Shown: piece by piece, positions 1 to 39,676 of the stretch | How positions within the stretch are numbered: position 1 is the stretch's first letter | Layout: the number at the start of each line of letters is the position of its first letter | Assembly: GCA_022425325.1 (NCBI GenBank) | Contig: JAKMFW010000080.1 | Location: 1 to 39,676, forward strand | Direction: 5' to 3' | DNA: 39,676 nt | From: Acidimicrobiales bacterium | GTDB lineage: Bacteria > Actinomycetota > Acidimicrobiia > Acidimicrobiales > Aldehydirespiratoraceae | The notes under the pieces: model-generated | What the model was told of the DNA's origin: nothing | Databases searched by the model: none | The model's input: only the letters and a program-made list of their open reading frames with translations | Translations under genes and position numbers: made by a program

Positions 1-297
1 ATCCGGCACCGGGGGCCGATGAGCGAGAAGCACTGCTCGCGCCCGGTAGCGGTGCCGATTCGTCGTGAGCAACAGCGCACCGTCGTCGGCGGCGTCGACG
101 GATTCGACGTGTTCGCCGTAGCCGATATCGAGTTGGTTGTCGCGCACGAGTTCGGGGAACGTCACGGCATTGCTGCGGGAGATCAACCGGACCGACTGCA
201 CCCCCGAACGCTGGGAGGAGATCGCAACGCTGAGTCCGCCCGCAGTGCCGCCAACGACGACGAGGTCGTAGACGAGGTCAAAGTCTTGCTCAGCCAT
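1..297 (-). CDS. FAD/NAD(P)-binding oxidoreductase, N-terminal part (cut by window edge)
   Basis: This frame is open from an ATG at 297 to the left edge, so only the first 99 codons are present. The N-terminus reads MAEQDFDLVYDLVVVGGTAG, a beta strand running into a glycine-rich GGTAGG dinucleotide-binding loop at about residues 16-21, as in flavin-dependent pyridine-nucleotide oxidoreductases. A segment resembling the second strand of a Rossmann unit (SVRLISRSN) follows. Substrate and redox partner cannot be read from this fragment. The gene lies downstream of the binding lipoprotein on the same strand but is separated from it by a strong hairpin terminator, and it has its own -10-like hexamer just upstream, so it is probably a separate transcription unit. 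Confidence 0.7.
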   Translation of the reverse strand, partial: MAEQDFDLVYDLVVVGGTAGGLSVAISSQRSGVQSVRLISRSNAVTFPELVRDNQLDIGYGEHVESVDAADDGALLLTTNRHRYRARAVLLAHRPPVPD

Positions 298-304
298 GTT
301 GAAG

Positions 305-310
305 AGTGTG
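305..310 (-). promoter_or_regulatory. Possible -10 hexamer for the partial oxidoreductase (leaderless type, weak)
   Basis: CACACT on the minus strand ends 7 nt before the ATG at 297. It is the CANNNT variant of the hexamer-to-start arrangement repeated across this window. No clear -35 is visible. Confidence 0.3.
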
Positions 311-319
311 CCAGACGCG

Positions 320-347
320 GCCGGGCCACCCCGAAGGGCGGCCCGGC
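320..347 (-). terminator. Hairpin terminator with UUCG tetraloop, downstream of the binding lipoprotein
   Basis: On the minus strand, arms of 12 bases (GCCGGGCCGCCC and GGGTGGCCCGGC, one mismatch) close a TTCG loop, forming a C(UUCG)G tetraloop. The opposite strand would give a less stable CGAA loop, which points to minus-strand use. It lies about 40 bases past the lipoprotein stop codon and about 23 bases before the next gene. No U-tract follows. Confidence 0.75.
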
Positions 348-388
348 AACGATGTTGGATTGTTCGGGATTTCGTAATCCCGCGTCGA

Positions 389-1825
389 CTACTCGAAGGC
401 GTCGAGCAACTCGGTGAAGGCGACGATGCCACCGTCGCCCGAGGTCGAGTCGTACACCGAGAGGCGGACGCCGTCCTGAGCGCCGCGCTTGTCGGGCGAC
501 AGCGAGGCCGGGCCGATACCCGGAATCTGGAAGTCATCACCGGCTGGGCCGTAGGCCGCAGCCTCGAAGGTTTCCGGGGTCAGGTCGGGGCCGGCAGCGG
601 TGGCGATGGTCTCGAAGATCGCGAGGACGTGGCAGTAGCGACGCAAGGCGTTGAACCAGTTGTCCTCTTCAGGGGCGTACTCGAGTGGGTTCCGGAAGTC
701 AGACTCCGGCATGCGCTCCTGGACCGGAGCGACGCACTGATCCTGGAAGGCCTGGTCGTTCCAGATCTCCTCGTCGGTCGGACCGGTCGAGACGAGCGTG
801 CCATCGGCGATCGACTTGTCGACGATGGTGGCACCGAGGTTGCCGAGGCCGCCCGAGTCGTTGGTCCAGATGGCGATCTCCCCGGTTAGGCCAGCGGCAC
901 CGGCCCCACGGATGTAGGCCGACGGGGTGCCGAACACCATGAGCGTGTTGGCGCCCGACGCATTGAAACGCTCGAAGGCGACGGCCATCTCGTTGTCCTG
1001 GGCGATCGTGTCGCCGTCAGGAGCTTCGATGAGGGCCGAGCCGACGACCTCGATGTCGCGGGCCTCGAGTTGTTCGATCACGAAGCGCTCCTCGTCGGCG
1101 GCGGCAGCGCCACCGATGGTGAAGACCTTGGCGCCGTCGGCCTTGCCGGTCTGAACGAGAAGGTTGAACAGGTTGATCGTCTGGAACTCGACAGTCGGAC
1201 CGGTGTGGAACCAGGCGACGTTCGCCTGGGCGAGTTCTTCGGCCGAGCCGATCTCGCCGCCGACCATGATGGTGTTGTTGGTGCCCGGCACGCAGGGGTC
1301 GGCCGAACCGGCCGGACCGACGAAGCCGCCGAGGTTGACGAAGGTCTCGTTGTCCTGGTGCAGGACGGCGCAGACGCGTTCGGCATCGGCGGCGTCGAGC
1401 GGGCTGTAGAACTCCGAGATGATGTCGACCATGCGGCCGTTGATGCCGCCGCGGTCGTTGAGGTCGTCGATCAAGGCGTCCCAGATGCCAGCCTGATCGC
1501 CCCAACCCGACGGGCTGAAGCCAAGTTCTTGGAGCAGGGCGAAGTCGAGCATCGAGGCACCGACATAGATGGTGTCCTCGGTGACCCCGCGCCACGAGGC
1601 GGTGAGTTCGACGGGCTCATCGGCCGCATCGTCGGTCGAATCGTCCTCGGCGGCGGTGTCGTCAGCGGTCGAGTCGTCGGCGATCGAGTCGTCGGTGGCC
1701 GTGTCGGCCCCGGCTGTGGTATCGGCTTCCTCGTCCTCCGTGCTCACGCACGCGCTGGCGATCAGCGCGAACGAGAAGAGTGCGACGAGCAACCTGAGCA
1801 ACGCGGAATGTCGCAGCTTCGTCAT
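389..1825 (-). CDS. ABC-type branched-chain amino acid/amide substrate-binding lipoprotein
   Basis: This encodes a secreted solute-binding protein of the periplasmic-binding type 1 (LivK-like) group, which would feed an ABC importer. The ATG at 1825 is chosen because a strong AGGGGG ribosome site precedes it; the frame stays open further upstream but without such a site. Residues 1-26 form a lipoprotein signal: basic MTKLRHS start, hydrophobic core, then LIASAC with the Cys to be lipidated. A 40-residue linker rich in Asp, Thr and Ala follows, and the binding domain runs from about residue 75 to the end, including a GWGDQAGIWDALIDDLNDRG segment typical of the family. No permease or ATPase genes are visible here. 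The ligand cannot be predicted. Confidence 0.88.
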   Translation of the reverse strand: MTKLRHSALLRLLVALFSFALIASACVSTEDEEADTTAGADTATDDSIADDSTADDTAAEDDSTDDAADEPVELTASWRGVTEDTIYVGASMLDFALLQELGFSPSGWGDQAGIWDALIDDLNDRGGINGRMVDIISEFYSPLDAADAERVCAVLHQDNETFVNLGGFVGPAGSADPCVPGTNNTIMVGGEIGSAEELAQANVAWFHTGPTVEFQTINLFNLLVQTGKADGAKVFTIGGAAAADEERFVIEQLEARDIEVVGSALIEAPDGDTIAQDNEMAVAFERFNASGANTLMVFGTPSAYIRGAGAAGLTGEIAIWTNDSGGLGNLGATIVDKSIADGTLVSTGPTDEEIWNDQAFQDQCVAPVQERMPESDFRNPLEYAPEEDNWFNALRRYCHVLAIFETIATAAGPDLTPETFEAAAYGPAGDDFQIPGIGPASLSPDKRGAQDGVRLSVYDSTSGDGGIVAFTELLDAFE

Positions 1826-1872
1826 GGGTCCCCCTCCATGGGTTTTGCTTGCAGTCGCGTAGTCAAGCACGG

Positions 1873-1891
1873 ATCTGACGCCCCGTCAGAT
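1873..1891. promoter_or_regulatory. Perfect 8-bp inverted repeat in a divergent promoter region (operator or T-tailed hairpin)
   Basis: ATCTGACG-CCC-CGTCAGAT is a perfect 8+3+8 palindrome between the lipoprotein gene (minus) and a small plus-strand gene. Toward the plus strand it is followed by a run of T (TTTTT counting the last arm base), so it could also form a terminator-like hairpin. No gene ends there on the plus strand, so an operator for the lipoprotein gene is preferred. On the minus strand a TTGACT -35-like hexamer (1866-1861) lies just downstream of it, but no good -10 is seen. Confidence 0.5.
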
Positions 1892-1940
1892 TTTTGTGCC
1901 TTCCGATCAGGTCGAGCCGAGATCTGTCATCCTCACCGGT

Positions 1941-2315
1941 ATGACAACGCTGACATTGGCAGGCTGGACCGGCCCGTGGCCCGAGGACGACAAGGATGCG
2001 AACCTCAAGGCCGACATCGCGGCACACGCCCACCTCGATCCGTTGAGCACGATCACGAACCTCAGCAACAATGTCGATGTTCCCGTCGGGGCGATCGTGC
2101 ACTACGTCCTCTGTCGCTGGGCATCCGAGGGCAGCAGCGCCTTGTTGGAGCTCGGCCCGCGAATGGTGCGACGTCTGCACGAGCCGTTCGAGACGGCCGA
2201 GGTCGCCGGCACCGACGAGGCCCGTCTCGCCGCCTACGAGCAGGTCCGGCAGATGGTGACGTGGCTGAACTTTCCACTCGACCACCCGGAGGTCTACGAC
2301 GATCTCAACGAGTGA
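1941..2315 (+). CDS. Small conserved-looking protein of unknown function
   Basis: A 124-residue soluble, acidic protein beginning MTTLTLAGWTGPWPEDD. It has no signal peptide or membrane segment and is predicted largely helical, with central segments such as VGAIVHYVLCRWASEG and LAAYEQVRQMVTWL. It may belong to a small actinobacterial DUF family (I thought of DUF6027), but I cannot confirm this. The ATG at 1941 is preferred over an in-frame start 15 codons upstream, because a CATCCT hexamer ends 7 nt before it. The opposite strand also stays open, but its composition is far less protein-like. The gene converges on the SDR gene with 6 bases between the stops. Confidence 0.65.
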   Translation: MTTLTLAGWTGPWPEDDKDANLKADIAAHAHLDPLSTITNLSNNVDVPVGAIVHYVLCRWASEGSSALLELGPRMVRRLHEPFETAEVAGTDEARLAAYEQVRQMVTWLNFPLDHPEVYDDLNE

Positions 2316-2321
2316 GTCGGT

Positions 2322-3074
2322 TCAGCCGCCAATCGGCGAGCCGGATGTGAGGCCCCCGTCGATCGTGAAACAGCTACCGGTCACGAAGGCGGCGTCGTCC
2401 GACGCGAGGTACACGGCGAGTCCGGCGATGTCGTCCGGCGTACCCATGCGGCCGACGGGATGCGCTGCCGTTGCCTCGGCCCGCGCAGCGGCAGGATCGT
2501 CGGTGAGGTCGAAGGCCGCATCGGCGAGGGCCGTCATGATCCAGCCGGGGCTGATCGCATTACACCGCACGCCCTGATGACCGTTGTCGGTGGCGATCGC
2601 TCGCGTCAACGCGTGCACGGCGCCCTTCGAGGCGTTGTAGGCCGCCATCTGATGATCGGCGACATTTCCCGCGATCGAGCCGATATTGATGATCGACCCT
2701 CCTGACGGCTGGGTTGCCATCTGGCGGACCGCAGCACGACAGCAGTTGAAGACGCCGCGCACATTGACGTTCATCACGAGGTCGTAGTCGTCGTCGGTCG
2801 TGTCCTCGATCGGTTTCTCGACCTGCACCCCGGCGTTGTTGACGATCGTGTCGAGACGACCGGTGGCACCGACCGCAGCAGCGATCAGGGCATCGCACGA
2901 TGCTGCGTCGGCGACATCGGTCTCGACCCATGTGACGCCGTCGAGGGTGACCGGGCGGCGGCTGGCGGCGAAGACGGTGGCGCCCTCGGCAATGAACCGG
3001 GCGGCGACCCCCTCACCGATCCCGCTCGATGCGCCGGTGACGATCGTCGTGAGCCCGGCGAGTCGGCTGGTCAC
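2322..3074 (-). CDS. SDR-family NAD(P)-dependent oxidoreductase
   Basis: A classical short-chain dehydrogenase/reductase of 250 residues. The cofactor loop TGASSGIG lies near residues 13-20, the NNAG motif is present, the catalytic Ser precedes the active-site YNASK motif, and the C-terminus reads FTIDGG, as usual in this family. The start is GTG at 3074, overlapping the stop of the TetR gene by four bases (GTGA), so the two are translationally coupled and probably co-transcribed. The substrate is unknown. Pairing with the TetR regulator suggests that the regulator senses a substrate or product of this enzyme or of the divergent genes. Confidence 0.9.
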   Translation of the reverse strand: MTSRLAGLTTIVTGASSGIGEGVAARFIAEGATVFAASRRPVTLDGVTWVETDVADAASCDALIAAAVGATGRLDTIVNNAGVQVEKPIEDTTDDDYDLVMNVNVRGVFNCCRAAVRQMATQPSGGSIINIGSIAGNVADHQMAAYNASKGAVHALTRAIATDNGHQGVRCNAISPGWIMTALADAAFDLTDDPAAARAEATAAHPVGRMGTPDDIAGLAVYLASDDAAFVTGSCFTIDGGLTSGSPIGG

Positions 3075-3646
3075 GTCACGTCACCGAACGCGATCGATTC
3101 GCAGAGTTGGAGGCCCCGCTCGAGCGCGTCTTCGTCAGCCCACCGATTCCAGTTGATCCACAGTCCGTTCTGCAGGGCGAGCACGTCGGTGGTGCGTCGC
3201 CCGACCGCATCCGGGCTGAGCGACCGGTCGACGTCCTTGATCGCAGCATTGAGCTGAGCGGCGCAGCGGTCGTAGAGATCGCGCTCGGCGACCGCCACTT
3301 CGTCGTTGGTGCGGGACACGGCCCAGATGGCGAGCCACATCTCAAGATGTTGTGGATCACTGAACTCCGGGTCGAACCATGAGCGCAGCGCCGCCTTGAC
3401 CCGCGCTCGGGGGTCGTCGCCTACCTCCGCCATACGGTCGGCGATGAGTTGCATCAAGCGTTCGGTGGCCCGCTGGAAGGCGGCGACGACCAGCTTCTCC
3501 TTGCCCTCGAAGTGGTAGCTGAGGAGGCCCAGCGACACGTCGGCCTCCTCGGCGACCGCCCGCATGCTCGTCGAGTCAAGCCCGTCGCGGACGATGACAT
3601 CCATCGCCGCGTCGAGGATCTGTTCCTGGGTCTCGGAGAAATGCAC
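3071..3646 (-). CDS. TetR/AcrR-family transcriptional regulator
   Basis: A 191-residue regulator with an N-terminal TetR helix-turn-helix at about residues 8-55 (EQILDAAMDVIVRDG, then VSLGLLSYHFEGKEKLV), followed by a helical ligand-binding domain resembling the BetI-type C-terminal domain (FDPEFSDPQHLEMWLAIWA). The start is GTG at 3646, with CAGACT ending exactly 6 nt upstream. It is divergent from the deiodinase-like gene with only 25 bases between the starts, so one bound dimer could block both promoters. A 16-bp dyad shared with the DddP-like and EamA promoters overlaps this junction in weaker form, making this protein the obvious candidate regulator. That assignment is inference. Confidence 0.9.
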   Translation of the reverse strand: MHFSETQEQILDAAMDVIVRDGLDSTSMRAVAEEADVSLGLLSYHFEGKEKLVVAAFQRATERLMQLIADRMAEVGDDPRARVKAALRSWFDPEFSDPQHLEMWLAIWAVSRTNDEVAVAERDLYDRCAAQLNAAIKDVDRSLSPDAVGRRTTDVLALQNGLWINWNRWADEDALERGLQLCESIAFGDVT

Positions 3647-3652
3647 GCAAGC

Positions 3653-3658
3653 AGTCTG
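3653..3658 (-). promoter_or_regulatory. -10-like hexamer of the TetR gene (leaderless type)
   Basis: CAGACT on the minus strand ends 6 nt before the GTG start at 3646. The same hexamer with the same 6-nt gap precedes the LLM gene starting at 14921 and soxB at 30791. Confidence 0.45.
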
Positions 3659-3668
3659 GCACGATGCA

Positions 3669-3684
3669 TCCGTGGATCGTTCAG
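3669..3684. promoter_or_regulatory. Weak copy of the CTGGACG dyad at the TetR/deiodinase junction
   Basis: The right part, GATCGTTCAG (3675-3684), is identical to the right part of the dyad at 6398-6383 (minus strand). The left half is degenerate, giving 11 of 16 matches. It overlaps the GTG start of the deiodinase-like gene and lies about 25 bases from the TetR start, a plausible place for an autoregulatory operator. Confidence 0.35.
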
Positions 3685-4406
3685 AACCCGACTACGAGCA
3701 CCCGTATCCGTCACCCGAACTCGAGGCGGCGTATCCCTTCCGGTCCCTCGACTTCGTCGAGTACCCGCCCGAGGAGATGGCCGAACGGGCAGCGGCGTTC
3801 GAGACCTTGATGGCGCATCGCCGCAGCCCCCGGCTGTTCTCGGATCGCCCCGTGCCCCGCGACCTGATCGAGTCGGCAATCCGGACCGCATCGACCGCCC
3901 CCTCGGGTGCGCACAAGCAGCCCTGGCGTTTCGTCGCCACGTCGGCTCCGGCGGTGAAACGAGCGATCCGGGAGGCGGCCGAGGAGGAGGAGCGAGTCAA
4001 CTATCTCGAGAACCGGATGAATGACGAATGGCAGGAAGCACTGGCCCCCATCGGCACCGACCACCACAAGGAGTTTCTCGAGATCGCACCCTGGATCGTC
4101 GTGTTGTTCGAGGAGCGCTACGAGGTGCGGCCCGATGGTGAGCAGCGCAAGAACTACTACGTGAAGGAAAGCTGCGGGATCGCCGCCGGACTCTTCGTCG
4201 CAGCACTGCACAACATGGGGCTCGCCACCCTCACCCACACCCCATCGCCCATGGCTTTCCTCACCCGCGTCCTGGGGCGACCCGAGAACGAGCGGCCCTT
4301 CGTGATGTTCCCGATCGGTTACCCGCTTCCCGGCGTGAAGGTACCCGACTTCGACCGGAAGCCCCTCGATGAAGTAATGGTGGTGGTCGACGAACCGGCC
4401 GACTGA
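3672..4406 (+). CDS. Nitroreductase-fold flavoprotein resembling iodotyrosine deiodinase
   Basis: A 244-residue FMN protein of the nitroreductase superfamily whose closest remembered match is iodotyrosine deiodinase (IYD), which reductively removes halogen from halotyrosines. Shared landmarks in order are HRRSPRLFSDRPVP (49-62), RTASTAPSGAHKQPW (71-85, flavin site), EEEERVNY (104-111), HKEFLEIAP (132-140), a family-like THTP segment (189-191), VLGRPENE, FPIGYP and the end RKPLDEVMVVV. Glu107, Tyr111 and Lys133 fall where IYD has the Glu/Tyr/Lys lid that holds the substrate zwitterion. The animal membrane anchor is absent. GTG 3672 is chosen because homology begins soon after it; upstream codons overlap the TetR gene. 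A generic nitroreductase is the alternative. Confidence 0.82.
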   Translation: MDRSEPDYEHPYPSPELEAAYPFRSLDFVEYPPEEMAERAAAFETLMAHRRSPRLFSDRPVPRDLIESAIRTASTAPSGAHKQPWRFVATSAPAVKRAIREAAEEEERVNYLENRMNDEWQEALAPIGTDHHKEFLEIAPWIVVLFEERYEVRPDGEQRKNYYVKESCGIAAGLFVAALHNMGLATLTHTPSPMAFLTRVLGRPENERPFVMFPIGYPLPGVKVPDFDRKPLDEVMVVVDEPAD

Positions 4407-4428
4407 GCCGTTGTCAGGGGGAATCGAG

Positions 4429-4617
4429 ATGCGTGTTCGAGCCAACCGTGCCGCTCGCCTGCTCGCCGTTGTACTCGCTGGCGGCATCCGCCTGCGTGGT
4501 ATCGGGATCGCAAGCCTCATCGGCGGGGATCTCCGGGCCGTGCTCGGCAACAACCTCGCAGCGTGGCGGCGCGAGAGTACCCGCGTCGGGTTCGCCCCGG
4601 TGGGGGCGGGCCAATGA
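4429..4617 (+). CDS. Possible small protein of 62 residues, or a frameshifted lipoprotein remnant
   Basis: An ATG at 4429 has an excellent AGGGGGA ribosome site six bases upstream, and the frame ends in an ATGA overlap with the thioesterase start, as a coupled gene would. The product (MRVRANRAARLLAVVLAGG at the start) is basic and hydrophobic, resembles a signal or membrane segment, and matches nothing I recognise. In the +1-shifted frame the same DNA gives LAASACVVSGSQ, which looks like a lipobox following that start, so this could be a lipoprotein gene broken by a frameshift. The reverse strand is also open. This fills the 207-base gap between the deiodinase-like and thioesterase genes. Confidence 0.35.
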   Translation: MRVRANRAARLLAVVLAGGIRLRGIGIASLIGGDLRAVLGNNLAAWRRESTRVGFAPVGAGQ

Positions 4618-5072
4618 GCGAGACCCTGTGGGATGTCGAGCGGCTGACGGAGGCCACCCGGCAGTCGGTGCCGATGGCGGCACAGACCCGGGTTGAGGTC
4701 GTGGAGGCCGAACGCGGGCGGGTCGTGCTGCGCATGCCCCTCGAAGGCAACGGCAACCACATCGGCACGATGTACGCCGGCGCGCTTTTCGCGCTCTGTG
4801 AGTTCCCCGGCGGCACGCTCTTCTCGACGACCTTCGATGCGTCGCGGTACTACCCGATCGTCAAAGGCGTCGACATTTCGTTCCGGAAGTTCGCCGGCAC
4901 CGACATCACCGTCGAGGCATCGATGTCGGAAGAGGAGGCCGCCCGCATCGCGGCGGCCGCCGACGAGCACGGGAAGGCCGACTACGACCTCGTGATGGAG
5001 CTGAAGGACACCGACGGCAACGTCGTCGCCATTTCGACCAACCGCTACCAGATGCGAAGCCACGGCATCTGA
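4614..5072 (+). CDS. Hotdog-fold thioesterase-like protein (DUF4442/YiiD-like)
   Basis: A 152-residue single hotdog domain. The stretch GNHIGTMYAGALFALCEFPGG (about residues 44-64) is the helix-containing core of DUF4442/PaaI-like thioesterases, which hydrolyse acyl-CoA or related thioesters. Strand segments SISFRKF-like and NVVAISTNRYQM complete the fold. The ATG at 4614 follows a GGGGGCGGG stretch and overlaps the end of the small upstream frame by four bases. The actual thioester is unknown. The gene sits between the deiodinase-like gene and the DddP-like gene, on the same strand as both. Confidence 0.75.
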   Translation: MSETLWDVERLTEATRQSVPMAAQTRVEVVEAERGRVVLRMPLEGNGNHIGTMYAGALFALCEFPGGTLFSTTFDASRYYPIVKGVDISFRKFAGTDITVEASMSEEEAARIAAAADEHGKADYDLVMELKDTDGNVVAISTNRYQMRSHGI

Positions 5073-5108
5073 TCGCGCTCAGGCACGCCGGCCGGACCTC
5101 TCCGAGAA

Positions 5109-5124
5109 CTGGACGAACGTCTAG
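5109..5124. promoter_or_regulatory. CTGGACG dyad operator candidate before the DddP-like gene
   Basis: CTGGACGAACGTCTAG is palindromic at 12 of 16 positions and matches the two dyads at 6349-6364 and 6383-6398 at 11 to 13 of 16 positions. It overlaps the -10-like TAGTCT of the gene starting at 5136, the usual position for a repressor site. Confidence 0.6.
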
Positions 5125-5127
5125 TCT
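5122..5127 (+). promoter_or_regulatory. -10-like hexamer of the DddP-like gene (leaderless type)
   Basis: TAGTCT ends 8 nt before the GTG at 5136. No Shine-Dalgarno sequence is visible between them, consistent with a leaderless or nearly leaderless transcript. Confidence 0.5.
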
Positions 5128-5135
5128 CCGCGACC

Positions 5136-6326
5136 GTGTCCGGACTGATCGAACTCCTGCCGTCACCCGAGATCGACGAGAATCTGCTCGCCGCTGAGCG
5201 GCTCGAGAACCTGCGCGGCACCATGCTGGCCGACGGTCTGCAGCTCCTCGTCCTCACCAATCCGGTGAGCATCCGCTACGCCACCGGCTACCGGGCGTAT
5301 TCCGCCTTCCAGTCGCGAATTCCGTCGGCCTACGCCATCGTGCCCCTCGTCGGCCCGATCATCATGCACGGCGCCTACATCGAGGATCTTGCGCTCGTCG
5401 AGGTTTCCCGACGCTCCCATGCCATCACGAGTTTCGATGCCGGCCTCGATCTCTCGATCGCCGCCGACCGCTTTGCCGCCGACATCGAACGAGCGCTCAC
5501 CGAGCTGGGCTATGACTCCCGTGACTCGATCGGTATCGAACGCACCACACCGACCGGGCACCGCGCGTTTGCCGACATCGGCCTCAACGTCTTCGACGCG
5601 GAACCGACGGTCGAGCTCGCTCGAAGTCGTAAATCCGATCTCGAGATGGTGGCGCTCGACTACTCGATTGCCGTCGCCGAATACGGCATGACGCTGATGG
5701 AACGGGCGCTCGAACCTGGCGTCACCGAGAACCAACTGTTCGCCCTGTTGCACCAGACCAACATCGCCCACGACGGCGACTGGATCGACGGCCGCATGCT
5801 GTGCTCTGGTCCCCGAACCAATCCCTGGTATCAGGAGGCGAGTCATCGCACGATCGAGCAGGGCGACATGGTCGCGTTCGACACCGACATGATCGGCCCG
5901 TACGGCTACTGCGCCGACATCTCCCGCACCTGGGTGTGCGGCGACGACCCGAACCCCGACCAGCGGGATCTCTACAAGCGGGCACTCGAGGAGATCTGGC
6001 ACAACACGTCGCTCCTGCACGTCGGCGCTTCGTTTGCCGAGCTCTCACAGAACGCCTACCGCCAGCCTGATGCGTACGTCGCCAACCGCTACGCCTGCGT
6101 GTACCACGGCGTCGGCATGAGCGATGAGTATCCGAAGATCCCCTACCCCCAGGACTGGGAATGGACCGGGTACGACGGAGAACTCGAGGACGGTGTCGTG
6201 CTGTCCGTCGAGTCCTATGTCGGCGCAGAAGGGGGATCGCAGGGGGTCAAGCTCGAGCAGATGGTTCGGGTGACCTCGGGCGGGGTCGAGGCCTTGTCGA
6301 GCTATCCCTTCTGGGATCCCTCTTGA
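5136..6326 (+). CDS. M24-family metalloenzyme resembling DMSP lyase DddP
   Basis: A 396-residue protein with the creatinase/aminopeptidase-P N-domain (1 to about 160) and the M24 pita-bread domain. Metal-ligand candidates are Asp249, Asp251, Asp261, His324, Glu359 and Glu374. Their spacings (2, 10, 63, 35 and 15) nearly equal those I recall for DddP (Asp295, 297, 307, His371, Glu406, 421: 2, 10, 64, 35, 15) and differ from classic M24 peptidases, where the two Asp are 11 apart. Asp330 (HGVGMSD) and Tyr319 occupy the places of DddP's proposed base Asp377 and substrate-site Tyr366. DddP cleaves dimethylsulfoniopropionate to acrylate and DMS. It lacks DddP's roughly 50-residue N-terminal extension, and a peptidase or other C-S/C-N lyase remains possible. 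GTG start; operator and promoter lie just upstream. Confidence 0.78.
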   Translation: MSGLIELLPSPEIDENLLAAERLENLRGTMLADGLQLLVLTNPVSIRYATGYRAYSAFQSRIPSAYAIVPLVGPIIMHGAYIEDLALVEVSRRSHAITSFDAGLDLSIAADRFAADIERALTELGYDSRDSIGIERTTPTGHRAFADIGLNVFDAEPTVELARSRKSDLEMVALDYSIAVAEYGMTLMERALEPGVTENQLFALLHQTNIAHDGDWIDGRMLCSGPRTNPWYQEASHRTIEQGDMVAFDTDMIGPYGYCADISRTWVCGDDPNPDQRDLYKRALEEIWHNTSLLHVGASFAELSQNAYRQPDAYVANRYACVYHGVGMSDEYPKIPYPQDWEWTGYDGELEDGVVLSVESYVGAEGGSQGVKLEQMVRVTSGGVEALSSYPFWDPS

Positions 6327-6348
6327 CCTGAACGGCCGAGCCCTGACC

Positions 6349-6398
6349 CTGGACGTTTGTTCAGGATGGCCGTACACTGAGGCTGAACGATCGTCCAG
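6349..6398. promoter_or_regulatory. Pair of inverted CTGGACG dyads flanking the EamA-operon promoter
   Basis: CTGGACGTTTGTTCAG (6349-6364) and, on the opposite strand, CTGGACGATCGTTCAG (6398-6383) are 14 of 16 identical and face each other across an 18-base spacer. The arrangement also makes a long imperfect hairpin (TGGACG-N3-GTTCAG ... CTGAAC-N3-CGTCCA), so a terminator role for the preceding gene cannot be excluded. The spacer holds TACACT, a good -10, and TGGACG is itself a fair -35 seventeen bases away, so two repressor dimers would cover the promoter. Confidence 0.65.
6373..6378 (+). promoter_or_regulatory. -10 element of the EamA-dehydrogenase-aldolase-dehydratase operon
   Basis: TACACT lies 17 bases downstream of TGGACG (6350-6355), a sigma-70-like pair with four of six consensus bases in each hexamer. 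Transcription would start near 6385 and leave a short leader carrying the GGTGGGGG ribosome site before the ATG at 6416. Confidence 0.45.
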
Positions 6399-6415
6399 TC
6401 CCGGGTGGGGGCCGC

Positions 6416-7393
6416 ATGCAAACCGACACCCGCCCTGCGGAGATACCGACGCCCAACGAGCGTCCGATGAGCGAGACGACTGCCACCCTCCTCGTCGTCG
6501 TGACGTCGATCCTGATGGGTTCCGTCCCGGTGTTTGCTCGAGAGCTCACCGACGCCGGCCTGAGTGCCGTCTCGGTGAGCTTCTACCGCAATCTTCTCGG
6601 GGCGGTCGTGCTCTTTCGCCTGTTGCGCTTCGACGGCGCTCGCCGGAGCGCGACCCTGTGGGCGCTCGGTGCCGGGTGTGGCATGGGACTCGGCTGGACC
6701 GCCTATGTGCGCGCCGTCGAGGTGGTCCCCGTCTCGACCGCCGGCGTCATCTACATGAGCTACCCGCTCTTCGCGATCGTGTTGGCCTGGGCGTTGTTCC
6801 GAGAGACCCCGACCCGACGGGCAATGATCTCCGGCATGATCGTGCTGCTCGCCTCCATCGTTGCGATGGGACCCGAACTCGGCGGCGAGACCGACGTTTT
6901 GGTGGTTGCGTTCGCCGCGCCACTCTCCTTCGGGTTTGCCGTCGCCGTGCTCACCGAACGGTTGGCGTCGTTGCGCCCGATCGAACGGGTCGCTCCGATC
7001 GCGTTCGGTTCCACCGTCGGTCTGCTCCCGATCATGGCAACCCAGCCGTTCGACGCGTCGATCCCGTCGAGCCTGTCGACGTGGGTCCTTGCTCTCGGCA
7101 TCGCGCTGTTCACTGCGATCGGGCCACAGTGGATGTACTCGTCGGCAGCACCCCGCGTCGGCCCCGCTCGTGCTGCGGTCGCCGGCTCGGTCGAGCTTCC
7201 GATGATGTTCCTTGTGGGCTATCTCTGGTTCGATGAGGCGCTCACCTGGCAACAGGGGCTCGCCGGTCTGATGGTGCTCGGTGCCATCCTGCTCGTTCCG
7301 TCTCGTCCGTCGCCGGGTCTCGCCATGGTCCGGCGCAAGCGGCGCCTGATCCCGGGTCGCTTCTACTCATCCTCCGTGGAGACTTCGCCATGA
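6416..7393 (+). CDS. EamA/DMT-family transporter
   Basis: A 325-residue integral membrane protein with about ten hydrophobic segments arranged as two EamA repeats (for example TATLLVVVTSILMGSVPVFA near residue 19 and GAVVLFRLL near residue 63; the second half starts near 160). Such drug/metabolite-type carriers move small solutes or metabolites across the cytoplasmic membrane. The first ATG is used because GGTGGGGG precedes it; a second Met at residue 18 is possible. The stop overlaps the next start by four bases, so it is the first gene of a four-gene operon and probably imports or exports that pathway's metabolite. The substrate is unknown. Confidence 0.85.
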   Translation: MQTDTRPAEIPTPNERPMSETTATLLVVVTSILMGSVPVFARELTDAGLSAVSVSFYRNLLGAVVLFRLLRFDGARRSATLWALGAGCGMGLGWTAYVRAVEVVPVSTAGVIYMSYPLFAIVLAWALFRETPTRRAMISGMIVLLASIVAMGPELGGETDVLVVAFAAPLSFGFAVAVLTERLASLRPIERVAPIAFGSTVGLLPIMATQPFDASIPSSLSTWVLALGIALFTAIGPQWMYSSAAPRVGPARAAVAGSVELPMMFLVGYLWFDEALTWQQGLAGLMVLGAILLVPSRPSPGLAMVRRKRRLIPGRFYSSSVETSP

Positions 7394-8283
7394 CCACCAT
7401 CTTCTTTCTCGGTGTCGGCCACATGGGTGGCGGCATGGCGGCGAACCTGGCAAAGGCCGGCTTTGACGTACTCGCCTACGACATCAGCGACGACAACCTC
7501 GCTCGCGCCGTGGCGAACGGCTGCACGGCGGCCGAGTCCACCGCTGCCGGTGCCGCTGCGGCCGATGTCGTCATGACGTCGTTGCCCGGGCCGATGCAGA
7601 TCTCGTCGACCGCTCAGATGGACGACGGTCTGCTCCCGAACATGCGACCCGGAACCGTGTGGATCGACCTGTCGACCAATGATCTCGACACCGCGCGGAT
7701 GCTGGCGGAAGCGGCTGCCGAACGCGGCATCACCCTGATCGACGCGCCGGTCTCGGGCGGTCCCGAGGGAGCGGCTGCCGGCACGCTGAGCGTGTATGTC
7801 GGGGGTCCCGAGCAGGCGGTCATCGATCTGATGCCGGTCTTCGAGGCGATCGGCGCCAACGTCGACCATCTCGGCCCGCACGGCGCCGGGTACGTCGCCA
7901 AAATTGCCCAGGTCACGCTCTGCTACACCCAGACCATCACGTTCGTCGAAGCACTGATGCTCGGCGTCAAGGGCGGGGTCGCCCCGGCCAAGATGACCGA
8001 GCTGATCCAGAAGTCGGCCGGTCGCAGCTATGTCGCCGACGTCTACGGTCCCGAGATCGTTGCCGGCACCTACGACGAGTCGTTCTCGATCGCCCTCGCC
8101 GCCAAGGACATGCGACTGGCGATGGAGATGGCGTCCACGATGGACGCCGACCTGCCCTTCATGGCCCGTGTCGCCGAGCGCTACGCGGCCGCTGAGGCAC
8201 ACTATGGACCAGCTGCGCCGCATCTGCTGGCCGCCCAGATGACCGAAACCGCCAACGAGCTGATCTTCAGCGAACAGTCCTGA
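7390..8283 (+). CDS. 3-hydroxyisobutyrate dehydrogenase-family NAD(P) oxidoreductase
   Basis: A 297-residue beta-hydroxyacid dehydrogenase. The N-terminal Rossmann loop is FLGVGHMGGGMAANL (6-20). The substrate signature DAPVSGG lies at 118-124 with the usual Gly-rich follow-on, and the catalytic Lys is Lys171 in GAGYVAKIAQ. The family oxidises or reduces short 3-hydroxy acids (3-hydroxyisobutyrate, 3-hydroxypropionate, tartronate semialdehyde, threonate); the sequence alone does not decide among these. The start codon overlaps the EamA stop (ATGA), and the aldolase gene follows after 10 bases. A 3-hydroxypropionate role downstream of acrylate is one possibility given the DddP-like neighbour, but this is speculation. 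Confidence 0.88.
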   Translation: MTTIFFLGVGHMGGGMAANLAKAGFDVLAYDISDDNLARAVANGCTAAESTAAGAAAADVVMTSLPGPMQISSTAQMDDGLLPNMRPGTVWIDLSTNDLDTARMLAEAAAERGITLIDAPVSGGPEGAAAGTLSVYVGGPEQAVIDLMPVFEAIGANVDHLGPHGAGYVAKIAQVTLCYTQTITFVEALMLGVKGGVAPAKMTELIQKSAGRSYVADVYGPEIVAGTYDESFSIALAAKDMRLAMEMASTMDADLPFMARVAERYAAAEAHYGPAAPHLLAAQMTETANELIFSEQS

Positions 8284-8293
8284 CAGGAGCGTC

Positions 8294-9079
8294 ATGACCG
8301 ATACCCAGCAGCCCCGTGAAGTCGTCGCCGAGGACTTTGCTGCCGTCAACTCTGGCAGTTACGCCGGGGAAGAGTGGCAGGCCCGCGTCGACCTCGCTGC
8401 GATGTACCGCCTGTCGGCCCACTTCGGGTACGACGACACCATCTGGAACCACATCACGATGCGGGTGCCCGGCAGCGACCACGATTTCTTCCTGAACAAG
8501 TTCGGCCTGCTCTACAACGAGGTCACTGCCTCGAACCTGATCAAGATCGACGCCGAGGGCAACGTGCTCGAAGGGCCGGCCGACGTGAACACCGCCGGTT
8601 TCGTGATCCACGGCGCGATCCACAATGACTTCCCCCAGTGGAAGGTTGTGTTCCACGCCCACGTGCCCGAGGCGCTTGCGGTCACGGCGCTCAAGGACGG
8701 GTTCCAGCACCTCGTGCAGGACACTTCGATGCTCTACGGCGACATCGGCTACCACGACTGGGAAGGCCTCTCGCTCACGCTCGAAGAACGTGAACGTCTC
8801 GCCGAGAACATGCAGGGCAAGCGGGCACTCATCATGCGAAACCACGGGTTCCTCACCGTCGGCGAGACCGCCGGCGAGGCCTTCATGGTCATGCACTATC
8901 TGATCCGCGGTTGCCGAGCGCTGCTCGCCGCCGCCGGCTCGGGACTCGAACTCGACCCGGGCCCGAAGGAGATCTGGGAACTCTCGAAGCGCCAGTACGA
9001 CCACTTCCCGCTCGGGCAGTACGAGTGGCCAGCACTCGTTCGCCTCTGCGAGCGTCTCGACCCCGGCTTCAAGCAGTAG
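8294..9079 (+). CDS. Class II aldolase/adducin-family protein
   Basis: A 261-residue single class II aldolase domain. Zinc-ligand candidates are the two His of FHAHVPEA (about residues 119-121) and the later His of MRNHGFLTVG. The acidic catalytic region and the adducin-like HDFFLNKFGLLYNEVTASNL segment are also present. Family members cleave or decarboxylate phosphorylated or free sugar-acid derivatives. An AGGAG site lies five bases before the ATG. It sits between a 3-hydroxyacid dehydrogenase and an enolase-superfamily dehydratase, a grouping common in acid-sugar catabolism, though no sugar kinase is present. Confidence 0.88.
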   Translation: MTDTQQPREVVAEDFAAVNSGSYAGEEWQARVDLAAMYRLSAHFGYDDTIWNHITMRVPGSDHDFFLNKFGLLYNEVTASNLIKIDAEGNVLEGPADVNTAGFVIHGAIHNDFPQWKVVFHAHVPEALAVTALKDGFQHLVQDTSMLYGDIGYHDWEGLSLTLEERERLAENMQGKRALIMRNHGFLTVGETAGEAFMVMHYLIRGCRALLAAAGSGLELDPGPKEIWELSKRQYDHFPLGQYEWPALVRLCERLDPGFKQ

Positions 9080-9081
9080 TC

Positions 9082-10179
9082 GTGCACGACTCGGGTGCGT
9101 TGATCGAGAACATCTCGACCGAGGTCGTCCTCGTCCCGCTGACGCGCCCGGTCGGCACATCGATCCACCAGATCGAATCCGTCGGCTGTGTGCTCGTCAC
9201 GGTACGCACCGCCGACGGAGTCACCGGTGAAGGCTTCTGTTTCACGATTGACGGCGCCCGCATCCGAGCGTTCGACGAGATGGTGAAGGGGCTCGCCCAG
9301 TTCGCCATCGGCCGCTCGGTCTTCGAAGCAGGCCGTATCTGGGCCGACGTCTGGGGTGCGATCAACCCCACCGGACACAAGGGCGTCACCGTCGCCGGCT
9401 TCTCGGCGATCGACACTGCAGTGTGGGACGCCGCCGCAAAGACGGTCGGGCTTCCGCTCCACCGCATGTGGGGTGCGGTCACCGACCGGGTCGACGCCTA
9501 CGCATCGGCCGGCTTCTGGCTCAGCGATTCCACCGAGACGCTCGTCGGTGAGGCGCAGCGCTTCACCGAGATGGGGTTCCGGGCGGTGAAGATCCGAGTC
9601 GGTCACGACCTGCCCACCGACCTCGAACGCATCCGCACCGTGCAGTCCGAACTCGGCGACGGCATTGCGATCTACACCGACGCCAATCAGGCATTCGAAC
9701 CGAAAGAGGCGATCCGTCGCGGCCTCGCCCTCGCGGACGCCGGCGTCACCTGGTTCGAGGAACCTGTCGCCGCCGGCGACTTCGCAGGGCACGCGATGGT
9801 CCGCGCTGCCCTTCCGATCGACGTGGCGTCCGGTGAGACCGAATACACCCGCTTCGGCATGCAGCAGTATCTCGATGCCGGCTCGGTCGATGTGCTCATG
9901 CCCGATCTTCAGCGGGTCGGCGGCTACACCGAGTTCAAGGTCGCTGCCTCGGCTGCCGCCGCAAAGAATGTGCCGATCTCATCGCACTTCTTCACCGAGT
10001 ACTCGCTTGCCGTCGGCGGCAGCGAAGTCGGGTGCCGCACGATCGAGTCGATCGACTGGTTCCAGCCGCTCTTCAACGAAGCGCCCGAACTCGTCGACGG
10101 CCAGCTCGTCGTTCCCGACCGGCCAGGGCACGGCTTTACGTTCGACCGCAAGGCGGTCGCCCATCACGCCATCGACTAG
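9082..10179 (+). CDS. Mandelate racemase/muconate lactonizing enzyme-family protein (probable acid-sugar dehydratase)
   Basis: A 365-residue enolase-superfamily enzyme. The N-terminal capping domain covers about 1-125 and the barrel the rest. Candidate catalytic residues are Lys170 and Arg172 (VKIRVG, a KxR rather than KxK motif), metal ligands Asp200, Glu226 or 227 (WFEEP) and Glu252 (GETEY), and the Asp275/His302 dyad (PDLQRVGG, SSHFF) of the mandelate racemase subgroup. This set suits alpha-proton abstraction and dehydration of a hydroxy acid. GTG 9082 is used; it lies two bases after the aldolase stop, and homology starts there. Last gene of the operon; its end overlaps the convergent SDR gene by four bases. 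Confidence 0.85.
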   Translation: MHDSGALIENISTEVVLVPLTRPVGTSIHQIESVGCVLVTVRTADGVTGEGFCFTIDGARIRAFDEMVKGLAQFAIGRSVFEAGRIWADVWGAINPTGHKGVTVAGFSAIDTAVWDAAAKTVGLPLHRMWGAVTDRVDAYASAGFWLSDSTETLVGEAQRFTEMGFRAVKIRVGHDLPTDLERIRTVQSELGDGIAIYTDANQAFEPKEAIRRGLALADAGVTWFEEPVAAGDFAGHAMVRAALPIDVASGETEYTRFGMQQYLDAGSVDVLMPDLQRVGGYTEFKVAASAAAAKNVPISSHFFTEYSLAVGGSEVGCRTIESIDWFQPLFNEAPELVDGQLVVPDRPGHGFTFDRKAVAHHAID

Positions 10180-11024
10180 TCGAGGTCGACAATCCCGAAG
10201 ATCTGCGGGTTTCGGTTCTCGACGATGCTGGCGTGCTTCTCGCGCAGCATCTCGACCATGCCCAGATCGGTGAAGATCCAGAAGCGATTGTTCACGATCG
10301 CGTCGTGCACGAGGTCGGCGACGGCGTCGGGCTCCATGCCACCGTCGATGGCGGCCTTCACGAACGCTCGGGCGGCCTGCTGCTCCTCGGTCGGTTCGTA
10401 GAGCGCAGGCGGTGCTGCGGACTCGGGTTGGTTGCGGCTCGCCTCGGCGATCTCGGTGCGGACCCACCCCGGGCACAGACACGACACACCGATACCTGTC
10501 TGGTCGGTGGCCATCGTGTTGTACAGGCCCTGGGTGATGCCGACCACAGCCCACTTGCTCGCCGTGTAGGGCGAGTGGCCCGGCAGGTGGCCCGCCATCG
10601 ATGCCGTGTTGACGACGTGCCCTTCGCCCTGCTCGATCATGCGGGGGATGAATGCCCGGTGACCGTGGACGACACCCCAGAAGTTCACGCCCATCACCCA
10701 CTCCCATGCGCCAACCGAGATGAAGTCCGGGTTGGGGGCTTCGGCGACGCCGGCGTTGTTGCACAGCACGTGGACACCGCCGAACTCTCCGAAGGCGAGA
10801 TCGGCGAGCTGATCGACCGCAGCGCCGTCGGCGACATCGGTGATCTGGCCGATGACGCGGGTGCCGTGAGCCGCCACTTCGGCGACAGCATCATCGAGCT
10901 TCGGGGCCTCGATGTCGCTCAGGACGACATTCATGCCCTCACGAGCGAAACGGTTGGCAAACGCTCGGCCCATGCCGCTGGCGGCGCCCGTGACGACGGC
11001 GGTCTTGTCGGAAAGATCCTGCAT
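10176..11024 (-). CDS. SDR-family oxidoreductase
   Basis: A 282-residue classical SDR with TGAASGMG at about residues 13-20, the NNAG motif (CNNAGVAE), catalytic YTASK, and a C-terminal extension after the core (IVNNRFWIFTDLGMVEML). This long C-terminus recalls SDRs acting on larger hydrophobic or ring substrates, but the substrate is unknown. The ATG at 11024 is preceded by TACGGT with a 7-nt gap and no ribosome site. It is divergent from the sarcosine-oxidase-like gene with 47 bases between starts. Confidence 0.88.
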   Translation of the reverse strand: MQDLSDKTAVVTGAASGMGRAFANRFAREGMNVVLSDIEAPKLDDAVAEVAAHGTRVIGQITDVADGAAVDQLADLAFGEFGGVHVLCNNAGVAEAPNPDFISVGAWEWVMGVNFWGVVHGHRAFIPRMIEQGEGHVVNTASMAGHLPGHSPYTASKWAVVGITQGLYNTMATDQTGIGVSCLCPGWVRTEIAEASRNQPESAAPPALYEPTEEQQAARAFVKAAIDGGMEPDAVADLVHDAIVNNRFWIFTDLGMVEMLREKHASIVENRNPQIFGIVDLD

Positions 11025-11031
11025 CCCTCGG

Positions 11032-11037
11032 ACCGTA
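11032..11037 (-). promoter_or_regulatory. -10-like hexamer of the SDR gene at 11024 (leaderless type)
   Basis: TACGGT on the minus strand ends 7 nt before the ATG. The same hexamer serves the SDR gene starting at 32838. Confidence 0.5.
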
Positions 11038-11059
11038 CTCGCCGCCCTGATCCGCTCGT

Positions 11060-11065
11060 TAGTCT
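11060..11065 (+). promoter_or_regulatory. -10-like hexamer of the sarcosine-oxidase-like gene (leaderless type)
   Basis: TAGTCT ends 6 nt before the ATG at 11072, without a Shine-Dalgarno sequence. Confidence 0.5.
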
Positions 11066-11071
11066 CAGACG

Positions 11072-12223
11072 ATGACCTCTCACGAGCGTGTCGATGTCGC
11101 TGTCATCGGTCGGGGCCTGATCGGCTCCGGCGCCGGACGTCATCTCGCCGAATCCGGCCGGTCGATGGCACTGATCGGGCCGGGAGAACCCTCCGACTGG
11201 AACACATCCGACGGGCCGTTCTCGTCTCATCATGACCAAGGTCGCATCACCCGCATCGCCGGCCGGAACGCAATGTGGACCGAAGTGGCCGCCCACGCCT
11301 GCGCTCGATACGCCGACATCGAAGCCCGCTCCGGCATCGGATTCCACACCCCACGGGGTGTGCTCGTCTCGTATCCCGACGCCGCCGACTGGGTCGACCG
11401 CGCCGAGCACTGGGGGAGCGACGCCCACCTCGTCGATCCGGATTGGGTGCGGAGCGAGACGGGTGTGGCGATCGAGAGCGGGCTCGACATCGCGTTCGAG
11501 GGAGCGCCGGCCGGCCATATCAACCCGCGACGACTCGTCGCCGCCCAGACCCGCCTCACCGAACTCGCAGGGGGCACGGTGATCGATGATGCTGTGCGAG
11601 CTGTCGAGCGTCGCGACGGTGGTTTCGAACTCTCCGGGGCGTTCGGCTCGATCATGGCCGATCGAATCCTCGTGTCGACCGGTGGCTTCGGTTCGGAACT
11701 CTTCGACTGGAAACTCGATGTCGAGCGCCGAGCCCGCACCATCGTGATGGCCCGCCTCGCTGACGACGGTCGGATTCCCAGCCTGATCCTCGACCAGCCG
11801 CCGGACGACCGGATCCAGGAGGTCTATTGGGTGCCTCCGGTGGAGTATCCCGACGGCTCGGTCCGTATCAAGATCGGCGGCAACATGAAGGACACGATCT
11901 TTCTCGAACCCGACGAACTCGTCGACTGGTTCCACGGTGACGGCGACCCGGCCGAGATCGACTGCCTCGGCAACAACCTCCGCGCCCTGTTGCCCGACGC
12001 ACCGCTTGGTGATGTCACGACGCAGCCGTGCGTCATCACTGGCACCCCCACCGGGATGCCCTACATTGGCACGGTCGACGACGGCATCGGTGTTGCGATC
12101 GCCGGCAACGGCTCGGCTGCGAAATCGAGTGACGAACTCGGTCGACTGGGCGCCTCGCTCTTCGGCGAGGCCGGCTGGGACTCCGGACTCGACCCGTCGC
12201 TTTTCACGCCGCAGTTCGCCTGA
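11072..12223 (+). CDS. FAD-dependent oxidoreductase of the monomeric sarcosine oxidase/N-methyl amino acid oxidase type
   Basis: A 383-residue DAO-fold flavoenzyme. The dinucleotide loop VIGRGLIGSG lies at 11-20. SSHHDQGRITRIA (51-63) matches the SSHGxxRIxR-like segment of MSOX. Cys320 in TTQPCVITGTP sits where MSOX attaches FAD covalently (CxYTxTPD-like motif), so covalent flavin is likely. The enzyme would oxidise the N-methyl or amine group of an amino acid, giving formaldehyde or an imine plus hydrogen peroxide. It lies apart from the soxBDAG operon. Its stop directly abuts the stop of the convergent TauE gene, with no spacer. Confidence 0.82.
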   Translation: MTSHERVDVAVIGRGLIGSGAGRHLAESGRSMALIGPGEPSDWNTSDGPFSSHHDQGRITRIAGRNAMWTEVAAHACARYADIEARSGIGFHTPRGVLVSYPDAADWVDRAEHWGSDAHLVDPDWVRSETGVAIESGLDIAFEGAPAGHINPRRLVAAQTRLTELAGGTVIDDAVRAVERRDGGFELSGAFGSIMADRILVSTGGFGSELFDWKLDVERRARTIVMARLADDGRIPSLILDQPPDDRIQEVYWVPPVEYPDGSVRIKIGGNMKDTIFLEPDELVDWFHGDGDPAEIDCLGNNLRALLPDAPLGDVTTQPCVITGTPTGMPYIGTVDDGIGVAIAGNGSAAKSSDELGRLGASLFGEAGWDSGLDPSLFTPQFA

Positions 12224-12961
12224 TCAGGCGAACGTCCGAATCGCCAAAGCGGTCACGGTCACCGCGATCGTCGCGACAACAAAACGGTCGAACCCTTCCG
12301 AGCTGAACCGGTTGCGAAGGTGCTCGCCGAACGGAACGGTGGCAAGCGCCGGGAGACAGCCGAGCACGGCGACCGTCCAGCGACCGGACAACTCACCGGC
12401 GATGAGGAGCGCCACCAGCTGAGCGGCACCGGCCAGCGCAAACAGGGTCGTGATCGAGAAGATATGGGCGCGACGTTCGAGTCGGTAGCAGTGGATCCAC
12501 GATCCGATCAGCGGGCCCGAGATCCCGATCGCCCCCTGAAGGAGCCCGGTGGCAAGACCGACACCGGGCGCGGCTCGTCGCGAGGCTGCAGGCGTGATCC
12601 GAAAGTCCGGCATCCGTACGAAGGTGATGACATAGATCGCGACAACGGCGATGAGCGCGACAACGAGCGGTGCCTCGCTGAACGACACGAGGGCGTACGT
12701 GCCGACGATGCCGCCGACGACGCCGGTCGCCCCCAACACCGGAAGGTCTCGGGCTTCGGCGCGGCTCTCACGGGATCGCCAGGCCATGGCGACGTTGATC
12801 AGCAAGTTCGGAATGGCGACTGCAGCGACGGCCGTCTCCAGATCGGTGACGAAGGAGATGATCGGGATCGACACGAGTGGGAGGCCCATGCCGCTGATGC
12901 TCTTGATCGCCGAGCCGAGCAGGATCGCCGCAAGGGCGACGGCGATTTCGTCGCCGCTCAT
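12224..12961 (-). CDS. TauE/SafE-family membrane transporter
   Basis: A 245-residue integral membrane protein with seven to eight hydrophobic segments in two related halves, each opening with a Gly-rich stretch (SAIKSISGMGLPLVSIP near residue 15; GLLQGAIGISGPLIGS in the second half), as in TauE/SafE anion exporters that release sulfite, sulfoacetate or related compounds. The ATG at 12961 overlaps the stop of the lipoprotein gene (ATGA); the longer open frame upstream is a shadow of that gene. It is the last gene of a three-gene overlapping operon. Substrate unknown. Confidence 0.82.
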   Translation of the reverse strand: MSGDEIAVALAAILLGSAIKSISGMGLPLVSIPIISFVTDLETAVAAVAIPNLLINVAMAWRSRESRAEARDLPVLGATGVVGGIVGTYALVSFSEAPLVVALIAVVAIYVITFVRMPDFRITPAASRRAAPGVGLATGLLQGAIGISGPLIGSWIHCYRLERRAHIFSITTLFALAGAAQLVALLIAGELSGRWTVAVLGCLPALATVPFGEHLRNRFSSEGFDRFVVATIAVTVTALAIRTFA

Positions 12962-13941
12962 GACTCGGGCAGCCGGAAGTCGTTGCGGGTGGCGCTCTCG
13001 CGTTCGCTCAATGTCGTGTAGCCCCGCCCGTCGGGATGCAGAGCGATCGCCTCGCCCTGCCGCTCCGGCGCTGATGCTGCCTCGCATGGTTCCCCTGCAA
13101 GCGCGTCGGCGATCGACGATGTGGCAGGTCGGTCGAAGAGCAGGACTCGGGTCGGGGTGCGCACGGCGATCACTCTGCCATCCGCCGACAGGTCGGCAGC
13201 ACTGATCGATTCCCCGACGTCGAACTCGGCCACCCGCTCGAGGGTCACCGCGTCACTCGAGTCCGTGAGCGGCAGGACGTAGACGCCAGCTGGGCTGTCG
13301 ATGCCTTTGGTGATCAGGACGGCCTCGGCGCCGTCGACATCGACTATCACCGCTTCGGTGTCGAGGCGGCCCTCAGCGAAGGTGAACGACCAGAAATCGA
13401 GGTCGTCGAGGGTGGCGCCGCTGCCATCGGGTTCGGGCGAGGCGATCAGCCGGACTGTCGGTCGGATGTGCAGGTTGTCGCCGGTGTCGGCGAAGTAGAG
13501 CGTGCTGCCGGCGACCGCGATGTCTTCCCAGTCGAGCAGCGCCGTGCCGACCGTCCAGACCTCGTCCACGGTCGAACTCGCGCCGATGCCGAAGAGCCGG
13601 GGAAGGTTGCCTGAGTCGTTGTGGGCGTACATTCGCCCGTCGACGGTGCGCGAATACACCACCCCCGACGTCTCGGGGAGCAGGTCCGTGTCGATCTGTG
13701 GCGTCGGTTCGATGAGCATGGCTCCCGCACAAAGGTCGGCGGCGGTGATCCCGGTCGGGACGGCGGGGCGAAGTGTGGTCGTCGGGACGGCGTCGTTGCT
13801 TCCTGAATCCGGCACCGTAGTCAACGACTCGGGCTGGCCTTCGAAGGTCGTGGGCGGTTGGACGACCGCTGATGGCTCCCGGTCATCGCTGCAGGCGACT
13901 GCGCCGAGCGCGATCACGAGCGCAAGAACGATCGGCCTCAC
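12958..13941 (-). CDS. Secreted lipoprotein, probable beta-propeller, function unknown
   Basis: A 327-residue protein with a lipoprotein signal (MRPIVLALVIALGAVAC, Cys17 lipidated) and a Thr/Pro-rich linker to about residue 62. The following domain has repeating strand-turn units such as GRMYAHNDSGN, DWEDIAVAGSTLYFADTGDN and LSADGRVIAVRTPTRVLLFD, typical of outside-the-cell beta-propellers of the esterase-like/SdiA-NHL kind. Catalytic residues cannot be assigned. It overlaps both neighbours by four bases, lying between an LLM oxidoreductase and a TauE exporter, so all three are co-translated. Confidence 0.7.
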   Translation of the reverse strand: MRPIVLALVIALGAVACSDDREPSAVVQPPTTFEGQPESLTTVPDSGSNDAVPTTTLRPAVPTGITAADLCAGAMLIEPTPQIDTDLLPETSGVVYSRTVDGRMYAHNDSGNLPRLFGIGASSTVDEVWTVGTALLDWEDIAVAGSTLYFADTGDNLHIRPTVRLIASPEPDGSGATLDDLDFWSFTFAEGRLDTEAVIVDVDGAEAVLITKGIDSPAGVYVLPLTDSSDAVTLERVAEFDVGESISAADLSADGRVIAVRTPTRVLLFDRPATSSIADALAGEPCEAASAPERQGEAIALHPDGRGYTTLSERESATRNDFRLPES

Positions 13942-14921
13942 AGGGCGAAGGCGTCCGCAAGGAGTTCGTAGCTCCGAACCCGTGCCTCATGGCTCCAGAC
14001 GATCGTGACCGCCATGAACTCGTCGGCACCGTACGCCCGGACCATCTCCTCGACCCCGGCTTTCACCGTCGCCGGCGAGCCGACGATCATCGGTTTGCGC
14101 TGTGCAGGGATGTCGAGGGGCCCGGGCCGGTGCGCCGCCGTCTCCTCGGGAGTCGGGATCGGGCCACTGAGGCCCCGCTGACGCCAGAGTTTGACCGGTT
14201 CGGCGAGCGCCTGCGCTTCTTCGTCGGTCTCGGCACAGATCACGCTGGCCGCGATGAGCACGTAGGGCTCGGCATTGCGGCCGTCAGTGTCGTACTGACG
14301 TCGGTAGGCGTGCGTGATCGACGGACCGTCGGCCATGGTGATGAAGTCGGCGAAGGCAAGTGGCAGCCCGAAGTGAGCAGCGAGGGCGGCGGAGTCAGGA
14401 CTCGATCCGAGCAGGAAAATCGGTGGTGGTTCCTCGACAACCGGCGTGGCGGTCACCCGACCGTGGAAGGCGCTTTCCTCGGGCAGTGCATCGCGGAGCC
14501 ACCCGTCGAGCTCGGCCACCATCGCCGGGTAGTGCTGGGCCGAAGGCGGCTGCCGGGTCTGTGAGAGGGCGACGGCCGTGACCTGATCTGACCCTGGTGC
14601 GCGGCCGAGGCCAAGGTCGATCCGCCCTGGATGTAGGGCGCTCAACACCTTGAACGACTCCGCGACCTTGAGCGGGGAGTAGTGGGGGAGCATCACACCC
14701 CCGGTGCCGACCCGCAGCGTTTCGGTCGCCTGGGCGATGTGACCGACGAGGATCTCCGGCGCCGAGCCGGCGAGCCCAAGGGTGTTGTGGTGCTCGGCAA
14801 CCCAATAGCGGTGATAACCGAGGGCCTCGGTGCGTCCGGCGAGGTCGATCGAGTTGCGCAGCGCGTCGCCCGCGCTGGATCCGGCGGGGATCGGGGTCTG
14901 GTCGAGGACCGAGAGACGCAT
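13938..14921 (-). CDS. LLM-class (luciferase-like) flavin-dependent oxidoreductase
   Basis: A 327-residue luciferase-like monooxygenase-fold protein. Diagnostic segments are MRLSVLDQTPIP, YHRYWVAEHHNTLGLAGSAP (36-55), LRVGTGGVMLPHYSPLKVAE and HPGRIDLGLGRAPGS, as in the YhbW/MsnO8-like branch using FMNH2 or F420H2. The ATG at 14921 has CAGACT ending 6 nt upstream. It is the first gene of an overlapping operon with the beta-propeller lipoprotein and TauE exporter. The substrate is unknown, and nothing suggests light emission. Confidence 0.87.
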   Translation of the reverse strand: MRLSVLDQTPIPAGSSAGDALRNSIDLAGRTEALGYHRYWVAEHHNTLGLAGSAPEILVGHIAQATETLRVGTGGVMLPHYSPLKVAESFKVLSALHPGRIDLGLGRAPGSDQVTAVALSQTRQPPSAQHYPAMVAELDGWLRDALPEESAFHGRVTATPVVEEPPPIFLLGSSPDSAALAAHFGLPLAFADFITMADGPSITHAYRRQYDTDGRNAEPYVLIAASVICAETDEEAQALAEPVKLWRQRGLSGPIPTPEETAAHRPGPLDIPAQRKPMIVGSPATVKAGVEEMVRAYGADEFMAVTIVWSHEARVRSYELLADAFAL

Positions 14922-14927
14922 GCGGCC

Positions 14928-14933
14928 AGTCTG
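14928..14933 (-). promoter_or_regulatory. -10-like hexamer of the LLM gene at 14921 (leaderless type)
   Basis: CAGACT on the minus strand ends 6 nt before the ATG, exactly as at the TetR and soxB genes. Confidence 0.45.
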
Positions 14934-14934
14934 G

Positions 14935-14952
14935 CCTGGCGGGCGCGCCAGG
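14935..14952. promoter_or_regulatory. Perfect 7-bp inverted repeat in the divergent LLM/ogt region
   Basis: CCTGGCG-GGCG-CGCCAGG lies immediately upstream of the LLM -10-like hexamer. Perfect symmetry in a 131-base divergent spacer suggests an operator. The rest of the spacer, up to the ogt ribosome site, shows nothing clear. Confidence 0.35.
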
Positions 14953-15052
14953 GTGAGATCGGCTCGGCAAGGAGCGCGATGGCGATGCCCCGACGTCGAA
15001 CGTCACTTGTGGGCGCTCATTGCTTCGGCGATCCTTGCCGGCAGGAGACGTG

Positions 15053-15544
15053 ATGACCGACACCTTCCAAGCCCAACTCGACTCTCCGATCGGTGTGCTC
15101 ACGCTCGTTGCGAGTGACGAAGGGCTTCGCAAGATCTTGTGGGAAGACCAAGCCGAGCAGGCCGGGGGTGCCACCGTCGCCGCGTCCCATCGGGTCCTCG
15201 CCGCTGCGTCGGCCCAGCTCACCGAGTACTTCGCCGGCGACCGAGCCGAGTTCGACCTTCCCCTCGACCTGATCGGGACCGACTTCCAGAAAGCGGCGTG
15301 GCTGGCGCTCGCCGACGTCCCCTACGGCGAGACGAGGAGCTACGGCGAACAGGCTGAATGCATCGGTCGCACTGGTGCCTTTCGCGCCGTCGGCGCAGCC
15401 AACGGCAAGAACCCCATTCCGATCGTGTTGCCGTGCCACCGCATCGTCGGCGCCGACGGTTCGCTCACCGGGTTCGCCGGCGGACTCGAAATGAAGCAGC
15501 GTCTTCTTGCGCTCGAGCAGGCTCAGCAATCGTTCGACATCTGA
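15053..15544 (+). CDS. ogt: Methylated-DNA-[protein]-cysteine S-methyltransferase
   Basis: A 163-residue suicide repair protein that transfers the alkyl group from O6-alkylguanine to its own cysteine. The active-site motif LPCHRIVG is followed by the expected [16 protein letters not shown] helix region. The helix-turn-helix section [24 protein letters not shown] precedes it with the usual spacing. The ATG at 15053 has AGGAG five bases upstream, which decides it over an in-frame upstream start. A class II aldolase gene follows 25 bases downstream on the same strand. Confidence 0.95.
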
Positions 15545-15569
15545 GCGTGTCGAGGGCAGGATTTCGCCC

Positions 15570-16349
15570 ATGACCCTTGAGCTCGACTCCTATCCGGACA
15601 TCGCCTACGGCACCGGGAGCGACATCGACCTGAGCATCGACGAGCGCCGGCAACTCTGGAAGTGGGAGGCGGCGGTCGGATATCGAATCTTCGCTGCGAT
15701 GCGCTGGGGGCAGCTCGGCGACGGCCACATCACCTGTCGTGATCCAGAGCATCGCGATCACTTCTGGATGTTGAGCTACGGCGTGCCGTTCCGTGAGGCA
15801 ACTGTGCACGACTTGATTCTCATCGGCCCCGACGGCTCGGTCGTCGACGGCCCGGCCCACGCCACCGCCAACATTGCTGGGTACAACATCCATCATCCGT
15901 TGCTCGAAGTGCGTCAGGACATCAACGCAGCGGCGCACACGCACACCGCCTTTGGTACACCGTGGTCGGCAAACGTCGAACCGTTCCGAGCGATCAGCCA
16001 GGAGTCGTGCTCCTTCGTCTTCAACCAGGCGATGTACGACGGAGAGGACCTCGAGGTCGACTCGACCGATGGCGGCTACCGCATCGCCGAGGCAATGGGC
16101 GCCAACACCCTGGTCATCCTCCGCAACCACGGCCTGTTGACCGGTGGGCTGTCGCCGGCAGAGGCGGTCGGGTGGTTCGTCATCGCCGAGCGGGTCGCTG
16201 AGGTCCATGTGAAAGCACCGAACGGTGTGGCGATCTCCGACGAGATGGCCAAGCACATCGCCGAGAGCTTCGAGGATCCGGCGATGGGCTGGAGAACCTG
16301 GCAATGGCTCGCCCGCGATCTTGTGCCGGACCCGACAGTGGTGCTGTGA
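15570..16349 (+). CDS. Class II aldolase/adducin-family protein (second copy)
   Basis: A 259-residue class II aldolase domain, distinct from the one at 8294. Zinc-ligand His are in AAHTHTAFGT (about 125-127) and LRNHGLLTGG, and YGVPFREATVHDLILIG matches the adducin-like substrate region. The family includes aldolases, epimerases and decarboxylases of small sugar phosphates or acids. The ATG is at 15570; the frame is open further upstream only as overlap with ogt. It probably shares a transcript with ogt. Converges on malate synthase, with the 34-bp repeats filling the spacer. Confidence 0.85.
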   Translation: MTLELDSYPDIAYGTGSDIDLSIDERRQLWKWEAAVGYRIFAAMRWGQLGDGHITCRDPEHRDHFWMLSYGVPFREATVHDLILIGPDGSVVDGPAHATANIAGYNIHHPLLEVRQDINAAAHTHTAFGTPWSANVEPFRAISQESCSFVFNQAMYDGEDLEVDSTDGGYRIAEAMGANTLVILRNHGLLTGGLSPAEAVGWFVIAERVAEVHVKAPNGVAISDEMAKHIAESFEDPAMGWRTWQWLARDLVPDPTVVL

Positions 16350-16356
16350 CCGTGCC

Positions 16357-16438
16357 CGCCGCCTTCTGTGTTCCTGGGTCAGTCGGCTGACGCCGCCTTC
16401 TGTGCTCCCGGGTCAGTCGGCTGACGCCGCCTTCTGTT
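16357..16438. repeat. 34-bp tandem repeat (two full copies plus a 14-base third) covering the 3' end of malate synthase
   Basis: Copies begin at 16357, 16391 and 16425. Full copies differ only at a few bases. Each full unit carries, on the minus strand, codons for the last residues of malate synthase (KAASAD) plus TGA, so the gene end and stop have been duplicated downstream. Each unit also contains GTCAG-TCGG-CTGAC (16378-16391, 16412-16425), a small hairpin that may serve as a weak bidirectional terminator between the convergent genes. Confidence 0.85.
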
Positions 16439-18584
16439 TGCGTCGGTGGGCCCGGAGGATCGCCTCGGTGTAGCCATTCTTTTGCACCCGGCCATCGAGC
16501 ACGAGCGACAGCGCCGCCCGGAACGGGATCGAGTTCTCGTAATCGACTGCCATCGGTTCATACACGGCGTCGTCGGCGTTCTGGCCGTCGACCGCAACCG
16601 CCATGCGCTGCATCGCCTCGGTCACCTGCGCCTCCGACACGAGGCCGTGGTGCAACCAATTGGCGACGTGCTGACTCGAGATCCGCAAGGTGGCCAGATC
16701 CTCCATCAAGCCGACATCGTCAATGTCGGGGACCGTCGAGCAGCCGACGCCCTGGCCGACCCAACGCACGACATAGCCGAGAATCGACTGACAGTTGTTG
16801 TCGAGTTCGGTCTGGATGTCGTCCTCGGTGAGCTCGCCCTCGAGCAACGGGATGGTGGTGAGTTCTTCGACCGTCCGCCGGCGACGGCCCTGAATCTCCT
16901 CCTGGCGGGCGGCGACGTTCACGTCGAAGTAGTGCGTTGAGTGCAGGGTCGCCGCCGTGGGCGACGGCACCCAGGCGCAGGTCGCACCGGACTGGGGGTG
17001 GCCTGCCTTGGTGGCGAGCATCTCCGCCATCTCCGACGGCTTGGCCCACATGCCCTTGCCAATCTGGGCCCGGTTCTGCATGCCGGCAGCGAGACCGGTG
17101 TCGACGTTGGAGTCCTCGTAGGCGAGGAGCCAGGTGGCACCCTTCATGTCGCCCTTCTTCAACATCGGGCCGGCTTCCATGTCGGTGTGGATCTCGTCGC
17201 CGGTGCGATCGAGGAAGCCGGTGTTGATGAAGACGACCCGCTCGCGGGCTTGGTCGATGGCGGCCGCGAGGTTGAGGGAGGTTCGACGCTCCTCGTCCAT
17301 GATTCCCATCTTGAGCGTGTTGGGCTCGAGTCCGAGCGCCGCTTCGACCCGGCCGAACAATTCGACAGCCCAGGCGACTTCGTCGGCGCCATGCATCTTG
17401 GGCTTGACGATGTAGATCGAGCCGGTGCGGCTGTTGCGGAAGCTGCTGTTGCCGAGCAGGTCGTGCTTGCCGGCAAGCGAGGTGACGAAGCAGTCAAGGA
17501 TCGTTTCGAAGATCGGTTCGCCGTGCATGGTGACGGCGTCGGTGGTGAGGTGATGGCCGACGTTGCGAACGAGCATGCACGCCCGGCCCTGCATCACGAG
17601 TTCGGAGCCGTCGGCGGCGGTGTAGATGCGGTCGCCGTTGAGGCGGCGCTCCATGGTCTTGTCTCCCTTCTGGAAGGTGGAGACAAGGTCGCCCTTCATC
17701 AGGCCGAGCCAGTTGCCGTACACGACGACCTTGTCGTCGGCGTCGACGGCGCTGACCGAATCCTCACAGTCCATGATCGACGACACCGCCGACTCGAGAT
17801 CGATGTCGGCGACCCCGGCGGCGTCGTCCTTGCCGATGTTGTCGGAGCGATCGATGCGGATGTCGGCATGGAGGCCATGCTTGCGAAGCACAACATTGGT
17901 CGGGTCGGTCGGATCGCCGGCGAAGCCGACGAACTGGTTCGGGTCGGCGAGGCCGGTGGTGGTGTCGCCGAGCGAGACCTGCAGCGCACCGTCGACGACG
18001 GTGTAGCCGGTGGCGTCGGCGTGGCTGCCCTGGCCGAGCGGGGCGTGTGCGTCCAGAAATGCTCGACCCCACGCGATGACCTTGGTCCCACGAACCGGGT
18101 TGTAGCCCGAGCCGGCTTCAGCCCCGTCATCGTCGGCGATGACGTCGGTGCCATAGAGCGCGTCATAGAGCGAACCCCAGCGGGCGTTCGCGGCGTTGAG
18201 GGCGTAGCGGGCGTTGTCGAGTGGAACGACGAGCTGGGCTCCAGCGGTGCCCGCGATCTCGTTGTCGACATTGCTGGTGGCCACGGCGACGTCGCTCGGA
18301 GCGTCCTCGAGGTAGCCGATCTCCCGAAGGAAGGCGAGATAGTCGGCCTGGTCGTGTCCGCCCCGGTTGGCGATCAGGTAGGCGTCGATCTTGTCCTGGA
18401 TCTCGTCACGCCGGGCGAGCAGCGCGGCGTTGCGGGGGCTCATCTCGACGAGGACGGCCTCGAGCGCTGCCCAGAACTCGTCGGCGGTGACCCCGGAGTC
18501 GGGGGTCAGCGCCGTTTCGACGAAGTCGTGGAGGGGTTGGGCGATTTCGAGGGAGCCACGCTGCACGGTGCCATTTTGCGACAT
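16413..18584 (-). CDS. glcB: Malate synthase G
   Basis: A 723-residue enzyme (the usual length for this isoform) condensing glyoxylate with acetyl-CoA to malate. Landmarks are KPKMHGADEVAWAVELFGRV, MGIMDEERRTSLNL (with a catalytic Glu region), FINTGFLDRTGDEIHTDMEAG (metal-binding Asp), QNRAQIGKGMWAKP, VPDIDDVGLMEDLATLRISS and QHVANWLHHGL, as in bacterial malate synthase G. The ATG at 18584 gives the canonical length and is preceded by TAGCCT with a 7-nt gap. An in-frame GTG 11 codons upstream is less likely. No isocitrate lyase is nearby, so glyoxylate may come from glycolate, glycine or purine breakdown. Confidence 0.95.
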   Translation of the reverse strand: MSQNGTVQRGSLEIAQPLHDFVETALTPDSGVTADEFWAALEAVLVEMSPRNAALLARRDEIQDKIDAYLIANRGGHDQADYLAFLREIGYLEDAPSDVAVATSNVDNEIAGTAGAQLVVPLDNARYALNAANARWGSLYDALYGTDVIADDDGAEAGSGYNPVRGTKVIAWGRAFLDAHAPLGQGSHADATGYTVVDGALQVSLGDTTTGLADPNQFVGFAGDPTDPTNVVLRKHGLHADIRIDRSDNIGKDDAAGVADIDLESAVSSIMDCEDSVSAVDADDKVVVYGNWLGLMKGDLVSTFQKGDKTMERRLNGDRIYTAADGSELVMQGRACMLVRNVGHHLTTDAVTMHGEPIFETILDCFVTSLAGKHDLLGNSSFRNSRTGSIYIVKPKMHGADEVAWAVELFGRVEAALGLEPNTLKMGIMDEERRTSLNLAAAIDQARERVVFINTGFLDRTGDEIHTDMEAGPMLKKGDMKGATWLLAYEDSNVDTGLAAGMQNRAQIGKGMWAKPSEMAEMLATKAGHPQSGATCAWVPSPTAATLHSTHYFDVNVAARQEEIQGRRRRTVEELTTIPLLEGELTEDDIQTELDNNCQSILGYVVRWVGQGVGCSTVPDIDDVGLMEDLATLRISSQHVANWLHHGLVSEAQVTEAMQRMAVAVDGQNADDAVYEPMAVDYENSIPFRAALSLVLDGRVQKNGYTEAILRAHRRKQKAASAD

Positions 18585-18591
18585 GTTTTCG

Positions 18592-18597
18592 AGGCTA
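18592..18597 (-). promoter_or_regulatory. -10-like hexamer of malate synthase (leaderless type)
   Basis: TAGCCT on the minus strand ends 7 nt before the ATG at 18584. The 94-base spacer up to the FrhB-like stop also holds a small AGCGG-AAA-CCGCT hairpin (18633-18645), perhaps ending the upstream transcript. Confidence 0.5.
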
Positions 18598-18678
18598 CCG
18601 AGGGGTCGCTCGGCCACACGGCGTCGAAACCGAGCGGAAACCGCTGAAGATCGGGCGATGTTTCGCAGCGAGTCCCGT

Positions 18679-19935
18679 CTACTCCGGAGTGGGCAGCGAG
18701 GCCTTGCCGGTCTCGATGCGGGTGCGCGTTCCCTCGATCTGGCTCGTGCGGATGTCGACGGGGACGGTCGCCGCCAACTCGTCGATGCGCAGGCGAGCCG
18801 TCTGGGGCCGGATGCGGCCGGCGTTCGCCATCGCCTCGTGGCGGAGCCCCGCCGTGTGCTTTTTGCGCACCTGGTGCGGCTGGTAGTCGCTCATGTCGTC
18901 GACCGTGACGTCCCGCTCGATCGTGAGTGCCCCTGCGGCCTCGGCCGCAGCGAGAAGTTCCTGGCCAGCGACCGTGCGTGCGATCGCCGCATTCACCCCG
19001 AGATCGGTCTCGCTCTCCTCCCGAGTGGGTGAGCCCCCCGGCCAGGTGTCGGAGACGGCGATGTCGGCGACCTCGCCGATGCCGTCGGGACAGATCTTGC
19101 AGCGCCACGGAAGGCCCCAACTGCTGTCGTCGTCACCCCAGTAATCGAGGTAGTGGCGTTCCTCGACCTGGTCACCGGCCTCGATTCGGGTCGGGCCGGG
19201 GCAGCCGTAGCCGCGATAGCGCAGCGCCGTGACCTCATCGGGTTCGATGCCGACACTGCGGATGAAGCCGTCGGTGAACCCCGGTTCGCCGAAGCCCCCG
19301 CACACCGGCGTGAGCCAGTAGCGGACGAGCTCGTCGACCCGGTCGTCGTGGCGGGCGTGGTTGCGCAAGGCGGCGAGGTCGCACGGCTTGCCGATGAAGG
19401 CGAATGGCTGGTCGTGATCAAGTGCGTCGTTGATGGTGCGAAGCGTGGCGGTGGGTCCGTAGCGGGACCCCGCCCCGGCGAGCACCTCGGCCTCGGTGAA
19501 GCTCATCGTCGGCTCGCCGAAGCTCGGCTCGGTGGTCGACGCCTTCACATGCAGAACGAACTCGACTCGGCCTGACGCGACGAGGAACTGGGCGAGAGCG
19601 GTGAGCACGCCACCGGTCGAGCCGATGTGGCGCACGTCGGGGTCGCCGGCCCATGCCCGCACGATGCGCCGCACCGGACCCCAGACGGCGTCGACGACGG
19701 TGTCGTCAGCCACCAGTCGATCGGGGAGGCCTTCGACGCGGGTGCCGGGACAGACGTCGTAGATCCGGTCGACCGTGGTGTCGTGAAGTTCTCCGATCAC
19801 CACGGGCACCTCGAAGCCGGTGGTGGTCTTGCGGACCGTGATCGACTGCGGCGCGAGTGCCTCGCAGAGTCCGCAGCCGATGCAGAGGCCCTGCTCGACG
19901 ATGGCGTTCAGCCGTTCGGTCGGTGAAGGTGACAT
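18679..19935 (-). CDS. FrhB-type iron-sulfur flavoprotein (coenzyme F420 hydrogenase/dehydrogenase beta-subunit family)
   Basis: A 418-residue protein with an N-terminal ferredoxin-like cluster site (Cys18, Cys21, Cys24 in LCIGCGLCE, with Cys62 in VCPG as likely fourth ligand) and the FrhB N and C domains, including GSTGGVLTALAQFLV (flavin site), IGKPCDLAALRNHA, RYRGYGCPGP and WRCKICPDG. The family moves electrons between ferredoxin or F420 and a flavin. The ATG at 19935 has GGAG six bases upstream; a much longer open frame upstream is antisense shadow. It is divergent from a PLP-enzyme/MttB/dehydrogenase cluster, so it could supply electrons to that system, for example to reactivate a corrinoid. 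This is inference. Confidence 0.85.
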   Translation of the reverse strand: MSPSPTERLNAIVEQGLCIGCGLCEALAPQSITVRKTTTGFEVPVVIGELHDTTVDRIYDVCPGTRVEGLPDRLVADDTVVDAVWGPVRRIVRAWAGDPDVRHIGSTGGVLTALAQFLVASGRVEFVLHVKASTTEPSFGEPTMSFTEAEVLAGAGSRYGPTATLRTINDALDHDQPFAFIGKPCDLAALRNHARHDDRVDELVRYWLTPVCGGFGEPGFTDGFIRSVGIEPDEVTALRYRGYGCPGPTRIEAGDQVEERHYLDYWGDDDSSWGLPWRCKICPDGIGEVADIAVSDTWPGGSPTREESETDLGVNAAIARTVAGQELLAAAEAAGALTIERDVTVDDMSDYQPHQVRKKHTAGLRHEAMANAGRIRPQTARLRIDELAATVPVDIRTSQIEGTRTRIETGKASLPTPE

Positions 19936-20089
19936 CAGCGGCTCCGTGGTGCGGGTGGTGGACCGGTACGTGACGCCATCATGGCAGCCGGCCGCCCGTG
20001 CGGCAGCCGCTTCCCACCCGCCGATCGGGTCTTGCGTCCACGCGTGACGGGGAGGGCCTCGACGAATCGGACCGGCGGGCGTGAGGCCG

Positions 20090-20095
20090 TAGTAT
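20090..20095 (+). promoter_or_regulatory. -10-like hexamer of the PLP enzyme/MttB operon (leaderless type)
   Basis: TAGTAT ends 8 nt before the ATG at 20104. The 168-base divergent spacer (19936-20103) otherwise shows only a GGCAGCCG direct repeat of doubtful meaning. Confidence 0.5.
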
Positions 20096-20103
20096 CCGCC
20101 CCG

Positions 20104-21354
20104 ATGCCCTTCACGTCGGAGCAACTGCTCGAGATTCGCGATCGCTTTCACCACGCTGATGTGTGCCCCATCCAGGGACCCCGAGCCTTCTTCGAGAACG
20201 CCGGCGGCTCGCTCACTTTGAAGGCGGCTGTGGAACGCACGGCCGAACTGATGGCCTTCCCCGACAACCAAGGCCGGGCGAACGCCGCTTCGCAGTACCT
20301 CATGGCGATCATCGCCCAAGGCCGCAACGACATGAAGCTGCTGATGGGGGCGTCGAGCGGCGAAGTGTTTATCGGAGAGTCCGGTACGGAACTGCTCGGC
20401 CGGTTGATCCGCAACGCAACGCTTGCGTCGAGCGGAGCGAAGATTCTCGGCAGCCATCTCGAGCACCCGGCGACCTACAGCGCCGGTCGCCGGTGGGCCG
20501 AGGTCGCCGGCATGACCTACGAGCAGGTCGACTTCGACACGGCGTCGACGGTCGTCAGCGTGGAGCAGTACCGGCCCGCACTCACACCCGACCTTGCGGT
20601 GGCGACGATCATCCACGCCAGCCCGGTCACGGGCATGCATGTCGATGTGAAGGCCATCGCTGCCGAGATCCGAGCGGTCGCGCCCGAGTGCTTTATCATC
20701 GTCGACGGCATCCAACATGCCGCCCACGGCCATGTCGCCGTCGACGACTATGGGATCGACGGCTATGTCGTGTCGGGCTACAAGCTGTTCTCGCGACACA
20801 ATTTTGGCGTCGCGTGGGTCTCTGACCGCCTCGCAACGGCACCGCACGATCAACTCGCCGGTGCGCCCGCCAACGTCTGGGAGCTCGGAACACGCGATGC
20901 TTCGGCCTATGCCGCATTCTCCGAGGTCGTGCGCTATCTCGAATGGCTCGGTGCCGAGGTCAGCGACGAAACCGAACCGAGAGCCCAGCTCGAAGCCGCA
21001 TCCGCAGCGATTCGTGACCAGGAGCAGGATCTCGTGGACGCCATGATGTGGGGCACGGGCGGCTTGCCCGGCCTGGGTCAGCTCGATGGCGTGCATGTGG
21101 TCGGTCCTGAGGCGAGTGAGCATCGCTCCGGGATGGTGTCGTTTTGGATCGAGGGCCACGACAGCCTCGACGTCGTCGACACCCTCAACGCCGAGGGCGT
21201 ACGCACCCATGCTCGAAAGCAGGACTACTACTCGGCGAGCGTGCTCGAACCGCTCGGCATCGAGAACTGCATCCGTGCGTCGGCCAGCCACTACAACACC
21301 CGAGCCGAGGTCGAGCAATTGCTCGCCACCGTCAATCGGCTGGCCGGGTCCTGA
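20104..21354 (+). CDS. Class V aminotransferase/cysteine desulfurase-like PLP enzyme
   Basis: A 416-residue fold-type I PLP enzyme of class V. FFENAGGSLTLKAAVE near residue 30 is the N-terminal signature of cysteine-desulfurase-like proteins (VC1184/TIGR01976-like branch). LGSHLEHPATYSAGRRWAE, VDGIQHAAHGHVAVDDYGIDG and SGYKLFSRHNFG contain the cofactor Asp and His and the Schiff-base Lys (in SGYK). The family includes desulfurases, aminotransferases and epimerases, and the substrate is not evident. The MttB-family gene begins three bases after the stop, so the two are co-transcribed. An amine- or amino-acid-processing role with MttB is plausible but unproven. Confidence 0.82.
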   Translation: MPFTSEQLLEIRDRFHHADVCPIQGPRAFFENAGGSLTLKAAVERTAELMAFPDNQGRANAASQYLMAIIAQGRNDMKLLMGASSGEVFIGESGTELLGRLIRNATLASSGAKILGSHLEHPATYSAGRRWAEVAGMTYEQVDFDTASTVVSVEQYRPALTPDLAVATIIHASPVTGMHVDVKAIAAEIRAVAPECFIIVDGIQHAAHGHVAVDDYGIDGYVVSGYKLFSRHNFGVAWVSDRLATAPHDQLAGAPANVWELGTRDASAYAAFSEVVRYLEWLGAEVSDETEPRAQLEAASAAIRDQEQDLVDAMMWGTGGLPGLGQLDGVHVVGPEASEHRSGMVSFWIEGHDSLDVVDTLNAEGVRTHARKQDYYSASVLEPLGIENCIRASASHYNTRAEVEQLLATVNRLAGS

Positions 21355-21357
21355 CCC

Positions 21358-22863
21358 GTGGCTCGCCGAGGCAACCGCACCCGTCCGGCTCCGCCGCCGC
21401 TGCCGGTCGTCACCCCCGCGCCGTCGGGTGGCGCCTACCGCCCGCTGTCGGACATCGATCGCGACCGCATCGTCGAGCATGCGTTCGAGATGCTCGAGCA
21501 CGTCGGTATGGCTGACGCTCCCGATCGATACGCCGAGCTCCTGATCGCCGCTGGTGGTCGCCGGCGCGACGATGGCCGAGTTCTACTGCCCCGACCGATG
21601 GTCGAGGCGGCGCTCGACCGCGCGCCGTCGACGGTCGAACTGCCTGGCTTCGTCGACGACCACGGTGTGTCGATCGGAGGGAAGGGTGTGCACATCGGCA
21701 CCGGAGGTGCTGCCGTGCAGATACTCGATGCCGCCACCGGCACCTACCGAGATTCGGTGCTCGGTGACCTCTGGACGATGATGCGCGTCGTCGACGAGTT
21801 GCCCAGCATTCACTACGGCCTGCGCCCGCTGGTGGCTCGTGACATCGAGGATCCGCTGGAACTCGATCTCAACACCGCCTTCGCGGTCACCGCCGCCACC
21901 GCGAAGCCGACGGGCGTGAGCTTCACGTCGGCCGACACCGTCGATCCCGTCGTCGACCTGTTCGACATGATGCTCGGCGGCACGGGGCGCTTCGCAGCCC
22001 AGCCGTTCTCGATGGCGGTGGTCGTCCACGTCGTTCCACCGCTCCGCTTCTCGCCCGAGGGCTGCGAGATCATGGAGCGGGCGATCGAGCGGGGGATGAT
22101 CATCCAGACCTGCTCCGCCGGACAGGCCGGAGCCACCTCGCCGCCGTCGCTCGCCGGATCGCTGGCGCAGGGCCTTGCCGAGATTCTCGCCGGTGTGGTG
22201 CTCGCCGATGCCATCAAGCCCAGCCATCCGTGCATCCATGCGTTCATGCCGTTCGTTTCCGACCTGCGTACCGGTGCCATGACCGGTGGCAGTGGCGAGG
22301 CGGCGGTCGTGTCGGCGGCGGCCGCTCAACTGCTGCGAGATCTCGACATTCCCAATGCCGTTTCCGCCGGCATCACCGAATCGAAGACCGCCGACGCTCA
22401 GGCAGGCTATGAGAAGAGCTACACCGTCACGCTCTCGGCGCACGCCGGCGCCGACATGGTGCAACTCTCCGTCGGCATGCTCGGCTCGATCATGGTGGCG
22501 AGTCCCGAGATCCTCGTGATCGACGCCGACATGTGCGGTGCCATCCTTCGCTCGGTCCGAGGGGTCGAGGTCGACCCGTCCTATCTCGACCTCGCCGTCA
22601 TCGAGGATGTCGTCAGCGGCGAGGGGCACTACCTCGGGAGTCCGCAGACGCTCGAGTTGATGCGCAGCGAATATGTCTACCCCGACCTCGGTGATCGCCA
22701 GTCGGTCGCCGAGTGGGTGTCGGCCGGCGAGCCGAGCATCTGGGATGCGGCCGGCCAGAAGGTCGCTGAGATCTTGGCGGCCGGGCGACCGGACCATCTC
22801 GACACGACGAACGAGGCTGCGGTTCGCGCAGCGTTCCCGATCCATCTGGAGCAACACCCGTGA
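21358..22863 (+). CDS. MttB/MtgB-family (trimethylamine/glycine betaine) corrinoid methyltransferase, non-pyrrolysine
   Basis: A 501-residue TIM-barrel methyltransferase of the MttB superfamily. After a Pro-rich 20-residue start it has the family blocks LPGFVDDHGVSIGGKGVHIGTGG-like (strand-loop with GTGG near residue 118), PLELDLNTAFAVTAATAKPTG, TGGSGEAAVVSAAAAQLLRDL and SAGITESKTADAQAGYEKSY. No in-frame stop interrupts it, so it lacks pyrrolysine and resembles the glycine betaine:corrinoid branch. It would move a methyl group from a quaternary amine to a corrinoid protein. GTG 21358 follows the PLP gene by 3 bases, and its stop overlaps the next start (GTGA). No corrinoid protein gene is present in the window. 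Confidence 0.88.
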   Translation: MARRGNRTRPAPPPLPVVTPAPSGGAYRPLSDIDRDRIVEHAFEMLEHVGMADAPDRYAELLIAAGGRRRDDGRVLLPRPMVEAALDRAPSTVELPGFVDDHGVSIGGKGVHIGTGGAAVQILDAATGTYRDSVLGDLWTMMRVVDELPSIHYGLRPLVARDIEDPLELDLNTAFAVTAATAKPTGVSFTSADTVDPVVDLFDMMLGGTGRFAAQPFSMAVVVHVVPPLRFSPEGCEIMERAIERGMIIQTCSAGQAGATSPPSLAGSLAQGLAEILAGVVLADAIKPSHPCIHAFMPFVSDLRTGAMTGGSGEAAVVSAAAAQLLRDLDIPNAVSAGITESKTADAQAGYEKSYTVTLSAHAGADMVQLSVGMLGSIMVASPEILVIDADMCGAILRSVRGVEVDPSYLDLAVIEDVVSGEGHYLGSPQTLELMRSEYVYPDLGDRQSVAEWVSAGEPSIWDAAGQKVAEILAAGRPDHLDTTNEAAVRAAFPIHLEQHP

Positions 22864-25325
22864 CCGACCGTTTCGAGATTGTCGTCATCGGCGGTGGAGC
22901 CGTCGGCGCGTCGATCCAATGGCACTTGGCGGCGGCCGGACGCACCGACTCGGTTCTGATCGAGAAGCACGAACTCACCGCCGGTTCGACGTGGCACGCA
23001 GCCGGCAACGTTCCGACGTTCTCCAACAGCTGGCTCGGTCAGCGCGCCGGGAACTACGCGTGGGAGACCTACTCGAAGCTGGCCGATGATCCCGATGACC
23101 CGATCACCTATCGCCACACCAGGGCGTTCTGGCCGGGCCACACGCCCGAGCGCATCGATCACTTCCACCATCTGGTCGCCATCGCGACCGGCCTCGGGTT
23201 CGATCTCGAGGTCGTCTCGCCGGCCGAGATGGAGGCAATGCATCCGTACTGGTTCGACGACGGCACGGTCATCGCCGGCCTGCTCGACCCCTATGAGGGC
23301 GATATCGATCCCAGCGGCCTGACGCAGTCGTTGGCCCGGAGATCGCGGTCGATGGGTGCCGAGGTTCGGCGTCACTCCCGAGTCGTGGATATCGATCGCC
23401 TCAAGGGCACCGATGCCCGCTGGCGCGTGCACGTCGAGGCCAAGGGTGAGGCCTACGCGATCGACTGCGACATCGTCGTCAACGCGGCTGGTTTCTACGG
23501 CGCCGAGATCTCGGCGATGGCGGGTGTCGGCGCGCCGCTTGCGGTGCTCGAGCACCAGTACCTCGTCACGGGCGCCGTGCCGGAGTTGGTCGAGAACACC
23601 GAGATCTTCCCGCTCGTCCGTGACCCGGAGATCATGTTCTACCTGCGACGCGAGAACGACCGTCTGCTGTTCGGCAACTACGGCCACGAGGGTCGCACCG
23701 TGTGGGAGAACGGTGCGCCCGACGTCTTCGACGCGTCACTGTTCGCGCCGGATGACGAAGGCATCGCCGAGATCGCCGAACTGGCGATGGCACACGTCCC
23801 GCTGTTGGGCGAGGTCGGTATCGCCGAGTTCGTCAACGGTCCCATCACCTACACGCCGGACATGAATCCGCTGATCGGTCCGGCGGCAGGCGTCGAGGGC
23901 TTCTACCAAGCGGTTGGTGTGCAGATCGGTATCACCCACGCCGCAGCGGCCGGCAAGGTCCTGACCGAGATGATCACCGGCGGCGACACTGAGTGGGACG
24001 TTTGGCCGTGGGATCCTCGCCGCTTCGGCAACTGGGCCTTGGCTGGTTCCGGTCGCAAGTCCTACACCAACACCCGGGTGCGGGAGATGTACGAGCATCA
24101 GTACGGTGCCCCGTTCCCGCATCGCATGTGGACCTCAGGCCGCCCGGTGCAGCAGACCGCGCTCTACGACACACTCGCTGCCAAGGGGGCTCGCTTCGGG
24201 CAGATCGCCGGTTGGGAGCGCGCCTTCTGGTTCGGTTCCGACGAGTACTCCCACGACACGCTCAGCTATCGCGACGAGCACTGGCACGATGCGGTCGCCG
24301 AGGAGTGCCGAGCTGTACGCGATGCCGTCGGTGTGATGGATCACGGCGGCTTCACCCGCTACGAGATCTCCGGCCCCGGCGCAGCTGACTTCCTCGATCG
24401 CGTCATCTGCACCCGCCTTCCGGGCACCGGCCGCGTACGGCTTTCGTACCTGCTGCGTCCGAACGGCACGGTGTGGAGTGAGGCGACGATCGGACGCGTT
24501 GCCGACGACCACTTTTTGTGGCTCGGCCCGACCGCGGCGCGCGAGCGTGACGTCGACTGGCTCCAGCAGCACCTGCCCGACGATGGTTCGGTCGAGCTGA
24601 GGCTCGGTACCGAGCGAACATCGACCCTCATGGTCATGGGGCCCAACTCGCGTGCGCTGCTTTCTCGCCTGACCGACGCCGACCTTTCGGCGTCGGCGGC
24701 CCCGTGGATGTCGCTGCGCGAGATCGAGATCGCCGGCGTGATGGCCACCGCACTGCGGGTGAGCTTTGTCGGCGAACTCGGTTGGGAGCTTCACGTCGAT
24801 GACGCCGACCTCATCGAGCTCTACGAGGCGCTGTGGTCGGTCGGCGCGGATCTCGGGCTGCGCGACTTCGGCTCCTACGCCCTCAACTCGATGCGCGTCG
24901 AGAAGGGGTACCACGGATGGGGGAGCGAGTTCGGTGTGGAGTACACCCCGTTCGACGTTGGCCTCGATCGATTCCTCGATCTCGACAAGCCCGATTTCAT
25001 CGGCCGTGATGCCGTTCGTGCGATGGCCGATCAGCCGCCCGGTTGGAGCTACGGCGTGTGGACGATCGACCCCTCGTCGATGCTCGGTCCGGTTGGCGAC
25101 CCACCTCCGTCAGCTCCGATCCGCGTCCATGGTGAAGCCGTCGGTTTCGTCACGTCGGCGGCGATGGGCTTCCGCACGGGCGAGCGGGTCTGCCTCGGCT
25201 ATGTCGAGGGCCGCCATAGCGGCACCACCGAAGGCTTCACGATCGATGGTTACGGTGCCGACTTGCCGGCCGTCCGCCACACTCACGGCATCTACGACCC
25301 GCTCCACGAGCGGCCTCGTCACTGA
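22860..25325 (+). CDS. Dimethylglycine/sarcosine dehydrogenase-like FAD protein fused to a GcvT domain
   Basis: An 821-residue fusion. Residues 1 to about 380 are a DAO-type FAD domain (GGGAVG at 11-16; His46 in GSTWHAAGN matches the covalent FAD site of DMGDH/SARDH). About 380-440 is the FAO-M linker, and 440 to the end are GcvT and GcvT-C domains that bind tetrahydrofolate (VMDHGGFTRYEISGPGA, MRVEKGYHGWGSEFG, RVCLGYVEG). The enzyme would oxidatively demethylate an N-methyl glycine and pass the one-carbon unit to folate. Its GTG start overlaps the MttB stop. It matches a step after removal of one betaine methyl group. A standalone DMSP demethylase (DmdA) is not meant, since the dehydrogenase half is intact. 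Confidence 0.92.
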   Translation: MTDRFEIVVIGGGAVGASIQWHLAAAGRTDSVLIEKHELTAGSTWHAAGNVPTFSNSWLGQRAGNYAWETYSKLADDPDDPITYRHTRAFWPGHTPERIDHFHHLVAIATGLGFDLEVVSPAEMEAMHPYWFDDGTVIAGLLDPYEGDIDPSGLTQSLARRSRSMGAEVRRHSRVVDIDRLKGTDARWRVHVEAKGEAYAIDCDIVVNAAGFYGAEISAMAGVGAPLAVLEHQYLVTGAVPELVENTEIFPLVRDPEIMFYLRRENDRLLFGNYGHEGRTVWENGAPDVFDASLFAPDDEGIAEIAELAMAHVPLLGEVGIAEFVNGPITYTPDMNPLIGPAAGVEGFYQAVGVQIGITHAAAAGKVLTEMITGGDTEWDVWPWDPRRFGNWALAGSGRKSYTNTRVREMYEHQYGAPFPHRMWTSGRPVQQTALYDTLAAKGARFGQIAGWERAFWFGSDEYSHDTLSYRDEHWHDAVAEECRAVRDAVGVMDHGGFTRYEISGPGAADFLDRVICTRLPGTGRVRLSYLLRPNGTVWSEATIGRVADDHFLWLGPTAARERDVDWLQQHLPDDGSVELRLGTERTSTLMVMGPNSRALLSRLTDADLSASAAPWMSLREIEIAGVMATALRVSFVGELGWELHVDDADLIELYEALWSVGADLGLRDFGSYALNSMRVEKGYHGWGSEFGVEYTPFDVGLDRFLDLDKPDFIGRDAVRAMADQPPGWSYGVWTIDPSSMLGPVGDPPPSAPIRVHGEAVGFVTSAAMGFRTGERVCLGYVEGRHSGTTEGFTIDGYGADLPAVRHTHGIYDPLHERPRH

Positions 25326-25339
25326 ACGGAGTCGGGCAA

Positions 25340-25780
25340 TCAGACCGGCGCCATGGCGGTCATGTGGTTCCGGATCGCCGAGAGTCCGGCTCGGATCTCT
25401 GCTGCAACCTCGAGCGCCGGGGTACTGGTGCGGGCCGCGATCTCTGCATGATCGAGGCGGTCGACGAGCGCGAGTGTGACGAGACGGCGACGAGGCTCGG
25501 TGAGCTTCCGGAGCCCGTCGGCAATCCGGATGCGCTCGACCGCGTCTGCGACCGCGCTCGGATCGGCATGGGTGGCGAGTCGCCGTGCCGTTTCGTCGAG
25601 CAGGGCCGGAGCCTGATCGGCCTCGCCCTGAGCGGCGACGGCCACGAAGATGTCGCGGGTGAGCGCCGAAGCATTCTTCTCGCCGAGAAACCGACGACAG
25701 AGGGTGAAAATCGTCGAGCCGTGGACGTCGAAGGCCCGACGGATGTCGATGGCCTGGTGTTCGAGTGTCGTGTTCGCCAC
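25340..25780 (-). CDS. Sigma-70/ECF-like small protein with degenerate core-binding region
   Basis: A 146-residue helical protein shaped like an ECF sigma factor. Residues about 12-50 (AFDVHGSTIFTLCRRFLG, then ALTRDIFVAV) resemble region 2 but lack the usual acidic DAED run. Residues about 92-140 (LRKLTEPRRRLVTLALVDRLDHAEIA) resemble the region 4 helix-turn-helix. The start is GTG at 25780, with AAGGGA five bases upstream; the frame is open a further 17 codons. It follows soxG on the same strand after 101 bases, without a clear promoter between. It may regulate the neighbouring methylamine genes, or be a decayed sigma or anti-sigma component. Confidence 0.6.
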   Translation of the reverse strand: MANTTLEHQAIDIRRAFDVHGSTIFTLCRRFLGEKNASALTRDIFVAVAAQGEADQAPALLDETARRLATHADPSAVADAVERIRIADGLRKLTEPRRRLVTLALVDRLDHAEIAARTSTPALEVAAEIRAGLSAIRNHMTAMAPV

Positions 25781-25881
25781 GAAAGTCCCTTGATCCCGAA
25801 GAACGGTTCGGCGGCGCTGACGAGACAGCACCTCGGAAAGGACTTTCGACCGATTAGACGCCGGTCAAACACAGCTCGTGA

Positions 25882-26370
25882 TCAGAACTCCGATGCGGCG
25901 TCGTGCAACGCGCCCAGGAAATACGTGATGAAGCTGCCATCGAGCAACAGCAGATAGCTCCGCACGCCACGTTGGTCGTCACGCACGATGTCGCATGTGA
26001 CACCGGCGATGCCGTTGCCCAGCGCTGCGCCGTTGGGGGTCATGTGATCGCTGAAGTCCGCGCTCCCGAGCTTGGACAACGTGTCGGCGGCACAATCGCC
26101 GGTGATACGAACGGCGGTGCGGCTGTGGCTGATGTCAACCGTCGAGGCGAAGCCCGAGAGGTCGAGACCGGCCGCCATCGCGGGAGCGCCATCGCCGAGC
26201 AGGTACCACTCGTCGGGCCGGATTCGCACGACGAGGGTCTCGCCTCGCTGCTCCGCCGAGCCGAAGTTCAGGCCGAGTGTCGCGGCCGCTGCGGTGCCGT
26301 CCGCGGCCCGCACGCTGGCCTTGGGCACGCGGGTGTCGGGCGATGCATCGAGGTGGGTGATCTCAACCAC
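25882..26370 (-). CDS. soxG: Sarcosine oxidase gamma subunit
   Basis: A 162-residue protein matching the SoxG family, a GcvT-like-fold subunit of heterotetrameric sarcosine oxidase. Typical segments are VRIRPDEWYLLGDG, TVDISHSRTAVRITG (near residue 85), LGSADFSDH and SYLLLLDGSFITYFLGAL at the C-terminus. The GTG at 26370 is preceded by AAGGAG and overlaps the soxA stop by eight bases. It is the last gene of soxBDAG. The subunit helps assemble the complex and has no known catalytic residues. Confidence 0.85.
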   Translation of the reverse strand: MVEITHLDASPDTRVPKASVRAADGTAAAATLGLNFGSAEQRGETLVVRIRPDEWYLLGDGAPAMAAGLDLSGFASTVDISHSRTAVRITGDCAADTLSKLGSADFSDHMTPNGAALGNGIAGVTCDIVRDDQRGVRSYLLLLDGSFITYFLGALHDAASEF

Positions 26371-29212
26371 GAAGACGCGCTCCTTCCGGATCGAAGTGGG
26401 CGTGGTGCTCCTGCACCGTCGCCGTGATGCGCTCGCCGCTGACGAGCAGGACCTCGAGCGAGGTCCCGGGAGCGGCGAACTCCTTGGTGACCTGCGCAAG
26501 GCAGATCGACCGGTTCAGGGTCGGTGACATGCGACTCGATGTGATGCGGCCGACGATCTCAGTGGTGCCGGCTCGCAGGATCTGTGCCGCCTCCTCCGGA
26601 ACAACCGAGCCATTGTCGGGCTGACACGCCACGATGACCGGGTGGTCGCCGGACTCCATGGTCCAGGCGACCTCGGGCATGCCCGCCCAGTCGTCCTTGT
26701 CGAGTTTGAGGAGCGGGTTCAGTCCGGTGACCGGCGCCTTCGACAAGCCGTCGGTGTCCTGGCCCACGATGAAGTGCCCCTTCTCGAGTCGCATGATGCG
26801 CTGCGCCTCAAGGCCGAACGCCTTCACGCCGAGATCGGCACCCTGGTCGAGGAGTTGCTCCCAGACGTGCACCGCGTGGCCAGACGGCACATGGATCTCA
26901 TAGGAGAGTTCGCCGGTGAAGCCGATGCGCCAGGCGATGCAGTTCTGGACTCCGGCGATCGTGCCCCGGCGCACGTTCATGTAAGGGAACGCTGTCGGGT
27001 CGAGATCAATGTCGGTGGTGAGCCGGCCGAGCAACTCGCGAGAGTTCGGACCGGCGATGTTGATCGATGTCAGGCCGGTGGTCACCGGCGTGACGTGGAC
27101 CTGCCAGTCGGGATGCTCGGTCTGGAGCCACATCTCGATCCAGTTCCAGATCTTGGCGGCGCCCGACGACGTCGTGGTCATCAGGTAGTGCTCCTCACCA
27201 AGGCGAGCGGTGACACCGTCGTCGAGCACGACGCCGTCCTCGGCGCACATCAGGCCGTAGCGAACGCCCCCGATCGGTAGTGCCATCCATTTGTTGGTGT
27301 AGAGCAGGTTGAGCAGCTTCGGGACGTCAGGACCCTGCAGGTCGAGTTTGCCGAGCGGCGTGACGTCGATGATGCCGACGTTGGTACGCGTGTTGCGCAC
27401 CTCGGCGGCCGGGTCGCCGTAGTGCTCGGGGCGCACCCACTGCCCAGCCAGGATGGGCGTGGCGCCGTTGGCCTCGTGCCAGGGCTGCAGCACGCTGACC
27501 CTCGTCGGCTCATTGATCCGACCGGCGAGCGCCCCCAACGAGATCGGCGCGTACGGTGGACGCCACACGGTGGTCCCGACCTCGGCGATCGTTTCGTTCC
27601 GGGCCTCGGCCAGCACGGCGACGGTGTTGACGGTCTCGAGCTTTCCCTGGCTCGGGCCCATCGTCGCCGTCGTGAACCGCTTGATGAGTTCGACCGAGTC
27701 GAAACCCTCGCCGGCGGCGCTGAAGAGGTCCTTCGAGGAGACATCCTCGGAGTAGTCGACGATGCCGTGGGTCGTGGATCGATACAGCTCGGGATGCTGG
27801 GCTCGATCGAGCGGGGTGCGTTCGTCGGCGGGATAGTCGGGTTCGGGCCCATCGACCGCGGCCGCTCGGGCCGTCGCAGCCTGAAGACGGTGGCGAACGA
27901 CGGCGGCTCGGCCGGCGGCGAGTTCACCTGTTGCCCGCCCGTGGGCGATGAGTTCGTCCCGGCTGCCGTCGCCGATCATGCCACCGGTGGCGAGCACGTT
28001 GTCGGGTGGGCCGGCGGGGAAGAAGCGGGCAGCGTCGGCGTCGTACACCGGCCGGTCGCCCGCCATGTTGAGCAGCGACGTCGGCGTGGTCCATCCGACT
28101 GCGGTGACGAGCAGGTCGCACTCGACCGTGGTGCCGTCGCTCAACGTCACCCGCTTCACCCGGCTCTTCGAGCCGGAGGCGGATGTGATGCCCTCACCCG
28201 CTCGGGCGTCGACGACTCGGGCGATCGAGATGCCGGCGGACTGCAGGGCCTCGACGGCCGAGTCTCCGGATTCGTTCGCCGTGAACACCACGGCTCGGGT
28301 GCCCGGCTTCACGCCGTACATCCGGATCAGCCGCTGGGCTGCACCTGATGTCATCACGCCGGGAAGATCGTTGCCCTGGAACACGTATGGACGCTCGATC
28401 GTGCCGGCCGCACCCACGAGAGTTTTGCCCCTCGCCTTGATGAGCCGCTCGATCACACCGGGATGGCTGCGCTGGGAGATCGAGATCCAGTTGTCCTCGT
28501 AGCGCCCGGCGACCGTCGAGTTCGTGAGGATCTCGACTCCCGCAGCAGCGCAGGCGGCCGCCAGTTCGTTGGCTGCGGCCCGGTCGTCGTTAGAGCCCCA
28601 CAGCAGATGTCCGCCGAGCTGATGTTCGTGCTCGACGAGCATCACCGACGATCCGGCCTCCGCAGCGGCAAGCGCCGCAGCCATGCCCGACGGCCCACCG
28701 CCGGCAACGACGACATCCGGATGGGCGTGACGCTTGTCGTAGCGACCGTGCGGTGTGTCGAGGTCGACACTGCCGCCCGGGGCGAATTTCGCCAGGACGT
28801 GTTCGTAGGCCGGCCACAGTTTCGCCGGCTTCATGAAGGTCTTGTAGTAGAAGCCGGCGGTGAGGAAGCGGCCGACGAGGCCGTTGGCGGCTTTCACGTC
28901 GAACTTCAGCGACGGCCACACGTTCTGCGCCGACACGGCCATGCCGTCCGCAAGCTTGCGATGCGAGGCACGCACGTTCGGCTCGTCGTCGACCTGCACG
29001 GTCGTGTTGGGATCCCAGAAGTCGGCGGTCAGCACGCCGCGGGGCCGGTGGTATTTCATGGAACGGCCGAGGATGTGTTCGCCGTTGGCGAGGAGCGCCG
29101 AGGCGATGGTGTCGCCCTCGAAACCCTGGAGCTTCTTGCCGTTCCAGGTGAACGAGATCACCGACGAACGATCGATGACATCACCCAACGGCGCGGGAAG
29201 TCGGTGACTCAC
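26363..29212 (-). CDS. soxA: Sarcosine oxidase alpha subunit
   Basis: A 949-residue large subunit of heterotetrameric sarcosine oxidase, which oxidises sarcosine to glycine and forms 5,10-methylene-tetrahydrofolate and hydrogen peroxide. Domains in order: a ferredoxin-like fold without cluster cysteines (SFTWNGKKLQGFEGDTIASA, then KYHRPRG), an NAD-binding Rossmann domain (VVVAGGGPSGMAAALAAAEAG), a central pyridine-nucleotide-type domain, and C-terminal GcvT folate-binding domains (NVGIIDVTPLGKLDLQGPD, ARLGEEHYLMTTTSSGAA, MRLEKGHFIVGQDTDG). The start is GTG 29212 (MSHRLP), overlapping the soxD stop by four bases. Upstream in-frame codons lie inside soxD and are rejected. Confidence 0.95.
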   Translation of the reverse strand: MSHRLPAPLGDVIDRSSVISFTWNGKKLQGFEGDTIASALLANGEHILGRSMKYHRPRGVLTADFWDPNTTVQVDDEPNVRASHRKLADGMAVSAQNVWPSLKFDVKAANGLVGRFLTAGFYYKTFMKPAKLWPAYEHVLAKFAPGGSVDLDTPHGRYDKRHAHPDVVVAGGGPSGMAAALAAAEAGSSVMLVEHEHQLGGHLLWGSNDDRAAANELAAACAAAGVEILTNSTVAGRYEDNWISISQRSHPGVIERLIKARGKTLVGAAGTIERPYVFQGNDLPGVMTSGAAQRLIRMYGVKPGTRAVVFTANESGDSAVEALQSAGISIARVVDARAGEGITSASGSKSRVKRVTLSDGTTVECDLLVTAVGWTTPTSLLNMAGDRPVYDADAARFFPAGPPDNVLATGGMIGDGSRDELIAHGRATGELAAGRAAVVRHRLQAATARAAAVDGPEPDYPADERTPLDRAQHPELYRSTTHGIVDYSEDVSSKDLFSAAGEGFDSVELIKRFTTATMGPSQGKLETVNTVAVLAEARNETIAEVGTTVWRPPYAPISLGALAGRINEPTRVSVLQPWHEANGATPILAGQWVRPEHYGDPAAEVRNTRTNVGIIDVTPLGKLDLQGPDVPKLLNLLYTNKWMALPIGGVRYGLMCAEDGVVLDDGVTARLGEEHYLMTTTSSGAAKIWNWIEMWLQTEHPDWQVHVTPVTTGLTSINIAGPNSRELLGRLTTDIDLDPTAFPYMNVRRGTIAGVQNCIAWRIGFTGELSYEIHVPSGHAVHVWEQLLDQGADLGVKAFGLEAQRIMRLEKGHFIVGQDTDGLSKAPVTGLNPLLKLDKDDWAGMPEVAWTMESGDHPVIVACQPDNGSVVPEEAAQILRAGTTEIVGRITSSRMSPTLNRSICLAQVTKEFAAPGTSLEVLLVSGERITATVQEHHAHFDPEGARLRG

Positions 29213-29493
29213 TTCATGTCTCCCTGGGTCGCGCCAGGCTTGCGGCCGGGCAGCACCGGCGCCCGCAACTCGCCGGTGAGGGTGTGGCGTTCGATCTTGA
29301 AGTGCCTGCGGCAACCAGAGCTGCAGTACCAGTTCTCGAGCAACCAGCCCGACGGGTTCTCCCGCAGGTACAGATAGGTGCGCCACTCCTCGGGCGTGCA
29401 GGTCTTCGGGTCGGGTCGGCGGTGCGACTCCCCGTTGTACGAGAGGTCGGCTGCGTTCATCGGGCCGCAGTTGGGGCAAGGAACCAACAACAT
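29209..29493 (-). CDS. soxD: Sarcosine oxidase delta subunit
   Basis: A 94-residue zinc protein of the SoxD family. The first zinc pair is Cys6 and Cys9 in VPCPNCGP. The second pair in characterised SoxD is His and Cys four residues apart; here it is Cys57 and Cys61 in WYCSSGC, so the site is Cys4. The family features EWRTYLYLRENP and the following RRHF are present. It lies between soxB (2-base gap) and soxA (4-base overlap) in a tight operon. It stabilises the alpha-beta complex. Confidence 0.9.
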   Translation of the reverse strand: MLLVPCPNCGPMNAADLSYNGESHRRPDPKTCTPEEWRTYLYLRENPSGWLLENWYCSSGCRRHFKIERHTLTGELRAPVLPGRKPGATQGDMK

Positions 29494-29495
29494 GA

Positions 29496-30791
29496 TCAGT
29501 GCCCCACCGCAGCAGCGCCCTTTTCACCGACGAGGGTTCCCTCGGTGAAACGGCTGAGTTCGAAGGGTTTGATGAGTTCCGGCGTGGTGCCGTTCGCGAC
29601 GCAGGCCGCCATCTGTTCTCCTGACACGGGTCCGGCTTTGAATCCGTAGGTGCCCCACCCGACGTCGACGTAGAACCCGTCGACTGGGGTCGGGCCCATG
29701 ACGGGCGAGTAGTCGGGGGTCATGTCGCAGAGGCCGGCCCACTGTCGCAGCAGGCGCATCTTCGAGATGCCCGGCATGAGCTCGAGCACGTGCCCGGCGA
29801 GTTCTTCGGTGAATTCGAGTGTGCCGCTCATGTTGTACGTGGCGACGGGGTCGACCGAGGCGCCAAAGACGAGTTCGCCGCGGTCGGTCTGGCTGACATA
29901 GACGTGCAGTGAGCCGGACACGACCACGGTCGGCAGGAAGGTCTTCACCGGTTCGGTGACGGCCGCCTGCAGCGGGTGGGTCGTGATGGGGAGGGTCACG
30001 CCGGCCATGTTCGACAGCTGGCTGGCCCAACCGGCCGTGCAGTTGACGACGACGGGTGCGTGGATGTCGCCCTTGCTGGTTCGCACGCCGGTGACCTTGC
30101 CGCTGGGGCCCTTGCCCTCCGGGCCGGAGCCGCCCTCGACGAGGATGTCGAGCACTTCGGTCTTCTGATGGAGGTCGACGCCATAGGCATCGGCGCCACG
30201 GGCGTACCCCCACACGACGGCGTCGTGACGGATCGTGCCGCCGGGCGGGTGGTAGAGGGCGCCGAGGATCGGGTATCGGGTGTCGGCGCTGACATCGAGC
30301 GATGGGGTGAGCTTCTTGATCTCGGCCGGCGTGATCACCGACGAGTTGATGCCCTGCAGCTTGTTGACCTCGGCTCGCCAGTTCATCGTGCGCAGCGCCG
30401 AGTCGGTGTGGGCGAGGGTGAGGTGGCCGCGTTCGCTGAACATCACGTTGAGGTTCAAGTCGTTCGACATCGAGTTGTAGAGGTCGAGGCTGCGGTCGTA
30501 GAACGCCACGCCTTCAGGCGTCAGATAGTTGGAGCGAACGATGGCGGTGTTTCGGCCCGACCCACCGCTGCCGAGGTACTGCTTGTCGACGACCGCAATG
30601 TTGGTGATGCCGTGGTTCGACGCCAGGTAATAGGCCGTGGCGAGTCCGTGGACGCCGCCGCCGATGATCACCACGTCGTAGGTGCTCTTGAACTCCGGCT
30701 CACGCCAGACCCGCGGCCACGACTGTTTCCGGAGACCCCTCCAGAGCAGCCCGGCCGCGGAGTACTTGGCCGGTGGTTTGTTCTTCCCCAT
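29496..30791 (-). CDS. soxB: Sarcosine oxidase beta subunit
   Basis: A 431-residue FAD-binding beta subunit of heterotetrameric sarcosine oxidase carrying the active site. The Rossmann loop is VVIIGGGVHGLATAYYLA (40-57). LYHPPGGTIRHDAVVWGYARGA (180-200) includes His181 and His189, one of which should be the covalent FMN site. The C-terminus GFYVDVGWGTYGFKAGPVSG is typical. The ATG at 30791 begins MGKNKPPAKY, and CAGACT ends 6 nt upstream. It is the first gene of soxBDAG and is divergent from the LysR regulator. Genes often found with sox (glyA, folD/purU) are absent here. Confidence 0.95.
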   Translation of the reverse strand: MGKNKPPAKYSAAGLLWRGLRKQSWPRVWREPEFKSTYDVVIIGGGVHGLATAYYLASNHGITNIAVVDKQYLGSGGSGRNTAIVRSNYLTPEGVAFYDRSLDLYNSMSNDLNLNVMFSERGHLTLAHTDSALRTMNWRAEVNKLQGINSSVITPAEIKKLTPSLDVSADTRYPILGALYHPPGGTIRHDAVVWGYARGADAYGVDLHQKTEVLDILVEGGSGPEGKGPSGKVTGVRTSKGDIHAPVVVNCTAGWASQLSNMAGVTLPITTHPLQAAVTEPVKTFLPTVVVSGSLHVYVSQTDRGELVFGASVDPVATYNMSGTLEFTEELAGHVLELMPGISKMRLLRQWAGLCDMTPDYSPVMGPTPVDGFYVDVGWGTYGFKAGPVSGEQMAACVANGTTPELIKPFELSRFTEGTLVGEKGAAAVGH

Positions 30792-30797
30792 CGCCCC

Positions 30798-30803
30798 AGT
30801 CTG
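30798..30803 (-). promoter_or_regulatory. -10-like hexamer of the soxBDAG operon (leaderless type)
   Basis: CAGACT on the minus strand ends 6 nt before the soxB ATG. The 69-base divergent spacer to the LysR gene should contain the LysR-binding site, but no convincing T-N11-A dyad was picked out. Confidence 0.45.
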
Positions 30804-30848
30804 CCCGATCCGCTCATGCGGGTGAAGGAGGGAATTCGGTGCGATTGA

Positions 30849-30854
30849 TATGAT
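30849..30854 (+). promoter_or_regulatory. -10 hexamer of the LysR gene (leaderless type)
   Basis: TATGAT, five of six consensus bases, ends 6 nt before the ATG at 30861, so transcription should start at or next to the start codon. It is the best example of this arrangement in the window. Confidence 0.6.
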
Positions 30855-30860
30855 TCGTGC

Positions 30861-31757
30861 ATGAGTGAGTTGGCGAACCTGCGGCGCCTCGATGCCTTCG
30901 TCGCCGTGGCCGAGGAACTGCACTTCGGACGGGCCGCCGACCGCCTTCACATCGCCCAGCCGGCGCTCAGTCAGCAGATCCGGCAACTCGAAGCCGACCT
31001 CGGTCTCGCGCTCCTTGAGCGCACCACGCGACGGGTGGGACTGACGCCCGACGGCGCCGCCTTTCTGCCCCACGCCCGACAGCTCCTGGTCTCGGCGCAG
31101 GGGGTTGCCAGGGCGGCCGAGGAGCTTCGCGTTGGTGCCCGTGGTCGTCTCCGCCTGGGTTTCGTCGACTCGACCGCCTTCGAGTTCGTTCCATGGTTCC
31201 TTCGCCGGTTTCGCTCGGCGTGGCCCGAGGCCGATGTCGAACTCCACACCATGTCGTCTGATGAGCAGGCCCGAGCGCTCGTCGACGGCGATATCGACCT
31301 GGGTGTCGCCCGCACGGTGCCGGTTCGGCCGGCGGTCGACTCGGCGGTCCTCGGCCATGACCGATTCATGCTCGCCGTGCCGGCTGACCACACCGTTGCC
31401 GGCCAACGGACGGTGTCGCTGCGGCGGCTCGCACAGGAGACGTTCGTGGGGTTCTCGCGAACGAGTTCACCCTCGTTGCACGCCGAACTCCGTTCGCTGC
31501 TCGGCGGTCACGGCGTCGGGTACGACCCGGCGATCGAAGCAACCGAGTACACGACGATCGTCGGTCTGGTGGCAGCAGGGGAGGGAGTCGCGCTCGTGCC
31601 TGCCGGCGTGCGCCGACTTCAGCTCCCCAACGTGGCCTATGTGAAGGTCGCCGATGCCGACGCCCGTGTCGCGCTCGTCCGTCTCAGCCGGATCGACGAG
31701 CCGCAGACGATCGTCGCGAACGCGATCACCGAGCTCACCCGAATCGCCGCTCAGTAG
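30861..31757 (+). CDS. LysR-family transcriptional regulator
   Basis: A 298-residue LysR regulator. The N-terminal winged helix-turn-helix (LRRLDAFVAVAEELHFGRAADRLHIAQPALSQ, 7-38, then LGLALLERTTRRVGLTPDG) is followed by a periplasmic-binding-like effector domain (from about 90: GRLRLGFVDSTAFEFVPWFL). The gene is divergent from soxBDAG with a 69-base spacer, the classic arrangement for a LysR activator of the adjacent operon, so sarcosine or a related methylamine is a likely effector. That effector is inferred. The 3' end overlaps the convergent LLM gene by 7 bases. Confidence 0.92.
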   Translation: MSELANLRRLDAFVAVAEELHFGRAADRLHIAQPALSQQIRQLEADLGLALLERTTRRVGLTPDGAAFLPHARQLLVSAQGVARAAEELRVGARGRLRLGFVDSTAFEFVPWFLRRFRSAWPEADVELHTMSSDEQARALVDGDIDLGVARTVPVRPAVDSAVLGHDRFMLAVPADHTVAGQRTVSLRRLAQETFVGFSRTSSPSLHAELRSLLGGHGVGYDPAIEATEYTTIVGLVAAGEGVALVPAGVRRLQLPNVAYVKVADADARVALVRLSRIDEPQTIVANAITELTRIAAQ

Positions 31758-32788
31758 GCCTCGATCACCGAGCGGAGCTGGCTCGGGTTGACGCCGTGCA
31801 TGATCACGCCGTCGCAGCCCATGTCGAGCTGGCCCTTCACCGCCTCGGCGCATTGAGCGGGTGACCCGGTCGCCATGGGAGCGAGCCACTCATCGGGGAT
31901 CAGGGTGGCGACGTGGGCGAGTTGGTCGGGTGTGGCGACATCGTCGAGCGCGCCCCGGAACGTGGAGACGAACTCGTCGGCACGGAACGCATCGAGCGCA
32001 GCAGGATCCCACCCGTTCGTCTTCACCATCAGGTCGCCGTAGCCCTGGAGATAGGTCGCAAGCCGCCCCACCGTCTTCTTGAGCCGGACGTCCTCGCTGA
32101 TTTCGTCGCTCACAACGGCGAAGCACGACCAGACCTGTACGTCGTCGGGATCTCGCCCCGCATCGACCGCCGCCTGCTTCACCGTGTCGACACATCGCCG
32201 AGTCGTCTCCTCGGTGAAGAAGGTGTGCAGGATGACCTGGTCGAACGCCCGTCCGCCAAGTTTCAGTGTCTCGGGGCCAAAGGCACTGATCCCCATCGGG
32301 AGGTGCTCATCGAGACCGGCGTTGAGGTGGAGCACGGGGTACTTCCCGGCCGGGCCGTCATGGCCAATGATCGCTTCGCCACGAAAGAGGCGGCGCATGA
32401 GTCCGGCGAAATCCTCCATCTGCGCAGTGGTGATCCGGCCAAGGCCGAACGCGTCCTGCATCCGCGTGATCCCGCGACCGAGGCCGAGCACGAAGCGGCC
32501 GCCGGTGAGGCTCTGCATGGTGTGGGCGTAGCCGGCGGTGACCATCGGATGACGCGTGTTGTGGTTGGTGACGCCGGTGGCGATGGCGATCTTCTCGCTC
32601 ACCGCGCCGACCGCACCGCTCTGCACTGCGGCCTCCTTCTTGTAGTAGCGCTCGGAGACGAAGGCGTATCCCAGACCGAGGTCCTCGGCCTTGCGTACCT
32701 CGTCGATCAGCGCTCGTGTCGTTTCGGGCGCGCCGGCGAGGGTGTAGAAGCCGAGTTCGGGATGGGCGACGTCGGGGCGGGGCAGCAT
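31751..32788 (-). CDS. F420-dependent LLM-class oxidoreductase
   Basis: A 345-residue luciferase-like oxidoreductase of the F420-type (resembling the TIGR03857/MSMEG_2249 group). Landmarks are ELGFYTLAGAPETTRALIDE (near 10), FVSERYYKKEA, IATGVTNHNTRHPMVTAGYA and GGRFVLGLGRGITR. It would use F420H2 or FMNH2 to reduce or oxygenate an unknown substrate. The ATG at 32788 is preceded by TACGTT with a 6-nt gap; the longer upstream frame is shadow. It shares a 49-base divergent spacer with the SDR gene, and a perfect palindrome sits between their promoters. Confidence 0.88.
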   Translation of the reverse strand: MLPRPDVAHPELGFYTLAGAPETTRALIDEVRKAEDLGLGYAFVSERYYKKEAAVQSGAVGAVSEKIAIATGVTNHNTRHPMVTAGYAHTMQSLTGGRFVLGLGRGITRMQDAFGLGRITTAQMEDFAGLMRRLFRGEAIIGHDGPAGKYPVLHLNAGLDEHLPMGISAFGPETLKLGGRAFDQVILHTFFTEETTRRCVDTVKQAAVDAGRDPDDVQVWSCFAVVSDEISEDVRLKKTVGRLATYLQGYGDLMVKTNGWDPAALDAFRADEFVSTFRGALDDVATPDQLAHVATLIPDEWLAPMATGSPAQCAEAVKGQLDMGCDGVIMHGVNPSQLRSVIEAY

Positions 32789-32794
32789 GGGCGA

Positions 32795-32800
32795 AACGTA
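32795..32800 (-). promoter_or_regulatory. -10-like hexamer of the LLM gene at 32788 (leaderless type)
   Basis: TACGTT on the minus strand ends 6 nt before the ATG. Confidence 0.5.
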
Positions 32801-32803
32801 GTA

Positions 32804-32815
32804 GGCGGATCCGCC
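32804..32815. promoter_or_regulatory. Perfect 12-bp palindrome between divergent LLM and SDR promoters
   Basis: GGCGGATCCGCC is a perfect palindrome placed between the two -10-like hexamers (32795-32800 minus, 32826-32831 plus), where one dimeric regulator could control both genes. No regulator gene is adjacent. Confidence 0.4.
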
Positions 32816-32825
32816 CGATTCCGAA

Positions 32826-32831
32826 TACGGT
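32826..32831 (+). promoter_or_regulatory. -10-like hexamer of the SDR/MFS operon (leaderless type)
   Basis: TACGGT ends 6 nt before the ATG at 32838. Identical to the hexamer of the SDR gene at 11024. Confidence 0.5.
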
Positions 32832-32837
32832 CGGGGC

Positions 32838-33617
32838 ATGGGGCAGTTGGACGGAAAGGTCGCGCTCGTCACCGGGGCCGGTGATGGCATCGGTGCGGGC
32901 ATCGCTCGGGTGTTCGCCGCCGAGGGGGCGAGGGTGGTCGTTGCCGAGATCAACCCCGATACGGGGTGTGCCGTCGCCGACTCGCTCGGCGACGCGGGCC
33001 ACTTCGTTGGGTGCGATGTCGCTGATAAGAGCCAGGTCGAGTCGGCGGTCACGGCCACCGTCGATCATTTCGGCACGCTGGACGTGCTCGTCAACAACGC
33101 CTGGGGCGGTGGTCGCATCAGTCGGGTCGAGCACAAGACCCCTGAGCTTGTGCAGGGTGGTCTCGACATCGGTTTCCTGGGGCCGCTCTGGGCGATGAAC
33201 GCTGCGCACGCCGTGATGAAGCCGAAGGGCTGGGGCCGCATCATCAACATGGCGTCGCTCAACGGGGTCAATGCGCATATGGGCACGCTCGAATACAACA
33301 GCGCCAAGGAGGCGCTGCGGGCGGCGAGCCGCACTGCTGCCCGAGAGTGGGCGTCGAGCGGCATCACCGTCAACGTGATCTGCCCGGCGGCGAAGTCGGC
33401 CTCGTTCCGGCGGGTCATGCAACAGAATCCGGAACTCGAGGCGGCGGCCGACGCCGGCAACCCGATGGGTCGCATGGGTGACCCGGACGACGACATCGCA
33501 CCGGTCGCGGTCTTCCTTGCGAGCGATGCCAGCCGCTATCTCACCGGCAACACCTTGTTCGTCGACGGCGGTGGCCACATCAACGGATCGTCGTGGGCTC
33601 CTGACCTCGGCGACTGA
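32838..33617 (+). CDS. SDR-family oxidoreductase
   Basis: A 259-residue classical SDR with TGAGDGIG at about 13-20, VNNAWGGG in place of NNAG, IINMASLNG (catalytic Ser) and YNSAKEAL (catalytic Tyr and Lys), and the C-terminal NTLFVDGGGH. The substrate is unknown. The MFS gene starts one base after its stop, so they form an operon. It is divergent from the F420-type LLM gene, suggesting a shared substrate class. Confidence 0.9.
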   Translation: MGQLDGKVALVTGAGDGIGAGIARVFAAEGARVVVAEINPDTGCAVADSLGDAGHFVGCDVADKSQVESAVTATVDHFGTLDVLVNNAWGGGRISRVEHKTPELVQGGLDIGFLGPLWAMNAAHAVMKPKGWGRIINMASLNGVNAHMGTLEYNSAKEALRAASRTAAREWASSGITVNVICPAAKSASFRRVMQQNPELEAAADAGNPMGRMGDPDDDIAPVAVFLASDASRYLTGNTLFVDGGGHINGSSWAPDLGD

Positions 33618-33618
33618 C

Positions 33619-34857
33619 GTGGCCCGGGAGCTCGATCCGGATCGATCCGTGTGGGCCGAGTTGCGGCGGCTGATCCCGCCGCTCTACGTGCCCATCGCCA
33701 TGATGACGCTCGGCGTCGGCATCATCTTGCCGCTCGTCCCGCTCTACCTCGAGGACACCGGCGTCGGTCTTACGGCAGTCGGCGTGGTGATGGGCGCCTT
33801 TGGCGTCGGTGCTGCGCTCGTCGGGATTCCTGCCAGTTCGTTCGCAGAGCGGCGCACGAACGATCACCTTCTCCTCATCGCCATCGCTGCTGCAGCCACG
33901 AGTGTGGTTGTGTTCGGACTGACCGAGCTCGCCGTGCTGTTGGTCCTCGCACGGTTCGTCGCCGGTTCCGGATTCGGGGCGGTGGGTCAGTCGCGCCAGC
34001 TCTTCATCACCCGCGGTGTCCCGATCCGATTCCGGGGACGCGTCAACTCGGGCATGGGGGGTACGCACCGACTCGCGCTCGTCATCGGGCCTGTTCTCGG
34101 TGGGGCGGTCGCCGAGGCGGTGAGCTTTCGAGCCGCCTTCGTGCTCGCCGGTGCCGTCATGGCGGTCGGTGCCGTCTTCTGGGTCCTCCCCGGTGGCCGC
34201 GAGGACCAGCGCATCGTCGATGCCGCCCCGCCGGTGGCGGTGCGCGCATCGTTGCGGCGCCACCGAGGTCGGGTGGCCCGAGGCGGTGTCGGCCCGATGC
34301 TGATCCAGGCCGGCCGGGAAGGTCGCTACGTGATCATCCCGCTGGTCGCCGATCGGCTCGGGCTCTCGGTCGCAGAGATCGGGGGCCTCCTTGCCGTTGG
34401 CACCGTGATCGACTTCGTTGTCTTTCCCATCTCGGGCGTGATTATGGATCGCTTCGGGCGGCTGTATTCGATCGTCCCGGCTTTCACGGTCATGGCGATC
34501 GGATTGGTGATGCTCGGCCTTGCCGACGACGCCACCGACGTCGCGATCGCCAGCGTGCTGATCGGCGCCGGGAACGGTGTCACCTCGGGTGCGGTCCTGA
34601 CCCTCGGGGCCGATCTCGCCCCGGAGGGCGAAGAGGGTCCGTACCTCGCCGGGTTCACCCTGGTGTCGAATCTGGGTCTCTTTCTCGGTCCGCTCGTCGT
34701 CGGTGCTGTCGCCGACGTCGCCGGGCTCGATGTCTCGGCCTTCGTCCTCGGCGGCATCCTGCTCGCTGGTGTCGCCTGGATCGCGTTCGTGATCGGCGAG
34801 ACCGGTCGTCCCTCGAACCCGACCCCCGGCGAGGCGCGTCAGGCCAGGTCGGCGTAG
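33619..34857 (+). CDS. MFS-family transporter
   Basis: A 412-residue major facilitator with about twelve hydrophobic segments (first YVPIAMMTLGVGIILPLVPLY near residue 17) and the loop 2-3 region after GIPASSFAERRTND, a degenerate form of the family's GxxxDRxGRR motif; a second copy is IMDRFGRLYS. The start is GTG 33619, one base after the SDR stop; the frame upstream lies inside the SDR gene. Such carriers often export drugs or metabolites. Its 3' end overlaps the convergent dioxygenase gene by 19 bases. Confidence 0.87.
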   Translation: MARELDPDRSVWAELRRLIPPLYVPIAMMTLGVGIILPLVPLYLEDTGVGLTAVGVVMGAFGVGAALVGIPASSFAERRTNDHLLLIAIAAAATSVVVFGLTELAVLLVLARFVAGSGFGAVGQSRQLFITRGVPIRFRGRVNSGMGGTHRLALVIGPVLGGAVAEAVSFRAAFVLAGAVMAVGAVFWVLPGGREDQRIVDAAPPVAVRASLRRHRGRVARGGVGPMLIQAGREGRYVIIPLVADRLGLSVAEIGGLLAVGTVIDFVVFPISGVIMDRFGRLYSIVPAFTVMAIGLVMLGLADDATDVAIASVLIGAGNGVTSGAVLTLGADLAPEGEEGPYLAGFTLVSNLGLFLGPLVVGAVADVAGLDVSAFVLGGILLAGVAWIAFVIGETGRPSNPTPGEARQARSA

Positions 34858-35837
34858 TGGCGGCGGGCGACGTCGGGGTGTGAACGAAGCCTGGTCTTGA
34901 GGTTGTTCTCTCCGAAGACACGGAGGCCGACGCCGTCGTGGTCGGCCCCCGGTGCAACCGCGGCGAGTTCGTCGGGGAGCTCGACCCGCTCGAAGGGGAG
35001 CTCGAAGCGAGGGTTGAAGAAGTAGGCGATCGAGATTCGTTCGCGGCCGGCGGGTGGGCTGACGACCCGGTGTGGCGTGGCCTTGAGATAGCCGTCGGTC
35101 GCCGTCTCGAGCATCTCGCCGAGATTCATCAGATACATCCCGGGACGGGCGGGCGCGTCGATCATCTCCTCACCAATCTCGACCTGGAGACCGCCGACCT
35201 CGTCCTGGAGAATGAACGTCAGGAGCCCGGTATCCGAGTGCAGACCGACACCTTGGCCGTCGCCGGTACCCGTGGTCGACGAGGGGTAGCGGATGATCTT
35301 GAGATGGACGTCGCTCTCGGGCAGGAAGCCGTGGTCGAAGTGATCCATCTGTAGGCCGAGCCCGACGGCGAGGGCGCGAAGGGCGGTGATGCCGACGTCG
35401 TCCATCGCTGCCATCCAGCGCAGCACGGTCGGGGCCATCGTCGGCAGCGCGGCGGGCCACTGGTTCGGGCCGCGCAGGCGTTTCCACGGGGGGTCGTCCG
35501 GACCGTGTTCGGGTGGGGGCTGCTCTGGTCCGAGATCGAGTTGGTCACGCCAGTCGGAACGCCCGTCGGTGATCTCGTCACCGAGAATCGTGTAGCCGCG
35601 GAAGGCGGGGGAGTGCTCGATGGCGAGGGCGCGTCGGTCGGCCTCCGGCAGATCGAAGAAGTCCCGTGCCGTCCCGAACACCGCCTCGTCGAGGTTGGGA
35701 TCGACGCCGTGGCCGCGGAGATAGACGAAACCGACCTCGTGGGCTGCTCGGCGTAGTTCCTCGACGACGGCGAGTCCTTCGGGGCCGGACGGATCGTTGC
35801 GGAACGCGGTGAGGTCGACGACCGGCAGCGCATCCAT
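34839..35837 (-). CDS. 2-oxoglutarate/Fe(II) oxygenase, isopenicillin N synthase-like family
   Basis: A 332-residue dioxygenase with the N-terminal DIOX_N segment (ALPVVDLTAF, EVGFVYLRGHGVD) and the double-stranded beta-helix. The Fe(II) ligands are His200, Asp202 (GLHSDTGLLTF) and His256 (ATPHRVV), and the oxoglutarate salt-bridge motif is Arg267-x-Ser269 (RISI). The family hydroxylates, desaturates or cyclises small molecules; the substrate is unknown. The ATG at 35837 has TAGGAT ending 6 nt upstream. Divergent from the TauD-like gene. Confidence 0.9.
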   Translation of the reverse strand: MDALPVVDLTAFRNDPSGPEGLAVVEELRRAAHEVGFVYLRGHGVDPNLDEAVFGTARDFFDLPEADRRALAIEHSPAFRGYTILGDEITDGRSDWRDQLDLGPEQPPPEHGPDDPPWKRLRGPNQWPAALPTMAPTVLRWMAAMDDVGITALRALAVGLGLQMDHFDHGFLPESDVHLKIIRYPSSTTGTGDGQGVGLHSDTGLLTFILQDEVGGLQVEIGEEMIDAPARPGMYLMNLGEMLETATDGYLKATPHRVVSPPAGRERISIAYFFNPRFELPFERVELPDELAAVAPGADHDGVGLRVFGENNLKTRLRSHPDVARRHYADLA

Positions 35838-35843
35838 GGCCCG

Positions 35844-35849
35844 ATCCTA
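35844..35849 (-). promoter_or_regulatory. -10-like hexamer of the isopenicillin N synthase-like gene (leaderless type)
   Basis: TAGGAT on the minus strand ends 6 nt before the ATG at 35837. The opposite-strand TauD-like gene instead has a leader with a GGAGAAGGG ribosome site and a TAAGCT -10-like element near 35913. Confidence 0.5.
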
Positions 35850-35943
35850 TGGTTCCGGATCCACCCTCGGTAACCGGTGACTGCCATCTCGTCTGCGACG
35901 AATCGAGGTCCTAAGCTCCCGAGACCACACGGAGAAGGGCCTC

Positions 35944-36789
35944 ATGAGCGAATTGGACATCCGGCCGGTGGCCGGAATGGGTGCCGAAGTAAACGGACTC
36001 GACCTCGACGCCATCGACGAAGGCGTCGCTGCCCAGCTCACCAAGGCGCTGGGTGACCACTTGATGCTGGCGCTGCCGGGCCTCGACCCCTCGCTTCGTG
36101 GCCTGCGTGACATCGCCGCCCTCTTCGGCACGGTCGACCCGGTGCCGTATCTCGACTCGGTCGACCCCGACGTCCCGGAGGTCATCAGCCTCGACTCGAT
36201 GTACCAGGTGAAGGCCGATCTCTGGCACACCGACGCCACCTTCCTCGAGCAGCCTCCGGCGATCGCGCTCCTGCACATGGTCGATTGTCCCTCGCACGGC
36301 GGCGACACCATGTTCATCGACGGTCATGCGGCGTACGACTCGCTCTCGCCTGCGATGCAGGGTTTCCTTGCGGGGCTGACCTGCATCCACGACGACGCCC
36401 GCGGCGACAAGAGCGCCGAGCATCCGGTGGTGCGCACCCATCCCGACACGGGACGTCCGGCGTTGTTCGTCAACAAGCAGTTCTCACGCCGGATTCCGCA
36501 GTTGTCGCGACCGGAGTCCCAGATGCTGTTGTCGTACCTCTTTCGGTGGCAGGAACAGGTCCAGTTCTCGGCCCGGTGGCGGTGGTCACCTGGCGATGTC
36601 GTGATGTGGGACGAGCGGGTGACCCTCCACATCATGGTCAACGACACAGAGGGGCGTCGCGAGTTGCGTCGGGTGAGCGTGCTCGGTGACCGGCCCGCCG
36701 CTCATGCGCCGGGAGCGATCGGCGAACCGTTCGGGCTGCCGAAGACCGCCTCGTCGGGCTTCTACGGCATCGGGAGCTACGAGTTCTGA
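35944..36789 (+). CDS. TauD/TfdA-family 2-oxoglutarate dioxygenase
   Basis: A 281-residue dioxygenase of the taurine dioxygenase family. The iron ligands are His95 and Asp97 (LWHTDATF) and His229 (DERVTLHIMVND), followed by the RRELRRVSV Arg segment that binds oxoglutarate, and HGGDTMFIDGHAAYD in the middle is diagnostic. Family members release sulfite or hydroxylate side chains (taurine, phenoxyacetates, alkyl sulfates). The substrate is not evident. The ATG follows GGAGAAGGG. The next gene's start overlaps its stop by one base (TGATG), coupling it to the cytosine deaminase. Confidence 0.9.
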   Translation: MSELDIRPVAGMGAEVNGLDLDAIDEGVAAQLTKALGDHLMLALPGLDPSLRGLRDIAALFGTVDPVPYLDSVDPDVPEVISLDSMYQVKADLWHTDATFLEQPPAIALLHMVDCPSHGGDTMFIDGHAAYDSLSPAMQGFLAGLTCIHDDARGDKSAEHPVVRTHPDTGRPALFVNKQFSRRIPQLSRPESQMLLSYLFRWQEQVQFSARWRWSPGDVVMWDERVTLHIMVNDTEGRRELRRVSVLGDRPAAHAPGAIGEPFGLPKTASSGFYGIGSYEF

Positions 36790-37247
36790 TGCCCGAACTC
36801 TCCGCCGGCGATCGTCGTGGCCTCGATGCGGCGATCGAGGAAGCGAGGATCGGCCGGTCTGAGGGCGGTATCCCGATCGGCTCGTCGTTGATGATCGACG
36901 GTGAGATCGTCGGTCGAGGCCACAACCGTCGCGTGCAGAACGGCAGCGCGATCCTCCACGGTGAGACCGACTGTCTCGAAAACGCCGGGCGACGCCCCGC
37001 CGCCGACTACCGACGAGCCACGCTCTACACGACTCTGTCGCCATGCGACATGTGCACGGGCGCAGCGCTGCTCTACGGCATCCCCCGCATCGTGATCGGT
37101 GAGAACGAGACCTTCATGGGGGCCGAGGCGTACCTCGAGTCACGCGGCGTCGAACTCGTGCGGGCCAACGACCGCCAGTGCGTCGAGATGATGACCGAGT
37201 TCATCGCCGCTGAGCCTCAGCTCTGGAACGAAGACATCGGCGAGTGA
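36789..37247 (+). CDS. Cytosine deaminase of the yeast FCY1 type
   Basis: A 152-residue zinc deaminase converting cytosine to uracil. It follows yeast Fcy1 closely: EGGIPIGSSL (25-34), VGRGHNRRVQ, zinc-binding His57 and catalytic Glu59 in LHGETDCLEN, Cys86 and Cys89 in TLSPCDMCTGA, YGIPRIVIGEN and the end LWNEDIGE, including the C-terminal Trp-x-Glu-Asp of Fcy1. All match in order and near-constant offset. It is not related to the CodA amidohydrolase usual in bacteria. Translationally coupled to the TauD-like gene. A guanine- or tRNA-type deaminase is less likely given the C-terminal match. Confidence 0.88.
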   Translation: MPELSAGDRRGLDAAIEEARIGRSEGGIPIGSSLMIDGEIVGRGHNRRVQNGSAILHGETDCLENAGRRPAADYRRATLYTTLSPCDMCTGAALLYGIPRIVIGENETFMGAEAYLESRGVELVRANDRQCVEMMTEFIAAEPQLWNEDIGE

Positions 37248-37261
37248 CGCGCCGGCGGCGT

Positions 37262-38377
37262 TCAGCCGAGCGCAGCCGCGACGCCCTCAGCCGGAACGCC
37301 AGCGATGACGCCATCGATCCCGAGTTCGAACAGCGAACGGTAGAACGCCTCGTTCTCCTGGTCGTCGGAGTTCGGCCAGATCCACAAGCCGATGCCTTCC
37401 GCCTGGATGCGGGCGATGAGTTCGGGATCGAGGATGTCGATGCCGATACGCTCTGGCGGTAGCTGCGCGAGCACGTCTTGCTCGGCGATTTCGCCGGCCC
37501 CGAGGTACCAGGCCACCATCTCGTCCTCGCCGGGGCTGGTTGCAACCTCGGGTGCGAAGTCCCTGAAGGCGATCATCACGTCACTCGAGAATGAGGTGAC
37601 GATCACCGAATCGGTACGGTCGAGTTCCTCGATCGCGGCGGCGAGTACCCGGGCGGCCTCGATTGCATAGGCGATGTCGTTTTCGCCGTCATCGTCGAGC
37701 GGGACCTTGATCTCGAGGTCGAGTACATGGTCGGGGAACGTCTCGGCGAGGGTTCGGAAGGTCTCGATCTTGAAGTCGTCGGCGGTGTAGCCGGCTGGCG
37801 GTTCGACATCGCCCGTCCGCATGCCCCGGAACGGGTACTGGTCGTCGGGGAGGTCCCGCTCCTCGCCGCGGTCGTGGAACCAATAGGCCTTGTCGAGTTC
37901 CTGGAGTTCGACAACGGTGAGGTCGCGCACCCGTCCGGTCGCTTCGGTGCGCCGGTCGACGGTCGCGTCGTGGTGGACGACGAGGACGCCGTCGGCGGTC
38001 ATCTGGAGATCCATCTCGAGCACGTCGGTACCTGCGAGAGCAGCCTCGACGAAGGCGTACATCGTCGAGTGCGGGTAGGAGCGATCACCGCCGCCGTGCG
38101 CGGCGACGACCGGCCGGTCAAGGGAGAGTAGATCGGCGACGGTCGATGCCTCGGGCGTGGGCACCTGCGAGACGGCGGTCGGTACCTCTGTTGTCGTGGT
38201 GGTCGCAACGGTGGTCGTGGTCGACGGGGCCGTGGTCGTCTCGGGCGGTGCGGTTGTCGCCGTGTCGTCTGCTGTCGCCGTGTCGGTGCCCGGCCCCTCG
38301 GAGGTGGTGGACTCGCCGCCACCGCCACAGGCCGATGTGAGCGCGGCGAGGAAGAGAATCGCAAGAAGGCGTCGCAT
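37262..38377 (-). CDS. Glycerophosphodiester phosphodiesterase-family lipoprotein
   Basis: A 371-residue exported lipoprotein. Lipobox LTSAC (Cys17) is followed by a Thr-rich linker to about residue 75 and then a GDPD barrel. Expected motifs are present with one change: AHGGGDRSYPHST replaces AHRGxxxxxPENT, so the catalytic Arg after His is Gly. LEMDLQMTADGVLVVHHD provides the Glu-x-Asp metal ligands and second His, and LDLEIKVP the later acidic site. The family cleaves glycerophosphodiesters to glycerol-3-phosphate and an alcohol. The changed HR motif may mean altered activity. The ATG at 38377 has TAAGCT ending 6 nt upstream. Confidence 0.85.
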   Translation of the reverse strand: MRRLLAILFLAALTSACGGGGESTTSEGPGTDTATADDTATTAPPETTTAPSTTTTVATTTTTEVPTAVSQVPTPEASTVADLLSLDRPVVAAHGGGDRSYPHSTMYAFVEAALAGTDVLEMDLQMTADGVLVVHHDATVDRRTEATGRVRDLTVVELQELDKAYWFHDRGEERDLPDDQYPFRGMRTGDVEPPAGYTADDFKIETFRTLAETFPDHVLDLEIKVPLDDDGENDIAYAIEAARVLAAAIEELDRTDSVIVTSFSSDVMIAFRDFAPEVATSPGEDEMVAWYLGAGEIAEQDVLAQLPPERIGIDILDPELIARIQAEGIGLWIWPNSDDQENEAFYRSLFELGIDGVIAGVPAEGVAAALG

Positions 38378-38383
38378 GTCCGC

Positions 38384-38389
38384 AGCTTA
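38384..38389 (-). promoter_or_regulatory. -10-like hexamer of the glycerophosphodiesterase gene (leaderless type)
   Basis: TAAGCT on the minus strand ends 6 nt before the ATG at 38377. Confidence 0.5.
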
Positions 38390-38462
38390 GGAGGCACGCC
38401 CGAGGAGATTGAAACCGATGGTCATCACCACCGATGGCGTCGCCCTGGGTCGTGTTTTCGGC

Positions 38463-39239
38463 TCAGAGGACGAGATCGACGACGAGCGGTGCGTGGTCTG
38501 AGGGCCGCTTGTGGGCGCGTGCCGTTCGGTCGACCCACACACCGGTGGCCTTGTTGGCGACGACCGACGAGCAGAGGGCGAGGTCGATGCGAAGCCCGTG
38601 GTCCTTGTCGAACTGACCGGGCCGATAGTTCCACCACGTGAACTCAGGCGTGTCGGGGTGGTGATCGCGGGCATGGTCGATGAGCCCGAGTTCGAGCAGC
38701 CGACAGACGGCGTCGCGTTCGGGTGGGCTGGTGTGAGTTCGTCGTCGCCACCGCGTCGGGTCATAGACATCACGATCAGCGGGGGCGACGTTGACGTCGC
38801 CGGCCACGATCGAGCGTCCCTCGGCGGCGCGGTGCTGCTGAAGCTCACCGCGGAGGCGTTCGAGCCACACGAGTTTGTCGAGGTAGTGCGGGTCGTCGAG
38901 CGCGCGTCCGTTGGGAACGTAGACCGACCAGCACCGGATACCTCCGCAGGTTCCGGCGATGAGGCGGGGCTCATCGAACGGGGCCGAGACCGAGCCACTG
39001 AAACCCCGTTGCACATCGTCGATGCCGACCCGACTGGCGATCGCAACGCCATTCCAGTGGTCGACGCCGTAGTGAACGACGTCGTAGCCCGCCTCGGTGA
39101 AGGCGTCGAACGGAAAGTCGTCGTCACCGCACTTGGTTTCCTGCAAAAGCACCACGTCGGCCGCCCGGTCGGTCGACCACGCAACGACCTGATCGACCCG
39201 GGTGCGGATCGAGTTGATGTTCCACGTGGCGATCCGCAT
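38463..39239 (-). CDS. xth: Exodeoxyribonuclease III
   Basis: A 258-residue AP endonuclease/3'-5' exonuclease of the exonuclease III family, acting in base-excision repair. Asn7 (TWNINS) and Glu34 (LQETKC) are in the same positions as in E. coli; HWNGVAIASR, GDVNVAPADRDVYDP (catalytic Asp/Asn) and SDHAPLVVDL (catalytic Asp/His) follow in order. ATG 39239 is the first codon of the homologous region, and TAGGGT ends 9 nt upstream. It is divergent from pyrE. Confidence 0.94.
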   Translation of the reverse strand: MRIATWNINSIRTRVDQVVAWSTDRAADVVLLQETKCGDDDFPFDAFTEAGYDVVHYGVDHWNGVAIASRVGIDDVQRGFSGSVSAPFDEPRLIAGTCGGIRCWSVYVPNGRALDDPHYLDKLVWLERLRGELQQHRAAEGRSIVAGDVNVAPADRDVYDPTRWRRRTHTSPPERDAVCRLLELGLIDHARDHHPDTPEFTWWNYRPGQFDKDHGLRIDLALCSSVVANKATGVWVDRTARAHKRPSDHAPLVVDLVL

Positions 39240-39248
39240 CGGAGCGGG

Positions 39249-39254
39249 ACCCTA
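39249..39254 (-). promoter_or_regulatory. -10-like hexamer of xth (short leader)
   Basis: TAGGGT on the minus strand ends 9 nt before the ATG at 39239, with no clear ribosome site between. Confidence 0.4.
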
Positions 39255-39323
39255 CGCGATGTTGGCAGATCGCCCGGTACGGCCCGGCACGAACCCTCGG
39301 ATCACCCGACACCACTGCCCGCA

Positions 39324-39338
39324 CGCCGAAGGTCGGCG
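39324..39338. promoter_or_regulatory. Small inverted repeat upstream of pyrE
   Basis: CGCCGA-AGG-TCGGCG has 6-bp perfect arms and lies 11 bases before the TAGGTT of pyrE, overlapping where a -35 would be. It may be an operator. Evidence is weak. Confidence 0.25.
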
Positions 39339-39349
39339 CTGACTGCGGC

Positions 39350-39355
39350 TAGGTT
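39350..39355 (+). promoter_or_regulatory. -10-like hexamer of pyrE (leaderless type)
   Basis: TAGGTT ends 7 nt before the GTG at 39363. Confidence 0.5.
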
Positions 39356-39362
39356 GCGAACC

Positions 39363-39676
39363 GTGCAGCAGTACAAGCGCGACTTCATCGAGTTCATGGT
39401 TCGGTCCGATGTATTGACGTTCGGCGACTTCACCACGAAGTCCGGCCGCCAGACCCCGTTCTTCATCAATACGGGCCGCTATCGCACCGGCGAACAACTT
39501 GCGCAGCTCGGCGAGTTCTACGCCGCTGCGATCGATGAGTCGTGGCCTGACGATGTCGACATCCTCTTTGGTCCCGCCTACAAGGGCATCCCGCTCGTCG
39601 CCACTGCCTCGATCGGCCTGGCCGCTCGTGGACGCGACATCGGCTATCTGTTCAATCGCAAAGAGGCCAAAGACCA
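39363..39676 (+). CDS. pyrE: Orotate phosphoribosyltransferase, N-terminal part (cut by window edge)
   Basis: The first 104 codons of PyrE, which joins orotate to PRPP to make orotidine monophosphate in pyrimidine synthesis. The sequence tracks E. coli PyrE closely: YKRDFIEFMV, LTFGDFTTKSGRQTPFF, LFGPAYKGIPLVA (about 72-84) and the orotate/PRPP-side FNRKEAKD reached at the window end. The start is GTG 39363 (MQQYKRDF), matching the family's N-terminus. The C-terminal PRPP loop lies outside the window. Confidence 0.93.
   Translation, partial: MQQYKRDFIEFMVRSDVLTFGDFTTKSGRQTPFFINTGRYRTGEQLAQLGEFYAAAIDESWPDDVDILFGPAYKGIPLVATASIGLAARGRDIGYLFNRKEAKD

Follow-up and report, generated by a model that had tools for sequence, protein, structure and literature searches.

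Closest described systems

The closest described relative of the protein considered here is the DMSP lyase DddP, represented by the structures of RlDddP (4rzy) and RdDddP (4b28) and by the curated model NF043017. The metal ligands of RdDddP are Asp295, Asp297, Asp307, His371, Glu406, and Glu421, with Asp377 as the proposed base and Tyr366 as a further catalytic residue (PMC4108388). An N-terminal extension spans RdDddP residues 10-50 (PMC4108388). In DddP, a Trp, left unnumbered in the text, binds the sulfonium together with a Tyr, and an Asp and a Phe stand where M24 peptidases have their two substrate histidines (PMC5395565).

Surveys tally dddP homologues to gauge the number of marine bacteria that produce DMS. 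The gene has previously been reported in Acidimicrobiia (PMC7494906; PMC13280387), and culture work describes DMS-releasing actinobacteria without known ddd genes (PMC6309047).

Two other kinds of M24 protein are relevant. DoeA ectoine hydrolase and creatinase, which are non-peptidases, are hydrolases with a role in small osmolyte or amine catabolism. The PID-5 APP domain and PA2G4/Ebp1 are M24 pseudoenzymes that have lost metal ligands but still adopt the fold; PID-5 resembles aminopeptidase P, is likely inactive, and has been proposed as a partner of the active APP-1 (PMC10377022).

The DddP-like protein and its active site

The window analyzed here is a 39,676-nucleotide stretch from an Acidimicrobiales bacterium (contig JAKMFW010000080.1) that encodes a DddP-like protein (Table 1), read by the initial annotation as a candidate DMSP lyase. 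The protein carries Peptidase_M24 and Creatinase_N Pfam matches, and phmmer against RlDddP (4rzy) returns an E-value of 1.5e-61. RlDddP and RdDddP top a PDB sequence search at 208-212 bits; the next chain reaches 41. All six metal-ligand positions (Asp249, Asp251, Asp261, His324, Glu359, and Glu374), the base equivalent Asp330, and Tyr319 are present where they had been placed from the sequence alone. Alignment pairs D249, D251, D261, H324, E359, E374, D330, and Y319 with D295, D297, D307, H371, E406, E421, D377, and Y366 of RlDddP. The sole spacing difference from RlDddP lies between the third Asp and the His (63 vs. 64 residues), bearing out the one-residue exception between Asp261 and His324 that had been predicted. 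A second spacing argument, that the two central Asp residues lie 10 apart here and 11 apart in classic M24 peptidases, named ligands that are indeed present but compared different pairs; the classic M24 pair corresponds to Asp249 and Asp261, which lie 12 apart.

Table 1. Position and strand of the features of the window; identities and scores are given as remarks.
Feature	Position	Strand	Remarks
SDR dehydrogenase	2322..3074	-	several g1 and g7 genomes have a 76-96% orthologue close to the DddP-like gene; the Pseudomonas MPC6 one is at 49%
TetR regulator, BetI-type C-terminal domain	3071..3646	-	divergent from the cluster
Nitroreductase-family protein	3564..4406	+	
DUF4442/YiiD-type thioesterase-like protein	4563..5072	+	
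DddP-like M24 lyase-type protein, 396 aa	5136..6326	+	GTG start, 396 codons
Phe58 codon	5307..5309	+	RlDddP Trp95 equivalent; Phe/Tyr in most of the clade
Tyr232 codon	5829..5831	+	aligns with RlDddP Phe278; takes the place of the first M24 peptidase His
Ligand codons Asp249, Asp251, Asp261	5880..5918	+	Asp251 is Asn in G006 and G005
Tyr319, His324 (ligand), Asp330 (base)	6090..6125	+	
Ligand codons Glu359, Glu374	6210..6257	+	Glu374 replaced by Lys (G004) or Gly (G006)
EamA transporter	6416..7393	+	adjoins the DddP-like gene in G002, G006, and four g7 genomes
3-Hydroxyisobutyrate/2-hydroxy-3-oxopropionate dehydrogenase-like protein (HIBADH)	7390..8283	+	18-codon remnant in G006
Class II aldolase, PRK07044 subfamily	8294..9079	+	272 bits, cut-off 207
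Enolase-superfamily (MR_MLE) dehydratase-like protein, talarate/galactarate dehydratase-like	9037..10179	+	227/500 bits; start uncertain; 67-codon remnant in G004
Second SDR dehydrogenase	10176..11024	-	63% homologue beside the aldolase/HIBADH pair in G021
FAD amine/amino-acid oxidase (DAO)	11072..12223	+	same stretch as the DddP-like gene in G002, G004, G006, and four g7 genomes
FrhB/FdhB-like flavoprotein	18679..19965	-	part of an over-long ORF; neighbors of the DddP-like gene in Pontibacterium and Pseudomonas MPC6 are 48% identical
MttB-superfamily methyltransferase and FAD/GcvT dehydrogenase	21358..25325	+	no in-frame TAG in the methyltransferase; methylated-amine type, 15 kb away

The site departs from that of the peptidases of the family. 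Asp251 corresponds to the extra, DddP-type ligand, so the five-ligand M24 peptidase site is not matched, and both peptidase histidines are substituted, by Tyr232 and Asp330. The Pfam matches, and the label "Xaa-Pro peptidase family protein" on many plasmid relatives, would suit an ordinary Xaa-Pro peptidase, but with both substrate histidines replaced, a DddP-type sixth ligand in place, and the listed peptidase models scoring at most 33.1 bits, this identity is highly improbable. It was set aside on the absent histidines and the scores.

The site also departs from DddP. Identity to RlDddP and RdDddP is 32%, and RlDddP Trp95, Asn96, His98, and Phe278 correspond to Phe58, Gln59, Arg61, and Tyr232; Trp277 of RlDddP is retained as Trp231. 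The NF043017 score is 266.9 bits, less than half the curated cut-off of 600. Scores against the DoeA models are 40.8 bits for NF038259 (cut-off 575) and 19.6 bits for TIGR02993 (cut-off 613).

An AlphaFold model (mean pLDDT 91.8, from a 21-row alignment) shows the pita-bread fold with a Creatinase_N domain, as is characteristic of M24 proteins. It superposes on RlDddP 4rzy with Z 46.4 and an rmsd of 2.2 over 391 residues. After the DddPs, the next matches are Xaa-Pro dipeptidases (best Z 35.1), and DoeA and creatinase match at Z 32-33. Placement among the prolidases, the opposing outcome raised by the annotation, is contradicted by the replaced histidines and by this gap in fold score (Z 35 vs. 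46). The N-terminal extension had been described as missing; it is largely, but not wholly, absent, with the model aligning from RlDddP residue 35.

Phylogenetic placement

The window protein falls in a clade separate from DddP. Rows were restricted to proteins of at least 280 aa; a quick tree of 94 rows and a careful tree of 66 of these agree on placements. In the careful tree, a 23-row clade (support 100/99) holds the window protein, Marinomonas sp. MED121, Pontibacterium, other Acidimicrobiales, and plasmid-borne proteins of Pseudomonas MPC6, Alisedimentitalea, and Mesorhizobium. A second clade (100/99) unites RlDddP and RdDddP with the DddPs annotated in Loktanella, Paracoccus, and Oceanisphaera. 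Forcing the window clade and five DddPs together lowers the log-likelihood by 66 and is rejected (p-AU 0.0002). An order-wide search, in which 27 of 397 genomes drawn from a larger group scored above threshold, adds 17 loci. A fast tree, built without L104, L005, and L053, places 16 of them inside the window clade, for a total of 39 rows; L144 falls outside and is not counted.

The position of Trp95 separates the groups further. Phe or Tyr occupies it nearly everywhere in the window clade; the exceptions are Met (L030, G007) and Val (G005), and the partial L139 has no residue there. The following residue is Gln in every clade row with sequence there and in no row outside the clade.

By sequence, the window protein is a member of a distinct clade in the DddP-like branch of M24, outside DddP, because it groups separately, the union is rejected, its score is 267 of 600 bits, and Phe58 replaces Trp95. 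DddP membership was ruled out on the tree placement and the AU test. The annotation's description of a DddP-like M24 enzyme therefore stands for fold, ligands, base, and Tyr, and fails for membership in DddP itself; the alignment, tree, and fold comparison that it proposed return a DddP fold apart from the peptidases, but in a clade of its own. Its alternative, a related but distinct lyase, fits this separate clade better and is the best supported reading of the sequence comparisons. At loose cut-offs the window clade (267 bits for the window protein, 257 for one altered member) could be counted as DddP in surveys, despite forming a branch of its own in which some members have lost catalytic residues.

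The host genome and its DddP paralogues

Three named records 94-98% identical to the window protein are titled as Acidimicrobiaceae MAGs, in agreement with the actinobacterial origin given in the annotation. We take these MAGs to be marine. Orthologues at 94-98% identity occur in three genomes of the same genus, and at 79% in two more.

The host genome (G000; 2.6 Mb, 95% complete) encodes three DddP-like proteins, which score 464 (C42:37215-38444), 327 (C42:66623-67780), and 266 bits (window) against NF043017; a fourth match reaches 44.5 bits. By this score, the window protein ranks last of the three in likeness to DddP. The 464-bit paralogue (L054:9210-10457), which adjoins an FAD/GcvT gene, belongs to the same superfamily with its key residues intact. 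It differs from the window protein in keeping Trp95 (with the equivalents of Tyr366 and Asp377), in joining the DddP clade in a wider group (98/84), and in being 44% identical to RlDddP but 35% to the window protein; it still scores below the 600-bit cut-off. The suggestion of a first DddP in actinobacteria was dropped in view of the reports of dddP in Acidimicrobiia cited above, and novelty by phylum likewise gives way to these reports and to the closer candidate in the same genome.

The host genome also encodes three DmdA-like (DMSP demethylase-like) proteins, on C78, C79, and C73, that score 338-379 bits against a cut-off of 410.

These observations bear on whether the window protein is a true DMSP lyase, with DMSP as its main physiological substrate and DMS and acrylate as products. 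All DddP catalytic residues are retained, and 32% identity is no exclusion here, as a fungal enzyme 32% identical to RdDddP makes DMS (PMC4108388). With three DmdA-like proteins in the genome, DMSP may be met, and the HIBADH-like dehydrogenase could oxidize 3-hydroxypropionate derived from acrylate. Against this, the protein lies outside the DddP clade at 267 of 600 bits, carries Phe, Gln, Arg, and Tyr for Trp95, Asn96, His98, and Phe278, and shares its genome with a closer DddP candidate that has the Trp. A true DMSP lyase is thus unlikely, and DMSP is probably not the native substrate, or at least not the sole one.

Gene neighborhood and likely substrate class

Along one strand of the window run genes for a nitroreductase, a thioesterase-like protein, the DddP-like protein, EamA, the HIBADH-like dehydrogenase, the class II aldolase, and the MR_MLE protein, with the BetI-type TetR regulator and an SDR divergent. 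The DddP-like gene of Marinomonas MED121 (49%) lies with aldolase (61%), HIBADH (39%), and MR_MLE (46%) genes, as well as BCCT and SMR transporters and a 2-hydroxyacid dehydrogenase. The Pontibacterium locus holds aldolase (64%) and HIBADH (38%), and that of Pseudomonas MPC6 holds MR_MLE (47%), SDR (49%), and glycine-betaine ABC genes. Glycine-betaine ABC genes also occur at the Mesorhizobium locus, together with MttB-type genes, and near the DddP-like gene of G009 (genus g2) lie genes for a GbcA-like Rieske oxygenase and an FAD/GcvT protein. G077 has consecutive HIBADH, aldolase (86%), and MR_MLE genes, on a different contig from its DddP-like gene. The Alisedimentitalea neighborhood holds guanidino/polyamine-type genes and no annotated betaine gene, and the host genome itself gave no BCCT match. 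The domain-model scan covered the neighborhoods other than those of g7, G077, and L081.

Farther along the window, at 21358-31406, MttB-superfamily, FAD/GcvT, and sarcosine oxidase alpha/beta-like genes make up a stretch of methylated-amine type. These genes and the FrhB-like gene lie 12-25 kb from the DddP-like gene; the FrhB-like protein is 38-40% identical to ones encoded near members of the DddP-like clade in three g2 genomes.

From the betaine-type neighbors across the clade (ABC, BCCT, MttB, GbcA-like, and FAD/GcvT genes) we tentatively infer a carboxylated onium substrate for the DddP-like protein. Alternatively, the window protein could be a different type of M24 enzyme, breaking a C-N bond by hydrolysis as DoeA or creatinase does. 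The DAO, SoxAB-like, and FAD/GcvT genes of the window are of N-methyl amine type, sarcosine oxidase acts after creatinase in known pathways, and the window protein has the fold (Z 32-33) and two-domain layout of DoeA and creatinase. Yet Asp251 as an extra ligand and Asp330 in place of a peptidase His make up the DddP arrangement; DoeA (models at most 41 bits) lies far below DddP in sequence score, and both hydrolases lie far below it in fold score. A hydrolase is therefore rather unlikely.

Catalytic-residue substitutions in sister species

The gene is present in six of nine genomes of the genus, the named ones being MAGs. All 33 clade members found outside the genus (17 + 16 rows, one of them partial) keep all eight key residues, as do the window protein and its G002 orthologue; the other four of the six genus orthologues have lost one to three. 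The substitutions are D330Y and E374K in G004; D251N, D330G, and E374G in G006; D251N, Y319S, and D330A in G005; and Y319S in G007. Two of the altered orthologues are 94-96% identical to the intact window form.

These changes are concentrated on the active site. The test used 48 columns that do not vary among the window protein and 32 full-length rows from outside the genus (the partial L139 was left out). At these columns 12 changes are inferred within the genus, and 8 of the 12 strike the eight key residues (binomial P 1.6e-4, with invariant columns taken as equally mutable, shared changes counted by parsimony, and the eight residues fixed beforehand). The same test on the earlier 17 rows gives 8 of 12 at 56 columns (P 5e-5). 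Counted per genome, G004 and G006 have about as many changes at invariant columns as chance would give, and G005 and G007 have fewer; what stands out is how the changes concentrate on key residues rather than how many there are.

The altered genes have intact reading frames, and dN/dS against the window gene is 0.05 (G004), 0.07 (G006), 0.13 (G007), and 0.11 (G005). Values for neighboring genes in the same four genomes (0.03-0.19) span this range. G005 and G007 have Ser319 in common and differ from each other at dN/dS 0.107 (dS 0.59). By these measures, the altered orthologues are retained under purifying selection despite their catalytic substitutions. Residue loss in a protein under selection, the mark of a pseudoenzyme, is seen at the sequence level in four of the six genus orthologues and not in the window protein.

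Alanine at the metal ligands inactivates RnDddP (PMC4108388), and PDB titles record Y366A and D377N mutants crystallized with acrylate. Given these mutants, DddP-type activity is not expected of the altered orthologues. Creatinase has a metal-free activity, and the altered orthologues may likewise have a metal-free or new one.

Loss of the downstream genes

Aldolase orthologues of at least 88% identity occur in G000, G002, G014, G021, G026, and G031, all of which have an intact DddP-like site. Genome searches of the altered G004, G005, G006, and G007 find only distant aldolase paralogues (at most 32%), as do those of G001, G003, and G008, which have no window-type gene (at most 33%). HIBADH shows the same split (at least 69% vs. 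at most 37%). The G031 aldolase, with one in-frame stop, and the G026 HIBADH, split over two contigs, were both counted as present. The G005 and G007 contigs end about 430-480 bases past the gene, and the absence of the pair there rests on completeness of 86% and 93%. The search covered genomes other than those of L081 and 16 order-level rows.

Two deletions can be traced directly. G004 has lost the equivalent of window positions 6396-9974, leaving 67 MR_MLE codons, and G006 the equivalent of 7446-10173, leaving 18 HIBADH codons. Because their break points differ, the deletions look like separate events starting from the full arrangement. The G004 MR_MLE remnant has 10 non-synonymous differences over 153 sites (dN 0.068, a small sample), compared with dN 0.007 between the window and G002 and dN 0.015 for the G004 DddP-like gene. 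Since the gene has diverged so much less than the remnant, it has probably been constrained since the deletion, although the remnant is short and the residue losses are undated.

An intact site does not always go with the aldolase, and strict coupling of the two was rejected as a rule: six g2 genomes with intact sites gave no aldolase match at E 1e-45, and the g2 genomes inspected have a different gene cluster.

In G004, a stretch absent from the window lies between the nitroreductase and thioesterase genes (L057:6056-8606) and holds an 850-codon open frame.

The losses could also mean little, if the altered orthologues are decaying or misassembled genes. The genomes are few, two of them have deletions beside the gene, and the undated losses could postdate most of the divergence. 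However, the frames are intact, dN/dS (0.05-0.13) lies in the range of the neighbors, the G004 remnant has diverged (dN 0.068, 10 changes in a small sample) well beyond the DddP-like gene (0.015), the changes strike catalytic residues more often than other invariant columns, and G005 and G007 differ at dN/dS 0.107 while sharing Ser319. Decay or misassembly is distinctly unlikely, and the pattern suggests a retained protein that has been repeatedly disarmed within the genus.

Proposed function

We know of no measured activity for the window clade. An open-access PMC literature search found no paper on a betaine-acting M24 lyase and none on DddP as a pseudoenzyme.

In our judgment, the following proposal is about as likely as not: the window protein acts as a DddP-type lyase on a carboxylated onium compound, and its sister forms have been disarmed but kept in a second role. 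A small onium acid resembling a betaine or DMSP would bind the metals through its carboxylate, Asp330 would take the alpha proton, and the onium group would depart by beta-elimination. The carbon product would pass to the enzymes encoded by the linked genes: the HIBADH-like dehydrogenase, the class II aldolase, and the MR_MLE dehydratase. On chemical grounds alone, the head group of algal betaine lipids, hydroxymethyl-trimethyl-beta-alanine, is one candidate substrate, because its elimination product would suit a 3-hydroxyisobutyrate-type dehydrogenase. The lyase reaction might be useless or harmful in a genome that has lost the downstream steps, and the disarmed protein could then serve a second, non-catalytic role, conceivably as dimer partner of an active paralogue, for which the pairing of PID-5 with APP-1 offers a precedent. 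Like PID-5 and PA2G4/Ebp1, the altered orthologues would keep the M24 fold after metal-ligand loss; those proteins are eukaryotic, whereas here the loss falls within one bacterial genus, repeatedly, and with gene deletion. The full history, in which one actinobacterial genus combines repeated disarming alongside downstream deletion with a selected second role, the intact form being an onium lyase, is more tentative and falls slightly short of an even call.

If the disarming is real, the genus preserves a near step-by-step record of catalysis being lost while the protein is retained. Altered forms 94-96% identical to the intact one would make the cause directly testable at the bench.

Other DddP-like clades

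Paralogues of the type of the 327-bit host protein (L055, L027, L028, L108-L114) form a second DddP-like clade; every row seen has Gly at the Asp377 position, and the metal ligands are retained. Records from SAR11 (Pelagibacteraceae; L086-L095) form their own DddP-like clade, 36-38% identical to the window protein; the one member scanned scores 353 bits against the DddP model. A further DddP-like clade, which includes Ensifer (one copy each in L036, L040, L044, and L045; L046; L100), has Asn for both Tyr366 and Asp377 and retains the metal ligands, and the base has been replaced repeatedly across the superfamily.
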